This document shows positions 1 to 64,000 of a DNA stretch of 64,000 bases, one piece after another. The DNA lies in the NCBI GenBank assembly GCA_963281255.1, contig OY725503.1:3596001-3660000 (forward strand), written 5' to 3'. Under the pieces are notes generated by a model. It was not told where the DNA came from and made no database searches. It saw only the letters and a list, made by a program, of their open reading frames with translations. The DNA is from Aphrocallistes beatrix (lineage: Eukaryota; Porifera; Hexactinellida; Sceptrulophora; Aphrocallistidae). Position 1 is the first letter of the stretch; every line of letters starts with the position of its first letter. A program made the position numbers and the translations under genes.

Positions 1-3000
1 AATGGCCCGCAAACTCCAGTCGAATGGCCAACCACCTATTCGCACATATGCTAGGATAGTAAACTTCTTGATTGTGATCAACTCTTCGCTCATTTTCAAG
101 GATAAAGTCATTCTGTCGCTTATACCCGCGAATCGTACAAACTCCAGTCAGAGACTCCTGGAAATGAGCGTAGATGGGAGAGCGCGTGATGGACTCGATG
201 CGCTTCAGCTGACGAGAAGAGGCCACATAGAATCTCTGAACGCATAGATAGAAAATCAGGAGTGGGATAACCACAGTTAGAAAGAGGGGCGTGGCGTAAG
301 ATATGATAATGATGGTGATTACTACAGTAAAGAAAGTCCAGAGAAATTCGCGAATTGAGCTGGGAATAGTTTCATCAATGTAATATATGTCCTTTGAGAA
401 TCGGTTCATAATTCTTCCAATGGGTGTGGTATCAAAGAAGGACATGGGACAGCGAAGTATATTCAGAAGAATAATTTTATGAAGGTGGCGAGAAGCGAAA
501 ATTGCACCAAATGCAAACAGAAAACTAGAAACGAAGGTGAATAAACCCTGTACAATTCCTAGACCCCCATATACTCCGAGGTAGAGACCCACTTCAGGGT
601 CAGTACTGGTAACATTGGTTGCATTCGTTCCATTCGCACCTTGTGTGTACTGGTTACTCCAGTAGGCTAACCATATAGAAGTGCCTCCACTAGCCGCATA
701 AGTGAGGATTAATGCCAACAAGATCAACACGGACAGCACTAATCCGACAGACTTAACATAGGCGAACACTACGCTCATGTTGACTCGACCCGAGTCGGCC
801 TTCTCTTCATCGATCAGATTTCCACCTTTCTCACTCTTTGCCTTCTCAGTGTCGTCTTTTTTATCCACACCTCCTAGTTCTTTGACAACACCCTCAGGGC
901 TCTTTAAAGTTTCAATTTCGTCAACTTCGTCGTTCTCTGTGGCAGCATCAACTCCATTATCATGATGCACAAAGTTATTGATTAATTGGGCAATTCCACC
1001 ATTGTCCCTCATCACTGCAGCGTAATTGCCTTGTTCAACTATCCTACCATCTTGAAACATTGCTATACTGTCGCTTTCCGACACATAGTTGAGGTTATGC
1101 GTTACGAATATCCGAGTCTTGTTCTTCAACAGACCGTTAGGACCTATCACCTCCTCGTAGATGTGTTGGCCCACGTGTGCGTCCACTGCAGATAGTGTGT
1201 CATCCAGGAAGTACACGTCACAGTCCTGATACACAGCTCTGGCCAAACTCACTCTCTGCTTCTGGCCTCCACTCAGGTTGATGCCCTTCTCTCCGATCTC
1301 CGTCTGGTCCCCTGTGGGCAGGATCTGGATGTCAGTTTCTAGAGCACACGCCCTCAACACGTCCTGGTACCGGTCTGGCTGTTCCGGAGCTCCGAATAGG
1401 ATGTTGTCCTTCAAGCTGGCATTCTGCATCCAAGCTATTTGAGGTACGTAAGCTACTGTGCCTTGGACTCTAGCTTCTCCTTTTTGTTTTTCCATCTCAC
1501 CAAGGAGTGCCATCAAAAACGAACTCTTACCACTACCTACTTGACCTATCACGGACAAAAGGGAGCTTGGGTCGACGCGGATGCTGATGTTCTGCAGGAT
1601 AGGTGTGCTTTGTTTCTGCCAAGAGAAGTTTGCATTACTAAGTTGGATGGCCGCCTCACCCAGAACGGCTGGATTCCTCTTCCATTTCACACTTTGAGGA
1701 TCAAGATCCTCAAGGTTGAGGAACTTGTTCATTCTCGTTACGGAGACGCTACACTCGACTAGCAAAGAGACTAGAAACGGCAACATACTTATCGGGAAAC
1801 GTAGAATGTTGAACAGAGCCAAGGCAACAAATGCGCTTTCAGGTGTTAAGGGATTTCCGCTGAGGACATATGTAGCAAACGAGGCCAGGGAAACCATTAG
1901 TGGACTTGTCATCCATATGAAGGCATCGACAGAACCCAGGATTGCAGAGTATTGCAACATCTTCATCTCTTCGTTTCGTATAGAAAGCACTTCATCTCTA
2001 CTGGGATCTTCCCACGCGTACAACTTTATCACTTTTATCCCGTTCAGTATTTCAGTGATTGTCTTAATTCGTTTATCTTTCAACTCCATTTGCCTTTTCT
2101 GCAGTTTTCTGTTAATAGAACCAATGACAAGATGAATCGGTATCAGCAAGAACATAACAACGAGACCGGCGAACACTGCGTATTTAATAGCGAAGTATAG
2201 GAAAATGACAGAGAGTAGTATCTGGAAAGGAGCCGACCAGATCATGTGTATGTACGTCATCAGATCCATAAACCTCTGCGCGTCTACTGACATGAGATTT
2301 ACTATCTCTCCGATGGTACTCTTCTGCCGCGATTCGTGACTCAGTTTGAGGGATTTCCTGTAGATAATATTGACAAGAGCAGTTCTTATGTTCATTCCCA
2401 GGATGAATGCTTTCTGAAAGTATTGATGAAGGATCAACGATTGTAAGATGGAAGCTGCAAGCAAGATCCCTGCGTACACAATTCCGTGCCAATATGGTTC
2501 ACTAAGGTTCTGTACGAAACCAATCAACAACTTGAGAATCAGGGGACTAACGAAAGTTAAACAATCTTGCATGAATTTCATTAAACCACAAATCAAAAAG
2601 GGCAGCCAATAGGTCTTGACTAGGATGGAGAGTGAGTTCAAGAAAAGGGGGTTGGCATTCCCTTTTGTGGCACTGGCTTCTTTCTTTGCTTTAACAGACT
2701 GGAGAAGGGGCACTTTCTCTTCTGTTTGAATTGTTCCTAGTAAAAAATCGCTTGATTTAGGGGCAGGCTGTTTTGCCCAGCTTTCTTTTTTGCTTTTGAA
2801 AGCTTTCTCCCAATTCTCTCTAAAGGCAGGAGCGCAATACGCTGTCGTGTCAACTCGGTTCAGCGACCACAAGTCCGTTCTCTCGAGTGCCCGCTTATAT
2901 CCCGTCCACACTATCCCATTCAACCACCACCAGGTCAGCTGAGACAGGAAGGACGCTTTCTCTTCAGGGATGGGTTTCTCAATGCCTTTGAACCAACTGT

Positions 3001-3622
3001 CTGGGATCTTGTCAGGGAATAGCGTAATGATAAGCAGGGCGAGTCTTACACAGAGACTAGTGCAAGCGAAAGCGAGGCGTATTTTGTTAATGAATTCAGC
3101 GTTTGTGAAATTATTCCTGTTCCCCATTACATCCAGTGAATAAGTACGGATGTTGATCGCATCATGAATTACAAGTAGGAGCCAGAATATGTGAAAAAGT
3201 CCAGAGGTATAGATTCCTCTTTTACGATGATACTGTAGGACGAAGAGGGATAGAAACAGCGCTACGCCTACGATACAAGGGGTGACTAACTGGAAGATAG
3301 CGACGGAATCTATTTCGATAATGTACTCGTAGATTGAGAATATCAATTCCGCAGCGACAATCAGGATATGCATACACACCAATACTTCTTTGCTCACATT
3401 CCATATAGTGAGAGGGATACGAAACTTAGTTTTACGGAAATACAACATTTGCAGGACAGCAGCTAGACAGAAGAGAAGACATACCCCTGCAGACAACACT
3501 GTATCCTGGAAGCAGAGAGACAGGTCTATCTCGTCATAGCCCCTGTCTACGTCGTCTAGTGGCCCCCAGAACCTTGACACCGGTTGACAGTAATTGCATA
3601 GAAAATCGGATTTTGAGGCCAT
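1..3622 (-). CDS. ABCC/MRP-type ABC transporter, unit 1 (partial, runs off the left edge)
   Basis: This is a multidrug-resistance-associated (ABCC) exporter, an integral membrane ATPase expected to move conjugated organic anions. The start is the ATG at 3622, giving MASKSDFLCNYC. The frame runs leftward through TMD0, the L0 linker, TMD1, NBD1 (Walker A GQVGSGKSS, signature LSGGQKQR, Walker B FLDDTLSAVDA) and most of TMD2 before leaving the window. It aligns with unit 2 at a constant offset of 6014 bases with no net indel. I saw no stop in the stretches I translated, though I did not translate every codon. Differences are clustered, for example HLVIGS against NGVIAA near 2110-2140. The ABCC hallmark of Asp rather than Glu after Walker B in NBD1 is present. 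The family assignment is secure. The exact substrate is unknown. Confidence 0.93.
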   Translation of the reverse strand, partial: MASKSDFLCNYCQPVSRFWGPLDDVDRGYDEIDLSLCFQDTVLSAGVCLLFCLAAVLQMLYFRKTKFRIPLTIWNVSKEVLVCMHILIVAAELIFSIYEYIIEIDSVAIFQLVTPCIVGVALFLSLFVLQYHRKRGIYTSGLFHIFWLLLVIHDAINIRTYSLDVMGNRNNFTNAEFINKIRLAFACTSLCVRLALLIITLFPDKIPDSWFKGIEKPIPEEKASFLSQLTWWWLNGIVWTGYKRALERTDLWSLNRVDTTAYCAPAFRENWEKAFKSKKESWAKQPAPKSSDFLLGTIQTEEKVPLLQSVKAKKEASATKGNANPLFLNSLSILVKTYWLPFLICGLMKFMQDCLTFVSPLILKLLIGFVQNLSEPYWHGIVYAGILLAASILQSLILHQYFQKAFILGMNIRTALVNIIYRKSLKLSHESRQKSTIGEIVNLMSVDAQRFMDLMTYIHMIWSAPFQILLSVIFLYFAIKYAVFAGLVVMFLLIPIHLVIGSINRKLQKRQMELKDKRIKTITEILNGIKVIKLYAWEDPSRDEVLSIRNEEMKMLQYSAILGSVDAFIWMTSPLMVSLASFATYVLSGNPLTPESAFVALALFNILRFPISMLPFLVSLLVECSVSVTRMNKFLNLEDLDPQSVKWKRNPAVLGEAAIQLSNANFSWQKQSTPILQNISIRVDPSSLLSVIGQVGSGKSSFLMALLGEMEKQKGEARVQGTVAYVPQIAWMQNASLKDNILFGAPEQPDRYQDVLRACALETDIQILPTGDQTEIGEKGINLSGGQKQRVSLARAVYQDCDVYFLDDTLSAVDAHVGQHIYEEVIGPNGLLKNKTRIFVTHNLNYVSESDSIAMFQDGRIVEQGNYAAVMRDNGGIAQLINNFVHHDNGVDAATENDEVDEIETLKSPEGVVKELGGVDKKDDTEKAKSEKGGNLIDEEKADSGRVNMSVVFAYVKSVGLVLSVLILLALILTYAASGGTSIWLAYWSNQYTQGANGTNATNVTSTDPEVGLYLGVYGGLGIVQGLFTFVSSFLFAFGAIFASRHLHKIILLNILRCPMSFFDTTPIGRIMNRFSKDIYYIDETIPSSIREFLWTFFTVVITIIIISYATPLFLTVVIPLLIFYLCVQRFYVASSRQLKRIESITRSPIYAHFQESLTGVCTIRGYKRQNDFILENERRVDHNQEVYYPSICANRWLAIRLEFAGH

Positions 3623-3639
3623 CCTTTTAGAAATGATCA

Positions 3640-3925
3640 GATTCTTCAAACAGTCCAGAGAAAATAAGATTTTAGAATTAATACATACAATGCATTTATA
3701 TGAATTGCACGGTGCTGTATTTATATTACTTGTACACTAATGATACTGGATACGTTTCTTCGTCAGAGGTACTATATTTTGGAAATTATGCAAGAGAATT
3801 GTTATTAATTATGATAATGTAGACCCATTTGCTACAATCATGGTGATGTCACGAATGTCTCAACCATTTTATATGACAACGAAGCCATAAAAATGCTGCG
3901 GTGGCTGTTTTATAAAATAAAGTAA
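3640..3925 (-). promoter_or_regulatory. Upstream region of ABCC unit 1, conserved with unit 2
   Basis: About 280 bases upstream of unit 1 align with the region upstream of unit 2 (9660-9940). Shared blocks include AATGCATTTATATGAATTGCA-like sequence, GATACTGGATACG and TGATGTCACGAAT, which contains a CRE-like TGACATCA on the minus strand. The similarity fades where the fold-back element begins. Conservation next to the start codon suggests each unit carries its own promoter, but no transcription start can be read from sequence. Confidence 0.5.
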
Positions 3926-3928
3926 GGT

Positions 3929-5000
3929 CATAGACTACTGTATATAAGGCCTCACAGTAACTTGCGGATTTGGGACTAGGGATGGCGGTAGAAGATGGTT
4001 GAACTAATACATGAGTTGCTTCAAATCATTAACAAAGCACAATAGAGCTTAGGAATGTATTACCAGCATATATAAATATGGTTTCAAAGTACCCATATCC
4101 GTTGTTAAAATTTAGATGCGTCACCATATGGTTGCGCGCAGGATATATTTGTGACAAATTGGTGACTTTTAGAGGTCGTTTAAGGGCATTTCTAGGTGTT
4201 TTATTATATATTTTTTCGCATAGAACTGAGATGTGAATGGGTTAATACAAAATTTGGAATTTTTTCATGGAATGTTGCTACATTCCAGTGTTGCTATGGA
4301 AACGTGTTTTGATCAGTTGGGGTCATATCTGAAAACCGAGATAGCTTGACATTCAAATGTAATTCCATTTGATAGCGAAAAGACTACTTCCTATTAAGCG
4401 ATAATATAATTTCGACGTCTAAATTCAATGTTTTACGAGATATTCGACAAATTACCAAATGTGACCAATATGATAAATTGTCTAATAACTCGTAAACCAT
4501 TGAATTTAGACAAATAGATTATATTATCACTTAATAGGAAATAGTCTTTTGGCTACCAAATGGAATTACATTTGAATGTCTAGCTCTTGCGGTTTTCAAG
4601 ATATAACCCCAACTGACCAAAACACGTTTCCATAGCAACACTGGAATGTCGCAACATTCCATGAAAAATTCCAAATTCTTCGTATTAACCCATTCACATC
4701 TCAGTTCTATGCGAAAAAATATATAATAAAACACCTAGAAATGCCCTTAAACGACCTCTAAAAATCACCAATTTGTCACAAATATATCCTGCGCGCAACC
4801 ATATGGTGACGCATCTAAATTTTAACAATGGATATGGGTACTTTGACACCATATTTATATAAGCTGGTAATACATTCCTAAGCACCATTGTGCTTTGTTA
4901 ATGATTTAAGGCAGCTCATATATTAGTTCAACCATCTTCTACCGCATCCCTAGTCCCAAATCCGAAAGTTACTGTGAGGCCTTATATATAGTGGGCTATG
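3929..5000. mobile_element. Fold-back transposable element with 7-bp target duplication
   Basis: Two arms of about 520 bases form an almost complete inverted repeat around a short AT-rich centre near 4455-4475. The ends read CATAG.C.ACT.TATATAAGG and its complement. The element is flanked on both sides by the direct repeat GTAAGGT (3922-3928 and 5001-5007). Arm identity looks around 90% by eye. Short open frames inside are mirror images of one another and are not genes. No transposase is encoded, so it is a non-autonomous snap-back element. The superfamily is undetermined; a 7-8 bp duplication would be compatible with hAT-like elements. Confidence 0.88.
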
Positions 5001-5009
5001 GTAAGGTGT

Positions 5010-5425
5010 TAAATAATCACGAGATTTGATATTGTTTCACGGCTAGCTGAAAATTCCTTAAAATTTATACTGAAATTCGTCCACTACTATAGATTTGTCG
5101 CATATGCTGCTGTCTCATCATGCCGTTTGGTAGCACGATCTTTTAGTTCAAAACGTATGATGAATAAGTTTAGAAACACAAGACTTACCAAATAATGAAG
5201 TTCAAAGGAAAAAAATCATCAATTTAACGAAAATATTCGTGCCAAAATAAGCGAAAGAACCAATGGTCTTCTTACCATTTCGTCCCAGAGACCGATATAT
5301 CGGATACTCTTTCCTGACGAAGAAATATTTACATTCTACAATGCTCAAAATGCTAGGATTCTAGCGAGATCCTCGAGTGATATTCCTAATCCTATTTTTT
5401 TAAATTTAAAGGACGAATATTAAAG
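5010..5425. mobile_element. Rearranged Tc1/mariner (IS630)-like transposase fossil downstream of ABCC unit 2
   Basis: The plus strand at about 5300-5395 translates to RILFPDEEIFTFYNAQNAR. This matches the region around the first catalytic Asp of Tc1/mariner transposases (ILF.DEKIFT..). The block at 5010-5190 holds the N-terminal helix-turn-helix part (EFSASRETISNLV) on the opposite strand. In the copy at 9945-10260 both parts lie in the same direction, so one half here has been inverted. The reading frame is broken and pieces are missing; this is a relic. Confidence 0.65.
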
Positions 5426-5459
5426 TATTAAATAATAATTCTAGTTAAAATAAACTTAC

Positions 5460-8400
5460 TAAAAGGATCTAAGTTGGAACGGATGGTGCCAGAAAACAGG
5501 ACAGGGTCCTGGGGGATTATGGTGAGTCGAGAACGTAAATCACTCAGTCCCACATCTGCTATATTCACTCCGTCTATCATAATATTTCCTTCAGCAGCCT
5601 CCAGGATCCGAAACAGAGCTAGCGTCAGAGAGGATTTGCCAGCTCCTGTCCTGCCTACGACAGCCAGCTTCTGACTGCCCTTTACCTCCAGGTCCAGTTT
5701 GTCTATCACTACATCCAGGTCCGGTCGATACCGGACGCTGTATTGGTTGAACTGGACTACTCCCTGTTGTGGCCAGTTCGCAGGCAGGTTTATGTTCTCT
5801 GTCACTGCCGAGGCCTCTGTTTTCAACTCAGCGTACTCTTTCACTCGTTCCACGGACACGATGTTAGCTTCCAGTTCTGATGTCATGCGCACTAACCAAT
5901 TCAACACTTGAGTAATACTCAGTGCATAGCTGATCGACAACCCGATAAGACCTGCGTTGGTAATTTGTAGTTGTCTCGAGATGACGGCAAAAAGGGCGGC
6001 AAAGAACACCACAAAATGGCCTACGAACTCCAGTCGAATGGCCAACCACCTATTCGCACATATGCTAGGATAGTACACTTCTTGATTGTGATCAACTCTG
6101 CGCTCATTCTCAAGGATAAAGTCATTCTGTCGCTTATACCCGCGAATCGTGCTAACTCCAGTCAGAGACTCCTGGAAATGAGCGTAGATGGGAGAGCGCG
6201 TGATAGACTCAATGCGCTTCAGCTGACGAGAAGAGGCCACATAGAATCTCTGAACGCATAGATAGAAAATCAGGAGTGGGATAACCACAGTTAGAAAGAG
6301 GGGCGTGGCGTAAGATATGATAATGATGGTCATTATTACACTAAAGAATGTCGAGAGGAAACTGCGAATTGACCTTGGAATAGTTTCGTCAATGTAATAT
6401 ATGTCTTTTGAGAATCGATTCATAATTCTTCCAATGGGTGTGGTATCAAAGAAGGACATGGGACAGCGAAGTATATTCAGAAGAATAATTTTATGAAGGT
6501 GGCGAGAAGCGAAAATTGCACCAAATGCAAACATATAGCTAGAAGCGAAGGTGAATAAACCCTGTACAACTCCTAGACCCCCATATACTCCGAGGTAGAG
6601 ACCCACTTCAGGGTCAGTACTGGTAACATTGGTTGCATTCGTTCCATTCGCACCTTGTGTGTACTGGTTACTCCAGTAGGCTAACCATATAGAAGTGCCT
6701 CCACTAGCCACATAAGTGAGGATATATGCTAACAAGATCAACACGGACAGCACGAACCCCATAGACTTAACGTAGACGAACACTACGCTCATGTTGACTC
6801 GACCCGAGTCGGCCTTCTCTTCATCGATCAGATTTCCACCTTTCTCACTCTTTGATTTCTCAGTGTCGTCTTTTTTATCCACACCTCCTAGTTCTTTGAC
6901 AACACCCTCAGGGCTCTTTAAAGTTTCAATTTCGTCAACTTCGTCGTTCTCTGTGGCAGCATCAACTCCATTATCATGATGCACAAAGTTATTGATTAAT
7001 TGGGCAATTCCACCATTGTCCCTCATCACTGCAGCGTAATTGCCTTGTTCAACTATCCTACCATCTTGAAACATTGCTATACTGTCGCTTTCCGACACAT
7101 AGTTGAGGTTATGCGTTACGAATATCCGAGTCTTGTTCTTCAACAGACCGTTAGGACCTATCACCTCCTCGTAGATGTGTTGGCCCACGTGTGCGTCCAC
7201 TGCAGATAGTGTGTCATCCAGGAAGTACACGTCACAGTCCTGATACACAGCTCTGGCCAAACTCACTCTCTGCTTCTGGCCTCCACTCAGGTTGATACCC
7301 TTCTCTCCGATCTCCGTCTGGTCCCCTGTGGGCAGGATCTGGATGTCAGTTTCTAGAGCACACGCCCTCAACACGTCCTGGTACCGGTCTGGCTGTTCCG
7401 GAGCTCCGAATAGGATGTTGTCCTTCAAGCTGGCATTCTGCATCCAAGCTATTTGAGGTACGTAAGCTACTGTGCCTTGGACTCTAGCTTCTCCTTTTTG
7501 TTTTTCCATCTCACCAAGGAGTGCCATCAAAAACGAACTCTTACCACTACCTACTTGACCTATTATGGACAAAAGGGAACCTGGGTCGACGCGGATGTTG
7601 AGGTTCTGCAGGATAGGTGTGCTTTGTTTTTGCCAAGAGAAGTTTGCATTACTAAGTTGGATGGCCGCCTCACCCAGAACGGCTGGATTCCTCCTCCATT
7701 TCACACTTTGAGGATCAAGATCCTCATGGTTGAGGAACTTGTTCATTCTCGTTACCGAGACGCTACACTCGACAAGGAAAGAGACTAGAAACGGCAACAT
7801 ACTTATCGGGAAACGTAGAATGTTGAACAGAGCCAAGGCAACAAATGCGCTTTCAGGTGTTAAGGGATTTCCGCTGAGGACATATGTAGCAAACGAGGCC
7901 AGGGAAACCATTAGTGGACTTGTCATCCATATGAAAGTCGCGACAGAACCCAGGATTGCAGAGTATTGCAACATCTTCATCTCTTCGTTTCGTATAGAAA
8001 GCACTTCATCTCTACTGGGATCTTCCCACGCATATAACTTTATCACTTTTATCCCGTTCAGTATTTCAGTGATTGTCTTAATTCGTTTATCTTTCAACTC
8101 CATTTGCCTTTTCTGCAGTTTTCTGTTAATAGCAGCAATCACACCGTTAATCGGTATCAGCAAGAACATAACAACGAGACCGGCGAACACTGCGTATTCA
8201 ATAGCGAAGTATAGGAAAATGACAGAGAGTAGTATCTGGAGAGGAGCCGACCAGATCATGTGTATGTACGTCATCAGATCCATAAACCTCTGCGCGTCTA
8301 CTGACATGAGATTTACTATCTCTCCGATGGTACTCTTCTGCCGCGATTCGTGACTCAGTTTGAGGGATTTCCTGTAGATAATACTGACAAGAGCAGTTCT

Positions 8401-9636
8401 TATGTTCATTCCCAGGACGAATGCTTTCTGAAAGTATTGATGAAGGATCAACGATTGTAAGAAAGAGACTGCAAGCAAGATCCCTGCGTATACAATTCCG
8501 TGCCAATATGGTTCACTAAGGTTCTGTGCGAAACCAATCAACAACTTGAGAATTTGTGGACTAACGAAAGTTAAACAATCTTGCATGAATTTCATCGAAG
8601 CACAAAACAAAAAGGGCAGCCAATAGGTCTTGACTAGGATGAAGAATGAGTTTACGAAAAGGGGGTTGGCATTCTCTTTTTTGGCACTGGATTCTTTCTT
8701 TGCTTTAACAGACTGGAGAAGGGGCACTTTCTCTTCTGTTTGAATTGTTCCTAGTAAAAAATCGCCTGATTTAGGGGCAGGTTGTTTTGCCCAGCTTTCT
8801 TTTTTGCTTTTAAAAGCTTTCTCCCAATTCTCTCTAAAGGCAGGAGCGCAATACGCTGTCGTGTCAACTCGGTTCAGCGACCACAAGTCCGTTCTCTCGA
8901 GTGCCCGCTTATATCCCGTCCACACTATCCCATTCAACCACCACCAGGTCAGCTGAGACAGGAAGGACGCTTTCTCTTCAGGGATGGGTTTCTCAATGCC
9001 TTTGAACCAACTGTCTGGGATCTTGTCAGGGAAGAGCGTAATGATAAGCAGGGCGAGTCTTACACAGAGACTAGTGCAAGCGAAAGCGAGGCGTATTTTG
9101 TTAATGAATTCAGCGTTTGTGAAATTATTCCTGTTCCCCATTACATCCAGTGAATAAGTACGGATGTTGATCGCATCATGAATTACAAGTATGAACCAGA
9201 ATATGTGAAAAAGTCCAGAGGTGTAGATTCCTCTTTTACGATGATACTGTAGGACGAAGAGGGATAGAAACAGCGCTACGCCTACGATACAAGGGGTGAC
9301 TAACTGGAAGATAGCGACGGAATCTATTTCGATAATGTACTCGTAGATTGAGAATATCAATTCCGCAGCGACAATCAGGATATGCATACACACCAATACT
9401 TCTTTGCTCACATTCCATATAGTGAGAGGGATACGAAACTTAGTTTTACGGAAATATAACATTTGCAGGAGAGCAGCTAGACAGAAGAGAAGACATACCC
9501 CTGCAGACAACACTGTATCCTGGAAGCAGAGAGACAGGTCTATCTCGTCATAGCCCCTGTCTACGTCGTCTAGTGGCCCCCAGAACCTAGACACCGGTTG
9601 ACAGTAATTGCATAGAAAATCGGATTTTGAGGTCAT
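5460..9636 (-). CDS. ABCC/MRP-type ABC transporter, unit 2 (last exon not found)
   Basis: This exon of about 1392 codons encodes an ABCC exporter. Its order is TMD0 (NYCQPVSRFWGPLDD and following helices), L0 linker, TMD1, NBD1 (GQVGSGKSS, LSGGQKQRVSLARAV, FLDDTLSAVDA), TMD2 and the first half of NBD2 (Walker A VVGRTGAGKSS, Q-loop IPQDPVLFSGT). Coding stops being recognisable at NLDPF, exactly where a strong donor (A|GTAAGT) occurs at 5459. Reading through adds only about ten residues before a stop. The expected final ~150 residues (NBD2 signature, Walker B, His switch) are not present between here and unit 1. The ATG at 9636 matches the start of unit 1; an upstream in-frame TTG is not credible as a start. 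Confidence 0.93.
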
Positions 9637-9659
9637 CCTCTTCAGATTCTTCAAAATGA

Positions 9660-9940
9660 AACTATTCCAGCCCAGAAGATAAGTTTTCAGAATTAATACA
9701 TATAATGCATTTATATGAATTGCAAGGATGTGTTGTCTATTTATATAACACTGATGATACTGGATACGTCTCTTTGTCTAAGGTACATTTGGTAATACAA
9801 GAAATTTGCTATTAATGTACACTTCTCATTTGCCACAATCGTGTGTGATGTCACGAATATCTCCAGTCATTTTCTATGGCGCTGAAGCCATACACATGCT
9901 GAGCACTATAATTTTAAATAAACTGAAGCGTCAATTAAGT
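9660..9940 (-). promoter_or_regulatory. Upstream region of ABCC unit 2
   Basis: This stretch is homologous to 3640-3925 ahead of unit 1 and has the same blocks, including GTGTGATGTCACGAAT and GATACTGGATACG. It is presumed promoter and 5' untranslated sequence. It ends where the mariner-like relic starts. Confidence 0.45.
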
Positions 9941-9944
9941 CTTG

Positions 9945-10260
9945 TGTTTCTTAACTTATTCATCATGCATTTTGAACTAATTTAGCGTACTACCAAACGG
10001 CATAATGACAGATCTACAGAAGTTGACGTCCGAGGTCTGCAAGGATACCAGCATTGAAGAACAAATTTCATGTCAATTTTTAAGGAATTCGCGAGATTCA
10101 TGAGGAAAGTGGCTCGTGAATTTTCCGTTAGCCATAAAACGGTTCCAAATCTCGTGATTAAGAATCGGATACTCTTTTCTGACGAAGAATATTTACATTC
10201 TACAATGCTCAAAATGCTAGGATTCTAGCGAGATCCTCGAGTGATATTCTTGAGCTTATT
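9945..10260 (+). mobile_element. Tc1/mariner-like transposase fossil downstream of ABCC unit 3
   Basis: The plus strand near 10098-10200 reads MRKVAREFSVSHKTVPNLV and then RILFSDEE. These are the helix-turn-helix (..SMRKMARE..S..T...IV) and the first catalytic block of IS630/Tc1/mariner transposases, joined by an internal deletion. A one-base deletion after GACGAAGAA, relative to the copy at 5300, breaks the frame. The homologous fossil downstream of unit 2 shows that the insertion predates duplication of the units. Confidence 0.65.
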
Positions 10261-10331
10261 TTTTAATTTAAAGGACGAGTATTTAATACTTACTTGATTA
10301 AGAATAATAAATATGGGTAAAATAAACTTAC

Positions 10332-13300
10332 TAAAAGGATCTAAGTTGGAACGGATGGTGCCAGAAAACAGGACAGGGTCCTGGGGGATTATGGTGAGTC
10401 GAGAACGTAAATCACTCAGTCCCACATCTGCTATATTCACTCCGTCTATCATAATATTTCCTTCAGCAGCCTCCAGGATCCGAAACAGAGCTAGCGTCAG
10501 AGAGGATTTGCCAGCTCCTGTCCTGCCTACGACAGCCAGCTTCTGACTGCCCTTTACCTCCAGGTCCAGTTTGTCTATCACTACATCCAGGTCCGGTCGA
10601 TACCGGACGCTGTATTGGTTGAACTGGACTACTCCCTGTTGTGGCCAGTTCGCAGGCAGGTTTATGTTCTCTGTCACTGCCGAGGCCTCTGTTTTCAACT
10701 CAGCGTACTCTTTCACTCGTTCCACGGACACGATGTTAGTTTCCAGTTCGGAACTCATTCTCACCATCCAATTCAACAGCCCTGTGACTTCGAGGGAATA
10801 ACTGATTGATAGTCCGATTAGACTAGCGTCTGCAACATTCATTTGTCTTGAGACGACGGCAAACAATGACGCAAAAAGAACGACAAAATGGCCGACAAGT
10901 TCAAGTCTGAGACCGAGCCAACGATTAGCACAGAGACTCGGGAAGTTGGCTTCGTTATTAAAATCCACGTGTAACTCGTTCCGAAGAATAAAAGCAGAGG
11001 TCCTTTTGTATGCTCGAATCGTGCTAGTCCCATTCAATGTCTCTTGGAAATGTGAAAAGATTGGAGAGCGAGAAACTGATTCGATACGTTTCAACTGCCT
11101 TGAAGTTGCAACGTAAATCCTTTGAACGACGAAATAGAATATCAACAAAGGAAGGATGACAACCAAAAATATCGGTGTAGCAGAGGAGATAATAATGAAA
11201 ACTAAAACGATACCAAATGCAGTGCTTATGAAAGTACTGATCGATCTAGGGATGTTTTCATCGATGAGGTAGATGTCTTTTGAAAAGCGATTGATAATCC
11301 TTCCAGTAGGAGTGGTGTCAAAGAATGCAAGAGGACAACGGAAGATATTTAGTAACATAATTTTATGCAAGTAACGTGAAGCCGAAATAGCACCTAACGC
11401 CAACAAGTAGGTGGATACGAATGTGAACAGACCCTGTACTAATCCCAAACCTGCGTAAACACCCAGATAGAAATCGACATTGAGCGATGATGTGTTACTG
11501 GAGTTGCTACTAGCATTATTAACAGCGTATTGGTTGGTCCAGTAAACGAGCCAAAAAGATGCACCACCGTTTGCTACGAATGAGAGTATATACGATGCTA
11601 GGATGAAAATAGACAATATGATTCCGATTGACTTCAGATATGCGAATAAAACCTTCAGTTGGACATGGCCTGACTCAACTGTTTCCTCAGAAATGATCCC
11701 ACCTTCCTTTTCAGCGCCTTTATCTGATTTTGTTTTCGATCCTTCTTTCGCATCTTTCTCAACAGCATGCTTTTTTGGATCACTCCCAGCCTCCTCGTGT
11801 TCTCTAACAGTAACGAAGGTATCTATCAGATGAGCAATATGCCCGTTGGCTCCTATCACAGTCTCATATTCCCCTTGTTCTGCAATAGACCCGTTCTCCA
11901 ACATTATGATATAGTCGCTATCCGACACGTAGTTGAGGTTATGCGTTACAAATATCCGAGTCTTGTTCTTCAACAGACCGTTAGGACCTATCACCTCCTC
12001 GTAGATGTGTTGGCCCACGTGTGCGTCCACTGCAGATAGTGTGTCATCCAGGAAGTACACGTCACAGTCCTGATACACAGCTCTGGCCAAACTCACTCTC
12101 TGCTTCTGGCCTCCACTCAGGTTGATGCCCTTCTCTCCGATCTCCGTCTGGTCCCCTGTGGGCAGGATCTGGATGTCAGTTTCTAGAGCACACGCCCTCA
12201 ACACGTCCTGGTACCGGTCTGGCTGTTCCAGAGCTCCGAATAGGATGTTGTCCTTCAAGCTGGCATTCTGCATCCAAGCTATTTGAGGTACGTAAGCTAC
12301 TGTGCCTGACATTTTCGCATCACCAGAAAGTTTCTCCATCTCTCCCAGCAATGCCATTAACAGTGAACTCTTCCCACATCCGACTTGTCCAATGACAGAG
12401 ATAAGGGCTCCAGTCGGAATTTCCAGATTTATTTTTTTCAAAATAGGTCCACCAGACAATTGCCAAGAAAAGCTTGCGTTTCTCAAAGAGATAGCAGACC
12501 CACCGATAATTCGGGATTGCGACCAGTCAACAGAATGCGGATCAAGTTCCTCCAAGTTTAGGAACTTGTTGAGACGAGTTACAGACACACTAGATTCCAC
12601 CACCATTGATATCGTCCAGGGAATGGTAGCAAGAGGTACCTTTAGCAGGCCGAACAAGGATAAAGCCACAAAGGCAACATCAGCAGTTAGTGCGTTCCCA
12701 GCGAGAACGTAGGTGGCAAAGGAGGCCAACGAAACGAGGACAGGGGCACTCTGCCAAAAGAAACCTGATATAGCAGCCATGATAGCTGAATACTTCAGCA
12801 TTCGCATCTCTTGGTCACGTAAGGAGAGTATCTCGGACTGGTGAGGAGATTCCCAAGAGTAAAGTTTAATTACTTTAATTCCGTTTAACATCTCCGTCAC
12901 GGCCTTGATTCGCTTGTCTTTAAGTGCCATTTGTCTGGCCTGGATTTTACGATTCACAGCGGCTAATACACTGTTGATAGGGATGAGTAGAAGCATGACT
13001 ATAAGACCGGCGAACACGGCATACTGTATCGTGAAGTAGAGGAAAATAATCGCGAGAACGGCCTGATAAGGAGCTGACCAAAGGTAGTTAAGGAACGTCA
13101 CTAAGTCCATGAAGCGTTGAGAGTCAATGGACATTAGGTTGACCATTTCACCAGTGGTGGATTTCTGCCTTCCCTCAGCACTGAGTTTCAGTGATTTCCT
13201 GTAGACGATGCTAATAAGAGCCGCTCGGATGTTCATACCCAAACGGAAAACAATGTCGAAGTGTTGATGGTAGAAGAGAGAACGGATTACGGAGGACGAG

Positions 13301-14457
13301 AATATAACAGCAGCGAACACTAAACCATGCCAGTATGGCTCATCTGGATTCTGGACAAAGTTGATTATAAGCTTTAGTATTAGCGGGCTGATGAAAACCA
13401 TGGTATCACAGAAAAGTCTCAAAAACGCGCTCTTCAAGAAAGGAAGCCAAAAAGACCTGATTAGCACCCACAGACAGTTGACATGGAGAGCGGACCGATC
13501 ACGGGGGGCTGAAGTTGTGGGGTAAGGAGAACTAGACTGAATAAGTGGTTCCTTTTCTAAGTTCCTCATACTCCTCAACAGTACATCTTCATCCCCGCTC
13601 AGGTTATACTGCCTCGCAAACTTCTGCTGCTTCTTTTTCAAGGCACTCATCCAGTTGGTTCTGAAAGGAGCCGCACTGTTCACAATCATCTCGGTTCGTG
13701 GGAGGGACCATAGGTCAGTGCGATCAAGAGCTCGACGATAGCCTCTCCAGATTAATCCGTTCAACCACCACCACGTTATCTGAGACAGAAATGTAGCCCT
13801 TTCCTCTGGACTTGGTTTTTCAATTCCTTTAAACCAACTCTCAGGGATCTTATCGGGAAGTAGGGTGAGTACGCATAAGATAAAGTGAGTGCAAAGATTT
13901 AGACAAGCAATACTGAGGTAAAAAGAATTATCCTGAGCAGAAAAGATATTTCTCTGGAATCCTCCTTCTATGTCTAATGAATAGGTGCGTATCTTTATGA
14001 TGTCGAAAATAAGCAGAGCTAACCAGAAAATATGAAAGATGCCAGATGAGTATATGCCACGGTAACGGTGATAATAGATGAGGATGAGCGCAAATACGAA
14101 AGAAATCAGAGCGATGGTTGGAGAGGAAATCTGGAAAGGAGCAAGCGACTCATATTTCGTGGAGACGATTGTGTACATTGATTCAGCAGTAGAAATGGCA
14201 ATAAGGAAGCTGATAAGAACACATTTTGAAACATTCAACCAGTTAAACTTGATGTGAAACTTCGTTTGGCTGAAGTATAAGAAGTGTACGAGTGCGCTCA
14301 AAATAAATATTAAAGACGTTGCAGATAAGAACACTGTGTCCTGGAAACAGAGAGTGAAATCTATCTCATCATAGCCTCGATTTGGTTCATCCAGGCCTGC
14401 CCAAAAGCTAGAAACAGGTTGACAGTAAGAGTCCAAGAGGGAAAAGTTGGATGCCAT
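10332..14457 (-). CDS. ABCC/MRP-type ABC transporter, unit 3 (divergent; last exon not found)
   Basis: This ABCC exporter exon has about 1375 codons from the ATG at 14457 (MASNFSLLDSYCQPVSSFW). It has the same TMD0-L0-TMD1-NBD1-TMD2-NBD2 layout as unit 2 but is clearly diverged in the membrane domains. NBD1 carries Walker A GQVGCGKSS, LSGGQKQR and FLDDTLSAVDA. Two blocks are nearly identical to unit 2 at the DNA level: 11929-12306 (core of NBD1) and 10324-10738 (end of TMD2 and first half of NBD2). The exon ends at the same donor, A|GTAAGT at 10331. No terminal exon is present before unit 2. It is a paralogue of units 1 and 2, oldest by divergence outside the converted tracts. Confidence 0.92.
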
Positions 14458-14820
14458 GTCTATACCTAGTTAATCAAATCGAATGGGTTTTATAATCATT
14501 TAGGAATGTCTACAAGGTATATGCTAATTAGTGTGTTATGTTGTACTAATCCAATTATGACCACAACACGTGCGTTTAGACGGAAGGTTGAGTAAACGGT
14601 TCGACAAAATAAAATATATCTTATCTATGATACCTGATTGCTTATCTTGAAAACAAATTGTCTACAAAACATCATCACACGTATCATGAGGAAAGCAAAG
14701 TTTTATCAATCTATAATAATTCAGAGTAAAGATAGATACTAAAAGAGCAAAGTATCAATTCTGTAAAGTTATATCTAATTAGGAAATAAGCAAACATCAT
14801 AATTCAAGGGTAACAGCAAC
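14458..14820. other. Intergenic, AT-rich
   Basis: This is 363 bases between the start of ABCC unit 3 and the stop of the Lifeguard-like gene. It presumably holds the unit 3 promoter and the 3' untranslated region of no other gene. I see no repeat, open frame or known site. It does not resemble the promoter conserved between units 1 and 2. Confidence 0.4.
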
Positions 14821-15624
14821 TCAATCTTTTCTCTTCATCATCCTGAGTATGTAGAGGAAGAGATTGATCATATCCAGGTAGAGGTTGATGGTAGCCATAA
14901 TGTACTCATCTGGACTGACTTTATGCATTATCATATGAGTGTCGAGTATAATGAAACCACTGAATATTATAGCACCAGCGAGGGATACCATTAATTCTCC
15001 TATTTCTGTTGGGAAAAATATGTGAATGATGCTCCCAATGATGAGGATCCAAAGGAAGGTGAAGAGGCCAGCTGCCCAGGTTGAGAAGTCGTAGGTAGAC
15101 TGTAGAGTGTACATGGTCAGGATGAAGAATACAGACAGGGACAAAGCGAATGCTGTAATGACTGAGTGGACCTCATACAACGTCACGATGTGACCTACGA
15201 CTACGGATTCTCCTAGAGTGAATGAGAAGAGGAGCACTAGGTTTATTGGGTGTGAGTCCTTGAAGAACATGAGCGCGAACAGAAGTGGGAACATTGCAAC
15301 CATGTCCAGAGTCAGGAGGCCAGGGTGGTTGGATATGAAGTCACGAATCGCTTCGTGTCTGATGAAAGCAGTACTGATGATGGTAGTAAGTGCTAGCTGT
15401 ATCGCTAACAGGAAGTACACTCTCCGCAGGAAACCTAGACGGATATGGATAGCGGCTTGGGAGACCTTTGACCCCGTGGTACCCCCGCTCTCTCCCTGAT
15501 CATCCACCCCGGGAATGGAGTATCTGTCGGACGTCTTGGCGCTGGAACCATTCTCAGGATTGATGATAGCGTCTAGACTGATCCCGGACATCTTTCTGAG
15601 GTAGAAACTAAACGCAAGTATCAT
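14821..15624 (-). CDS. Lifeguard / TMBIM family protein (TMBIM4-like)
   Basis: A 267-residue member of the BAX-inhibitor-1/Lifeguard family, multispanning ER or Golgi membrane proteins that regulate calcium leak and apoptosis. A hydrophilic N-terminus of about 75 residues precedes seven hydrophobic segments (roughly 77-260). Visible family marks are LGFLRRVYFLLAIQLALTT at the first helix and the ending NLYLDMINLFLYILRMM. The last matches the conserved C-terminal segment containing the pore-associated Asp and is closest to TMBIM4/LFG4. Translation may start at the first ATG (15624) or at MSGISLD eleven codons later. It lies 144 bases downstream of LRRCC1 on the same strand. The subfamily assignment is less certain than the family. 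Confidence 0.9.
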   Translation of the reverse strand: MILAFSFYLRKMSGISLDAIINPENGSSAKTSDRYSIPGVDDQGESGGTTGSKVSQAAIHIRLGFLRRVYFLLAIQLALTTIISTAFIRHEAIRDFISNHPGLLTLDMVAMFPLLFALMFFKDSHPINLVLLFSFTLGESVVVGHIVTLYEVHSVITAFALSLSVFFILTMYTLQSTYDFSTWAAGLFTFLWILIIGSIIHIFFPTEIGELMVSLAGAIIFSGFIILDTHMIMHKVSPDEYIMATINLYLDMINLFLYILRMMKRKD

Positions 15625-15768
15625 AGGAAAAGAATAAGCATTTAAACTACTGAATTAATTAATTTAAAATCGATATACTATTCTCTATTTGGTAATCTGT
15701 GAACAGTGGAATATATTGATAATTTAAGTGTGTATTTACAAGACAGTAAAATTCGGTGTATTCAATAG

Positions 15769-18744
15769 TCAGTTGTTCTGGATATCCTGAATGGTTGAAG
15801 TTAGCTTCTGGAACTTTTTCTGCGTGTGTTGTCGTTCTTGTGATATCTCGACAAGTAGCGCTCTCATCTCCTCCTCCACCTCTCTCACTTTCTCACCAGA
15901 TTTCGCGATTCGTGCATCAGCATCCCTTCTAATATCTGACACCTTTTCGTTGAATTGAGCTGCCAATTCGCTGAGTGCAGACTTCTTTTCCAGATCAGCT
16001 TTATCTCGATACGTCTTGGTCTCGTTCAGGATGTGAGTCATGTGCTCTTTCTCTTGTTGGAACAGCTTCTCTCGCTCTGCAAACTTCTGTTTGGCTTGTA
16101 TCATTTCGTTCTCAATCGTGCCTATAACCTCCAACTTCTCATTCCACTGAGATTTGAGGTAGGAATACTTTTCTGTGACGCTATCTCTCTCTTCATTACT
16201 CAATTCCAAACACTGTTTCAGCTCTAGTAACTGGTGAGACAAGTCTTCATACTGCATCTCCAATTGCTGGTACTCGTTGTTCTGGTTACTGAGTCGTTTT
16301 TCTGACTCTCTCACTTTGTTAGTCACAGCTGTGCTCTCATCTCGCATTGCTTTAATGCTCGTTTTCAACTCTGAAATCGTCTCATTCTGGTCGGCGATTA
16401 TCTTACCCTTTATCTTCACTTTATCTCTCTCCTCACTCAACAGTTTAGCAAGCTGAGTCAGCTCACTCCTCTGAGATTCAACTTGAGCTTCCAGTCTTCC
16501 CTGGTCGTGTGCCAGACTGGCCCCTTGTCTCGCCAACTCCTGACTCCATAATTCCCTCTCCAGACGCAGTCCCTCTGAAATGGACCTTTCAGCTTTCAGC
16601 TCGGATTTCAACTTATTTAAATTCTCTACAGCTTCCTCATAGCTGCTAGCAGACAGTCTAGCGGTTTCTAACTCTTCTTGAAGAGAACAGATCTTAGCTT
16701 GGAACTCACATAGCATGTTCTCACTCGAATCTGTCAGAGTGTGAATCTTCTGTTTCTGTTCTTTCGCCAGTTTAGTCAGCTCGGAGACGAGCTGTGTAGC
16801 CTTGGACTCTCGCGCAGATATTTGTTTATAATGCGAGCTGCTCCTTTCGAATTCCTCTGCAACCTGACAGAACTTGGACTCTAATTCTGTGAACCTGTCC
16901 GCCTCGATTCTAAGCGCCATACGGAATTCTTCCTCCAGCGCTTTATACTTGGTTTCTGCCTCATTGAGTTTGAACTGGAACTTATCAGTTAAGGCTTGTA
17001 TTTGAATCTTACATTTTTCTCCCTCCCTCTCCACCATTTGCCTTAACTCAGGCCCGTCCCTCGCTATCATCCTAGCGGCGATACACTGATTGTGCTGCTC
17101 CTGATTCACAAACAGAGCCTGCAGTTCTTGTAACTGTTCCTTCAAACGACTGTTGGAAATGTTTGCTACGGACAACTCTTGTTTAGCCGTCTCAAGAGAC
17201 TTTTGGTGTAGAGAGAACTCCTGTTGGAACTCACTGCTCTTGCTTTCCATCTGATGAAGCAGCTTCTTATACACGACCTGTATCTTCTTCAGAGCGTCCT
17301 GATACCTTGCTTCTTTTCCTGTCCACTCGGCAGTGGATTCTCTCATCTCTCGCATCTCTTTAACCAGTCCCTGAGCTCTAGCCTCGCTCGCACTCAACCG
17401 ACTCGCCTGCTCGGCTACTACCGTGTCCAGGCGGGCCCCGTGTGCTAGCGCTATCTCGTGCTTCTTCACAACTGCTCCTTCTCTTCCTTGCAGCTCGCGT
17501 ATGAACGCTACCAGTCTCCTACTCGCCTCCTCTGCCTTCCATCTCCTCTCCCGCTCACTCTCCAACTCACTCACCAGCTCTCTCACAGCCGTTCCCTCTT
17601 CTCCATCGCTTTTAGCATCCTTATGGACAGTACATTTCTTCCCCTCAACTTGGATGTTAGAACTGCTTTTATCTTTCTTGAAGTTCGCACGCTTAGATTC
17701 AGATTTCCTCTGCAGACAAGTCGGCGGGGAGTGAACAGACTGAGTTGAGTCAGAATCCTTCTCAAACGGATCGAACTCGTACGGTGCATTATCTAAGCTG
17801 TTACCTGCATGATCAACTTCAGCATCCTGTCTCTTACCAGGATTCCCATCCATCATGTGCACCAGCAACTCCTCAATGTGTTCCAGGCGTGTGGCGTTAG
17901 AGAACTGATCTGCATGCGTTGAGCTGGACGGAGTGGAGTTTCGCGAGTTGTCTGTCCCGTCTCCTCCCACCAGCTTATCTTCACGGAACAACTGCAGGGC
18001 CCGGTCTACTCGCGGCGTTTCCTTGAGGGAGATGCTCGACTCAAGCGAAGGGGATTCGCTAGCATAATAGTGCTGCGTAGCCACACTCTTGTGTATCACT
18101 CCCGCTTCTAGCTGTAGCTGTAGCAGCTCCTCGATTTCAGGCAGCAGGTCGAATGAGGCAGAGGGGGACAGCATGGCACCGTGCGGATCCACCCCATCCA
18201 GGATCTGAACGCTGGTCAGACAGGCGTACAGCTGCTCCTTATAGTCCAGTTCTCTCTCACAGAGCGGGTTGGTGACTTCCTGTCTCTTCAGCACCAACTC
18301 TCTAAGAGTGTACACGAGTCTAAGCACGTGTGAGACGTGAGCTATGCTGCTGAGTCTGTTGCCGTGGAGAAGTAAGATTTTCAGTTTGTGATTGGGAGTG
18401 GAGAAACTCTGTAGAGGTGTGATGTCAGTGAGTGCATTGAACGAGAGGTCAAGCTTCTGCAGGTTTGTAAGCAAGGCTATCGCAGGAGTCAGCGAGTTCA
18501 GCTTGTTACAGGCTAGGTTGAGTGAGGTCAAGCCTACTAAGACTTCCACGCCATCCGTAGTACTGAGTAGGTTCGAACTAATGTCCAATGTCCTCAGGGA
18601 CCTACTGATGGGTATCAGGGTGTCTCTATCCAACACAGTGATCTGGTTGCAGTGCAAGTTCAGGTATGAGATTGTAGTGGGAAGGTTTGGAGGGAATTGG
18701 ACAAGGTTTTCATCTATTAACGAGATCTCTTGACCACGTATCAT
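15769..18744 (-). CDS. LRRCC1: LRRCC1-like centrosomal leucine-rich repeat and coiled-coil protein
   Basis: This is a 991-residue protein. Residues 1-180 hold leucine-rich repeats (SYLNLHCNQIT, SLRTLDISSNLL, SLNLACNKLNSL, LQKLDLSFNALTDI, LKILLLHGNRLSSI) with an LRR cap (VQILDGVDP). A low-complexity linker follows (about 185-385), then a nearly continuous coiled coil rich in Glu, Lys and Gln from about 390 to the end. Length and architecture fit vertebrate LRRCC1 (about 1030 residues), a centriole and ciliary protein needed for spindle-pole integrity. The gene is a single uninterrupted exon. Other LRR/coiled-coil centrosomal proteins are possible, but both order and length favour LRRCC1. Confidence 0.8.
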   Translation of the reverse strand: MIRGQEISLIDENLVQFPPNLPTTISYLNLHCNQITVLDRDTLIPISRSLRTLDISSNLLSTTDGVEVLVGLTSLNLACNKLNSLTPAIALLTNLQKLDLSFNALTDITPLQSFSTPNHKLKILLLHGNRLSSIAHVSHVLRLVYTLRELVLKRQEVTNPLCERELDYKEQLYACLTSVQILDGVDPHGAMLSPSASFDLLPEIEELLQLQLEAGVIHKSVATQHYYASESPSLESSISLKETPRVDRALQLFREDKLVGGDGTDNSRNSTPSSSTHADQFSNATRLEHIEELLVHMMDGNPGKRQDAEVDHAGNSLDNAPYEFDPFEKDSDSTQSVHSPPTCLQRKSESKRANFKKDKSSSNIQVEGKKCTVHKDAKSDGEEGTAVRELVSELESERERRWKAEEASRRLVAFIRELQGREGAVVKKHEIALAHGARLDTVVAEQASRLSASEARAQGLVKEMREMRESTAEWTGKEARYQDALKKIQVVYKKLLHQMESKSSEFQQEFSLHQKSLETAKQELSVANISNSRLKEQLQELQALFVNQEQHNQCIAARMIARDGPELRQMVEREGEKCKIQIQALTDKFQFKLNEAETKYKALEEEFRMALRIEADRFTELESKFCQVAEEFERSSSHYKQISARESKATQLVSELTKLAKEQKQKIHTLTDSSENMLCEFQAKICSLQEELETARLSASSYEEAVENLNKLKSELKAERSISEGLRLERELWSQELARQGASLAHDQGRLEAQVESQRSELTQLAKLLSEERDKVKIKGKIIADQNETISELKTSIKAMRDESTAVTNKVRESEKRLSNQNNEYQQLEMQYEDLSHQLLELKQCLELSNEERDSVTEKYSYLKSQWNEKLEVIGTIENEMIQAKQKFAEREKLFQQEKEHMTHILNETKTYRDKADLEKKSALSELAAQFNEKVSDIRRDADARIAKSGEKVREVEEEMRALLVEISQERQHTQKKFQKLTSTIQDIQNN

Positions 18745-18921
18745 GCTGCATACTATTGTAAGTATGGAATAAATGGTTACTACACTTTCGTGTTTTAATC
18801 ACACGTGGATCCAGTTGTAGCAATGGGAGTAATTGCCCCCTCAACTCGATAAAGTCCACCTTATTCACCTTACCATCGCTCGCAATCATTCATAGTAAAT
18901 CAATATACATCTTGAATCTAT

Positions 18922-20040
18922 TTAAAAGAAATTTAAAAAAGGATCAGATTCAGACACACAGACAATGATTCCATCATCTCGAACTGCCAAACTTCTATTT
19001 TGGAGTGTCTGCTTGCGTCCCTTGTTATCCAGTTCTGCGGTTAGTTGCAAGTTGTGTGAGTACACTTGGATTGAACCTCGGGAATAGTCGCTGAGCAAAA
19101 CGTTATCGAACTTATCAACATTGAGAAAGAGTTGGTTGTTATCACAGCCTGTTGCAATTTTCCCATACTCCCCCTGAAGAGAAAACCAGTGTATCAATTC
19201 TCCACCTCTATCCAGCACCAGGAGTGTGTTATCCTTCGTGAGTTTCACATCGCATGGATGAGGAACCGCATTAAAATGGGTGATCAGATCCAAATCATGG
19301 GAGAAAACATGAATTATGTTGGTACAAGCGACGTACAGGAGTCTATTTTCTGAAACTGCTAACCCAGAAGGGAAATCCAGTCCTACAGCCCTACCCAACA
19401 GGACTCCGTCTAGCGAGAACTTGAGTAGACTGCTGGAGTCCCATTCTGTCACGAACAGACACTGGTGCTTTACAGCCATTGAGTAGGGCCAGCTTAACTG
19501 TTCATTTTTAAACTGTCTTAAGAGTTGCATGTCTTTATCGTAAACATAAATAGACTTTTCTCTTCCGGAAGTTAGGTACAGATTGTCCTTCTCATCTACA
19601 CACACCCTGAGACAGGAGTTAGGAGCTTCATCCAACTCTTCTCTAAACAGGGAGAGGAATGTGTCTGTTCGTTGAGTATAGTCGGGGAGTGAGAGTGGGG
19701 AACTATCACACGATTTCTCCTGTGTGTTAAACTCAAGACTGAAGTTAAGGACAGTTTCCTTCACACATCTTAGGCGACCTAAGTCCCAACAGCAGCTGTG
19801 GAGTTTCTCACACCTCTCTGTCTCCTCCATCTCCGTATCATTCTCTAACTCCGCTCTTAGCCTCAGGAGTTGATCCACCCTTCCACTCAGATCACACTTC
19901 AGAACTTTATCCTCCTCCTGCAGGCCAGAGAGCGAGGTCAGATGACTCAATTTCGCGTCCTTTATTCCAGGTGAATCTTCAAAACTCCCGAAAAATCGGT
20001 TTATATCGCTTTTTGCCTCACAGAAAGTTCTAAGATTCAT
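18922..20040 (-). CDS. NHL-type beta-propeller protein of unknown function
   Basis: A 372-residue protein from the ATG at 20040 (MNLRTFCEAKSD). An in-frame TTG further upstream is not used here as the start. The N-terminal ~130 residues are hydrophilic and probably helical (SGRVDQLLRLRAELENDTEMEE). Residues ~150-370 form repeated blades of the NHL/YWTD type: CVDEKDNLYLTSGREKSIYVYD, WPYSMAVKHQCLFVTEWDSS, FPSGLAVSENRLLYVAC, and so on. No RING or B-box is seen, so it is not a complete TRIM-NHL protein. NHL propellers bind RNA or protein; the specific role cannot be inferred. It is co-directional with LRRCC1, with a 177-base gap. Confidence 0.75.
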   Translation of the reverse strand: MNLRTFCEAKSDINRFFGSFEDSPGIKDAKLSHLTSLSGLQEEDKVLKCDLSGRVDQLLRLRAELENDTEMEETERCEKLHSCCWDLGRLRCVKETVLNFSLEFNTQEKSCDSSPLSLPDYTQRTDTFLSLFREELDEAPNSCLRVCVDEKDNLYLTSGREKSIYVYDKDMQLLRQFKNEQLSWPYSMAVKHQCLFVTEWDSSSLLKFSLDGVLLGRAVGLDFPSGLAVSENRLLYVACTNIIHVFSHDLDLITHFNAVPHPCDVKLTKDNTLLVLDRGGELIHWFSLQGEYGKIATGCDNNQLFLNVDKFDNVLLSDYSRGSIQVYSHNLQLTAELDNKGRKQTLQNRSLAVRDDGIIVCVSESDPFLNFF

Positions 20041-20200
20041 CGTTGGTGGTTGGTGGTGAGAAGAAGCTAAATATCTAATTGACAAATAAAAATATTTTTA
20101 AGATTTTACGTAATAAGAACAGTTGATATGTATTTCCAACCCATCACATGACAATATTCTATACAAACAAGCAGCAGAAGTGAACATTACTACAGAATAG

Positions 20201-21169
20201 TCATGACGGAGACACAATCTGTATTGTTAGGTAGGGCACGTGAGGTGCGAAGTGGCTGAACAGCTGAGACAGCACCTCCTGACTGGAACTGCCCTCTCTC
20301 ACCTTCACCTGCATCGAAGCGGCTAAAGACTGGAAGCCAACCCTCCAGAAATACTCCTCCACTATCTCCACCACCCCGTCAAAGGTAGACGCTTCTCGGA
20401 GCAGTTTATCCACGGTCTGTACGTCACTGGGACTGAGCGACTGAAGCAGAATACGGCCTGTGTATATGGCTATAGGCATGAATGTAGTGATGGCCATGAA
20501 CGTAATGAAGATGGTAGCGACTATGTCAGCATGCATGAGGTTATCAAACTCTATGAATATCTGAGAGAGAATGACTGCTACTGCGCATATTATGTTCACG
20601 ATAGTGAGACCACTCATCTTCCCGGGCAACAGTGAAGATACGAACGTCACGTTCTTATAGAGTTTGTGCTGGTATGAGATGGTGCTAGATTGGTTGGAGT
20701 AGAAGAGTTCGTAGTGAGGGCAGTTGGAACGGAGGATGTGTGAGAAGAGACAGCTGAAGAAGATGTTAATCACCACTAACGTGAGCGTGTTAATCGAAGC
20801 CGTTACAGGGTACGTCTCTACGAACGATTCAAATGCGTGTTTTATTATGGACAAACTCATTAAGATGTTTATGATAGTTGAAACGAATATCCCCAAGACA
20901 TCTAACCGCTCGTATCCGAAGGGATAATGCGACGGGATGGGGGACTTGTTGAGAGCCAGCATGACTAGGAAGGTGAGGAAGTACATTATGTCGTAGAGGA
21001 GGAGAGAGGAGTATGCTTTGAGTGCGAGGCTGTGAGTGAGAAGGCAGTAGTAGCTGAGAGAGAACATGTATACGAGACTGGCCAGGAGAAGCACGAGGTA
21101 GAGACGGAGGTTCACGTCCCTGAACATCCCCAGTATGAACGTGCCTACCTTCTTCAACCCATCTAACAT
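20201..21169 (-). CDS. SLC30A6: ZnT6-like cation diffusion facilitator (zinc transporter subunit)
   Basis: A 322-residue SLC30-family protein with six hydrophobic segments between about 20 and 250 and a C-terminal cytosolic domain. Recognisable stretches are YPFGYERLDVLGIFVST (TM2-TM3 loop) and VDKLLREASTFDGVVEI plus FWRVGFQSLAASMQVKVR (C-terminal domain), which are ZnT6-like. The second helix reads YDIMYFLTFL where active ZnTs have an intramembrane His-x3-Asp pair. This agrees with ZnT6, which lacks its own transport site and acts as a heterodimer with ZnT5 in the early secretory pathway. It is slightly shorter than the human protein at the C-terminus. Single exon, 160 bases from the NHL gene. 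Confidence 0.85.
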   Translation of the reverse strand: MLDGLKKVGTFILGMFRDVNLRLYLVLLLASLVYMFSLSYYCLLTHSLALKAYSSLLLYDIMYFLTFLVMLALNKSPIPSHYPFGYERLDVLGIFVSTIINILMSLSIIKHAFESFVETYPVTASINTLTLVVINIFFSCLFSHILRSNCPHYELFYSNQSSTISYQHKLYKNVTFVSSLLPGKMSGLTIVNIICAVAVILSQIFIEFDNLMHADIVATIFITFMAITTFMPIAIYTGRILLQSLSPSDVQTVDKLLREASTFDGVVEIVEEYFWRVGFQSLAASMQVKVREGSSSQEVLSQLFSHFAPHVPYLTIQIVSPS

Positions 21170-21229
21170 TCTAGCTAGCTGCCATATAAACTTTTAATGA
21201 TTGATAATCAAGAAAAAACTGAATTTTAT

Positions 21230-21362
21230 GAAAATTCTCAATTGAATTAACGTAACATTGTACATCATTATAGAATTTTCTAGAATCTCAACTGTTGAAT
21301 TAATGTAACATTGTACGTATATCTCTGTGTGATCATTATAGAATTTTCTGGAATCTCTACTT
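21230..21362. repeat. Two-copy direct repeat of about 60 bases
   Basis: The blocks at about 21238-21295 and 21290-21358 both contain TTGAATTAA.GTAACATTGTAC and ATCATTATAGAATTTTCT. They lie between the ZnT6-like start and the small APC13-like gene. This is a local tandem duplication of unknown significance, possibly in the 3' or promoter region of these genes. Confidence 0.7.
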
Positions 21363-21372
21363 ACAGTTGAGG

Positions 21373-21591
21373 TTATTTATACTTGGACACGAAAGTTCTG
21401 TCGTGCCAAACCTTGTCCTCTACAACCGTACAAGTGTCCCAGGTACTGTCCACTTCGTCCAGGTACGGATACTCACTCTCAATAATCTCTATGTCCTCAT
21501 CAGGTACGCTCTCAATTCGCCATCTCCCGTTTATCAGACTCTCCTCTAGGATTAGGGGATGCACCATGTCATAGAGTAAGTAATCCTCCAT
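21373..21591 (-). CDS. Small acidic protein, probable anaphase-promoting complex subunit 13
   Basis: A 72-residue acidic open frame between two real genes on the same strand. The segment GRWRIESVPDEDIEI matches the APC13/Swm1 core pattern (W-R-x4-[LV]P-x-[ED]D-[IV]-x-[IV]), and a later VWHD resembles the conserved W-x-D. Length is close to human ANAPC13 (74 residues). The N-terminus lacks the usual human residues. APC13 stabilises TPR subunits in the cell-cycle ubiquitin ligase APC/C. The assignment rests on a short motif, so an unrelated small protein remains possible. Confidence 0.5.
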   Translation of the reverse strand: MEDYLLYDMVHPLILEESLINGRWRIESVPDEDIEIIESEYPYLDEVDSTWDTCTVVEDKVWHDRTFVSKYK

Positions 21592-21833
21592 TCAGCTAAG
21601 TCTAAATGCGAATACGGTTAGCCTTGATTTAAGTTCATAATTACGTAGTAATATTTTCGACCCATTTTGACGATATGAGTCCACTTATGAGCACTGACAT
21701 ATTATCTAGCAAATCTCTTTCATATAAAAATATCGAATAAATATCAGGAAAAGCATAATAAATCTCCATTCAACTCAGGACACTGTACTAAGGGGGCAAT
21801 CGAACAGTTCTACCAAATATCTCGAATAGTAAG

Positions 21834-22252
21834 TTAAAGCTTAGAACGTAGGATGATTCTGTCCGCGGCAATCACAAGTAATGCAAAGGCGACGGCGATG
21901 AAGGAGGTTTTCATCCAGCTAAGAGCACGCTCAAAGGTGTCACGATGCAGTAGCAGTGAGTAGATTCTGTCTGCAGATTTCGCGCTTATTGGTGGGTAGC
22001 GAAGCGCAACCATTCCCTCCCCACCCTGCGATTTCAGCATGACAGATTTCGCGTGAGTGAGATTGAGGAAGGAATGCTTCCCGTGATAGCTCCCAGTCCC
22101 GCTGCTCCCCACTCCCCCGAACGGGAGACTCAGACAGCCGGCATGCACTATCGAGTCGTTAGCAACGAAACTCCCAGAGCTGGTCTGATCTCTGAAGTAC
22201 TCGGCGACTTTCTTGTCCTTGCAGAATGCGTATACTGCCAGTGACTTCTCTC
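21834..22252 (-). CDS. Fatty aldehyde dehydrogenase (ALDH3 class), second exon
   Basis: C-terminal exon of the gene whose first exon is 27509-28622. It begins at the acceptor AATAG|GAGAG (AG at 22254-22253) and gives EKSLAVYAFCKDKKVAEYF. It then gives LPFGGVGSSGTGSYHGKHSF, the ALDH3 C-terminal signature, and ends in a hydrophobic tail (FIAVAFALLVIAADRIIL). This tail resembles the ER or peroxisome anchor of ALDH3A2. Joining the exons restores DIINDIGEKSLAVYAF without a gap. A longer open frame extending upstream to 22400 is intron sequence through a TA repeat. Confidence 0.9.
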
Positions 22253-22300
22253 CTATTACGACATGTTTAATTCTTACTATTAAAACTCGATTAATGTTTG

Positions 22301-22302
22301 TT

Positions 22303-22349
<47 letters not shown>
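22301..22349. repeat. GT/TA dinucleotide microsatellite
   Basis: (GT)n at about 22301-22312 is followed by (TA)n at 22313-22349, inside the ALDH3 intron just upstream of the acceptor. The length is likely to vary between individuals. Confidence 0.95.
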
Positions 22350-22352
<3 letters not shown>

Positions 22353-22680
22353 ACGAATTGATTGAAGAAACTGCCAGACCCAGAAAGCTGATTTTGGCAT
22401 GTGGAAGTCTTTAGGCTATTGGCTATATCCAGTAAGTCTGAGCTCAGGACAAAATGTCGACTCATCATGGAATTATGACGTCATTGTCACATTTTTAAAA
22501 GTTAAGCAATACAGTTATTCGAGCATAACTCAGCCATTATAGGAGATAGAAGGCTGAAATTTTAATAGAATGTGTATATTAATATATCTCACATATGTTA
22601 AAACTCTCATCCAAAAATGATGACTCATCACTCTGTTATGACGCCATCATTACTCATCAAAATTTTAAAAATTGATGATT

Positions 22681-22855
22681 TTGGTGATTTTTCGTGCGAT
22701 ATCGATTATAGCAGTAGGACAGGGGTATTTAGAGATGTTATCTCCGTTGTAATCAATCAATGTGACCCCAGGCGACCGAAGGGAGCCTCTGGCGGACACT
22801 TTGTGTCCGCCAGCCGCGCAGCGCAAGCAAGCGAAGCGCGCTTGTATCCATTATT
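22681..22855. repeat. Dispersed repeat with GGCGGACAC hairpin, copy 1
   Basis: This copy contains GTGATTTTTCGTGCGATATCGATTATA, then CCCAGGCG..GGAGCCT, a near-perfect hairpin GGCGGACACTTTGTGTCCGCC, and CAGCGCAAGCAAGCGAAGCG. A second copy in the same orientation lies at 27298-27465, and a shorter inverted relic at about 42280-42345. It is GC-rich against an AT-rich background. The class is unknown; a SINE-like or structured non-coding repeat is possible. Confidence 0.7.
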
Positions 22856-22890
22856 TGTCGAAAAACTACGTCGACTACACCTATGATAGG

Positions 22891-23115
22891 ACGGGTGTGA
22901 AGTTAGCAGCGGATTCAGCAGCGGATTCGCATGTCACAGGAAACACCTTATATCTTAAAAACTATATAAGCTACATGAAAAAAAATCATATCAGCGTGTA
23001 ATGTACCAACGCTCCTTTACACGCTGATATGATTTTTTTTCATGTAGCTTATATAGTTTTTAAGATATAAGGTGTTTCCTGTGACATGCGAATCCGCTGC
23101 TAACTTCACACTCGT
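22891..23115. mobile_element. Palindromic MITE with 9-bp target duplication (MULE-type)
   Basis: Arms of about 95-105 bases (ACGGGTGTGAAGTTAGCAGC inward to CAGCGTGTAA) pair with the right half around an 18-base loop. The direct repeat TATGATAGG flanks both ends (22882-22890 and 23116-23124). The left arm holds a small extra tandem copy of CAGCGGATT. It has no coding capacity. A 9-bp duplication and long inverted arms suit a Mutator-like MITE. Confidence 0.85.
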
Positions 23116-23689
23116 TATGATAGGAGCAAACATTCAAGTTCATGCTGTCAATTTCATGTAAAAGAATAAATTTATCTAATCATGACCAGGGTTGGAATTT
23201 AACCCGGGTTAAATAGGTTTTGCCCAGCCCAGTGGGTAAAACCCGGGTTTAATTAGTTTAACCCGGGTTAAAACGGGTTTTATTGTCCAGAAACGGATTT
23301 TCCCAGTTATTGTCCTTGTTTTCAAATTCAACGATATGATTAATTATATTAGCGTACTTATTGTAAGAGGTGCATATCAAAATCTAATACACTAATGAAA
23401 ATCTAAAACAAATGAAAAGCAAATCACCAGTCAAACTCCACTGAACGGGTCCGCACATTTTGATCAAATTTTCAGTAGAACTTTGATCGAATTCTCGGAT
23501 GTCGAATTTTGATCAAAAAGTCAAAATTGATGAATTTGATCAAAGTTCTACATTAATTGACTCATGTAGAACTTTGATCAAAACAATGTAGAACTGTGAT
23601 CAAAATGACAAATGTCGAAATTTGATCAAAGTTCTACATCAACTGGCTCATGTAGAACTGTGATCAAAACGATGTAGAACTTTGATCAA

Positions 23690-23806
23690 ATCGGTAGAAC
23701 TGTGATCAAATCAGTAGAACTGTGATCAAATCAGTAGAACTTTGATCAAATCAGTAGAACTGTGATCAAATCAGTAGAACTTTGATCAAATCAGTAGAAC
23801 TTTGAT
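23690..23806. repeat. Subterminal 20-bp repeat array, left arm of the MULE
   Basis: About six units of TCAGTAGAACTKTGATCAAA, alternating TTTGATC and TGTGATC. They are the inverted counterpart of the longer array on the right arm. Such subterminal repeats are usually transposase-binding sites, but binding here is inferred. Confidence 0.9.
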
Positions 23807-23893
23807 TTTTTTAATGATTTGTAATCTCGTATGATTATTTTCCGTATTTGTTTTCTACTTGTGTGTCCCCATTTAGTTCAGATATTCAGCTTG

Positions 23894-24475
23894 CTAGTGA
23901 AATTCAGGTATCAAATGTACAATCTTCCGCAGAACCTCTTCATAAAGGAATTCAGACTTTTTAGACATTAGAACGTGTATAGCGGGAAAAGCATGATGAC
24001 CGTCCTGAATGAAAATTGTAAACAACTGATAGAATAATTTCGGTACTACATGAAAAGTCCCATCGAAATTTACGGATTGACTATCTTTCAGAGATTCAAA
24101 CATAAGATCGGACCAAAATATTGCAGCAAAACCTTCTTGATGAATGATCATTGATCGGAAAAAAATTGAAAAACGGGTTTGAAATAACATGTCTTCAAAT
24201 TATTCGGGTGTTTTTGGATTGCCGGGTATTTCTAACCTTCTTCTTTTGAGCATTGTGTTACGTAGATTTTTATAAGTTACTAAAGCACCTGCACCATCCA
24301 CCGAGGTCACATCATCAAATACCTGTCGGAGGTTCTCAGTTGACCGTTGAGCAGCAAGTTTAATTTGATTTTTGAGAGCTATGATATCTGAGTGATAAGT
24401 CTCTTGTGTATGACAATGAACTTGTTTAGAATAGAAAAGATTGCTTGATAGATCTATCGTCCAGATCCAGAACAC
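23894..24475 (-). pseudogene. Decayed MULE transposase with FLYWCH-type N-terminal region
   Basis: Two adjacent broken frames. The upstream part (24475-24200) contains ENLRQVFDDVTS and TYKNLRNTMLKRRR, typical of the segment between the zinc finger and catalytic domain in FLYWCH/MULE proteins. The downstream part (24190-23894) reads VNFDGTFHVVPKLFYQLFTI, the first catalytic block of the MULE transposase fold with its DGTF motif. The frame is interrupted around 24190-24200 and ends early, so it is inactive. Confidence 0.8.
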
Positions 24476-24794
24476 TCAATTCCGTTAGTTCGCCAAAGGG
24501 TACATCTCAAATAGATGCATTTTTCACTAGACGAAGAAGCTGTATAGAGATACCCTTGACTTTCGTAGTTCCGAGAGCCTAACTTCTTACCTTCTAAAAT
24601 CCTATAATTCATTAATTATCCAGATTACAAGTGAAAGATCGATAAAATGAAGTAGTTGACAAGATAGAAAAAGATGAAGAATCAAAGGAATTAGACTTAA
24701 ATACCACTACTTAGGAATTACTGGGCTAAATGGGAACACACAAGTAGAAAACAAATGCGGAAAATAATCATACGAGATTACAAATCATTAAAAA

Positions 24795-25250
24795 AATCAA
24801 AGTTTTACTGATTTGATCACAGTTCTACTGATTTGATCAAAGTTCTACTGATTTGATCAAAGTTCTACTGATTTGATCACAGTTCTACTGATTTGATCAA
24901 AGTTCTACTGATTTGATCACAGTTCTACTGATTTGATCAAAGTTCTACTGATTTGATCAAAGTTCTACTGATTTGATCAAAGTTCTACTGATTTGATCAA
25001 AGTTCTACTGATTTGATCACAGTTCTACTGATTTGATCAAAGTTCTACTGATTTGATCACAGTTCTACTGATTTGATCACAGTTCTACTGATTTGATCAC
25101 AGTTCTACTGATTTGATCAAAGTTCTACATCGTTTTGATCACAGTTCTACTGATTTGATCACAGTTCTACTGATCTGATCACAGTTCTACTGATTTGATT
25201 ACAGTTCTACCGATTTGATCAAAGTTCTACATCGTTTTGATCAAAGTTCT
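24795..25250. repeat. Subterminal 20-bp repeat array, right arm of the MULE
   Basis: Around twenty units of TTTGATCAMAGTTCTACTGA, each differing mainly at one A/C position, then variants with ACATCGT spacers. This array is roughly three to four times longer than the left-arm array. The units are contiguous, with no unique spacers, so this is not a CRISPR array. Confidence 0.92.
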
Positions 25251-25510
25251 ACATCGTTTTGATCACAGTTCTACATGAGCCAGTTGATGTAGAACTTTGA
25301 TCAAATTTCGACATTTGTCATTTTGATCACAGTTCTACATTGTTTTGATCAAAGTTCTACATGAGTCAATTAATGTAGAACTTTGATCAAATTCATCAAT
25401 TTTGACTTTTTAATCAAAATTCGACATCCGAGAATTCGATCAAAGTTCTACTCAAAATTTGATCAAAATGTGCGGACCCCACTGAACCTCTCAATTCCCG
25501 ATAACAGATT

Positions 25511-25630
25511 ACCAATTTTGCTGGTTCTCTAAGTCTAATCTATTTCGAAGTTTGTTCTGGACTAAACTAAAGTTAGAAAATATCCGCTCAATTGAAGCAT
25601 TTATGCGCCTCACCTTAGACCTTCTACTTT
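25511..25630 (-). pseudogene. hAT transposase C-terminal dimerisation domain fragment
   Basis: The minus strand reads NASIERIFSNFSLVQNKL then RNRLDLENQQ and a stop. This matches the hAT C-terminal motif (S..VER.FS..G.i....RNRL). It is the coding remnant of the outer hAT element (23187-26050). The remainder was probably lost or displaced by the nested insertion. Confidence 0.82.
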
Positions 25631-26436
25631 TAGAAAAAAGCTTTGAACAGGATCACTGGGCCACCAACAAAATTAGCATTATACATGTAGTAACCGCTAT
25701 GATTAGAGTAGGTAAGATGAACAAACTGCTCTACATAAATAATAGTACGTAGTATCCTTTGATTGTTTACTTAATGTACCTCAGATTGTTGTAACTTTTA
25801 AGAAATTCCATTGTTCGTACATCAGGTCTTATTAAAAATATCATTACGGAATCTCAATATAATACTTGCAGAATAATAATTTTCAATCCAAACAATTGAT
25901 ATCGCTAAAATTAACTTGATTTACAAGTGCATTAGAATAAAACCCACTTTAACCCAGTTTAACCCACAAAAGGGGGTTTTGCCCAGCCCGGGTTTAACCC
26001 GGGTTAAATCCGGGTTTAACCCGGGGGGTGGGTTAAATTAGCCAACCCTGATCATGACTACTAATACTGTGCATATGAGGCAAAACGAATATCAATTCAT
26101 GATACTACGAATCACAGATGAAAAACACAACTCTGGGAAAATTAGAAGGTGCACGAGTAAAATTCGAGAGACAAAAGATGGCTTGGGACAGCGGAAAATT
26201 TTGCTAACATTTTGACAAAAAAATAATTGATACTGATGAAATTCGAGTAGGAAATTTTTCAATTAAAGATGAGAAAAGTGGGACGAATTTAATCGAAAGT
26301 TTGGAAAATTATTCGGATTTAGAGAACTGAAACGCATATGTTATAACATGTGTTATAACACACAGGGTTTTTTAAGGATTTGCTCAGAGGGCCCTGCAAA
26401 AGATTAGGGTCCCTTTAATTTAGCTTAAAAAAACAC

Positions 26437-27291
26437 TGAAAACACATGTTATAACACGTGTTATAACACATGTTATAACACGTGTTATAACACATGTTAT
26501 AACACATGTTATAACACGTGTTATAACACATGATATAACACGTGTTATAACACATGATATAACACATGTTATAACACGTGTTATAACACATGTTATAACA
26601 CATGATATAACACATGTTATAACACGTGTTATAACACATGTTATAACACATGTATAACACGTGTTATAACACATGTTATAACACATGATATAACACATGT
26701 TATAACACATGTTATAACACGTGTTATAACACATGTTATAACACATGTTATAACACGTGTTATAACACATGTTATAACAGATGATATAACACGTGTTATA
26801 ACACATGTTATAACACGTGTTATAACACATGTTATAACACATGTTATAACACATGATATAACACATGTTATAACACATGATATAACACATGTTATAACAC
26901 ATGATATAACACGTGTTATAACACATGTTATAACACGTGTTATAACACATGTTATAACACATGTTATAACACATGTTATAACACATGATATAACACATGT
27001 TATAACACATGATATAACACATGTTATAACACATGATATACCACGTGTTATAACACATTATATAACACATGTTATAACACATGATATAACACGTGTTATA
27101 ACACATGATATAACACATGTTATAACACATGTTATAACACATGTTATAACACATGATATAACACGTGTTATAACACATTATATAACACATGTTATAACAC
27201 ATGATATAACACGTGTTATAACACATGTTATAACACATGTTATAACACATGTTATAACACATGTTGTAACACGTATTATAACACATGTTAT
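26437..27291. repeat. 12-bp minisatellite TTATAACACATG / TTATAACACGTG
   Basis: About 70 head-to-tail units of TTATAACACRTG, with variants CATGATA and CATTATA. Many units contain CACGTG, the canonical E-box, and the unit is nearly self-complementary (CATGTTATAACATG). A short relic of the same unit occurs at about 26337-26362. On the minus strand it reads as an open MCYN/TCYN repeat, an artefact of a 12-base period. It lies within the ALDH3 intron. Confidence 0.97.
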
Positions 27292-27297
27292 GACAAA

Positions 27298-27465
27298 AAA
27301 TTTGTGATTTTTCGAGTGATATCGATTATAATAGTAAGCTACGTATTTATATTGTTGTCTAACTTATAATTAATCAATGTGAGCCTAGGCGCCCAAAGGA
27401 CGCCTCCTGCGGACACAAAGTGTCCGCCAGCCGCGCAGTGCAAGCAAGCGAAGCGTGCTTGTAAT
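27298..27465. repeat. Dispersed repeat with GGCGGACAC hairpin, copy 2
   Basis: Same family and orientation as 22681-22855: GTGATTTTTCGAGTGATATC, then AGGCGCCCAAAGGACGCCT, the hairpin around GCGGACACAAAGTGTCCGC, and CAAGCAAGCGAAGCG. The two copies bracket most of the ALDH3 intron insertions. Confidence 0.7.
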
Positions 27466-27508
27466 GATAATTTCACTAACTCATTTCCTGTGTTAGTTAA
27501 TAACTCAC

Positions 27509-28622
27509 CAATGTCATTGATAATGTCGACCGCCTTTTGATACGACTCCACAGATATGACCGGTATCACAGGCCCGAAGATCTCATCCTCCATCAGACTA
27601 TCATCCAGCTTCACATTCTTAACAATCGTAGGCGCCAAATACCGATCGTCTTCATCTCTTTCCCCGCCTAGTATCACCTCCCCGCGCGTATTATCTAGCA
27701 TGGTGGTCACTCGTTGGAAGTGATTTTTCGAAACGATACGTCCGTACTCTCCGAACTCCTGCGGCTTGTCTGTGTAGAATTTCTTGGCAGCGGTTATCAA
27801 CGCGTCACACAGCCCATCCACAGCTGACTCGTGGCAGAGAACGTAGTCCGGGGCTATACAGGTCTGTCCCACATTCATAAACTTGGCCCATGCTATCCGC
27901 TGCCCGGTGACCTTGTAGTCTACGTCCGAGTGCACATACGCTGGGTTCTTACCGCCTAACTCTAGGGTCACAGGGGTCAGGTTCTCAGCTGCGGCTTTCA
28001 TCACGTACTTCGCGATCTTGTTATTTCCGGTGTAGAAAATGTGGTCCCATCGATAGCTTAGTAGTTTCTGGGCCTCTTTAGCACTACCGTTGAGTACGGC
28101 GTAACACTCGGGATCCAGGTACTTGGTGATCAGATCCGTGACTACTATCGCAGAGTGTGAGGAGACTTCAGACGGTTTGATGACAGCACAATTCCCGCCC
28201 GCAATGGCTCCGACTAGAGGCATGAGGACGAGCTGTACAGGATAGTTCCAAGCGCCTAGTATCAGGACCAATCCGTAAGGATCATGGACAATATGCACAT
28301 TGTCCATGGCGTAAAGCATTGACTTGGACGCATACTCGGGTTTGACCCACTCGTCAAGACGGGCGAGGGTGAGACGTATCTCGTTATCGATGGATGCCAG
28401 CTCCATTAGGATTCCTTCAGAATAGCCTTTGTTCAGGTCTTTTTTCAGTGCCTCTGCAATCACTTCCTTCTCATTCTGGATTATTTTATTCATCTGTTTC
28501 AGTTGCTCCTTCCTGTAGGAGATAGGGTGTGCACGTTTCGACCGTACACTCTTCTTCAGCCTACCATACGCCTCTTGAATCTGATCTTCGGTAGAAAAGT
28601 AATCTTCAATGTTGCGTTCCAT
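27509..28622 (-). CDS. Fatty aldehyde dehydrogenase (ALDH3 class), first exon
   Basis: An NAD(P)-dependent aldehyde dehydrogenase of class 3, oxidising long-chain aliphatic aldehydes to fatty acids. The exon encodes about 371 residues from ATG 28622: YGLVLILGAWNYPVQL and IKPSEVSSHSA (cofactor site), TLELGGKNPAYV (catalytic Glu), GQTCIAPDYVLC (catalytic Cys), and EIFGPVIPV. It ends at the donor TTG|GTGAGT (27508) after DIINDI, continuing in exon 2 at 22252 across a 5256-base intron. The combined protein of about 510 residues with a C-terminal membrane anchor matches ALDH3A2. The sequence after the donor reads open for a while but is repeat DNA. Confidence 0.93.
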
Positions 28623-28844
28623 TCTCTGTGATATCCTCTAGTTTATTCGAAATTTAGACTATTACTGATACTCCTGTACTGCAGGTTTTTGAAGTTATAA
28701 TTTCTACATACTTATATACGAACGTATGCTGTTGCATTGACACAGTAGATTGTGTTATGTTTGAGGGTTGGAATTGGGTTCTAACAGGTGGGATCACATG
28801 GTATTACTATTTAATTAATTAAGTTCTTTATAAGCAAAGATTAA
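28623..28844. promoter_or_regulatory. Presumed bidirectional promoter between ALDH3 and MPG
   Basis: Only 222 bases separate the divergent starts of the ALDH3 (minus) and MPG (plus) genes. I see no clear TATA box placed for either gene, only AT-rich sequence. The assignment is by position only. Confidence 0.4.
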
Positions 28845-29542
28845 ATGGCAGCGAAGCGAATCAAACTATCCGACATAGGGGTAAAGATAACAGAGGAGGA
28901 TTTCTTCAAAAAAGACTGCGTTTCTCTCGCGAAAGCTCTACTGGGATGCATCTTAGTGAATCGAACAGAAGAAGGCCTGTGTTCTGGTAAAATCGTCGAG
29001 ACGGAGGCCTACCTGGGGGGACCAGACAAAGGGGCTCATTCGTACGAAGGGAAGAGGACGCCTAAGAACGAATCAATGTACCTAGCACCTGGCACCAGCT
29101 ACGTGTACCATGTGTATGGGCGCTACTGCTGTTACAACATCTCCTCTGAGGGGGAGGGGGCCGCCGTGCTCGTAAGGGCCCTCGAGCCAGTGTCTGGTAC
29201 TGAGCTTATGACCCAAAGGAGAGCGAAAAATAAACGTGGCGGGGGCAAACAGGGTAGCATCAAAGAGGGGGAACTGGGTAATGGACCGTCCAAGCTGACA
29301 CAAGCTCTGGCAATTACTCGTGATGCAGTCGATGGAGTGCTAGTGACAACCAGTGACAGTATTTGGGTGGAGAAGAGGAAATTACGATCCAATCGAGTCC
29401 CAGAATCGGGATTGACTATGCGGGGCCTGAGTGGTCAGTGAAACCATTGAGGTTCTACATCAAAGGGAATCCCTTCGTGAGCTGTTTGAAGGCGGGAGAT
29501 AAAGCTCCCAAGAAAACACCAGCCAAAGCGAAGAAAAAGTAA
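28845..29542 (+). CDS. MPG: DNA-3-methyladenine glycosylase (MPG/AAG), with one frameshift
   Basis: A base-excision-repair enzyme that removes alkylated purines. From ATG 28845 the protein shows LAKALLGCILV, VETEAYLGGPDKGAHS (containing the catalytic Glu), APGTSYVYHVYG, VLVRALEP and GPSKLTQALAI, all family motifs. At about 29369-29380 (GTGGAGAAGAGG) the frame slips by one base. The first frame stops at 29441. The next frame continues the conserved end RIGIDYAG..W..KPLRFYIKG and closes at 29542 after a lysine-rich tail. Either the allele is broken here or the consensus has a one-base error; the intact downstream half argues for recent damage or error. No intron signals fit the shift. Confidence 0.85.
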
Positions 29543-29623
29543 CTGCTACTTTTTGGATATTTTTAGTTGTTAATAATTTGCATGCTTTTATAAATTCTTT
29601 TATTTATAATTGAGTTTCTGGTA

Positions 29624-29808
29624 CAGTCAGGGTCGCTTATTATGAACCCGCTTAATATGAACATTCGTTTATTATGAACTAACTTCCTGGCCCCAATTTC
29701 ATTTTTTAGAAAGGATTTGTATTGAATCAAGTTCGCTTAATATGAAGTATCCCTATTATGAACAGATTTTTTGGTCCCCTGGTGGTTCACAATAAGCGAC
29801 CATGAATG
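29624..29808. mobile_element. Pogo/Tc1-like MITE with TA target site
   Basis: Inverted ends CAGTCAGGGTCGCTTATTATG and, in complement, CATTCATGGTCGCTTATTGTG, 185 bases in all. The element is flanked by TA on both sides (29622-29623 and 29809-29810). The interior repeats the CGCTTA.TATGAA theme. It sits between MPG and RFC2. Confidence 0.8.
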
Positions 29809-29892
29809 TATTGAACAAATGGGAAATGTTTTTGATTCCTAATTGTAAGCAGAAAATTTATTTAGAAAGCAACCCAACATCACTTACAAAAA

Positions 29893-30951
29893 ATGGACAC
29901 TGAAAGTACACCCAAAACAACAACAACAACAACAGAAGAAAGTGAAGTTAAATCTAAGGAAATACAGAAGAGAAATGTCAAATTGGATATGCCCTGGATA
30001 GAGAAGTACAGACCAACCCAGCTCTGTGACATAGTCGGGAACTCAGATACGATAAAGAGGTTCGGTGTGTTCGCCGAGCAGGGCAATCTTCCTAACATCA
30101 TCATCGCTGGCCCGCCTGGCACCGGAAAGACAACTTCGATCATGTGCTTAGCCCGTGCCATGCTAGCAGATGCGTTCTCGAATGCCGTGCTAGAGCTGAA
30201 CGCGTCCGATGACCGTGGGATCGACGTAGTGCGGTCTCGCATCAAAACGTTCTCCCAACAGCGAGCCACTCTCCCTCCTGGCAAGCACAAGATCGTGATC
30301 CTAGACGAGGCAGATAGTATGACGTCAGGCGCCCAGCAGGCCATGCGTAGGATCATGGAGATCTACTCTAAGACGACCAGGTTCGCACTGGCTTGCAACG
30401 ACTCGGAGAAGATCATAGAAGCGATACAGTCTCGCTGTGCTGTGCTGAGGTATAGTCGACTCTCCGATTCTGATATACTGAGCCGTTTGTTGGAGATATG
30501 CGAGAGGGAGAGTGTCCTCAAAACGGATGAAGGACTGGAAGCGATCGTCTTCACAGCACAAGGCGACATGAGACAAGCCATCAACAACCTACAATCAACT
30601 TTCACCGGATTCGGCCTTGTCAACAGCGAGTACGTGTTCAAGATTTGCGATGAACCGCACCCCCTCCTTGTGAAGTCAATGCTGCTGCATTGCACAAAGG
30701 GAGAACTGACCCCTGCGTACAAAATGCTGAACACACTCTGGAGCAAGGGGTACTCGGCAGAGGATATCATCAGTAGTGTGTTCCGTGTGTGCAAGAACTT
30801 ACCTTCCACTGAGATAGCAGAATTCCAGAAGCTGCAGTTCATCAAAGAGATAGGATTGACGCATTTGCGGATTAATGAAGGTCTCACAACACTGCTGCAG
30901 CTGTCAGGAATGGTGGCAAGACTGTGCATGATCGTGTACGAGGATAGTTAG
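29893..30951 (+). CDS. RFC2: Replication factor C subunit 2 (RFC2, 40 kDa clamp-loader ATPase)
   Basis: A 352-residue AAA+ subunit of the RFC complex that loads PCNA at primer ends. Walker A is [10 protein letters not shown], Walker B is VILDEADSM, sensor 1 is RFALACND and the SRC arginine finger is [10 protein letters not shown]. The stretches [19 protein letters not shown] and [18 protein letters not shown] are characteristic of RFC2 rather than RFC3-5. The C-terminal collar domain is complete ([15 protein letters not shown]). The first ~30 residues are a Thr/Glu-rich tail (a TTTTTT run). Single exon, full length. Confidence 0.96.
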
Positions 30952-31082
30952 TGGCTTAGCCATGAGATTTCGTGCTTATTCACTGAGTGTTAGTTTTGAA
31001 TGGATAATTACACAAACACAATGATAGAGTGATAGTGTGCTTATATAATAAGTGAGTTTGTCGGGTTAAAATATTAAAAAAA

Positions 31083-32615
31083 TTAGTCCGGGATTCGTTT
31101 TAAAAAACGTCTGTAAGGTTTAACCGATGTAGCAGCAGCTCTATACTGATTCATTTCCTTCCTGCACGCCTTCCAATTCTTGCTAACGTCCGAGTCCAAC
31201 CTCTTGAACACACTCCGGAGCTCTTCATCCCTGACCTCTGTGTCCTTCTTGATCTGCTCCATCATCTGTTTGTAGGTGTAGCTGGCACTAGGGATGGCCA
31301 GGATTTCAGTCCTGTTGATGTACACAGAGCCAGGGTTCCTCGTGATACCGATGGAGTGCATGTAGCATGCGAGGAGAGGAGATCTCCCGAGGATGTTGAA
31401 CTTGACGTTGTGGAAAATCGGGCTGAGTCCGAATGGGTGGTCCGGTAATTCTTGAGGGGACAAGTCAGGAGAGAGGTGTCTCTCCTCCTCACGCCCCCTA
31501 TCTGGGGAGGGGGTCTTTAGGAGAGGAGCTAGCTTGTGAATGCTACTCTGACTATCTCGAGAGGGGAGCACACACTGAGAAAACTTGCTCGGGTCAATCT
31601 TCCACTCGTTCCAGGAGAGAGGGTGTGGCTGCAGTCCGATCACGGTCTTGTGCACCAGGGTGGAGATAAAACGGCGGAATTCAGCGCCGAAATGAAGGCG
31701 AGATCCGGGAAATAGGGCCCAGAAGGCCACGTAGAGGGATTGCGCTAGGCAGTCAGAGTATTTGAGGAAGAAAAGATCTCTGAACTTGACTGGAACTAGC
31801 TGGAACAGCTTCACGTACGAGACAGAGAGTCTGATGAGGAAGCTAGCCTGTGTGTCTGCCTCGATATCCGCCTCAACATTGAATCTGTCCAGCCATAGCA
31901 GCCAGAACAGATCCTGTAGGATTGCACTGGACACCTCGGAGTAGAACATCTTACGCCAGCAGCCCATATACACAGGTGAGAACTCCTGATTCCTTGACAC
32001 AAAGTCTAGCACCTTCAATGGGTCTATCTTTCCTGGAAGAGGTGTCAACTCGTCGTTATCAAATCCCAAGAATATAGCGTCCTCCACCCTTTTGTCTGAC
32101 TTCTTCTCTCCGCCACGCATGCCCCTCGTCCTAGCTTGTCTCAACTTCTTCGTTGCTTTCCCTCGCAAGCGTTGTTTGTTCCCCTTCGCTTTTGAGAACA
32201 TTTTCTCCTCCTCCTCCTCACTGGACTCACTGGAACTGTCAGAGTTGTCTGAGCCGAGGAAAGGGTCCGACTCTTTCCCGTTCATGTCCTCGCATTTCGG
32301 GTCTAGGTCGTAGAGAAGGGATCCTAGTGCCGTCACTCTCTCAGAGAGAGAATTCATCAGCGTCTCAACCTGTAGGAAGAGCTCGTCATCAAATTGAGCG
32401 TGAGTTGCTAGATCTGACTCGATGGTTTCTATTTGCGTGAAAGGCATCAGTCCCAGTTCTTCAAGCAGCTGTTCTTCATCCTGGATACAGCCTGATTTAT
32501 CTAGGGGCCACTTCTCATACACCATCTTCTCTCTCTCCATCCACTCCTCAACTGAGGTGGGAGGAGGTGTTACCTGTTTATTATTGCATTTCTCCTGCAG
32601 GATACTACTCAACAT
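31083..32615 (-). CDS. FAM227-family protein
   Basis: A 510-residue protein with the FAM227 core: FYSEVSSAILQDLFWLLWLDRF followed by LFFLKYSDCLAQSLYVAFWALFPGS and FRRFISTLVH. The N-terminal third is acidic with an SSESSEEEEE run and then a basic stretch (KQRLRGKATKKLRQ). The C-terminus ends in a helical, basic region. FAM227 proteins are found mainly in ciliated lineages and animal testis; no biochemical activity is known. Convergent with RFC2 (132-base gap). Single exon. Confidence 0.75.
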   Translation of the reverse strand: MLSSILQEKCNNKQVTPPPTSVEEWMEREKMVYEKWPLDKSGCIQDEEQLLEELGLMPFTQIETIESDLATHAQFDDELFLQVETLMNSLSERVTALGSLLYDLDPKCEDMNGKESDPFLGSDNSDSSSESSEEEEEKMFSKAKGNKQRLRGKATKKLRQARTRGMRGGEKKSDKRVEDAIFLGFDNDELTPLPGKIDPLKVLDFVSRNQEFSPVYMGCWRKMFYSEVSSAILQDLFWLLWLDRFNVEADIEADTQASFLIRLSVSYVKLFQLVPVKFRDLFFLKYSDCLAQSLYVAFWALFPGSRLHFGAEFRRFISTLVHKTVIGLQPHPLSWNEWKIDPSKFSQCVLPSRDSQSSIHKLAPLLKTPSPDRGREEERHLSPDLSPQELPDHPFGLSPIFHNVKFNILGRSPLLACYMHSIGITRNPGSVYINRTEILAIPSASYTYKQMMEQIKKDTEVRDEELRSVFKRLDSDVSKNWKACRKEMNQYRAAATSVKPYRRFLKRIPD

Positions 32616-32958
32616 TAGATAGAACTACTGTGTATGGATAGATACTTGTACAATTGTTCTGTGGTTTTTGTTGCAGAGCAAGTTTGGATCCGTATCTACA
32701 GCTATAGTTATGAGAACATGCATTTAAATGCGAGAATTCTCGATATCTTTCGCTCAATCTTAAAAGAAATATACTAACATCGAGATCAATAATAAAGACA
32801 CTATCCAACTGTATCCAAACTTAATCAAATAAACACAAACCTATCGAAAACGTACAACTATTATACAATGCCTATCATAAATAACTAGATTAAATTCTCC
32901 CTATACTACTACAGTGTTTAGCTTATCACACAATAAACTGTCTGTGCTATGGAACTCC
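32616..32958. other. Intergenic between the desaturase and FAM227
   Basis: This is 343 AT-rich bases that should contain the FAM227 promoter and the desaturase 3' untranslated region. I see no repeat or additional gene. Confidence 0.4.
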
Positions 32959-34350
32959 TCATGCCTGCTTAGACTTAACTTCGCCCTGTCCTAGTCTCTT
33001 CAGGTGGTTGATGTGACAGCTTAGAGCCTCCCAGAAGGTAGGCACGTAATGGTACGTGATGCCGAACTCCTTACAGGTGTCTCTGAGAATGGGCGTGATA
33101 AGTTTGTAGTGAGACTGAATGACTCCGGGGAATAAGTGGTGGACAGTTTGGTGGTTGAGGGAACCAGTGAACACAGACCAGAACCAGCTGTCAGTAGCGT
33201 AGTCCTGTGTCGTAGCCACCTGTAGCTCCGCCCAGTCCCCGTGTATCTTGTTGTCTGCGTCAGGTTGCGGCCATTCCACCTCGCTAATCACGTGGGAGGT
33301 CTGGAAGACGAGGGCCAGCCAGTAGCTCCCGATGAACTCGGCGATCAGGTTGAATAGCAGCACCTTCCATAGCGGCATGTAGAGGTAGAGCAGTGTGAAC
33401 CTGTAGTTGACGTGCAGGAATTTGCCTAGGTAGAATTGCACCAGCTGGGAGTTAGTGGGGATGGTAAGCTGCATCGCACTGTTCTTCCCATCCTTCAACA
33501 AAGTGAAGTCCTGAATCCGGGTTTTCAGGCCGAGAAAGCAGTAGACTAGCGGAACGTATACATGCTGGTAGACGTAGCGGGAAACCCAGGGCTGGTGCGG
33601 TTTAATGCGGCGGATGTCTGGATGGTCTCGATGCGTGTAGATATCAGGATCTCTCCCATCGACATTGGTGAAAGGGTGATGTCCTAGTGTGTGCTGGTGT
33701 ATCCACATGAAGATAGACGCACCTTGGAATAGATCGTGCACTGCTCCGAATGCCCGCCACACCCAAGGTCTGTGCGTGATGGAGAAGTGTGAAGAGTCGT
33801 GCGTGAATGTCATAGCGACCAGGGCAACGTCAAAACCCCATAGAATGATTACGAAGATGGACAATGGCATGTTTTCATGGTTGTGGAGCACAAAAAATGT
33901 GCATAAAAACGCGAAACCGAGGAAGAAGGCGTATCTCACAAACATCCACGGATCGTACTTGGGGTCGATATTATTATCTCTGAAATACGATTCCACTCTC
34001 TGTTTCAGAGTGCGATAGAATTCGCCGCGTGGAGGGTAGACAGGAAACTCGTTGGATACAAGATCGCCAACGTAGAACTTTTCTAGAATTTTGAACGCCT
34101 TATCACTGTGGTAGGACTCAAACACCTGCGAAATGTCACGTCCCGCGCCTAGTGAGATCTGGTCAGCTCCTCCAGGGTGCTTCTCAATGAAAGAGCTGAC
34201 ATCGTACACTTTCCCGTGCACGGCCACGTGTGCGTTATCTCGACGGTTGTACGTAGCTAGTTCTTGACAAGTGAACGTACGCTTTCCACCTACAATTGTA
34301 GTCCCGTTAGATAAATGTCCGTTTGCTAGACTGCCGTTAGTGCTAACCAT
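32959..34350 (-). CDS. Cytochrome b5-fusion front-end fatty acid desaturase (delta-5/delta-6 type)
   Basis: A 463-residue ER membrane enzyme that introduces a double bond between an existing one and the carboxyl end of polyunsaturated acyl chains. An N-terminal cytochrome b5 domain (about 25-100) has the haem motif HPGG. Three histidine boxes follow: HDSSH, HTLGHH and QTVHH, the last with the Gln for His typical of front-end desaturases. Hydrophobic pairs flank the boxes. The start is taken as ATG 34350 (MVSTNGSLANG); an upstream TTG is ignored. Regioselectivity cannot be told from sequence. A duplicated copy of its 5' end lies at 37132-37275. Confidence 0.93.
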   Translation of the reverse strand: MVSTNGSLANGHLSNGTTIVGGKRTFTCQELATYNRRDNAHVAVHGKVYDVSSFIEKHPGGADQISLGAGRDISQVFESYHSDKAFKILEKFYVGDLVSNEFPVYPPRGEFYRTLKQRVESYFRDNNIDPKYDPWMFVRYAFFLGFAFLCTFFVLHNHENMPLSIFVIILWGFDVALVAMTFTHDSSHFSITHRPWVWRAFGAVHDLFQGASIFMWIHQHTLGHHPFTNVDGRDPDIYTHRDHPDIRRIKPHQPWVSRYVYQHVYVPLVYCFLGLKTRIQDFTLLKDGKNSAMQLTIPTNSQLVQFYLGKFLHVNYRFTLLYLYMPLWKVLLFNLIAEFIGSYWLALVFQTSHVISEVEWPQPDADNKIHGDWAELQVATTQDYATDSWFWSVFTGSLNHQTVHHLFPGVIQSHYKLITPILRDTCKEFGITYHYVPTFWEALSCHINHLKRLGQGEVKSKQA

Positions 34351-34429
34351 CCTGAGCAAAAACCACGTGTTGATAACAAGAATTAAGTTTTAAATCATAT
34401 TTGTAGGATATTATTAATTAAAAAGTCAA

Positions 34430-34799
34430 CTAACCATGTTATGTTAGGTCACAAAACAATGAAATATTAAAGTGGTGTCACAGGAATAAGACACAGTTCT
34501 AGGACCTATAAACTTCCCAAACAAGTTAAGAGGGCACAGTAGTAAGTTCTAGCCATTCCTGAGGTTTATAACCACTACCTACAAGGCAATCTCAAAGCAT
34601 TTAAATTAATGGATCAAAATGGTCAGGCAATTATTGCAGGGCGATTATTAGTAATAACACGAATATGTGTGTGACCATAAAATGCATTGAGTCAAAAACA
34701 ATATTGCGACAACACAGCAAACTAACAACTAACAACGCCATGCAATCCCTGCTAATTATAATAAAGTTAAAATTACTTAAAGTACATGCTGGTCTTTAG
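34430..34799. repeat. USP-cluster 3' module (downstream of USP copy A)
   Basis: This block contains TAAAGTGGTGTCACAGGAATAAGACACAG, then CATTCCTGAGG, ACTACAAGGCAATCTCAAAGCA and CTAATTATAATAAAGTTAAAATTACTTAAAGTACATG. It recurs after copies F (50640-51054) and G (55205-55573) and at 49060-49465. Shorter relatives follow B, C, D, H and I. It is the shared 3' flank and untranslated region of the USP family, with AATAAA-like sequence close to the stop codon. Confidence 0.75.
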
Positions 34800-36738
34800 T
34801 TAGAGAGGCAGTCTCTCATAGAAAAGTATGTAGGCTTGAGAGCTGAATACGTCGGCATGATTAGTTTTGGAAATATGGGAGTCGCTTATATAATACCAAT
34901 CTTCTGGGAGAGTCGCGTGTTTATGATTTGAGTCTGGTGACTTGCAGGTGCCATTTTCTCTCGCGAAAGAAATTTTGGCATTCCAATCTGCTATATTAAC
35001 ATGTGCCACATAATGTTCACCAGACATTCCACCCGAGTGATCCACTATTCCTCTCAGACCGTACAGGATCCTGTTGTTACAATCCTTAGGAACGGACGTA
35101 TCTGAAACACAGAAAGGTGACATGTCCAGCACCAGGGGGAACTCAACACGTTTGTTCAGTTTCTGCAGACCGTATCCAGTTTGAGAGAAACGCTTGAGGT
35201 GTATAGTGAGGACAGGACCGACACTTTTGATGTGGAATTGCTTAACTGCGCTAGTGAATATGAGAGCATCATAGTCGATATTATCAGTGTCAGCATTTTC
35301 GTCAGAACTCGTATCTGAGGTCTCGTCCTGATTACTAACGAGTTGAGGATTGCAACTGTTGCAGACGTAGTCCTCCTCTAAGAATATAGGAGAGAAGAAC
35401 CGCATGAGATAGTACTCGAGAGAGTCTTTAGGATAATCATTAGCCATACGATTGAGTCTTTTCATTTCTTTAGATTTGACCTTCACTTCTTCTTCAGAGT
35501 TTGACTTTATTTCATTTTGAAGTGGATTGGAACTAAGAATATTATATTTTTGAATGTATTCAGGTAAAGGCAACGAAATGTCTAGAAAATCTTCATTTAT
35601 GTCCAATATGCTACCGCATCCCTCACACTTCACTGTATCAAGCATTTTTCCACCGAAAGTGTCATCGATAAAAGTACCAGTAAACACAAAAATGTTTTCG
35701 AATTCACTAGCGTACTTATTTAGGTTCTTTCCATCCACAGAACAGTTCTTTGATTGAGTTTTATCATCTTTAATGTTGAAATGTTTACACTTCCAAAATG
35801 CCGCTTCCAGTCGTTTTATTTCTTCATCTTTCACCATGTCGATCATAAAACGGAACAATTCATGACTATCCTGTTGTGAACCATCAGAAAACTTTCGATG
35901 CTTTTTCGCGATATGATCCTGCACAGCCCTAGGTTTGACGGTTTTATGTGTGAATTTATTTCTCGGACTATCTTTTCCGAAAGTTCCTTCTGTAGCTTCA
36001 GATTGGTAGACAGTTTCTTGTATCAAGTTGAAAAGTTCCTTTGTCAGTTGTCCAGGTTCCGCTTTCTTGTCAGAGGCAAATTCGATAGTTTCTAGTTCAG
36101 GATGTTTCTTAGGAACGAGTTTGTACTTAGTACGTGTTATTGTGTAAGTCAGCAGTTCCCTAAAAGGACGGAGATAGAGCAGATTCTGTAGAACAGAGTT
36201 GAAGTAATCATTGTTCCCTAGATTGGAGAGTCCTATTACATGCATATACTTAGGCACTATGGCACTACAATATCTACACTCGATTATTCGAAGCTGACAC
36301 TCATTTTCGCAAATGATTTTGTAGTTCAGATCTCTTCAAAAGAACGCCACATACGTTAGAACAGTTCAGAATGAATTCTGCACACTCATCCAAGTGTACA
36401 TCGATTTCTCCCAGACTTCCTTTCCACACACATCCTCTCTTCATCAGAGGACACTTTGCTCTCAATTTGGGTATGTTATTTCTTTGTTTGGTCATCGGAA
36501 TAAGGTCTTCTCCTTTCATACACACTTCACAAACTAATATCGGATCAGGTCCATTTACTAAACAAGCATTTCGCATTAATCCGATGCACTTAACACAAAT
36601 ATAGAAATCCATTTCGGTTTCGCCCAAATCATTTTCTAGCAAATCCTGTTTGTAGCCTCCATACTCATCTTTCCCGATTCCAATCAGCAGGAGTCGTTCT
36701 TTACAATCGATTGTATTGTAAATCTCTCGTCTAGCCAT
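34800..36738 (-). pseudogene. USP copy A: TRAF-type zinc finger / USP fusion, frameshifted, catalytic Cys replaced
   Basis: The N-terminal frame (36738-36301) encodes a RING-like Cys region (CVKCIG, CEVC) and two TRAF-type fingers. One extra base near 36312 (CATTTGCGAAAATG against CATTACGAAAATG in copy H) shifts the frame. The other frame then reads NECQLRIIECRYCSAI and joins directly to MHVIGLSNLGNNDYFNSVLQ of a USP domain (ATG possible at 36245). The remaining fingers and coiled coil seen in H are deleted. The Cys box is NNDYF instead of NTCYF, so no nucleophile is present. The His box (GEHYVAHVN) and two zinc-ribbon CxxC pairs remain. If translated from 36245 it would be an inactive 481-residue USP. 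Confidence 0.85.
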
Positions 36739-37029
36739 CTCAAGTGTTCATAATAATGATATATCAATCTAATTCAAAATTAAGATATTACATGATATAT
36801 ATCAGACTGCCAATGGAAATTAGCGTGGGTATTCTAAAATATATAAGTTCACTCTTATACAATGGTAGCAATAAAGTCACAACTCTGAAATATCTAAGTG
36901 ATTAGGAGCGGTGTGAGAAGGGTAGCAGGAGTAGCAGCCGCGACCCCAGTGGATAATCTCGTGACCTTTTACTTGATCTTTTTACGAATCTAGAATGTTC
37001 TAATACATTCTATCCAGTAAACACAATTC
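36739..37029. other. Intergenic, upstream of USP copy A
   Basis: AT-rich sequence. Its first part resembles the sequence upstream of copy H (61554-61700): ATATCAATCTAATT and GGAAAT.AGTG. This suggests a shared promoter for the two zinc-finger members. No further gene is seen. Confidence 0.4.
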
Positions 37030-37275
37030 ACTCCTAAACCTCCTTACTGTCTGCTGATGGATCCAACGAAAGTCCAGAAAATCTTCATTTATGTTCAATA
37101 TTGTTCTACAGCTGTCACACTACTACAACTGTAGTCCCGTTAGATAAATGTCCGTTCGTTCGACTGCTATTAGTGCTAACCATCCTGAGCAAAAACCACG
37201 TGTTGATAATAAGCAAAAAATAAGTTATTAAAACATATTTGTAGGATATTATTACTAATTAAAAAGTCAAAGAGC
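37030..37275 (-). pseudogene. Chimeric fragment: piece of a USP gene joined to the 5' end of the desaturase gene
   Basis: The stretch 37030-37130 matches the DFLDISL region of USP copy B (ACTGTCTGCTGATGGATCCAACGAAA, AGAAAATCTTC). At 37132-37275 it switches to a copy of the desaturase start codon, first codons and upstream sequence (AACTGTAGTCCCGTTAGATAAA, CCATCCTGAGCAAAAACCACGTG), homologous to 34289-34425. Both pieces are too short to function. They record an illegitimate rearrangement between the desaturase and the USP cluster. Confidence 0.8.
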
Positions 37276-37375
37276 AATATCATATTAAAGTACACATAAT
37301 AAAATACAAATAATAGAATCATTAGCCACATGCAATCCATGCTAGTTACTACGTATTATATAATTTTCAAATTAC

Positions 37376-40300
37376 TTATAGCAGAGTGCAACTATCTATA
37401 AAAGGCAGCCTCTCGTAGAAGAGTATGTAGGCTTGAGAATTCAACACATGGGAGCGGTCGGTTTCGTTGTAAGAAGAGTCACTAATAAAGTACCATTCGT
37501 CTGTAAAGTTACTTTCTAATGCTTGAGGTAATTCTTCATTTTGCTGAGGAGGATCTGTATCCATTGGCTCGTATGTTGAAGATATTCCTTCACTTCTTTC
37601 TTCCGTTGTTGTGGATTTTGTATTATCATTCCAATCCGCTATATTGACGTAAGCTGCATAATGCCCAGCTGTGATCCTACCTGTGTGATCTACTATTCCC
37701 CTCAGACCGTACAGGATCTTGCCATTACAATCCTTGGGGATAGACGTGTCTGAGACACAGAAAGGAGACATGTCCAGCACCAGGGGGAATTTAATATTCC
37801 TGCCCACTTTCTGCAGCCCCAATTTTGATTGATAAAAACGCTGGAGGTGTATAGTGAGGACAGGTGGGAGAGTTTTGATCCGGAATTGCTTATACGCATC
37901 GCTGAAGTAGCGAGTATCGCTGTAAATCCTCCCAGTACTATCTACCTTTTGGCTTTTATCATCGTGAGAATCTGCATGTGTATATGAGGCCTTTTTCTGC
38001 TTACCAACGAGCTGAGGATTGCAATCATTGCAGACGTAGTTTTCTAAGAGTTTGGGTGAAGAGAAGAACTGCGTGAGATATTGTTCAAGAAAACTTTCTT
38101 TAGATTCAACTGCTCTTTCTATTTCAGGGTCCGACTTTATTTTCCTTTGAGAATGATTTGAACGAGCAATATTATCCTCTTGACTAGACTTCTTGTTATC
38201 TCTAATGTATGTTGTTAGAGGCAGTGAAATATCCAGAAAATCTTCATACACGTCAATTGTGTTACTACAAACTAAACAATTCACTTTACTGATCATTTCC
38301 CCACCGAATGTGTGATCGATAAAAGTACCATTAAACATGAAACTGTTCTCAAATTCACTAGCGTACTTCCTCATATATCTATCACCAGAGCAGTTTTTGA
38401 ATTGAGTTTTATCGTCTTTAATGTTGAAATATTTCAAAAACGCTTCTTTCAGTCGTTTTATTTCCTCGTCTCTTACCATGTTCATTAGAGAACGGAACAA
38501 TTCATGGCTATCCTGTTGTGAATCGTTAGAAAAATTTCCAGATCTGTATAGAATTTCAATTCTTACAGCCCAGGATGTGGATATTTTAGGAGTGACATTG
38601 TTTCTTGAGAACTTCTCATCGGTAGCTTCTTGTATTAATTTGAAAATTTCTTCTGTCAGTTTTCCAGGTTCTGTTTTCTTGTCAGTATTTAAGAATGTTC
38701 TAGTCTCTAAATCAGAGTATTTCTTCGGAACGAGTGTATACTCAGTGCAATCCATGGTATAAGCCAGCTGATCCCTAAATGGACGGAGGTAGAGCAGGTT
38801 CTGTAGAACAGAGTTGAAGTAGCTTACGTTCCCTAGATTTTGGAGTCCTAATACACACATGCTCTGAATTAGTCCTCCCTCATAATCAGCAGACTGATTT
38901 TTTTCTATAATATAGGACTGGGAAAGAGATGGCTTAGGCTTCTCATGGACTTGACTAGCTAAATTTTTCTCGCACGTTCCAGACTCTGAAATATTCTTGC
39001 AATTTTTATCAATTTTCTCAACTCTGTCTCTAGGTACATTAGGTACAAGAGGCAGTCTCTTAGTTCTGCTTCCTTTGCAATCAGCAGATTGCATATGTGA
39101 CTGATCTGAAGATGGATTAGAGCTCTCCTGACTTTTGACAGCATCTCTAGTTTCACAAGGCTTTGAATTATTATTTTCATCAATTTCCTCAACTCTGTTT
39201 CTAGGTACAAGAGGCAGTCTCTCGTAGAAGAGTATGTAGGCTTGAGAACTGAATACGTTATTATGATTGGTTTTGGAGATATATGAGTCACTGATATAGT
39301 ACCAATCTTCTGTGGGTTCAACGTGTTTGAGATGTGAGTGGGGTGTGAGGGGAGATGTCGGTTGCAATTGTAGTGGACAAACGTTATTTTCTGATGCAAG
39401 AGTTATCTTATTCCCTACATTCTTCAGAGCGGATGCTGTATCCATTAATGGGGTTGTGGAAGGGGTTTTTTTAAATCTATCCTCTACTATGCTCGATTTC
39501 GTGATGTCTTTGCTAGGAATTTTAGATGGCATATTCCAATCTGCTATATTAACATAAGCCACATAATGTCCAGCTACCATCCAACCTGTGTGATCCACTA
39601 TTCCTCTCAGACCGTACAAGATCTTGTCATCACAATCCTTGAGGACGGACGTGTCTGATACACAGAATGGTGACATGTCTAGGACCAGAGGGAACTCAAC
39701 ATGTTTGTCCACTTTCCGCAGACCATATTCTGATTGATAGAAACGCTTGAGGTGTATAATGAGGACAGGTGGGAGAGTTTTGATGTGGAATTGCTTATTT
39801 GCATCAGTGAACTTGGGGTCAATGCCTTCAGTGTTATCTTCTTTTTCGTCTTTATTTTCAATGGATTTTATGCTTGTATGTGATGCCTTGTCTTGCTTAC
39901 TAAATAGTTGAGAGTTACAATTATTACAGACATATTCCTTTACTAGGAATTTGGGAGAGAAGAACTGTCTGAGATAGAATTCAAGAGAATCATTAGTATT
40001 AACTTTCCTACTGTCTACTGATAGATATAACGAAATGTCCAGAAAATCTTCATTTATGATTAAAGTTTTTCCACAGCTGTCACACTTCACTGTACTGATC
40101 ATTTCTCCACCGAAAATTTCATCGATAAAAGTACCAGTAAACACAAAAATGTTTTCAAATTCACTAGCGTATTTCCTTAGGAGCTTCTTACTATATTGCA
40201 TAAAATTGGTTTTATGGCCATTGATATCAAAATGGTCAAAAAATGCAGTCTTCAGTCGTTCTATTTCCTCGTCTTTCACCATGTCGATTAGAAAACGGAA

Positions 40301-42196
40301 TAATTCATGACTATCTTGTTGTGAACCATCAGAAAACTTTTCATTTGATTTTCCTGCAATTTCATTTCGCACAGCCCTAGGTGTGACGGTTCTGGGATAC
40401 TCCTGATAGGCGGTTTCATTTATCAATTTGAAGAGTTCTTTTGTCAGTTTTCCAGGTTCGGCCTTCTTGTCAAGGTATACAAATGTTAAAGTCTCTAAAT
40501 AAGGATGTTTCTTTGGAACTAGTTTGTACTCAGTACGGGTCATAGTGTGGAACAGCTGATCCCTAAAGGAGCAGAGGTAGAGCAGATTCTGTAGAACAGA
40601 GTTGAGGTAGCAGGTGTTTCCTAGATTTCGGAGTCCTATTACACACATGTCCTTAGTTCCGATTTTTTCGCCATAATCAGATTGTATATATGACTGATCT
40701 AAAGACGGATTAAGTCTCTCGTGAATTTTAGCAGCAGCATCTCTAGTTTCGCAATGCTTTGAATTATTATTTTTATCAATTTCCTCAACTCTGTCTCTAG
40801 TCACAAGAGGCAGTCTCTCGTAGAAGAGTATGTAGGGTAGAGAACTGAACACGTTATCATGATTGATTCTGGAGACATGGGAGTCTTTGATAGAGTACCA
40901 TTCTTCTGTAGGTGCCACGTGCTCGTAGAGATGTGTGTTGGGTCTTTTCTCCACTGTTTTGTTATCTTTGCAAGAAATTTTAGCTGACACATTCCAATCT
41001 GCTATATTAACATAAGCCACATCTTTACTAATTATCCCATCTGAGTGTGAAACTATTCCTCTCAGTCCGTACAAAATCTGGTTATTATAATCCCTAGGAA
41101 TGGACGTATCTGAGAAACAGAAAGGTGACATATCCAGCACCAGGGGGAAATCAACACGTTTGCTCAGTTTATGCAGACCGTATCCCATTTGAGAGAAACG
41201 CTTGAGGTGTATAGTGAGGACAGGACCGACAGTTTTGATGTGGAATTGCTTAACTGCATTAGTAGATATGAGAGCATCAAAGTCGATACTATCATTATTA
41301 TCTTTCCTTTTATCCTTCAGAGATCGAGTTTCAGAGCTCGAGTTTGCATCTGAGGCTTTGGCTTGCTTACGAACGAGCTGAGGATTGCAATTATTACAGA
41401 CGTATTCCTTTACTAGGAATTTGGGAGAGAAGAATTGTCTGAGATAGAATTCAAGAGAATCATTTGCATAAACTTCCTTACTGTCTGCTACTGGATCCAA
41501 CGAAATGTCAAGAAAATCTTCGTTTATGTACAATATTTTTCTACAGCCGTCACACTCCACTGTACTGATCATTTTTCCACCCAAAGTGTCATCGATAAAA
41601 GTGCCAGTAAACACTAAAATATTTTCAAATTCGCTAGCGTATTCCCTTAGGAGCTTCTTTCTATCTTCAGGATAGTTTTTAAAATGGGTTTTATGACCGT
41701 TGATGTCAAAATGCTGAAAAAATGCAGCCTTCAGTCGTTTTATTTCCTCATTTTTCACCATATCAATTAGAAAACGGAATAATTCATGACTATCCTGTTC
41801 TGTAACATCAGAAAACTTTCCAGATTTTCCTGCAATTAAATGTCGTACAGGCCAAGATGTTACGGTTCTGAGAGACTCCTGATAGGCAGTTTCATTTATC
41901 AATTTGAAGAGTTCTTTTGTCAGTTTTCCAGGTTCGGCCTTCTTGTCAGGGTATGAAAATGTTAAAGTCTTTAAATCAGGCTGTTTCTTAGGAACGAGTT
42001 TGTATTCAGTACGGGTCATAGTTTGGATCAACTGTTCTCTAAAGGGAGGGAGATAGAGCAGGTTCTGTAGAACAGAGTTGAGGTAGCAAGTGTTTCCTAG
42101 ATTTTGGAGTCCTATTACACATATGCTATTAGTTCTATCTTCCTCGCATTCAACAGTCTGTTGTTTCCTCCTGGAATCTCTTTTTGGATTTGACAT
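37376..42196 (-). CDS. USP copy B: triple USP16/45-like deubiquitinase polyprotein
   Basis: A 1606-residue protein in one exon with three USP catalytic domains in tandem (about 27-465, 518-996, 1113-1600). Domain 1 keeps the nucleophile (GNTCYLN, Cys37), but its His box reads ISKDVAYVN, so the catalytic His is lost. Domain 2 is complete: Cys529, His877 (AGHYVAYVN) and Asp in YISDSY. Domain 3 has Ser1125 in place of Cys (GNVSYFN) with His1512 intact. All three keep the QDSHELFR block and paired CxxC zinc-ribbon motifs. The folds resemble USP16/USP45 (FGG.M.STV.C..C, AYILFYERLP) but lack the ZnF-UBP domain. Linkers carry repeated VPRDRVEEID-like sequence. It is probably a nuclear or cytosolic deubiquitinase with one active and two ubiquitin-binding or regulatory domains. 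Confidence 0.92.
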   Translation of the reverse strand: MSNPKRDSRRKQQTVECEEDRTNSICVIGLQNLGNTCYLNSVLQNLLYLPPFREQLIQTMTRTEYKLVPKKQPDLKTLTFSYPDKKAEPGKLTKELFKLINETAYQESLRTVTSWPVRHLIAGKSGKFSDVTEQDSHELFRFLIDMVKNEEIKRLKAAFFQHFDINGHKTHFKNYPEDRKKLLREYASEFENILVFTGTFIDDTLGGKMISTVECDGCRKILYINEDFLDISLDPVADSKEVYANDSLEFYLRQFFSPKFLVKEYVCNNCNPQLVRKQAKASDANSSSETRSLKDKRKDNNDSIDFDALISTNAVKQFHIKTVGPVLTIHLKRFSQMGYGLHKLSKRVDFPLVLDMSPFCFSDTSIPRDYNNQILYGLRGIVSHSDGIISKDVAYVNIADWNVSAKISCKDNKTVEKRPNTHLYEHVAPTEEWYSIKDSHVSRINHDNVFSSLPYILFYERLPLVTRDRVEEIDKNNNSKHCETRDAAAKIHERLNPSLDQSYIQSDYGEKIGTKDMCVIGLRNLGNTCYLNSVLQNLLYLCSFRDQLFHTMTRTEYKLVPKKHPYLETLTFVYLDKKAEPGKLTKELFKLINETAYQEYPRTVTPRAVRNEIAGKSNEKFSDGSQQDSHELFRFLIDMVKDEEIERLKTAFFDHFDINGHKTNFMQYSKKLLRKYASEFENIFVFTGTFIDEIFGGEMISTVKCDSCGKTLIINEDFLDISLYLSVDSRKVNTNDSLEFYLRQFFSPKFLVKEYVCNNCNSQLFSKQDKASHTSIKSIENKDEKEDNTEGIDPKFTDANKQFHIKTLPPVLIIHLKRFYQSEYGLRKVDKHVEFPLVLDMSPFCVSDTSVLKDCDDKILYGLRGIVDHTGWMVAGHYVAYVNIADWNMPSKIPSKDITKSSIVEDRFKKTPSTTPLMDTASALKNVGNKITLASENNVCPLQLQPTSPLTPHSHLKHVEPTEDWYYISDSYISKTNHNNVFSSQAYILFYERLPLVPRNRVEEIDENNNSKPCETRDAVKSQESSNPSSDQSHMQSADCKGSRTKRLPLVPNVPRDRVEKIDKNCKNISESGTCEKNLASQVHEKPKPSLSQSYIIEKNQSADYEGGLIQSMCVLGLQNLGNVSYFNSVLQNLLYLRPFRDQLAYTMDCTEYTLVPKKYSDLETRTFLNTDKKTEPGKLTEEIFKLIQEATDEKFSRNNVTPKISTSWAVRIEILYRSGNFSNDSQQDSHELFRSLMNMVRDEEIKRLKEAFLKYFNIKDDKTQFKNCSGDRYMRKYASEFENSFMFNGTFIDHTFGGEMISKVNCLVCSNTIDVYEDFLDISLPLTTYIRDNKKSSQEDNIARSNHSQRKIKSDPEIERAVESKESFLEQYLTQFFSSPKLLENYVCNDCNPQLVGKQKKASYTHADSHDDKSQKVDSTGRIYSDTRYFSDAYKQFRIKTLPPVLTIHLQRFYQSKLGLQKVGRNIKFPLVLDMSPFCVSDTSIPKDCNGKILYGLRGIVDHTGRITAGHYAAYVNIADWNDNTKSTTTEERSEGISSTYEPMDTDPPQQNEELPQALESNFTDEWYFISDSSYNETDRSHVLNSQAYILFYERLPFIDSCTLL

Positions 42197-42279
42197 ATTT
42201 TCGCTTTAATTTTGTTTACTAGTTAATCACAGAAAAGTGTTAAGAAAATTACGACAAATAAACCATGCTAATGATCAAA

Positions 42280-42350
42280 GTTAATTTAACAAGCCACTTC
42301 GTGTCCGCAGAGTCGCCCTATGCGCCTGGAGTTACTCAATCTAGCCTATT
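42280..42350. repeat. Relic of the GGCGGACAC dispersed repeat (inverted)
   Basis: CGTGTCCGCAGAGTCGCCC..GCGCCTGGAG is, in complement, similar to the GC-rich part of the repeats at 22762-22810 and 27380-27425. It is short and diverged. Confidence 0.45.
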
Positions 42351-43069
42351 TTGGGATTTGTTTACTTTATATAAATATTGTAAACGAAAGTTAACAAATA
42401 ATTCCTCATATAGATCCGAAAATCTAATATTCTAAATCTACACCCCTAAAAACCCCATGTCAACCGTTGGAAGCTAGTCTCTAGCCTATTTTTATTTCGT
42501 ATCTCTACGACTTGCCAATTCTTCAATCAATTCGGACAAACATACAAACAAACAAAATCCGTTTTAATATATAAGATAGGATCGTCTAAAATTTTTAAAA
42601 AGTCTCTTTTTGAAATTTCGAATGAATTACATTCTACATAAAAAAATAATGGTTAAACGAATTCGTTTTACCCTTTACCATTACTGCAGTATTTCATCAA
42701 ACTGAAAAGTAACCATTGGGTGTGATAATTATTACACTAAAGTTAGTTGAAGTTAAATTTTGTAGTTTCATTTGTAACAGATACAACGTAATAGATGAAC
42801 TTCATATTTTGTAATATTTAGATACGTACTCATCATACTATATATTGGTTTATTATGTAGGATATGTTTATGGACTTTAAAACACCGTATCGATCCCGTC
42901 CCGTCAGAAAATCTTATCCCTGTCGATCCTTAATATCTAAGGTATTTACCTGTGATCACAAATGCCCAAATAAAATCTGTTGCAAGAATTGTTCGAAGTA
43001 GGCCTCAGTATAGGCGACAAACTTAAAAAAAACAGGTTGATAAGTTACTACAACAAGAAGACCTTAATT
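42351..43069. other. Intergenic upstream of USP copy B
   Basis: AT-rich sequence without a convincing gene. The stretch CGGACAAACATACAAACAAACAAAATCCG followed by TATATAAGATAG (about 42532-42585) resembles 3' tails of some retroposons but is not enough to classify. The piece at 42940-43020 (AAATAAAATCTGTTGCAAGAATTGTT, GCCTCAGTATAGG) is similar to sequence upstream of copy C (46600-46680). Confidence 0.35.
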
Positions 43070-43295
43070 ATTGAAAGTCAATATACTATAATACCATTTA
43101 TGATATCCCGAAAATATCAAATTTGAATAAGCAGGTAGTATATATAATACATTTAAGTCACTCTGAGATGACTCATCCTAATAACAAAATTAGGAGATTA
43201 GTCAGATCCAATGTCAACTTGCTTTTTCTTCAAAGCCAAAGGAACATGTGCGCTATCAGTAACGTGGTCTTATTAATCATCTCTCCAGAATTTAG
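43070..43295. repeat. USP-cluster 5' module, copy 1
   Basis: It contains ATATCCCGAAAA, TTGAATAAGCAGGTAGTATATATAA, CACTCTGAGATGACTCATC, TAACAAAATTAGGAGATTAGTCA and TCAAAGCCAAAGG. Similar blocks occur at 49535-49760, 53915-54155, 58455-58695 and, partly, 62020-62110. Each lies upstream of a USP gene or fragment. The TGACTCA-type (AP-1-like) site in GAGATGACTCATC is conserved in most copies. Confidence 0.75.
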
Positions 43296-43424
43296 TCATA
43301 TTTTAACTAGATAATAAAAACTTCATCAATTAAGTCTATTTAGAAATGAAGACATTCTGGGTAAACACGACAGTAAGTACTGTACGTCATGCAAAAGTTC
43401 TTCTTCGTAATCAAAATGCTATGT

Positions 43425-43530
43425 AAATTTCTTCTGGAATCTCCCTTTGATTTCGCAATATTTTTCGCATTTAATTTAGTTCTAGTAGTTAATACTAATT
43501 GAAGACAGAAAATTTTTAATATAATTATTG
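43425..43530 (-). pseudogene. Relic of a USP gene 5' end
   Basis: The minus strand reads KSKGDSRRN, matching the start of copies B and C (MSNSKGDSRSK), preceded by the same leader (AATTAAATGCGAAAA). The start codon is lost and a stop follows shortly, so this is the stump of a deleted family member. Confidence 0.6.
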
Positions 43531-43639
43531 CAAAAAATGCAAATGATCAAAGTTTTTTGTTTAGTTCATCTGTAATTTTGCCCTTGATAACGCGACTATG
43601 CATAATATATAGTAGGTAACACATGTGAATTTATTCTTT

Positions 43640-43715
43640 GAGGGGTCTTGCTCTAACGCTGGTTTCTAGAATGTGATCGCGACCGGAAAAAGTTGGGAAC
43701 CACTGGTCTAATGTA
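43640..43715. mobile_element. Partial hAT-type MITE (GTTGGGAACCACTG end)
   Basis: AAAAAGTTGGGAACCACTGGTC matches the right end of the complete element at 46774-46966. The left end is not clear, so this is a degraded copy. Confidence 0.5.
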
Positions 43716-43821
43716 ATCGATTTTTCATTCAAGTGATTGCATTTTTTATAATCAGTGAAAGAACAGGTTTAGAACCATCACTATAAATATTCTCAAACAA
43801 TTATAACGATTGCAGTTAGAC

Positions 43822-43849
43822 TGCTCTGCAGCTGATCAGCTGCAGAGCA
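43822..43849. repeat. Perfect 28-bp palindrome
   Basis: TGCTCTGCAGCTGA and its exact complement meet at 43835/43836 without a spacer. It lies about 175 bases downstream of the stop of USP copy C. It could extrude as a hairpin or mark a resolved insertion. Function unknown. Confidence 0.9.
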
Positions 43850-44023
43850 ATGATCATTAACACGAATACGTCTCCATATTAAAACATATACGTGTCTGTG
43901 TTGTCAGTCACAGGACAATATTGTCACCACATAACACAACAATACTAATAATCCTTAACTATAAAATATTAACCATACAATCTAACTTAACACAAGTTAA
44001 AATACTTACAGCACATGTGTCTC

Positions 44024-46480
44024 TTAAGTTATAAGAGGCAGCCTCTCATAGAACAGTATGTAGGCTTGAGAACTGAACACGTAGTCATGATTGGTTTTGG
44101 AGATGTATGAGTCACTGATATGGTACCAATCTTCTGCAGGCATCACGTGCTCGAGATATGAACTGGATGTGAGTGGAGATGTCGGATGGAATGGTGGTTC
44201 ACATGTGCTATTTTCTGATGTAAGAGTCATTCTGTTTCCTTGAGCTGGATCCGTATCCATTGCTTGGTGAGTAGAATTTCTATTTTCAATACTTTTCCCT
44301 GCTCTTCTAGATTTCGCACTATCATCATCAGAAATTTTTGATGGTACATTCCAATCTGCTATATTAACATAAGCTACATAATGTCCAAATCTGATCCCAC
44401 CAGAGTGTTCTACTATTCCTCTCAGACCGTACAAGATCTGGTTATCACGATCCTTAGGAACGGACGTATCTGAGACACAGAAAGGTGACATGTCCAGCAC
44501 CAGGGGGAAATCAACACGTTTGTTCAGTTTCTGCAGACCGTATCCAGTTTGAGAGAAACGCTTGAGGTGTATAGTGAGGACAGGACCGACACTTTTGATG
44601 TGAAATTGCTTAACTGCGCTAGTGAATTTGAGAGAATCGTAGTCGATACTATCAGTGTCATCTTCACTTCTATTTTTATCTCTATCAGAGCTCGAGTTCG
44701 TATCTGAGGTCTCGTCCTGATTACTAGTGAGTTGAGGGTTGCAATTATTACAGACATAGTCGTCCTCCAAGAAAATAGGTAAGAAGAACCGCATGAGATA
44801 GTACTCGAGAGAGTCTTTAGGATAATCATTAGCCATACGATTGAGTCTTTTCACTTCTTTAGATTTGACCTTCACTTCTTCTTCAGAATTTGATTCTATT
44901 CCACTTTGAGGTTGATTAGAACTAAGAATATTATATTTTTGACTGTATTCAGGTAAAGGCAGCGAAATGTCCAGAAAATCTTCATTTACCTCCAATATGC
45001 TCTTACATCCCTCACACTTCACTGTACTGATCATTTCTCCACCGAAAGTGTCATCGATAAAAGTACCAGTAAACACAAAAATGTTCTCGAATTCACTAGC
45101 GTACTTATTCTTGTCCACAGAACAGTTCTTTGATTGAGTTTCATTGTCTTTATTGTTAAAATGTTTCTCAAATGCCTCCTTCAGTCGTTTTATTTCTTCA
45201 TCTTTCACCATGTCGATCATAGAACGGAACAATTCATGACTATCTTGTTGTGAACCATCAGAAAACTTTTCATGTTTTTTCTCGATTTCAATTTGCACGG
45301 CTCTAGGTTTGACGATTTTTTGTGCAATTTTTTTTCTAGCCTTTTTGCCAGAAGTTCCCTCCGTAGCTTCAGATTGGTAGACAGTTTCTTGTTTCAGATT
45401 GAAAAGTTCTTGTGTCAGTTGTCCAGGTTCGGCCTTCTTGTCAGAGACAAATTCGATAGTTTCTAATTCAGGATGTTTCTTAGGAACGAGTTTGTACTTA
45501 GTACGAGTCATTGTGTAAGACAGCAGTTCCCTAAAAGGACGGAGATAGAGCAGATTCTGTAGAACAGAGTTGAAGTAACAAGTGTTCCCTAGATTGGAGA
45601 GTCCGATTACACGCATACTCTTAGTTCTGTTGTTCTTACAATCATCAGAATGTTTCTGCCTCTTCTGACTTTCAGCAGCAGCATCTTTAGTTTCGTGAGT
45701 TATGGACTCTGAATTATGCTTGCGCTTTTCGCCAAATTTCTTAACAGGATTAAAGTAGTTAAAAAATGCGGATATTTTTTTCACTACTGTAGTGTTCATT
45801 AATAATTTCAAATTATAAGTATCTCCTTCTTTACCCTTATCTTCACTAGACTTACAATTATTGCAGACGTAGTTGTCCTCTATAAATAAAAGTGGTAAGG
45901 ATCGCATTAGATAATCTCCAAGGTAACCATTATTATTCTTGGATCCTTTCGCTTCTTCAGATTTTGACTTTATTTCACCTTGAAGTTGATTGTAACTAGA
46001 ATTGCATATTTGACTGTCTTTCTTACTGTCTGTTTGTAGATGCAGAAAAGTGTCTAGAAATTCTTTATGTATATTCAATAAGTTACCACAGTCCTCACAC
46101 TTTACTATCCTGATCATTTCTCCATCGAAAGTGTCAGAAAACTTTCCAAATTTTCCTGCAATTTCATTTCGCATAGACTCACGTGTTACGGTTCTGAGAA
46201 ACTTCTGGTAGGTGGTTTCATGTATCAATTTGAAGAGTTCTTTTGTCAGTTTTCCAGGTTCGGTTTTCTTGTCAGGGTGTGTAAATGTTAAAGTCTTTAA
46301 ATCAGAGTGTTTCTTTAGAACGAGTTTGTACTCAGTATGGATCATAATGTGGATCAACTGTTGTAGAACAGAGTTGAAGCAAAGATTTTGCAGTCTTATT
46401 ACAGACATTCTTTTAGTTATGTCTTCCTCGCATTCAACAGTCTGTTTTTTACTTCTAGAATCTCCTTTTGAATTTGACAT
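44024..46480 (-). CDS. USP copy C: degenerate USP domain followed by an intact USP16/45-like domain
   Basis: An 818-residue protein from ATG 46480 (MSNSKGDSRSKKQTVEC, shared with copy B). Residues ~25-235 are a collapsed USP domain. The Cys box is reduced to RLQNLCFNSVLQ, the middle jumps from GKFSD to FDGEMIRIVKCEDC, and the His box is missing. Residues 295-815 are a complete USP: Cys301 (GNTCYFN), QDSHELFR, two CxxC pairs, His700 (FGHYVAYVN) and YHISDSY. A linker (KKFGEKRKHNSESITHETKD) is shared with copies G and H. It is likely an active deubiquitinase with an inert N-terminal domain. Confidence 0.9.
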   Translation of the reverse strand: MSNSKGDSRSKKQTVECEEDITKRMSVIRLQNLCFNSVLQQLIHIMIHTEYKLVLKKHSDLKTLTFTHPDKKTEPGKLTKELFKLIHETTYQKFLRTVTRESMRNEIAGKFGKFSDTFDGEMIRIVKCEDCGNLLNIHKEFLDTFLHLQTDSKKDSQICNSSYNQLQGEIKSKSEEAKGSKNNNGYLGDYLMRSLPLLFIEDNYVCNNCKSSEDKGKEGDTYNLKLLMNTTVVKKISAFFNYFNPVKKFGEKRKHNSESITHETKDAAAESQKRQKHSDDCKNNRTKSMRVIGLSNLGNTCYFNSVLQNLLYLRPFRELLSYTMTRTKYKLVPKKHPELETIEFVSDKKAEPGQLTQELFNLKQETVYQSEATEGTSGKKARKKIAQKIVKPRAVQIEIEKKHEKFSDGSQQDSHELFRSMIDMVKDEEIKRLKEAFEKHFNNKDNETQSKNCSVDKNKYASEFENIFVFTGTFIDDTFGGEMISTVKCEGCKSILEVNEDFLDISLPLPEYSQKYNILSSNQPQSGIESNSEEEVKVKSKEVKRLNRMANDYPKDSLEYYLMRFFLPIFLEDDYVCNNCNPQLTSNQDETSDTNSSSDRDKNRSEDDTDSIDYDSLKFTSAVKQFHIKSVGPVLTIHLKRFSQTGYGLQKLNKRVDFPLVLDMSPFCVSDTSVPKDRDNQILYGLRGIVEHSGGIRFGHYVAYVNIADWNVPSKISDDDSAKSRRAGKSIENRNSTHQAMDTDPAQGNRMTLTSENSTCEPPFHPTSPLTSSSYLEHVMPAEDWYHISDSYISKTNHDYVFSSQAYILFYERLPLIT

Positions 46481-46773
46481 CTTTTCGCCTCGACTTTTGT
46501 TTACTAGTTAATCGCAGATAAGTACTAAGAAATTACTACGAATAAACTATACAAATGATCAAAGTTAATATATTTAATGTATTTAGTCGTGATTACACAA
46601 ATGAAATCTGTGTGTGCACAAATGAAATCTGTAGCAGTAATTGTTTGTAGTAAGCCTCAGTATAAGTGCCACACAAAAATCAGGTTGGGATGGGCAGAAG
46701 CCAAATACGATTTAAAATTTGAGAGCTATTTGAACAAAGTGGATCTTTGAGGCATAATCTGGTCAACATAGAT

Positions 46774-46966
46774 CAGTGGTTCCAACTGGTGGTCCGCGGC
46801 CCCATGTGGGGCCGCAGGACTCAATGTGTGGGGCTATTTGATCACTTAGGAATTTATCTGCAATAATACATATTCATTATGTAAAATTAAAAATCACTTT
46901 TTGGGGCCATCAATACGCTGCAGGTCCAAATGGGGGCCTTCTGGTGGCGAACGTTGGGAACCACTG
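46774..46966. mobile_element. hAT-type MITE, 193 bp
   Basis: Ends CAGTGGTTCC.AAC and GTTGGGAACCACTG, with the near-direct repeats ACATAGAT (46766-46773) and CCATAGAT (46967-46974). The interior is GC-rich (GGTCCGCGGCCCCATGTGGGGCCGC). It resembles widespread Charlie/Tip100-like non-autonomous hAT elements. Confidence 0.85.
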
Positions 46967-46974
46967 CCATAGAT

Positions 46975-47531
46975 ATATATATATCACCGGACATAAGACT
47001 ATCTATGTGAATTTTCGGACATTGGGATTAACCAGAATAATTTGTATTCATTAGTCTTGTGTGAAAATTAGATCATGTACTTTAGTAACCGATGTTTCTC
47101 CTTGTCCGTATAACGAGAGTCAATGTGTATCGCTTTTTGAGTTTAACATTCGGTAAATGGGCCGATTTCGAGTAATTGAAAGCCTTTCACCTACTTTCAC
47201 CTAAAAACACCAAAACCTTTGGATCCCAAAATTGTCATGTTGATATTGACATGTAGGAACAACTTACAAATGAATATATTTGCAAAATTTCCAAGCCTCA
47301 ATCTTTTGTATAACTTATCCTGATTTTCTTTAGAATCAAATTACGTAGACAGGATCAAAAAGGTTGAACAATAGGTGCAGAGCAATGAAATGATCATTAT
47401 TCAAATACGTACGTGTACATTAAAAAGACTGTCGCACAGTCACACAGAAACATTGTCACGTCATACACTACACAACAAGACTAATAACCTTAACCAAGTA
47501 ATCCATACAAACTAAAAAAGTAAAAAAACCC
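46975..47531. other. Intergenic between USP copies C and D
   Basis: Starts with a short TA run. The middle has no recognisable feature. The last ~140 bases (GCAGAGCAATGAAATGATCATT to the stop codon) are a diverged 3' module shared with copy C (43840-44023). Confidence 0.4.
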
Positions 47532-48905
47532 TCACAGCACATGTCTGTCTTTAGGCATAAGAGGCAGTCTCTCGTAGAATAGCATGTAGGCTTGAGAACT
47601 GAACACGTGGTTATGATCGGTTCTGAACACATGAGAGTCACTGATATAGTACCATTCTTCTGCAGGCATCACGTATTTGTAGAGATGTGAATCGGATGTA
47701 GGGATCGGTTGAGATGGTAGTTCGGATGCACTATTTTCTGATGTAAGAGATACCACATCGTTTTCATTCTTCTGAGCTGAACCTGTATCCATTGGCCGAA
47801 ATGTTGAAATAATTTTTTTATTGCTTTCCCTCGCTGTGCTAGATTTCCCACTATCATTGCTAGGAATTTTAGATGACTTATTCCAAACTGCTACATTAAC
47901 ATACGTCACATAATGTCCACCAGACATTCCACCTGAGTGATCCACTATTCCTCTCAGACCATACAGGATCTGGTTATTGCAATCTTTGAGGACGGACGTA
48001 TCTGAGACACAGAAAGGTGACATGTCCAGCACCAGGGGGAAATCAACACGTTTGTTCAGTTTCTGCAGACCGTATCCAGTTTGAGAGAAACGCTTGAGGT
48101 GTATAGTGAGGACAGGACCGACACTTTTGATGTGGAATTGCTTAACTGCGCTAGTTAAAATTAGAGTATCATAGTCGATACTATCAGTGTCATCATTTTC
48201 GTCCTGATTACTAACGAGTTGAGGGTTGCAATTATTACAGACGTAGTCGTCCTCTAAGAATATAAGAGAGAAGAACCGCATGAGATAATACTCAAGAGAG
48301 TCTTTAGGATAATCATTAGCCATACGATTGAATCTTTTTATTCTTTAGATTTGACCTTAACTTCTTCTTCAGAGTTTGACTCTTGAGGTTGATTAGAACT
48401 AAGAATAGTATATTCTTGACTGTATTCAGGTAAAGGCAGCGCAATGTCCAGAAAATCTTTATTTACGTCCAATATGCTCTTACATCCCTCACACTTCACT
48501 GTACTGAGCATTTTCCCACCGAAAGTGTCATCGATAAGTACCAGTAAACACAAAAACGTTTTCGAATTCACTAGCGTACTTCTTCAGGTTCTTTCCATCC
48601 ACAGAACAGTTTTTTGATTGAGTTTTATCATTTTTGATATTGAAATGTTTACTTTTCAAAAATGCCGCCTCGAGTAGTTTTATTTCTTCATCTTTCACCA
48701 TGTCGATCAGAAAACGGAACAATTCATGACTATCCTGTTGTGTACCATCAGAAAACTTGTCATGCTTTTTCGCGATTTCGTTTTGCACGGCCTTAGGTTC
48801 GATGGCTTTATGAGCAAATTTCTTTTTCATTTTACCGTGAGATCCCTCCGTAGCTTCAGGTTGGTAGTTAGTTTCGTGTATCAAGTTGGACAGTTCTTCG
48901 GTGTT
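47532..48905 (-). pseudogene. USP copy D: truncated and twice-frameshifted USP
   Basis: A USP domain starting only at SNLIHETNYQPEATEG, so the Cys box and first ~80 residues are absent. The frame breaks at about 48535 (a 2-base deletion in TCGATAAAAGTACC) and about 48335 (a 1-base deletion in TCACTTCTTTAG). The total loss is three bases, so the final part is back in frame. The His box is intact (GGHYVTYVN), as are the QDSHELFR and YVCNNCNPQ blocks. The 5' breakpoint (GTGTTTGAATT) joins to sequence matching the region upstream of E' at about 55100. Not functional as a protease. Confidence 0.9.
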
Positions 48906-49059
48906 TGAATTAAGGGTCTCTTAGTCTCTGTCTGATTAAAAGTTAAGTTTTCTAAGCTTATTGTAAGGAGGAATTAACAAGGCATAAATAAAATCCGCAA
49001 TAATGATTACTCACTATATCTCAAGGATTCTTAAATTGCACATAATTAAAATTTGTACG

Positions 49060-49465
49060 TTAGGTCACAGAACAGTAAAACATTAAAGTGGTGTCACAGG
49101 AATAAGACACAGTTCGAGGACCATCACTACATACATTCCCAAACAAGTTAAGAGGGCACAGTAGTTAGTTCCAACCATTCTTGAGGTGTATAACCACTCA
49201 ACTACTACAAGGCAATCTCAAAGCATTTAAATTAATGGTTCAAAATGGTTAGGCAATTATTGCAGGGCGATTATTAGTAATAACACGAATATGTGTGTGA
49301 CCATAAAATGCATTGAGTCAAAAACAATATTGCGCACAACACAGCAAACTAACAACTAACAACGCCATGCAATCCCTGCTAATTATAATAAAGTTAAAAT
49401 TACTTAAAGTACATGCTGGTCTTTAGTTAGAGAGGCAGTCTCTCATAGAACAGTATGTAGGCTTT
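49060..49465 (-). pseudogene. Orphan 3' module plus last ~8 codons of a deleted USP copy
   Basis: Matches 34430-34830 closely (TAAAGTGGTGTCACAGGAATAAGACACAG to AGAGAGGCAGTCTCTCATAGAACAG) and ends abruptly at TGTAGGCTTT. The rest of the gene body is missing. An A-rich junction (CCTCCAAAAAAAAAAAAGG) follows. It marks the site of a large deletion. Confidence 0.8.
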
Positions 49466-49534
49466 TATTTTCCTCCAAAAAAAAAAAAGGTAGTAAGTAG
49501 CAAGTAAATCCCTGCTTAATGATAGAAAAGTTAA

Positions 49535-49760
49535 TATATAATACTGTTTACGATATCCCGAAAAGTATTAAATTTGAATAAGCAGGTGGTATATTTAAAT
49601 GCATTCAAGAGTCACTCTGAGATGATTCATCTTAATAACAAAATTAGGAGATTTGTCATATCCAATGTCAAATTGCCTTTTCTTCAAAGCCAAAGGGACA
49701 TATGTGCTACCGCAAACGAGATCTTATTAATCATCTCTCCGTAGTTTCGTCATACTTCAA
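49535..49760. repeat. USP-cluster 5' module, copy 2
   Basis: Same blocks as 43070-43295 (GAATAAGCAGGTGGTATATTTAAATG, CACTCTGAGATGATTCATC, AAAATTAGGAGATT). Nearly identical to 53915-54155 as part of the E/F duplication. Confidence 0.75.
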
Positions 49761-49831
49761 CTAGATAATATCCACATCAATAATCGAGTCTAGTTACGTT
49801 AGAACTAAACATATTTTGGGTAGACACGACA

Positions 49832-50655
49832 CTAAGTACTGGAAAAATACCTCGTCGACCTTTTCAATGTGCAAGCGATTACTTTATTTGATTCATCCCC
49901 ATTTTGAGGTGGATTGGAACTAAGAATATATTCTTGACTGTATGCAGCAGGTAAAGGCAGCGAAATGTCCAGAAAATCTTCATTTCCGTTAATGTTTCTA
50001 CAGTTCTTACACTTCACTGTACTCATCATTTTCCCACCGAAAGTGTTAATAAAAGTACCAGTGCACACTAAAATGCTCACCAGCGTACTTCTTCAGGTTC
50101 TTATTCACAGAACAGTTCTTTAATTGAGTTTCATTGTCTTTGATGTTGAAATGTTTCCAAAATTCTACCTCCATGCGTTTTATTTCCTCATCTTCTACCA
50201 TAGTGATCATAGAACAGAACAATTCATGACTATCCTGTTGTGTACTGTTACGCGTAGAAAACTTTCAATGCTTTTTCCTGATTTCATTTTGTATAACACT
50301 GGGTGTGAAAATGTTTCTCAAAGTATTTTTCCCATGGGATCCTCCTGTTGCTTCAGAGTTGTATGTGGTTTCTTCCATCAAACTGGAAAGCTCCTTTGTT
50401 ATTTTTCAGGTTCTGTAACCTTCAATTGAAAGCGAATGTTATAGTCTGTAAATCAGGGTGTTTCTTTGGAACAAGTTTGTATTCACCACGGATCATGGTG
50501 CGATGTGGCTGATCCCTAAAAGGACGGAGATAGAGCAGGTTCTGTATAATAGAGTTGAAGTAACAAGTGTTCCCTAGATTGTAGAGTCCTATTATACGCA
50601 TGTTGTTTGTTCTGCTTGGCTCACTATCAACAGGATATAGAAGGTCACGGAACAA
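49832..50655 (-). pseudogene. USP copy E: short, frameshifted USP fragment
   Basis: Begins PVDSEPSRTNNMRIIGLYNLGNTCYFNS (Cys box intact), but the frame stops after HPDLQTITFAFN at 50422. Later pieces (50429-50080) are in other frames and full of small deletions, ending in FINTFGGKMMSTVKCKNC and DFLDISLPLP. The His-box half is missing. The same lesions are present in E' (54270-55099), so it was dead before it was duplicated. Confidence 0.9.
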
Positions 50656-50786
50656 TGAAATATTAAAGTGTCAGGAATAAGGCACAGGTCTAGGACTATC
50701 AATACAAACGTTCCTAAACAAGTTAAGAAGGCACAGTAGTTAGTGCTAACCATTCCTGAGGTTTATAACTACTAAACTACTACAAG

Positions 50787-50855
50787 CATGGGCGTAGGGA
50801 GGGGGGTTAGTTGTCACCCCCCCCCCCCCTGGACTAGAGGCTGGCTACGCCTATG
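50787..50855. mobile_element. 69-bp hAT-type MITE in the 3' module of USP copy F
   Basis: Ends CATGGGCGTAG and CTACGCCTATG with a poly-C centre, flanked by the perfect 8-bp repeat ACTACAAG (50779-50786 and 50856-50863). The homologous module downstream of copy G (about 55363-55375) has no insertion, giving an empty-site comparison. It is therefore younger than the F/G duplication. Confidence 0.9.
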
Positions 50856-51054
50856 ACTACAAGGCAATATCAAATCATTTAAACATACTAGATCAAAATG
50901 GTCAGCAATTATTAGTAATAACACGAATATGAAGCAGTCATAAAACAATATTGCGCACAACACAGCAAACTAGTAACCCCTTAGCCATGCATTCCCCCCT
51001 TCCATGCTAATTATAAAAAAGTTAAAATTACTTAAAGTACATGTTAGTCTTTAG

Positions 51055-53508
51055 TTAGAGAGGCAGTCTCTCATAGAACAGTATGTAGGCTTGAGAGCTG
51101 AATACGCGGTCATGATTAGTATTGGAAATATGGGAGTCGCTTATAGTATACCATTCTTCTGGGAGTGCGCTTTTACGATTTGAGTATGGTGACTTGCAGG
51201 TGCCATTTTCTCTCGCAAAAGAAATTTTGACATTCCAATCTGCTATATTAACATGTGCCACATAATGTCCACCGAACATTCCACCTGAGTGATCCACTAT
51301 TCCTCTCAGACCGTACAGAATCTTGTTGTTACAATCCTTAGGGACGGACGTGTCTGAAACACAGAAAGGTGACATGTCCAGCTCCAGGGGGAACTCAACA
51401 CGTTTGTTCAGTTTCTGCAGACCGTGTCCAGTTTGGGAGAAACGCTTGAGGTGTATAGTGAGGACAGGACCGACAGTTTTGATGTGGAATTGCTTAACTG
51501 CGCTAGTGAATATGAGAGCATCATAGTCGATACTATCAGTGTCATCATTTTCGTCAGAACCCGTATCTGAGGTCTCGTCCTGATTACTAACGAGTTGAGG
51601 GTTGCAATTATTGCAGACATAGTCCTCCTCTAAGAATATAGGAGAGAAGAACCGCATGAGATAGTACTCGAGAGAATCTTTAGGATAATCATTAGGCATA
51701 CGATTGAGTCTTTTCACTTCTCTAGATTTGACATTCACTTCTTCTTCAGAGTTTGACTCTATTCCACTTTGAGGTTGATTGAAACTAAGAATATTATGTT
51801 CTTGACTGTATTCAGGTAAAGGCAGTGAAATGTCCAGAAAATCTTTATTTATATTCAATATGCGACCACATCCCTCACACTTCACTGTACTGAGCATTTT
51901 CCCACCGAAAGTGTCATCGATAAAAGTACCAGTGAAGACAAAAATGTTCTCGAATTCACTAGCGTACTTCTTCAAGTTCTTTCTATTCACAGAACAGTTC
52001 ATTGATTGAGTTTTATTGTCTTTGATGTTAAAATGTTTCTCAAATGCTATCTTCAGTCGTTTTATTTCTTCATCTTTCACTATCTCGATCAGAATACGGA
52101 ACAATTCATAACTATCCTGTTGTGAACAATCAGAAAACTTTTCATATTTTTTCGCGATTTCAATTTGCACGGCCTTAGGTTTGACGATTTTTTGTGTATT
52201 TTTGTTTCTAGCCTTTTTGCCGAAAGTTCTTTCTGTAGCTTCAGGTTGGTAGTTAGTTTCTTGAATCAGATTGAAAAGTTCTTTTGTTAGTTGTCCAGGT
52301 TCCGCTTTCTTGTCAGAGGCAAATTCGATAGTTTCTAACTCAGGATGTTTCTTAGGAACGAGTTTGTACTTAATACGAGTCATTGTGTAAGACAGCAGTT
52401 CCCTAAAAGGACGGAGATAGAGCAGATTCTGTAGAACAGAGTTTAAGTAACAAGTGTTTCCTAGGTTGGAGAGTCCTATTACAGATATGTTGTTTGTTTT
52501 TGGCTGTTTCTGCCTCTTCTGATTTTCAGCAGTTAATCGTTTAATTTCATCTTCTTTTTCCTGAATTATTGATTCCAATTTTTTTACTTTCTCCAAATAA
52601 AATTCTTCAGTTTTGTCGAAACGCTTTGATTCAAATGGTTTCTCATGTTCCGATAACTCAGATCGTTTGATTAACGCCTCACATCCCATTTCCTTATATG
52701 GGCATGCTATTAGTGTGTTTGGGCATTCTTTTTCAATGTGTGATTTTAATTCTTTTCGAAATAGACTTTTCAAGCATTCGTTAGGACAAACTAAACGAAA
52801 TTCTGGGCAGATTTTGTTGTGATACTTTAATAATGTGTAATGGATTGTGGCACTACAATATTTACACTCGACTATTCGAAGCTGGCATTCATTTTGCCTT
52901 GAAATATTCCTGTTAAAGGTTCCCTTCGTGGCTTTCGACTGGAAGGTAGTTGCTCTTATCAGTTTTCTAGGCTTGCCTTTCTTGTTAGAATTTATGAATG
53001 TATTGAAATGAGGATATTTCTCTAAAACAAGTCTGTACTCAGTACGGGTTATGGTACAAATCAGATGTTCTCTAAAAGGGTGGAGGAGGAGCAGATTCTG
53101 TAGAACAGATTTGAAGTAACAACTGTTCCGTAGATTGTAGAACCCTGTCATACGCATACTCTTAGTTATGCTTATCTCATAATCAACAGGCTGCTTCCTT
53201 TTTATTAAAGACCGAGTGAAAGGTGGCTTACGACTCTTTTGGCTTTTAGTAGCAGGGTACTTAGCAACTTCGTAAGTTAGAGACTCTGAATTAGTCTTCT
53301 TATCGTCAAATATGTTATCAAAAAGTTCCAAACTACGAGTGTCAGTGGAGCGAGTGGGATTTCCTTGGTTTTCAGCATCCTTCTCCGAGTTAGACCTTCT
53401 TTTAAAGTGTTTGAGAGATACAGGTATGGCAAGGAATGTATGTTGTTTCTTTTCGGTATTGGGTTGCCTTTCCCCTGATTTTCTTTTAGATCTTCTAAAC
53501 TTCAACAT
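51055..53508 (-). CDS. USP copy F: USP fragment / TRAF zinc finger / coiled coil / USP chimera
   Basis: An 817-residue protein from ATG 53508 (MLKFRRSKRKSGERQ); a TTG extension upstream is rejected by comparison with copy G. Residues ~117-205 are the first ~90 residues of a USP domain (GFYNLRNSCYFKSVLQ) that stops before any His box. Residues ~207-281 are TRAF-type fingers (CQLRIVECKYC, CPNECL, CPYKEMGC). A short coiled coil with one ESIIQEKEDEIKRL unit follows. Then a full USP: Cys353 (GNTCYLN), His748 (GGHYVAHVN), zinc-ribbon CxxC pairs and YTISDSH. All catalytic residues are present in this C-terminal domain. It looks like an active deubiquitinase with an adaptor-type N-terminus. Confidence 0.9.
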   Translation of the reverse strand: MLKFRRSKRKSGERQPNTEKKQHTFLAIPVSLKHFKRRSNSEKDAENQGNPTRSTDTRSLELFDNIFDDKKTNSESLTYEVAKYPATKSQKSRKPPFTRSLIKRKQPVDYEISITKSMRMTGFYNLRNSCYFKSVLQNLLLLHPFREHLICTITRTEYRLVLEKYPHFNTFINSNKKGKPRKLIRATTFQSKATKGTFNRNISRQNECQLRIVECKYCSATIHYTLLKYHNKICPEFRLVCPNECLKSLFRKELKSHIEKECPNTLIACPYKEMGCEALIKRSELSEHEKPFESKRFDKTEEFYLEKVKKLESIIQEKEDEIKRLTAENQKRQKQPKTNNISVIGLSNLGNTCYLNSVLQNLLYLRPFRELLSYTMTRIKYKLVPKKHPELETIEFASDKKAEPGQLTKELFNLIQETNYQPEATERTFGKKARNKNTQKIVKPKAVQIEIAKKYEKFSDCSQQDSYELFRILIEIVKDEEIKRLKIAFEKHFNIKDNKTQSMNCSVNRKNLKKYASEFENIFVFTGTFIDDTFGGKMLSTVKCEGCGRILNINKDFLDISLPLPEYSQEHNILSFNQPQSGIESNSEEEVNVKSREVKRLNRMPNDYPKDSLEYYLMRFFSPIFLEEDYVCNNCNPQLVSNQDETSDTGSDENDDTDSIDYDALIFTSAVKQFHIKTVGPVLTIHLKRFSQTGHGLQKLNKRVEFPLELDMSPFCVSDTSVPKDCNNKILYGLRGIVDHSGGMFGGHYVAHVNIADWNVKISFARENGTCKSPYSNRKSALPEEWYTISDSHISNTNHDRVFSSQAYILFYERLPL

Positions 53509-53914
53509 AATGTTTTTAGCATCTAGTTTACAAGTTAGTGGCAGATAAATTACTTTTGATAGGCTACTACTACGAGAAGACTTTAATGACAGGGATTCAA
53601 GAACTGGCAAAAAAACGAATTGTACGAGTTTTTTGCCAAACGTTTACTTGCTACTTTATTTTTTCCTCCATTTAGATTTAATTTTACTCACTCACCACTT
53701 TTTTTTTACTTGCTACTTATTGAGAAGAAATTATTGATTGTACAGTATAAGACCGAAACGAGGGCGCATCGAGCGATTTGCAGAAATATTTGAGCATTTC
53801 AGTATCAGAATTTTCTTAATTTAACCAAGTCCATTTCATCAGAGTGTCAGGAAATTTACTTGCTACTTTTTTTTGCTCGCCTTCCAGAATATTACTTACA
53901 CAAGTAAATCCCTG

Positions 53915-54155
53915 CTTAATGATAGAAAAATTAATATATATAATACTGTTTACGATATCCCGAAAAGTACTAAATTTGAATAAGCAGGTACTTGTAGTAT
54001 GTTTAAATGCATTCAAGAGTCACTCTGAGATGACTCATCTTAATAACAAAATTAGGAGATTAGTCACATCCAATGTCAAATTGCCTTTTCTTCAAAGCCA
54101 AAGGGACATATGTACTACCGTAAACGAGATTTTATTAATCATCTCTCCGTAGTTT
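53915..54155. repeat. USP-cluster 5' module, copy 3
   Basis: Upstream of copy F: GATATCCCGAAAAGTACTAAATTTGAATAAGCAGG, CACTCTGAGATGACTCATC, AAAATTAGGAGATTAGTCACATCC. It extends to 54250 as duplicate sequence shared with 49535-49830. Confidence 0.75.
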
Positions 54156-54269
54156 CGTCATACTTCAACTAGATAATATCCACATCAATAATCGAGTCTA
54201 GTTACGTTAGAACTAAACATATTTTGGGTAGACACGACACTAAGTATTGGAAAAATACCTCGTCGACCT

Positions 54270-55099
54270 TTAAAATGTGCAAGCGATTACTTTATTTGAT
54301 TCATCCCCATTTTGAGGTGGATTGGAACTAAGAATATATTCTTGACTGCATGCAGGAGGTAAAGGCAGTGAAATATCCAGAAAATCTTCATTTCCGTTAA
54401 TGTTTCTACAGTTCTTACACTTCACTGTACTCATCATTTTCCCACCGAAAGTGTTAATAAAAGTACCAGTGCACACTAAAATGCTCACCAGCGTACTTCT
54501 TCAGGTTCTTATTCACAGAACAGTTCTTTAATTGAGTTTCATTGTCTTTGATGTTGAAATGTTTCCAAAATTCTACCTCCATGCGTTTTATTTCCTCATC
54601 TTCTACCATAGTGATCATAGAACAGAACAATTCATGACTATCCTGTTGTGTACTGTTACGCGTAGAAAACTTTCAATGCTTTTTCCTGATTTCATTTTGT
54701 ATAACACTGGGTGTGAAAATGTTTCTCAAAGTATTTTTCCCATGGGATCCTCCTGTTGCTTCAGAGTTGTATGTGGTTTCTTCCATCAAACTGGAAAGCT
54801 CCTTTGTTATTTTTCAGGTTCTGTAACCTTCAATTGAAAGCGAATGTTATAGTCTGTAAATCAGGGTGTTTCTTTGGAACAAGTTTGTATTCACCATGGA
54901 TCATGGTGCGATGTGGCTGATCCCTAAAAGGACGGAGATAGAGCAGGTTCTGAAGAACAGAGTTGAAGTAACAAGTGTTCCCTAGATTGTAGAGTCCTAT
55001 TATACGCATGTTGTTTGTTCTGCTTGGCTCACTATCAACAGGATATCGCTTTTCTTTTGATCTTTCTTTGACCCCATATTTTTCACGTAGTGATCGCAC
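54270..55099 (-). pseudogene. USP copy E': duplicate of pseudogene E
   Basis: Almost base-for-base the same as 49832-50655, including the premature stop after TITFAFN and the later frame breaks. It keeps about 165 extra bases at the 5' side (YGVKERSKEKRYPVDS upstream) that E lost by a deletion ending at AAGGTCACGGAACAATG. It is not translated into a complete domain. Confidence 0.9.
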
Positions 55100-55204
55100 A
55101 AAGTGTTTGAATTCAGAGTCTACAACGTCTTAGTCTTTGTCTGATTAAAAGTCAAGTCTTCTAAGCAGTAAGTAAACAAGAATTAACAAGGCACGAATAA
55201 AATT

Positions 55205-55573
55205 CATAATAACGATTATTAGAAGGTCACGGAACAATGAAATATTAAAGTGTCAGGAATAAGACACAGTTCTAGGACTATCAATACAAACGTTCCTAAA
55301 CAAGTTAAGAAGGCACAGTAGTTAGTGTTAACCATTCCTGAGGTTTATAACCACTAAACTACAACAAGGCAATCTCAAAGCATTTAAACATACTGGATCA
55401 AAATGGTCAGCAATTATTAGTAATAACACGAATATGTGTGTCACCATAAAAAGCAGTCATAAAACAATATTGCGCACAACACAGCAAACTAATAACCCCT
55501 TAGCCATGCAATCCCCCCTTCCATGCTAATTATAATAAAGTTAAAATTACTTAAAGTACATGCTGGTCTTTAG
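55205..55573. repeat. USP-cluster 3' module (downstream of USP copy G)
   Basis: Matches 50640-51054 and 34430-34799: GGTCACGGAACAATGAAATATTAAAGTG, GGCACAGTAGTTAGTGTTAACCATTCCTGAGG, AAAGTTAAAATTACTTAAAGTACATGCTGG. It represents the empty site for the 69-bp MITE. Confidence 0.75.
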
Positions 55574-58390
55574 TTAGAGAGGCAGTCTCTCATAGAACAG
55601 TATGTAGGCTTGAGAGCTGAATACATCGGCATGATTAGTATTGGAAATATGGGAGTCGCTTATAGTATACCATTCTTCTGGGAGTGCGCTTTTACGATTT
55701 GAGTCTGGTGACTTGTAGGTGCCATTTTTTCTCGCGAAAGAATTTTTGGCATTCCAATCTGCTATATTAACATGTGCCACATAATGTCCACCGAACATTC
55801 CACCAGAGTGATCCACGACTCCTCTCAGACCGTACAAGATCTGGTTATTAAAATCCTTAGGAACGGACGTATCTGAAACACAGAAAGGAGACATGTCCAG
55901 CTCCAGGGGGAAATCAACACGTTTGTCCAGTTTCTGCAGACCGTATCCAGTTTGAGAGAAACGCTTGAGGTGTATAGTGAGGACAGGACCGACAGTTTTG
56001 ATGTGGAATTGCTTAACTGCGCTAGTGAATATGAGAGCATCATAGTCGATACTATCAGTGTCATCATTTTCGTCAGAACTCATATCTGAGGTCTCGTCCT
56101 GATTACTAACGAGTTGAGGGTTGCAAGTATTGCAGACGTAGTCGTCCTCTAAGAATATAGGAGAGAAGAACCGCATGAGATAATACTCGAGAGAGTCTTT
56201 AGGGTAATCATTAGCCATATGATTGAGTCTTTTCACTTCTTTAGATTTGACATTCACTTCTTCTTCAGAGTTTGACTCTATTCCACTTTGAGGTTGATTA
56301 GAACTAAGATTATTATCTTTTTCATTGCATTCAGGTAAAGGCAGCGAAATATCCAGAAAATCTTCATTTACATTCAATATGTTCTTACATCCCTCACACT
56401 TCACTGTACTGAGCATTTTCCCACCGAAAGTGTCATCGATAAAAGTACCAGTAAACACAAAAATGTTCTCGAATTCACTAGCATACTTCTTCAAGTTCTT
56501 TCCATCCACAGAACAGTTCTTTGATTGAGTTTTATTGTCTTTATTGTTAAAATGTTTCTCAAATGCCTCCTTCAGTCGTTTTATTTCTTCATCTTTCACC
56601 ATGTCGATCATAGAACGGAACAATTCATGACTATCCTGTTGTGAACCATCAGAAAACTTGTCATGCTTTTTCGCGATTTCAATTTGCACGGCTCTAGGTT
56701 TGACGATTTTTTGTGTGTTTCTAGCCTTTTTGCCAGAAGTTCCCTCCGTTGCTTCAGATTGGTAGACAGTTTCTTGAATCAGATTGAAAAGTTCTTGTGT
56801 CAATTGTCCAGGTTCCGCTTTCTTGTCAGAGGCAAATTCGATAGTTTTTAGTTCAGGATGTTTCTTAGGAACGAGTTTGTACTTAGTACGAGTCATTGTA
56901 TAAGTCAGCAGTTCCCTAAAAGGACGGAGATAGAGCAGATTCTGTAGAACAGAGTTGAAGTAACAAGTGTTTCCTAGATTGGAGAGTCCGATTACATGCA
57001 TGTACATAGTTGTGATATTATCCTTGCAATCATCAGACTGTTTCTGCCTCTTCTGACCTTCAGTAGCAGCATTTTCAGTTTTGTAAGTTATGGACTCCAA
57101 ATTATGCTTTCGCTTTTCACCAGGTTCCTTAACAGGATTAAAGTGGTTTAATAATGCGGGCATTATTTTCAATATTGTAGTGAATAAATTCCTTTTATTA
57201 GGATCTTCTTTGCCCCCATTCCCACTCGGCTCTGACTTTGTATCTTTTTCCATATTTTGCACTATAGCATTTAATTGTTTATTTTCATCTTCTTTTTCCT
57301 CTATTATTGATTTCAATTGTTTATTCTCATCCTCTTTTTCCTGTATTATTGATTTCAATTGTTTATTCTCATCCTCTTTTTCCTGTATTATTGATTTCAA
57401 TTGTTTATTTTCATCTTCTTCTTCCTCTATTATTGATTTCAAGTGTTTATTTCCATCTTCTTTTCCCTGTATTATTGATTTTAATTGTTTATTTTCATCT
57501 TCTTTTTCCTCTAATATTGATTTCAATGGTTTATTTTTATCTTCTTTTTCCTCTATTATTGATTCCAATTTTTTTATTTTATTCAAATAAAATACTTCAG
57601 TTTTGTCAAAATGCTTTGATTCAAATGGTTTCTCATGTTCCGGTAACTCAGATCTTTTGATTAAAACTTCACACCCCATTTCCTTATATGGGCATGTTAT
57701 TAGTGTGTTTGGACATTCTTTTTCAATGTGTGATTTTAATTCTTTTCGAATTAGACTTTTCAAGCATTCGTTAGGACAAACTAAAGGAAATTCTGGGCAG
57801 ATTTTGTTGTGATACTTCAATAATGTGTAATGGATTGTGGCACTACAATATATACACTCGACTATTCGAAGCTGGCATTCATTTTGCCTTGAAATATTCC
57901 TGTTAAAGGTTCCCTTCGTGGCTTTCGACTGGAAGGTAGTTGCTCTTATCAGTTTTCTAGGCTTGCCTTTCTTGTTAGAATTTATGAATGTATTGAAATG
58001 AGGATATTTCTCTAAAACAAGTCTGTACTCAGTACGGGTTATGGTACAAATCAGATGTTCTCTAAAAGGGTGGAGGAGGAACAGATTCTGTAGAACAGAT
58101 TTGAAGTAACAACTGCTCCTTAGATTGTAGAACCCTGTCATACTCATACTCTTAGTTATGCTTATCTCATAATCAACAGAGTGTCTCCTTTCCACAATAG
58201 ACCGAATGAAAGGTGGCTTAGGACAAGTGTCAATGGAGTGAGGGAGATTTCCTTGGTTTTCAGCAGCCTTCTTCGAGTTAGACGTTCTTTTATAGCGTTT
58301 GAGACGTATGCAAAGGAATGTATATTGTTTCTTTTCGGTATTGGGTTGCCTCCCCCCTGATTTTCTTTTAGATCTCAACCACTTCAACAT
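55574..58390 (-). CDS. USP copy G: USP fragment / TRAF zinc finger / long coiled coil / USP chimera
   Basis: A 938-residue protein from ATG 58390 (MLKWLRSKRKSGGRQ), sister to copy F. Residues ~85-165 are a truncated USP start (GFYNLRSSCYFKSVLQ). Residues ~170-245 are TRAF-type fingers. Residues ~274-382 are a coiled coil of seven 14-residue units (KSIIQEKEDENKQL). After a spacer (KEPGEKRKHNLESITYKTEN) comes a complete USP: Cys477 (GNTCYFN), His869 (GGHYVAHVN), CxxC pairs and YTISDSH. The coil would make it an oligomer. Trimeric TRAF-like clustering of a deubiquitinase is an inference from the layout. Confidence 0.92.
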   Translation of the reverse strand: MLKWLRSKRKSGGRQPNTEKKQYTFLCIRLKRYKRTSNSKKAAENQGNLPHSIDTCPKPPFIRSIVERRHSVDYEISITKSMSMTGFYNLRSSCYFKSVLQNLFLLHPFREHLICTITRTEYRLVLEKYPHFNTFINSNKKGKPRKLIRATTFQSKATKGTFNRNISRQNECQLRIVECIYCSATIHYTLLKYHNKICPEFPLVCPNECLKSLIRKELKSHIEKECPNTLITCPYKEMGCEVLIKRSELPEHEKPFESKHFDKTEVFYLNKIKKLESIIEEKEDKNKPLKSILEEKEDENKQLKSIIQGKEDGNKHLKSIIEEEEDENKQLKSIIQEKEDENKQLKSIIQEKEDENKQLKSIIEEKEDENKQLNAIVQNMEKDTKSEPSGNGGKEDPNKRNLFTTILKIMPALLNHFNPVKEPGEKRKHNLESITYKTENAATEGQKRQKQSDDCKDNITTMYMHVIGLSNLGNTCYFNSVLQNLLYLRPFRELLTYTMTRTKYKLVPKKHPELKTIEFASDKKAEPGQLTQELFNLIQETVYQSEATEGTSGKKARNTQKIVKPRAVQIEIAKKHDKFSDGSQQDSHELFRSMIDMVKDEEIKRLKEAFEKHFNNKDNKTQSKNCSVDGKNLKKYASEFENIFVFTGTFIDDTFGGKMLSTVKCEGCKNILNVNEDFLDISLPLPECNEKDNNLSSNQPQSGIESNSEEEVNVKSKEVKRLNHMANDYPKDSLEYYLMRFFSPIFLEDDYVCNTCNPQLVSNQDETSDMSSDENDDTDSIDYDALIFTSAVKQFHIKTVGPVLTIHLKRFSQTGYGLQKLDKRVDFPLELDMSPFCVSDTSVPKDFNNQILYGLRGVVDHSGGMFGGHYVAHVNIADWNAKNSFARKNGTYKSPDSNRKSALPEEWYTISDSHISNTNHADVFSSQAYILFYERLPL
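57245..57568 (-). repeat. 42-bp coding minisatellite (14-residue coiled-coil repeat) in copy G
   Basis: Seven tandem 42-base units encode variants of KSIIxEKEDENKQL with heptad spacing of Ile/Leu. Copy F has a single unit, and copy H a single ESIVQEREDEIKRL. The array therefore expanded after the F/G duplication, or contracted in F. Confidence 0.93.
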
Positions 58391-58454
58391 AATGTTTTTA
58401 GCATCTAGTTAACAAGTTATTGGAAGAGAAATTAGTTTTGATAGGTTATTACTA

Positions 58455-58695
58455 CGAGGAGACCTTATTGATAGAAAAGTTAATATATAATACTGTTCAC
58501 AATATCTAGAAAAACTATTAAATTTTGATATGCATATAGTATATATAATGCATTTAAGAGTTACTCTGAGATGACTCACCTTAATAACAAAATTAGGAGA
58601 TTAGTCATATCCAATGTCAACTTGCTTTTTCTCCAAAGCCAAAGGAACATACGTGCTACCAGTAACGAGATCTTATTAATCATCTCTCCATAGTT
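58455..58695. repeat. USP-cluster 5' module, copy 4
   Basis: Directly upstream of copy G: ATATAGTATATATAATGCATTTAAGAG, CTCTGAGATGACTCACC, AAAATTAGGAGATTAGTCATATCC, CCAAAGCCAAAGG. This is the same module as 43070-43295. Confidence 0.75.
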
Positions 58696-59022
58696 TATTT
58701 TACTTAGGTTAGAACTGAACAGATTTTGGATAAACACGACAGTAAGCACTGCAAAAACACCTCATCGACCTTTCAATGTGCAAGTTACTACTTTATTTGA
58801 TTAATCCATATTTTTTCTGAAACCTTTATAATCTTAAATAATAAAGGGATCTCCGTCAAATTTAGGCCGGATCGAGATGGTAAAACAATTAACGAAGAGC
58901 AACGATTATTAATTAATACAAATAGACGTACAACACAAAACATTTGTGTTGAACAGTCACAGTAATAAAAATACTAATAAGCCATGCAATCCATGCTAAC
59001 TATAAAACATAAAAATAATCTA
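58696..59022. other. Intergenic with 3' module of copy H
   Basis: The second half (ACGAAGAGCAACGATTATTAATTAATACAAATAGACG to the stop) is shared almost exactly with 62150-62290 downstream of copy I. No gene is visible. Confidence 0.45.
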
Positions 59023-61553
59023 TCATCGATGTGTGTCTTTAGTTACAGGAGGCAGTCTCTCGTAGAAGAGTACATAGGCGTGAGAATTTAACACGTGGTG
59101 ATGATCGGTTCTAAACCAATGGTCGTCATTAATAAAATACCATTTTTGAGGTGGATATGTATCCATTGGCTTGTCTGTTGAAGTTGTCCCTTCATCATGT
59201 CCTCCTATTTTGCTAGATTTCGCACTGTCTTTGCTAGGAATTTCAGATGGTTTACTCCAATCTGCTATATTAACATAAGCCATGTAATGTCCTTCTACCA
59301 TCCAACCTGTGTGATCCACTATTCCTCTCAGACCGTACAAGATCTTGTCATCACAATCCTTGAGGACGGACGTGTCTGAGATACAGAATGGTGACATGTC
59401 TAGGACCAGGGGGAACTGAATATGCTTGCCTACTTTCTGCAGACCGATTCCCGATTGAGAGAAACGGTTAAGGTGTATGGTGAGGACAGGTGCGAGGGTT
59501 TTGATGTAGAATTGCTTACTGGCATCAGTGAATGTGAGAGTATCAAGGTTAATACTCTCAGTGCTATCTTCCTTTTCGTTTTTATCTCCGTCAGAGTCCT
59601 GCTTACTAACGAGTTGAGGGTTACAAATTTTGCAGACGTAGTCCTTCTCTAGGAATTTGGGTGAGAAAAATCGCATGAGATAGTATTCAAGAGAACCTTC
59701 AGGGTAATCTTCAGGATCATTCAGTCGTTTCAATTCTTTAGATTTGACTGCTCCTTCGTTTTCAGAGTTTGACTCTATTTCACTTTGAGGTTGATTGGTA
59801 CTAGGAATATTATCTTTATTATTAGGGGCATTGACTTCCTCACTTTCTGCTGGTGGCAGTGAAATATCAAGAAAATCTTCAGTTATATCAAATATAGTAC
59901 CGCACCCCAGGCACTTCACTGTATCGATCATTTCCCCACCGAAAGTGTCATCAATAAAAGTACCTGTGAACACGAAAACATTATTAAATTCATTTCTGTA
60001 TCTCAAAAGTTCCTCTTTATTAGCTTCAGGATAGTTTTTTGATTTGGATTTACGGCTATTGATGTCAAAATGATCCAAAAATGCAGCTTCCAATCGTTTT
60101 ATTTCTTCGTCTTTCACCATGTCGATTAACGAACGGAACAGTTCGTGACTATCCTGTTCTGAATCTATAGAAAACTTTTTATATTTTCTCGCGATTTGAT
60201 TATGCACGGCCTTTGGTGCGATAATTTTTGTTTTCCTGTCATGAGATTTCTCCGTTGGTTCAGACTGAGAGATTGTTTCGTTAGTATTCCGGGTTCGGCT
60301 TTCTGGCCGGAATAGGTGAATTTTAAAGTCCTTAAATCAGGTTGTTTCTCTGGCACGAGTTTGTACTCAGTACGGGTCATGGTGTGGAGCAGCTGTTCCT
60401 TAAAGGGACGGAGGTAGAGCAGATTCTGTAGGACAGAGTTGAAGTAATCAGTACTTCCTAGATTGTAGAGTCCTATTATAAGCATTTTATTTGTTATGTT
60501 ATCCTTACAATAATCAGACTGTTTTTCCCTCTTCTGCCTTTCAGCAGCAACAGCAGCATTTCTAGTTTCGTAAGTTATGGACTCTGAATTATGCTTGCTC
60601 TTTATAGCAGATTCCTTAATAGGATAAAAGTAGTTTAAAAACTTGGTCCGTTCTGTTAACACATCAACTTCAATACTTGGTGAAGTTAATGCTGGAAGAA
60701 CAGGCGATTTTGAAATTTTTGATTGGTGACATTCTTTTTCCATATTTCGCACTTTAGCAGTTAATCGTTTAATTTCATCTTCTCTTTCCTGTACTATTGA
60801 TTCAATTTTTTTCACTTTATTCAAATAAAATACTTTAGTTTCGTCAAAATGCTTTGATTCAAATGGTTTCTCATGTTTCGGTAACTCAGATCGTTTGATT
60901 AACACTTCACATCCCATTTCCTTATATGGGCATGCTATTAGTGTGTTTGGACATTCTTTTTCAATGTGTGACTTTAATTCTTTTCGAATTACACTTTTCA
61001 AGCATTCGTTAGGACAAACTAAAGGAAATTCCAAGCAGATTTTGTTATGATTTTCCAATACTTTGTATTGGATTGTAGCACTACAATGTTTACACTCGAC
61101 TATTCGAAGCAGACACTCATTTTCGTAATGATTTAGTAGTTCAGATCGCTTCAAAAGAACGCCGCATACGTTAGAACAGTTCAGAATGAATTCTGCACAC
61201 TCATCCAAGTGTGCATCGATTTCTCCAAGACTTCCTTTCCACACACATCCTCTCTTCATCAGAGGACACCTTACTCTCAATTTGGGTATGTTCTTTCTTG
61301 CTTTTACCATCGGAATAAAGTCTCCTCCTTTCTTGCACACTTCACAAACTAATATCGGATCAGGTCCATTTACTAAACAAGCGTTTCGCATTAATCCGAT
61401 GCACTTAACACAAATATAAAAGTCAATTTCCGTTTCGCCCAAATCATTTTCTAGCAAATCCTGTTTGTAGCCTCCATACTCATCTTTCCCAATTCCCATC
61501 AGCAGGAGTCGTTCTTTACAATCGATTGTATTGTGAATCTCTCGTCCAGCCAT
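59023..61553 (-). pseudogene. USP copy H: RING-like / TRAF fingers / coiled coil / USP, catalytic Cys replaced, frameshifted
   Basis: From ATG 61553 (MAGREIHNTIDCKERLL) the protein has a RING-like Cys cluster (C48-C51, C59, C70-C73), five TRAF-type C-C-H-C fingers (~96-230) and a coiled coil (~240-275). A spacer is followed by a USP domain with GLYNLGSTDYFNSV, that is Asp369 where the nucleophilic Cys belongs. At about 60285-60295 a deletion after AEPGILTK shifts the frame, and the first frame stops at 60165. The other frame continues TNETISQSEPTEKS to the end of the USP (59023) with His (EGHYMAYVN) and CxxC pairs intact. As written it would yield a 462-residue finger/coil protein with only the start of the USP. 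It is a pseudogene or a truncated adaptor. Confidence 0.85.
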
Positions 61554-61789
61554 CTCAAATATTCATAATAATGATATATCAATCTAATTAAAAATAAAAA
61601 TATTATATAATCACTGCAAATGGAAATTTAGTGTAAGGAATCTAAAATATTCATATAAATCTTTTACTTAATATCTAAGTGAAACCTTTATTTCTGGACA
61701 AAATTCCTCAGAAATTCAGTTACAAGTAGATCATAGATAGGAAATTCCAAGAGTATTGTGCCATGTTTCCTTTCAACAATTTCTACAAC

Positions 61790-61985
61790 TCTTTAGTTTC
61801 GTAAGTTGGAGACTTCGAATTATTTTTGTTCTTATGACCATATTTTATATCAGAAAATAGGTTGCGAGATGTCGGTATGCAAAGTATTGCATGTTGTTTC
61901 TTGCTTTTAGTTTTTCCTAAATCGGTATTGGATTGTCCTTTCTTTGATTTTAAATTTTCTTAACAACCGCAACATAATGTTTTAG
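61790..61985 (-). pseudogene. Relic of an F/G-type USP gene 5' end
   Basis: Similar to the first codons and start region of copies F and G (AATGTTTTAGCAT.AAGTTTACTAGTTAGTGGCAG, GTATTGGATTG, GATGTCGGTATGCAAAG). Several stops and indels are present. A partial 5' module (62020-62110) lies upstream of it, so this is the stump of another deleted member. Confidence 0.65.
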
Positions 61986-62290
61986 CATTAAGTTTACTAG
62001 TTAGTGGCAGATAAATAGCAAATAGTATATAATGCAATTAATGGAATCACTCTAAGGGGACTCATCCTAATAACAAAATTAGGAGATTAATAATTTCCAA
62101 TGTCAAAGTTGCATTTGGATCAAACGTATGCTGGATCGAGATGGTTAAACCATTAACAAGAGCAACATTATTAATTAATACAAATAGACGTACACCACAA
62201 AACATTTGTGTTGAACAGTCACAGTAATAAAAATACTAATAAGCCATGCAATCCATGCTAACTATAAAACAAATAAAAAATAATCTATCA
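61986..62290. other. Intergenic: partial USP 5' module and 3' module of copy I
   Basis: 62020-62110 is a shortened 5' module (CACTCTAAGGGGACTCATCC, AAAATTAGGAGATTAATAA). 62125-62290 is the 3' flank shared with copy H. The two abut, which shows how the cluster tiles by unequal exchange. Confidence 0.5.
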
Positions 62291-63895
62291 TCAATGTGTG
62301 TCTTTAGTCACAAGAGGCAGTCTCTCGTAGAAGAGTACATAGGCGTGAGAATTTAACACGTGGTGAAGATCGGTTCTAAACCAATGGTCGTCACTAATAA
62401 AATACCATTTTTGAAGTGGATCTGTATCCATTGGCTTGTCTGTTGCAGTTGCTCCTTCATCTTGTCCTTCTATTCTGCCAGATTTCGCACTGTCCTTGCT
62501 AGGAATTTTAGATGGATTACTCCAATCTGCTATATTAACATAAGCCATGTAATGTCCTTCTACCATCCAACCTGTGTGATCCACTATTCCTCTCAGACCG
62601 TACAGGATCTTGTCATCACAATCCTTAAGGACGGACGTGTTTGATACACAGAATGGTGACATGTCTAGGACCAGGGGGAACTTAATATGCTTGTCCACTT
62701 TCTGCAGACGGGTTCCCGATTGAGAGAAACGGTTAAGGTGTATGGTGAGGACAGGTGCGAGGGTTTTGATGTGGAATTGCTTAACTGCGCTAGTGTATAT
62801 GAGAGCATCATAGTCGATACTATCAGTGTCATCTTTCCTTTCGTCCTTATCTCCATCGGAGTTCGAGTTCGTATCTGAGGCTTTGGGTTGCTTACGAACG
62901 AGTTGAGGGTTACAAATTTTGCAGACGTAGTCCTTCTCTAGGAATTTAGGCGAGAAAAATCGCATGAGATAGTATTCAAGAGAACCTTCAGGGTAATCTT
63001 CAGGATCATTCAGCCGTTTCAATTCTTTAGATTTGACTGCTCCTTCTTTTTCAGAGTTTGACTCTATTTCACTTTGAGGTTGATTGGAACTAGGAATATT
63101 ATCTTTATTATTAGGGGCATTGACTTCCTCACTTTCTGCTGGTAGAGGGAGTGAAATGTCAAGAAAATCTTCAGTTATATCAAATATAGCACCGCACCCC
63201 AGGCACTTCACTGTATCGATCATTTCCCCACCGAAAGTGTCATCAATAAAAGTACCTGTGAACACGAAAACGTTCTCAAATTCCTTTTTTGTATCTCAAA
63301 AGTTCCTCTCTCCCCTCAGGATAATTTTTAGAATGGGATTATGGTCATTGATATTAAAATGATCAAAAAATGCAGCTTTCAATCGTTTTATTTCCTCGTC
63401 TTTCACTATGTCGATTAACGAACGGAATAGTTCGTGACTATCCTGTTGTGAACCTTTAGAAAACTTTTTACATCTCGCGATTTGATTGTGCACGGCCCTT
63501 GGTGTGATAATTTTTTTCAAAGTTTTCTTGTCATGAGATTTCTCTGTTGCTTCAGGATGAGAGAATGTTTCTATTATCAAATGAAAAAGTTCTTTCGTCA
63601 GTATTCCTGGTTCGGCTTTCTTGCCGGAATAGGAGAATTTTAAAGTCTCTAAATCAGGCTGTTTCTTTGGAACGAGTTTGTACTCAGTACGGGTCATAGT
63701 GTGGAGCAGCTGTTCCCTAAAGGGACGGAGATAGAGCAGGTTCTGTAAAGTGGAGTTGAAGTAGCAAGTACTTCCTAGGTTGGAGAGTCCTAGTATACGC
63801 GGCACACTCTTGATTCTTTTCTCACAATCAAAAAATAGCTTTTCTTCTGAAATATCCTTTTTGTTCCATTTGAAAAATTCAAATAGATTTTCCAT
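62291..63895 (-). pseudogene. USP copy I: single-domain USP16/45-like, two small frameshifts
   Basis: From ATG 63895 (MENLFEFFKWNKKD) the domain starts GLSNLGSTCYFNSTLQ with Cys44 intact, followed by QDSHELFRSLID. At about 63328 (AATTATCC) and about 63287 (an A-run in GATACAAAAAAGG) single-base changes break the frame; the first frame stops at 63296. From 63265 the rest is open: FIDDTFGGEMIDTVKCLGC, YVCKICNPQ, the His box (EGHYMAYVN) and FISDDH. All catalytic residues exist, so without the two indels this would be an active single-domain enzyme. Homopolymer-type errors in the assembly could explain both. Confidence 0.85.
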
Positions 63896-64000
63896 TATTT
63901 AGTTTACTAGTAATTTAAAATTTAAAATTAATTTTTTTCAGCATAATGATTGCAAGTAAAGTTCATAACTTAATGATACACAGAAAAACTACATTTAATG

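Follow-up and report, generated by a model that had tools for sequence, protein, structure and literature searches.

What keeps a deubiquitinase gene open across three USP domains when only the middle one has a complete catalytic pair? The question is raised by positions 37376-42196 of a 64,000-nucleotide window (3596001-3660000 of contig C17, in a genome of 100.5 Mb in 28 contigs). An earlier sequence-only reading of this stretch described an open frame of 1606 codons with three USP domains, the outer two disabled, and regarded their losses as selected rather than as decay. The explanation preferred here, held tentatively and at slightly below an even chance, is that the middle domain (D2) is the enzyme, the C-terminal domain (D3) is a retained ubiquitin binder that does not cut, and the N-terminal domain (D1) is a partly relaxed remnant.

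The triple-USP frame and its catalytic residues

An ORF scan combined with Pfam delineates one uninterrupted ORF on the minus strand, which the sequence-only reading had not named, running from the ATG at 42196 down to the stop at 37376 and encoding a protein of 1606 aa with three UCH/USP domains. The three UCH stretches are detected by Pfam in the triple protein with an E value of 4.6e-123, and the profile PF00443 is matched by each domain (128.6, 147.9, and 144.3 bits for D1, D2, and D3, respectively). A frame of this length is not attributable to chance because 200 mononucleotide-shuffled versions of the gene gave open runs of 183 codons at most (mean 92). The chain starts with a 25-aa leader (MSNPKRDSRRKQQTVECEED..., 42122-42196, minus strand) that resembles the leader of the neighboring gene B46 (44024-46480), and the DNA just 5′ of the ATG is also alike in the two genes; both similarities support the ATG at 42196. 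D1 (aa 26-463; 40808-42121), D2 (aa 518-995; 39212-40645), and D3 (aa 1114-1598; 37403-38857) follow on the minus strand, joined by linker 1 (aa 464-517; 40646-40807) and linker 2 (aa 996-1113; 38858-39211).

The triple ORF is unlikely to be an artifact of assembly or to yield separate single domains, through splicing, premature polyadenylation, or cleavage, instead of one protein. The locus is made of similar tandem copies and is hard to assemble. A scan for AATAAA and ATTAAA found none from the triple-ORF stop to position 36200 and six within the ORF, which leaves the transcript end without sequence support. The protein divergence among D1, D2, and D3 (25-40% over 364 aligned codons) is, however, too large for an assembly copy error, and part of the in-frame linker region is repeated.

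Among the three domains, the Cys of the Cys box and the His of the His box are both present in D2 only (Cys529 and His877), which also has Ser969-Asp970 and is complete. D1 has Cys37, and its catalytic-His codon appears to have been deleted, leaving a one-codon gap in the alignment; beside the missing His, Gly is replaced by Lys and Tyr by Asp. The residue preceding the conserved Asp438 is Lys437 in D1 and Ser in D2 and D3. In our reading of the alignment, Lys437 would be the third critical position, with Asp438 adjoining it; the roles of the third and fourth critical USP residues follow PMC10867860. In D3 both members of the Thr-Cys pair, and not the Cys alone, are replaced, giving Val-Ser1125, and His1512 and Ser1572-Asp1573 are kept. 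The five residues on which the sequence-only reading had relied (C37, C529, H877, S1125, and H1512) are each as it stated, as are the missing His of D1 and the confinement of a complete pair to the middle domain.

Other features of the fold are shared. D1, D2, and D3 each keep two CxxC pairs, taken as zinc ligands, and the motif QDSHELFR. In USP36, Asp208, His210, and Arg214 are described as ubiquitin contacts (PMC10611586), and these were equated with QDSHELFR by motif spacing, not by structural alignment. AlphaFold models of D1 and D3, computed from a shallow alignment of seven window paralogues, had mean pLDDT values of 32.0 and 30.5 and were uninformative.

As only D2 has all of the critical residues, only D2 would be expected to cleave ubiquitin. 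That D1 or D3 still cleaves, by some atypical mechanism or with a different ubiquitin-like protein as substrate, is considered very unlikely. It has precedents: USP53/54 were long annotated as inactive and proved active, according to PMC12037411, and USP52 and possibly USP39 are reported in PMC10919355 to act without a standard triad. USP53/54, however, retain Cys and His, and mutating either abolished chain cleavage in the experiments described (PMC12037411). Moreover, the sole His in the His box of D1, His384, is not a new His, since that position is His in all 10 aligned copies. In USPs, the catalytic Cys is not activated without the catalytic His, so the suggestion that D1 may covalently trap ubiquitin is unlikely on chemical grounds and was rejected; at most, non-covalent binding is expected.

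A USP16/USP45-type array and the origin of the triple gene

The triple gene sits in a tandem array of USP16/USP45-type copies, some intact and some decayed. A genome search with D2 placed all close copies on C17, at about 3630800 to 3668163 of the contig, and returned seven matches on other contigs at 28-43% identity. The array contains ten full open USP domains, surrounded by broken copies and in-frame remnants. Seven of the ten have both catalytic residues (D2, B46, E53, F58, G66, H69, and I72), and the pair is incomplete in the other three (D1, D3, and A36).

The best solved-structure match of the triple protein is human USP16 (8wg5, E 6.5e-53), followed by USP15 (2.3e-24), and D2 alone gives the same order. 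USP16 is thus the closest solved USP, which places the array in the USP16/USP45 subgroup on a comparison of solved structures rather than on a tree of all human USPs. The C-terminal block W..ISD....QAY.LFYER is shared with USP16/USP45, and a long insertion lies within the catalytic domain, as it does in USP16. I72, at the end of the array beyond the window, has zf-UBP and UCH domains and matches USP16 from residue 23, and so looks like the parent type, sharing its zf-UBP with USP16/USP45. In contrast to the single catalytic domain of USP16, there are three in the triple protein, in which Pfam detects no zf-UBP at an E value threshold of 0.01.

The neighboring copies in the window are all on the minus strand. 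B46 (44024-46480) has a complete USP preceded by a USP remnant that has eroded in frame. E53 (51055-53508) and F58 (55574-58390) each comprise a short upstream USP remnant of only about 65 residues, a TRAF zinc finger, and a complete USP. A broken USP copy lies in three open pieces at 47535-48920, and a frame-broken copy with TRAF zinc fingers and a USP, Cys replaced by Asp, spans 59023-61553. TRAF-type zinc fingers fused to USP are found at 51055-53508, 55574-58390, 60165-61553, and, at another locus (L009), 610-3261 on the minus strand.

Several observations on these copies stand apart from the triple gene. The TRAF-finger copies carry those fingers where I72 has zf-UBP, and the copy at 55574-58390 contains a repeated KEDENKQLKSII stretch. 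A36 (34800-36245, minus strand) is a single USP with the catalytic Cys replaced by Asp and the His kept; with a branch ω of 0.42, it qualifies more cleanly as a pseudo-USP candidate than D1 and D3 do. Asp for Cys also occurs in the frame-broken copy near 60.4k, as it does in USP39.

Self-comparison of the triple gene aligns D1 with D2 at 81% DNA identity over 1180 bp (39507-40659 vs 40965-42135), and a further stretch reaching into the linkers (39059-39344 vs 40652-40943) is 82.5% identical. In the tree, a D1-D2 sister pair receives 96% support, and the joining of D3 to it 70%; when a shorter set with the B46 remnant is used, D1 and D2 group together at 90%, with D3 not joining them. Judged from sequence, D1 and D2 are products of tandem duplication. 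The sequence also shows that the three-USP chain arose by in-frame duplication of a USP-plus-linker unit within the array.

Constraint on the disabled domains

Selection was assessed with a codon likelihood model written for this analysis and applied to 364 codons of the ten array domains, 363 of 727 alignment columns having been dropped (gaps or runs <8, many due to the long insert of I72). The copies at 47.5-48.9k, 49.8-50.7k, 54.3-55.1k, 59.0-61.6k, and 62.3-63.9k and the B46, E53, and F58 remnants were left out of the counts. The tests compare paralogues, so gene conversion could mislead, and the many branch tests carry no correction for multiple testing. The broken pair 49501-50638 / 53901-55046 was considered as a neutral yardstick and dropped, the pair being 97.5% identical vs 92.3% for the adjoining intact genes.

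Pairwise dN/dS among the ten domains ranges from 0.18 to 0.45, and a single ω for all branches is 0.463 (background 0.41-0.47). The D2 branch has an ω of 0.470 (2ΔlnL 6.60 vs 1, 0.0 vs the single ω), and that of A36 is 0.419 (7.61 vs 1, 0.12 vs the single ω). The D1 branch reaches 0.756 (1.17 vs 1, 4.45 vs the single ω) and the D3 branch 0.663 (4.73 vs 1, 4.63 vs the single ω); jointly, D1 and D3 have an ω of 0.695 (5.70 vs 1, 10.37 vs the single-ω model M0). An alternative placement of D3 puts D1 at 0.758 and D3 at 0.694 (2ΔlnL for D3 3.69 vs 1). Both disabled domains are relaxed, with D3 below 1 at borderline significance and D1 inseparable from 1. The dN/dS per domain, which the sequence-only reading had named as a check on its claim, therefore speaks for selection on D3, if narrowly, and is ambiguous for D1.

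The relaxation of D1 is uneven along its length. The half-split was first met at codon 190 and rerun at 150, 199, and 230; over the four boundaries, the Cys-side ω is 0.46-0.53 and the His-side ω 0.86-1.19, the elevation of the His side giving 2ΔlnL values of 5.69-7.99. Against 1, the Cys side gives 2ΔlnL values of 1.99, 3.79, 3.03, and 4.34 at boundaries 150, 190, 199, and 230, respectively, significant at one of the four. The halves of D2 trend in the opposite direction (0.54-0.67 on the Cys side and 0.33-0.41 on the His side, three boundaries). Those of D3 do not differ (ω 0.63 and 0.68), and neither is separable from 1 (2ΔlnL 2.77 and 2.26). By conserved-column changes, D3 has 18 of 99 changed in its Cys half and 7 of 85 in its His half, with Fisher P values of 0.055 for D3 alone, 0.42 for D1 alone, and 0.095 for the contrast of D1/D3 by half. 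Because the Cys half of D1 is near background and the His half of D3 is better kept than its Cys half, a domain swap can be imagined in which the D1 thumb joins the D3 palm and supplies, in addition to D2, a composite site for ubiquitin or even for catalysis; this idea is highly improbable.

A neutral simulation (400 runs per domain) gives a second measure of constraint, counting changes at columns that do not vary across the remaining complete copies and stops over 364 codons. Changed conserved columns number 14 of 184 in D1 against a neutral mean of 42.9 (range 27-59), 25 of 184 in D3 against 81.0 (61-103), 12 of 196 in D2 against 44.6 (29-64), and 5 of 184 in A36 against 31.0 (18-47). The data support the view that D1 and D3 are more than mere junk. 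The constraint seen in them could predate the losses, if these are recent. The expected numbers of stops are 4.1 for D1, 8.9 for D3, 3.7 for D2, and 2.7 for A36, and the stop-free neutral runs number 7, 0, 3, and 34 of 400, respectively.

The absence of stops does not weigh equally in the two disabled domains. In D1 it proves little because D2 can be made only by reading through the upstream D1. In D3 it does count because D3 is C-terminal, with no downstream domain to protect. The claim that the open frame itself marks the losses as selected rather than as decay thus holds up for D3 (0 stops vs 8.9 expected) and is not supported for D1, which is read through to D2 at a locus where the B46, E53, and F58 remnants have eroded in frame. 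An open frame alone, in other words, is not proof of selection on an upstream fused domain.

In-frame decay of the flanking domains is a genuine contender, though on the doubtful side. After the fusion only D2 would have mattered: D1 would have stayed open to spare D2 while drifting or shrinking in frame, and D3 would be a tolerated tail. The remnant in B46 shows that, at this locus, a USP fused upstream does erode while staying in frame. Its ω is 1.16, inseparable from 1 and with a 2ΔlnL of 3.74 above the single ω, on a set of 141 of 184 aligned codons, the tail having been set aside as misaligned. The reduction of the upstream USPs of E53 and F58 to short remnants points the same way, as do the ω of D1 (about 1 in its His half) and the in-frame loss of its His codon. 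The raised joint ω of D1 and D3 fits relaxed constraint and counts against the preferred explanation. Against decay, the conserved-column count of D1 falls far below its neutral mean and close to that of the active D2, and D3 is free of stops yet protects nothing downstream.

The 141-codon set bears on both disabled domains. Its conserved columns have changed at 18 of 70 positions in the B46 remnant, 3 of 70 in D1, and 15 of 70 in D3. The corresponding ω values of D1 (0.96), D3 (0.71), and the active D2 (0.69) are all indistinguishable from 1, and the set is low in power because not even D2 can be told apart from neutrality. D1 is not far along a B46-like path of erosion. D3 looks nearer to the eroded B46 remnant than D1 does on these codons, which counts against the reading of D3 as retained; the fitted branch of D3 is about 2.6 times that of D1 (1.119 vs 0.425).

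A proposed role, known parallels, and other loci

In the preferred explanation, D2 would cleave ubiquitin, and D3, whose retention by selection is supported, would bind ubiquitin without cutting it and might raise avidity or position ubiquitin for D2. D1, having lost its His, with its His half at or near the neutral rate and its Cys half near the background rate, may be a recently disabled or partly kept binding module, or may be heading toward a B46-like in-frame erosion. Ubiquitin binding by the dead domains is proposed because contact residues are kept and because Cys-mutated USPs still bind ubiquitin: inactive Ubp8 C146S is reported to bind K48 diubiquitin with a Kd of 4.6 μM, and alanine mutants to bind more tightly (PMC6172466). 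That the flanking domains hold polyubiquitin is plausible, since the retained QDSHELFR has equivalents that contact ubiquitin.

A search of the open-licence literature with a few phrasings gave, among the matches listed, no USP deubiquitinase with several USP domains per chain; with one phrasing, most matches concerned universal stress proteins. A paper on Legionella OTU deubiquitinases (PMC10133868) reportedly uses the phrase "two catalytic domains". Several known systems are nevertheless comparable. The mammalian DUB/USP17 arrays are likewise tandem, and some of their ORFs, although intact, are missing the catalytic Cys or the catalytic His; the authors suggest that such copies could bind ubiquitin or compete (PMC2874809). 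The USP17 copies are described there as separate ORFs, whereas the triple gene joins three USPs in a single chain. USP39/Sad1 resembles the disabled domains in having a USP domain without the catalytic Cys and His, with Asp for Cys in USP39 as in A36, and differs in its spliceosomal role and single USP domain per chain, as described in PMC10919355.

Beyond USPs, polyserase-2 has three protease domains in tandem, one active and the rest without triad residues; unlike the triple-USP protein, it is an extracellular serine protease of unrelated fold, and its first domain is the active one (PMC1435904). Carboxypeptidase D, as presented in PMC11266112, has three tandem peptidase domains, of which the dead third contributes to function in flies: its loss lowers viability, and it perhaps presents substrate. 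It differs in being a metallopeptidase with two of three domains active. Tandem proteases with dead domains are thus known among serine and metallopeptidases, and a USP version would be a natural setting in which to test how tethered USP domains that do not cut affect chain recognition. The array also displays intact, Cys-less, His-less, eroded, and broken copies side by side, i.e., steps from enzyme duplicate to pseudoenzyme or disappearance.

Elsewhere in the window, two adjoining transporter ORFs on the minus strand (5428-9636 and 10225-14457), which we take to be ABCC/MRP-like, are divergent along much of their length. By eye, they share identical long protein stretches at both ATP-binding regions, as might be seen after gene conversion. 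An open frame of MCYN-type repeats at 26420-27286 (minus strand) probably represents a noncoding simple repeat. On another contig (C28, locus L038), the codon usage of the mitochondrial COX1 fits an animal: TGA is read as Trp, and AGA stands at conserved Ser positions.
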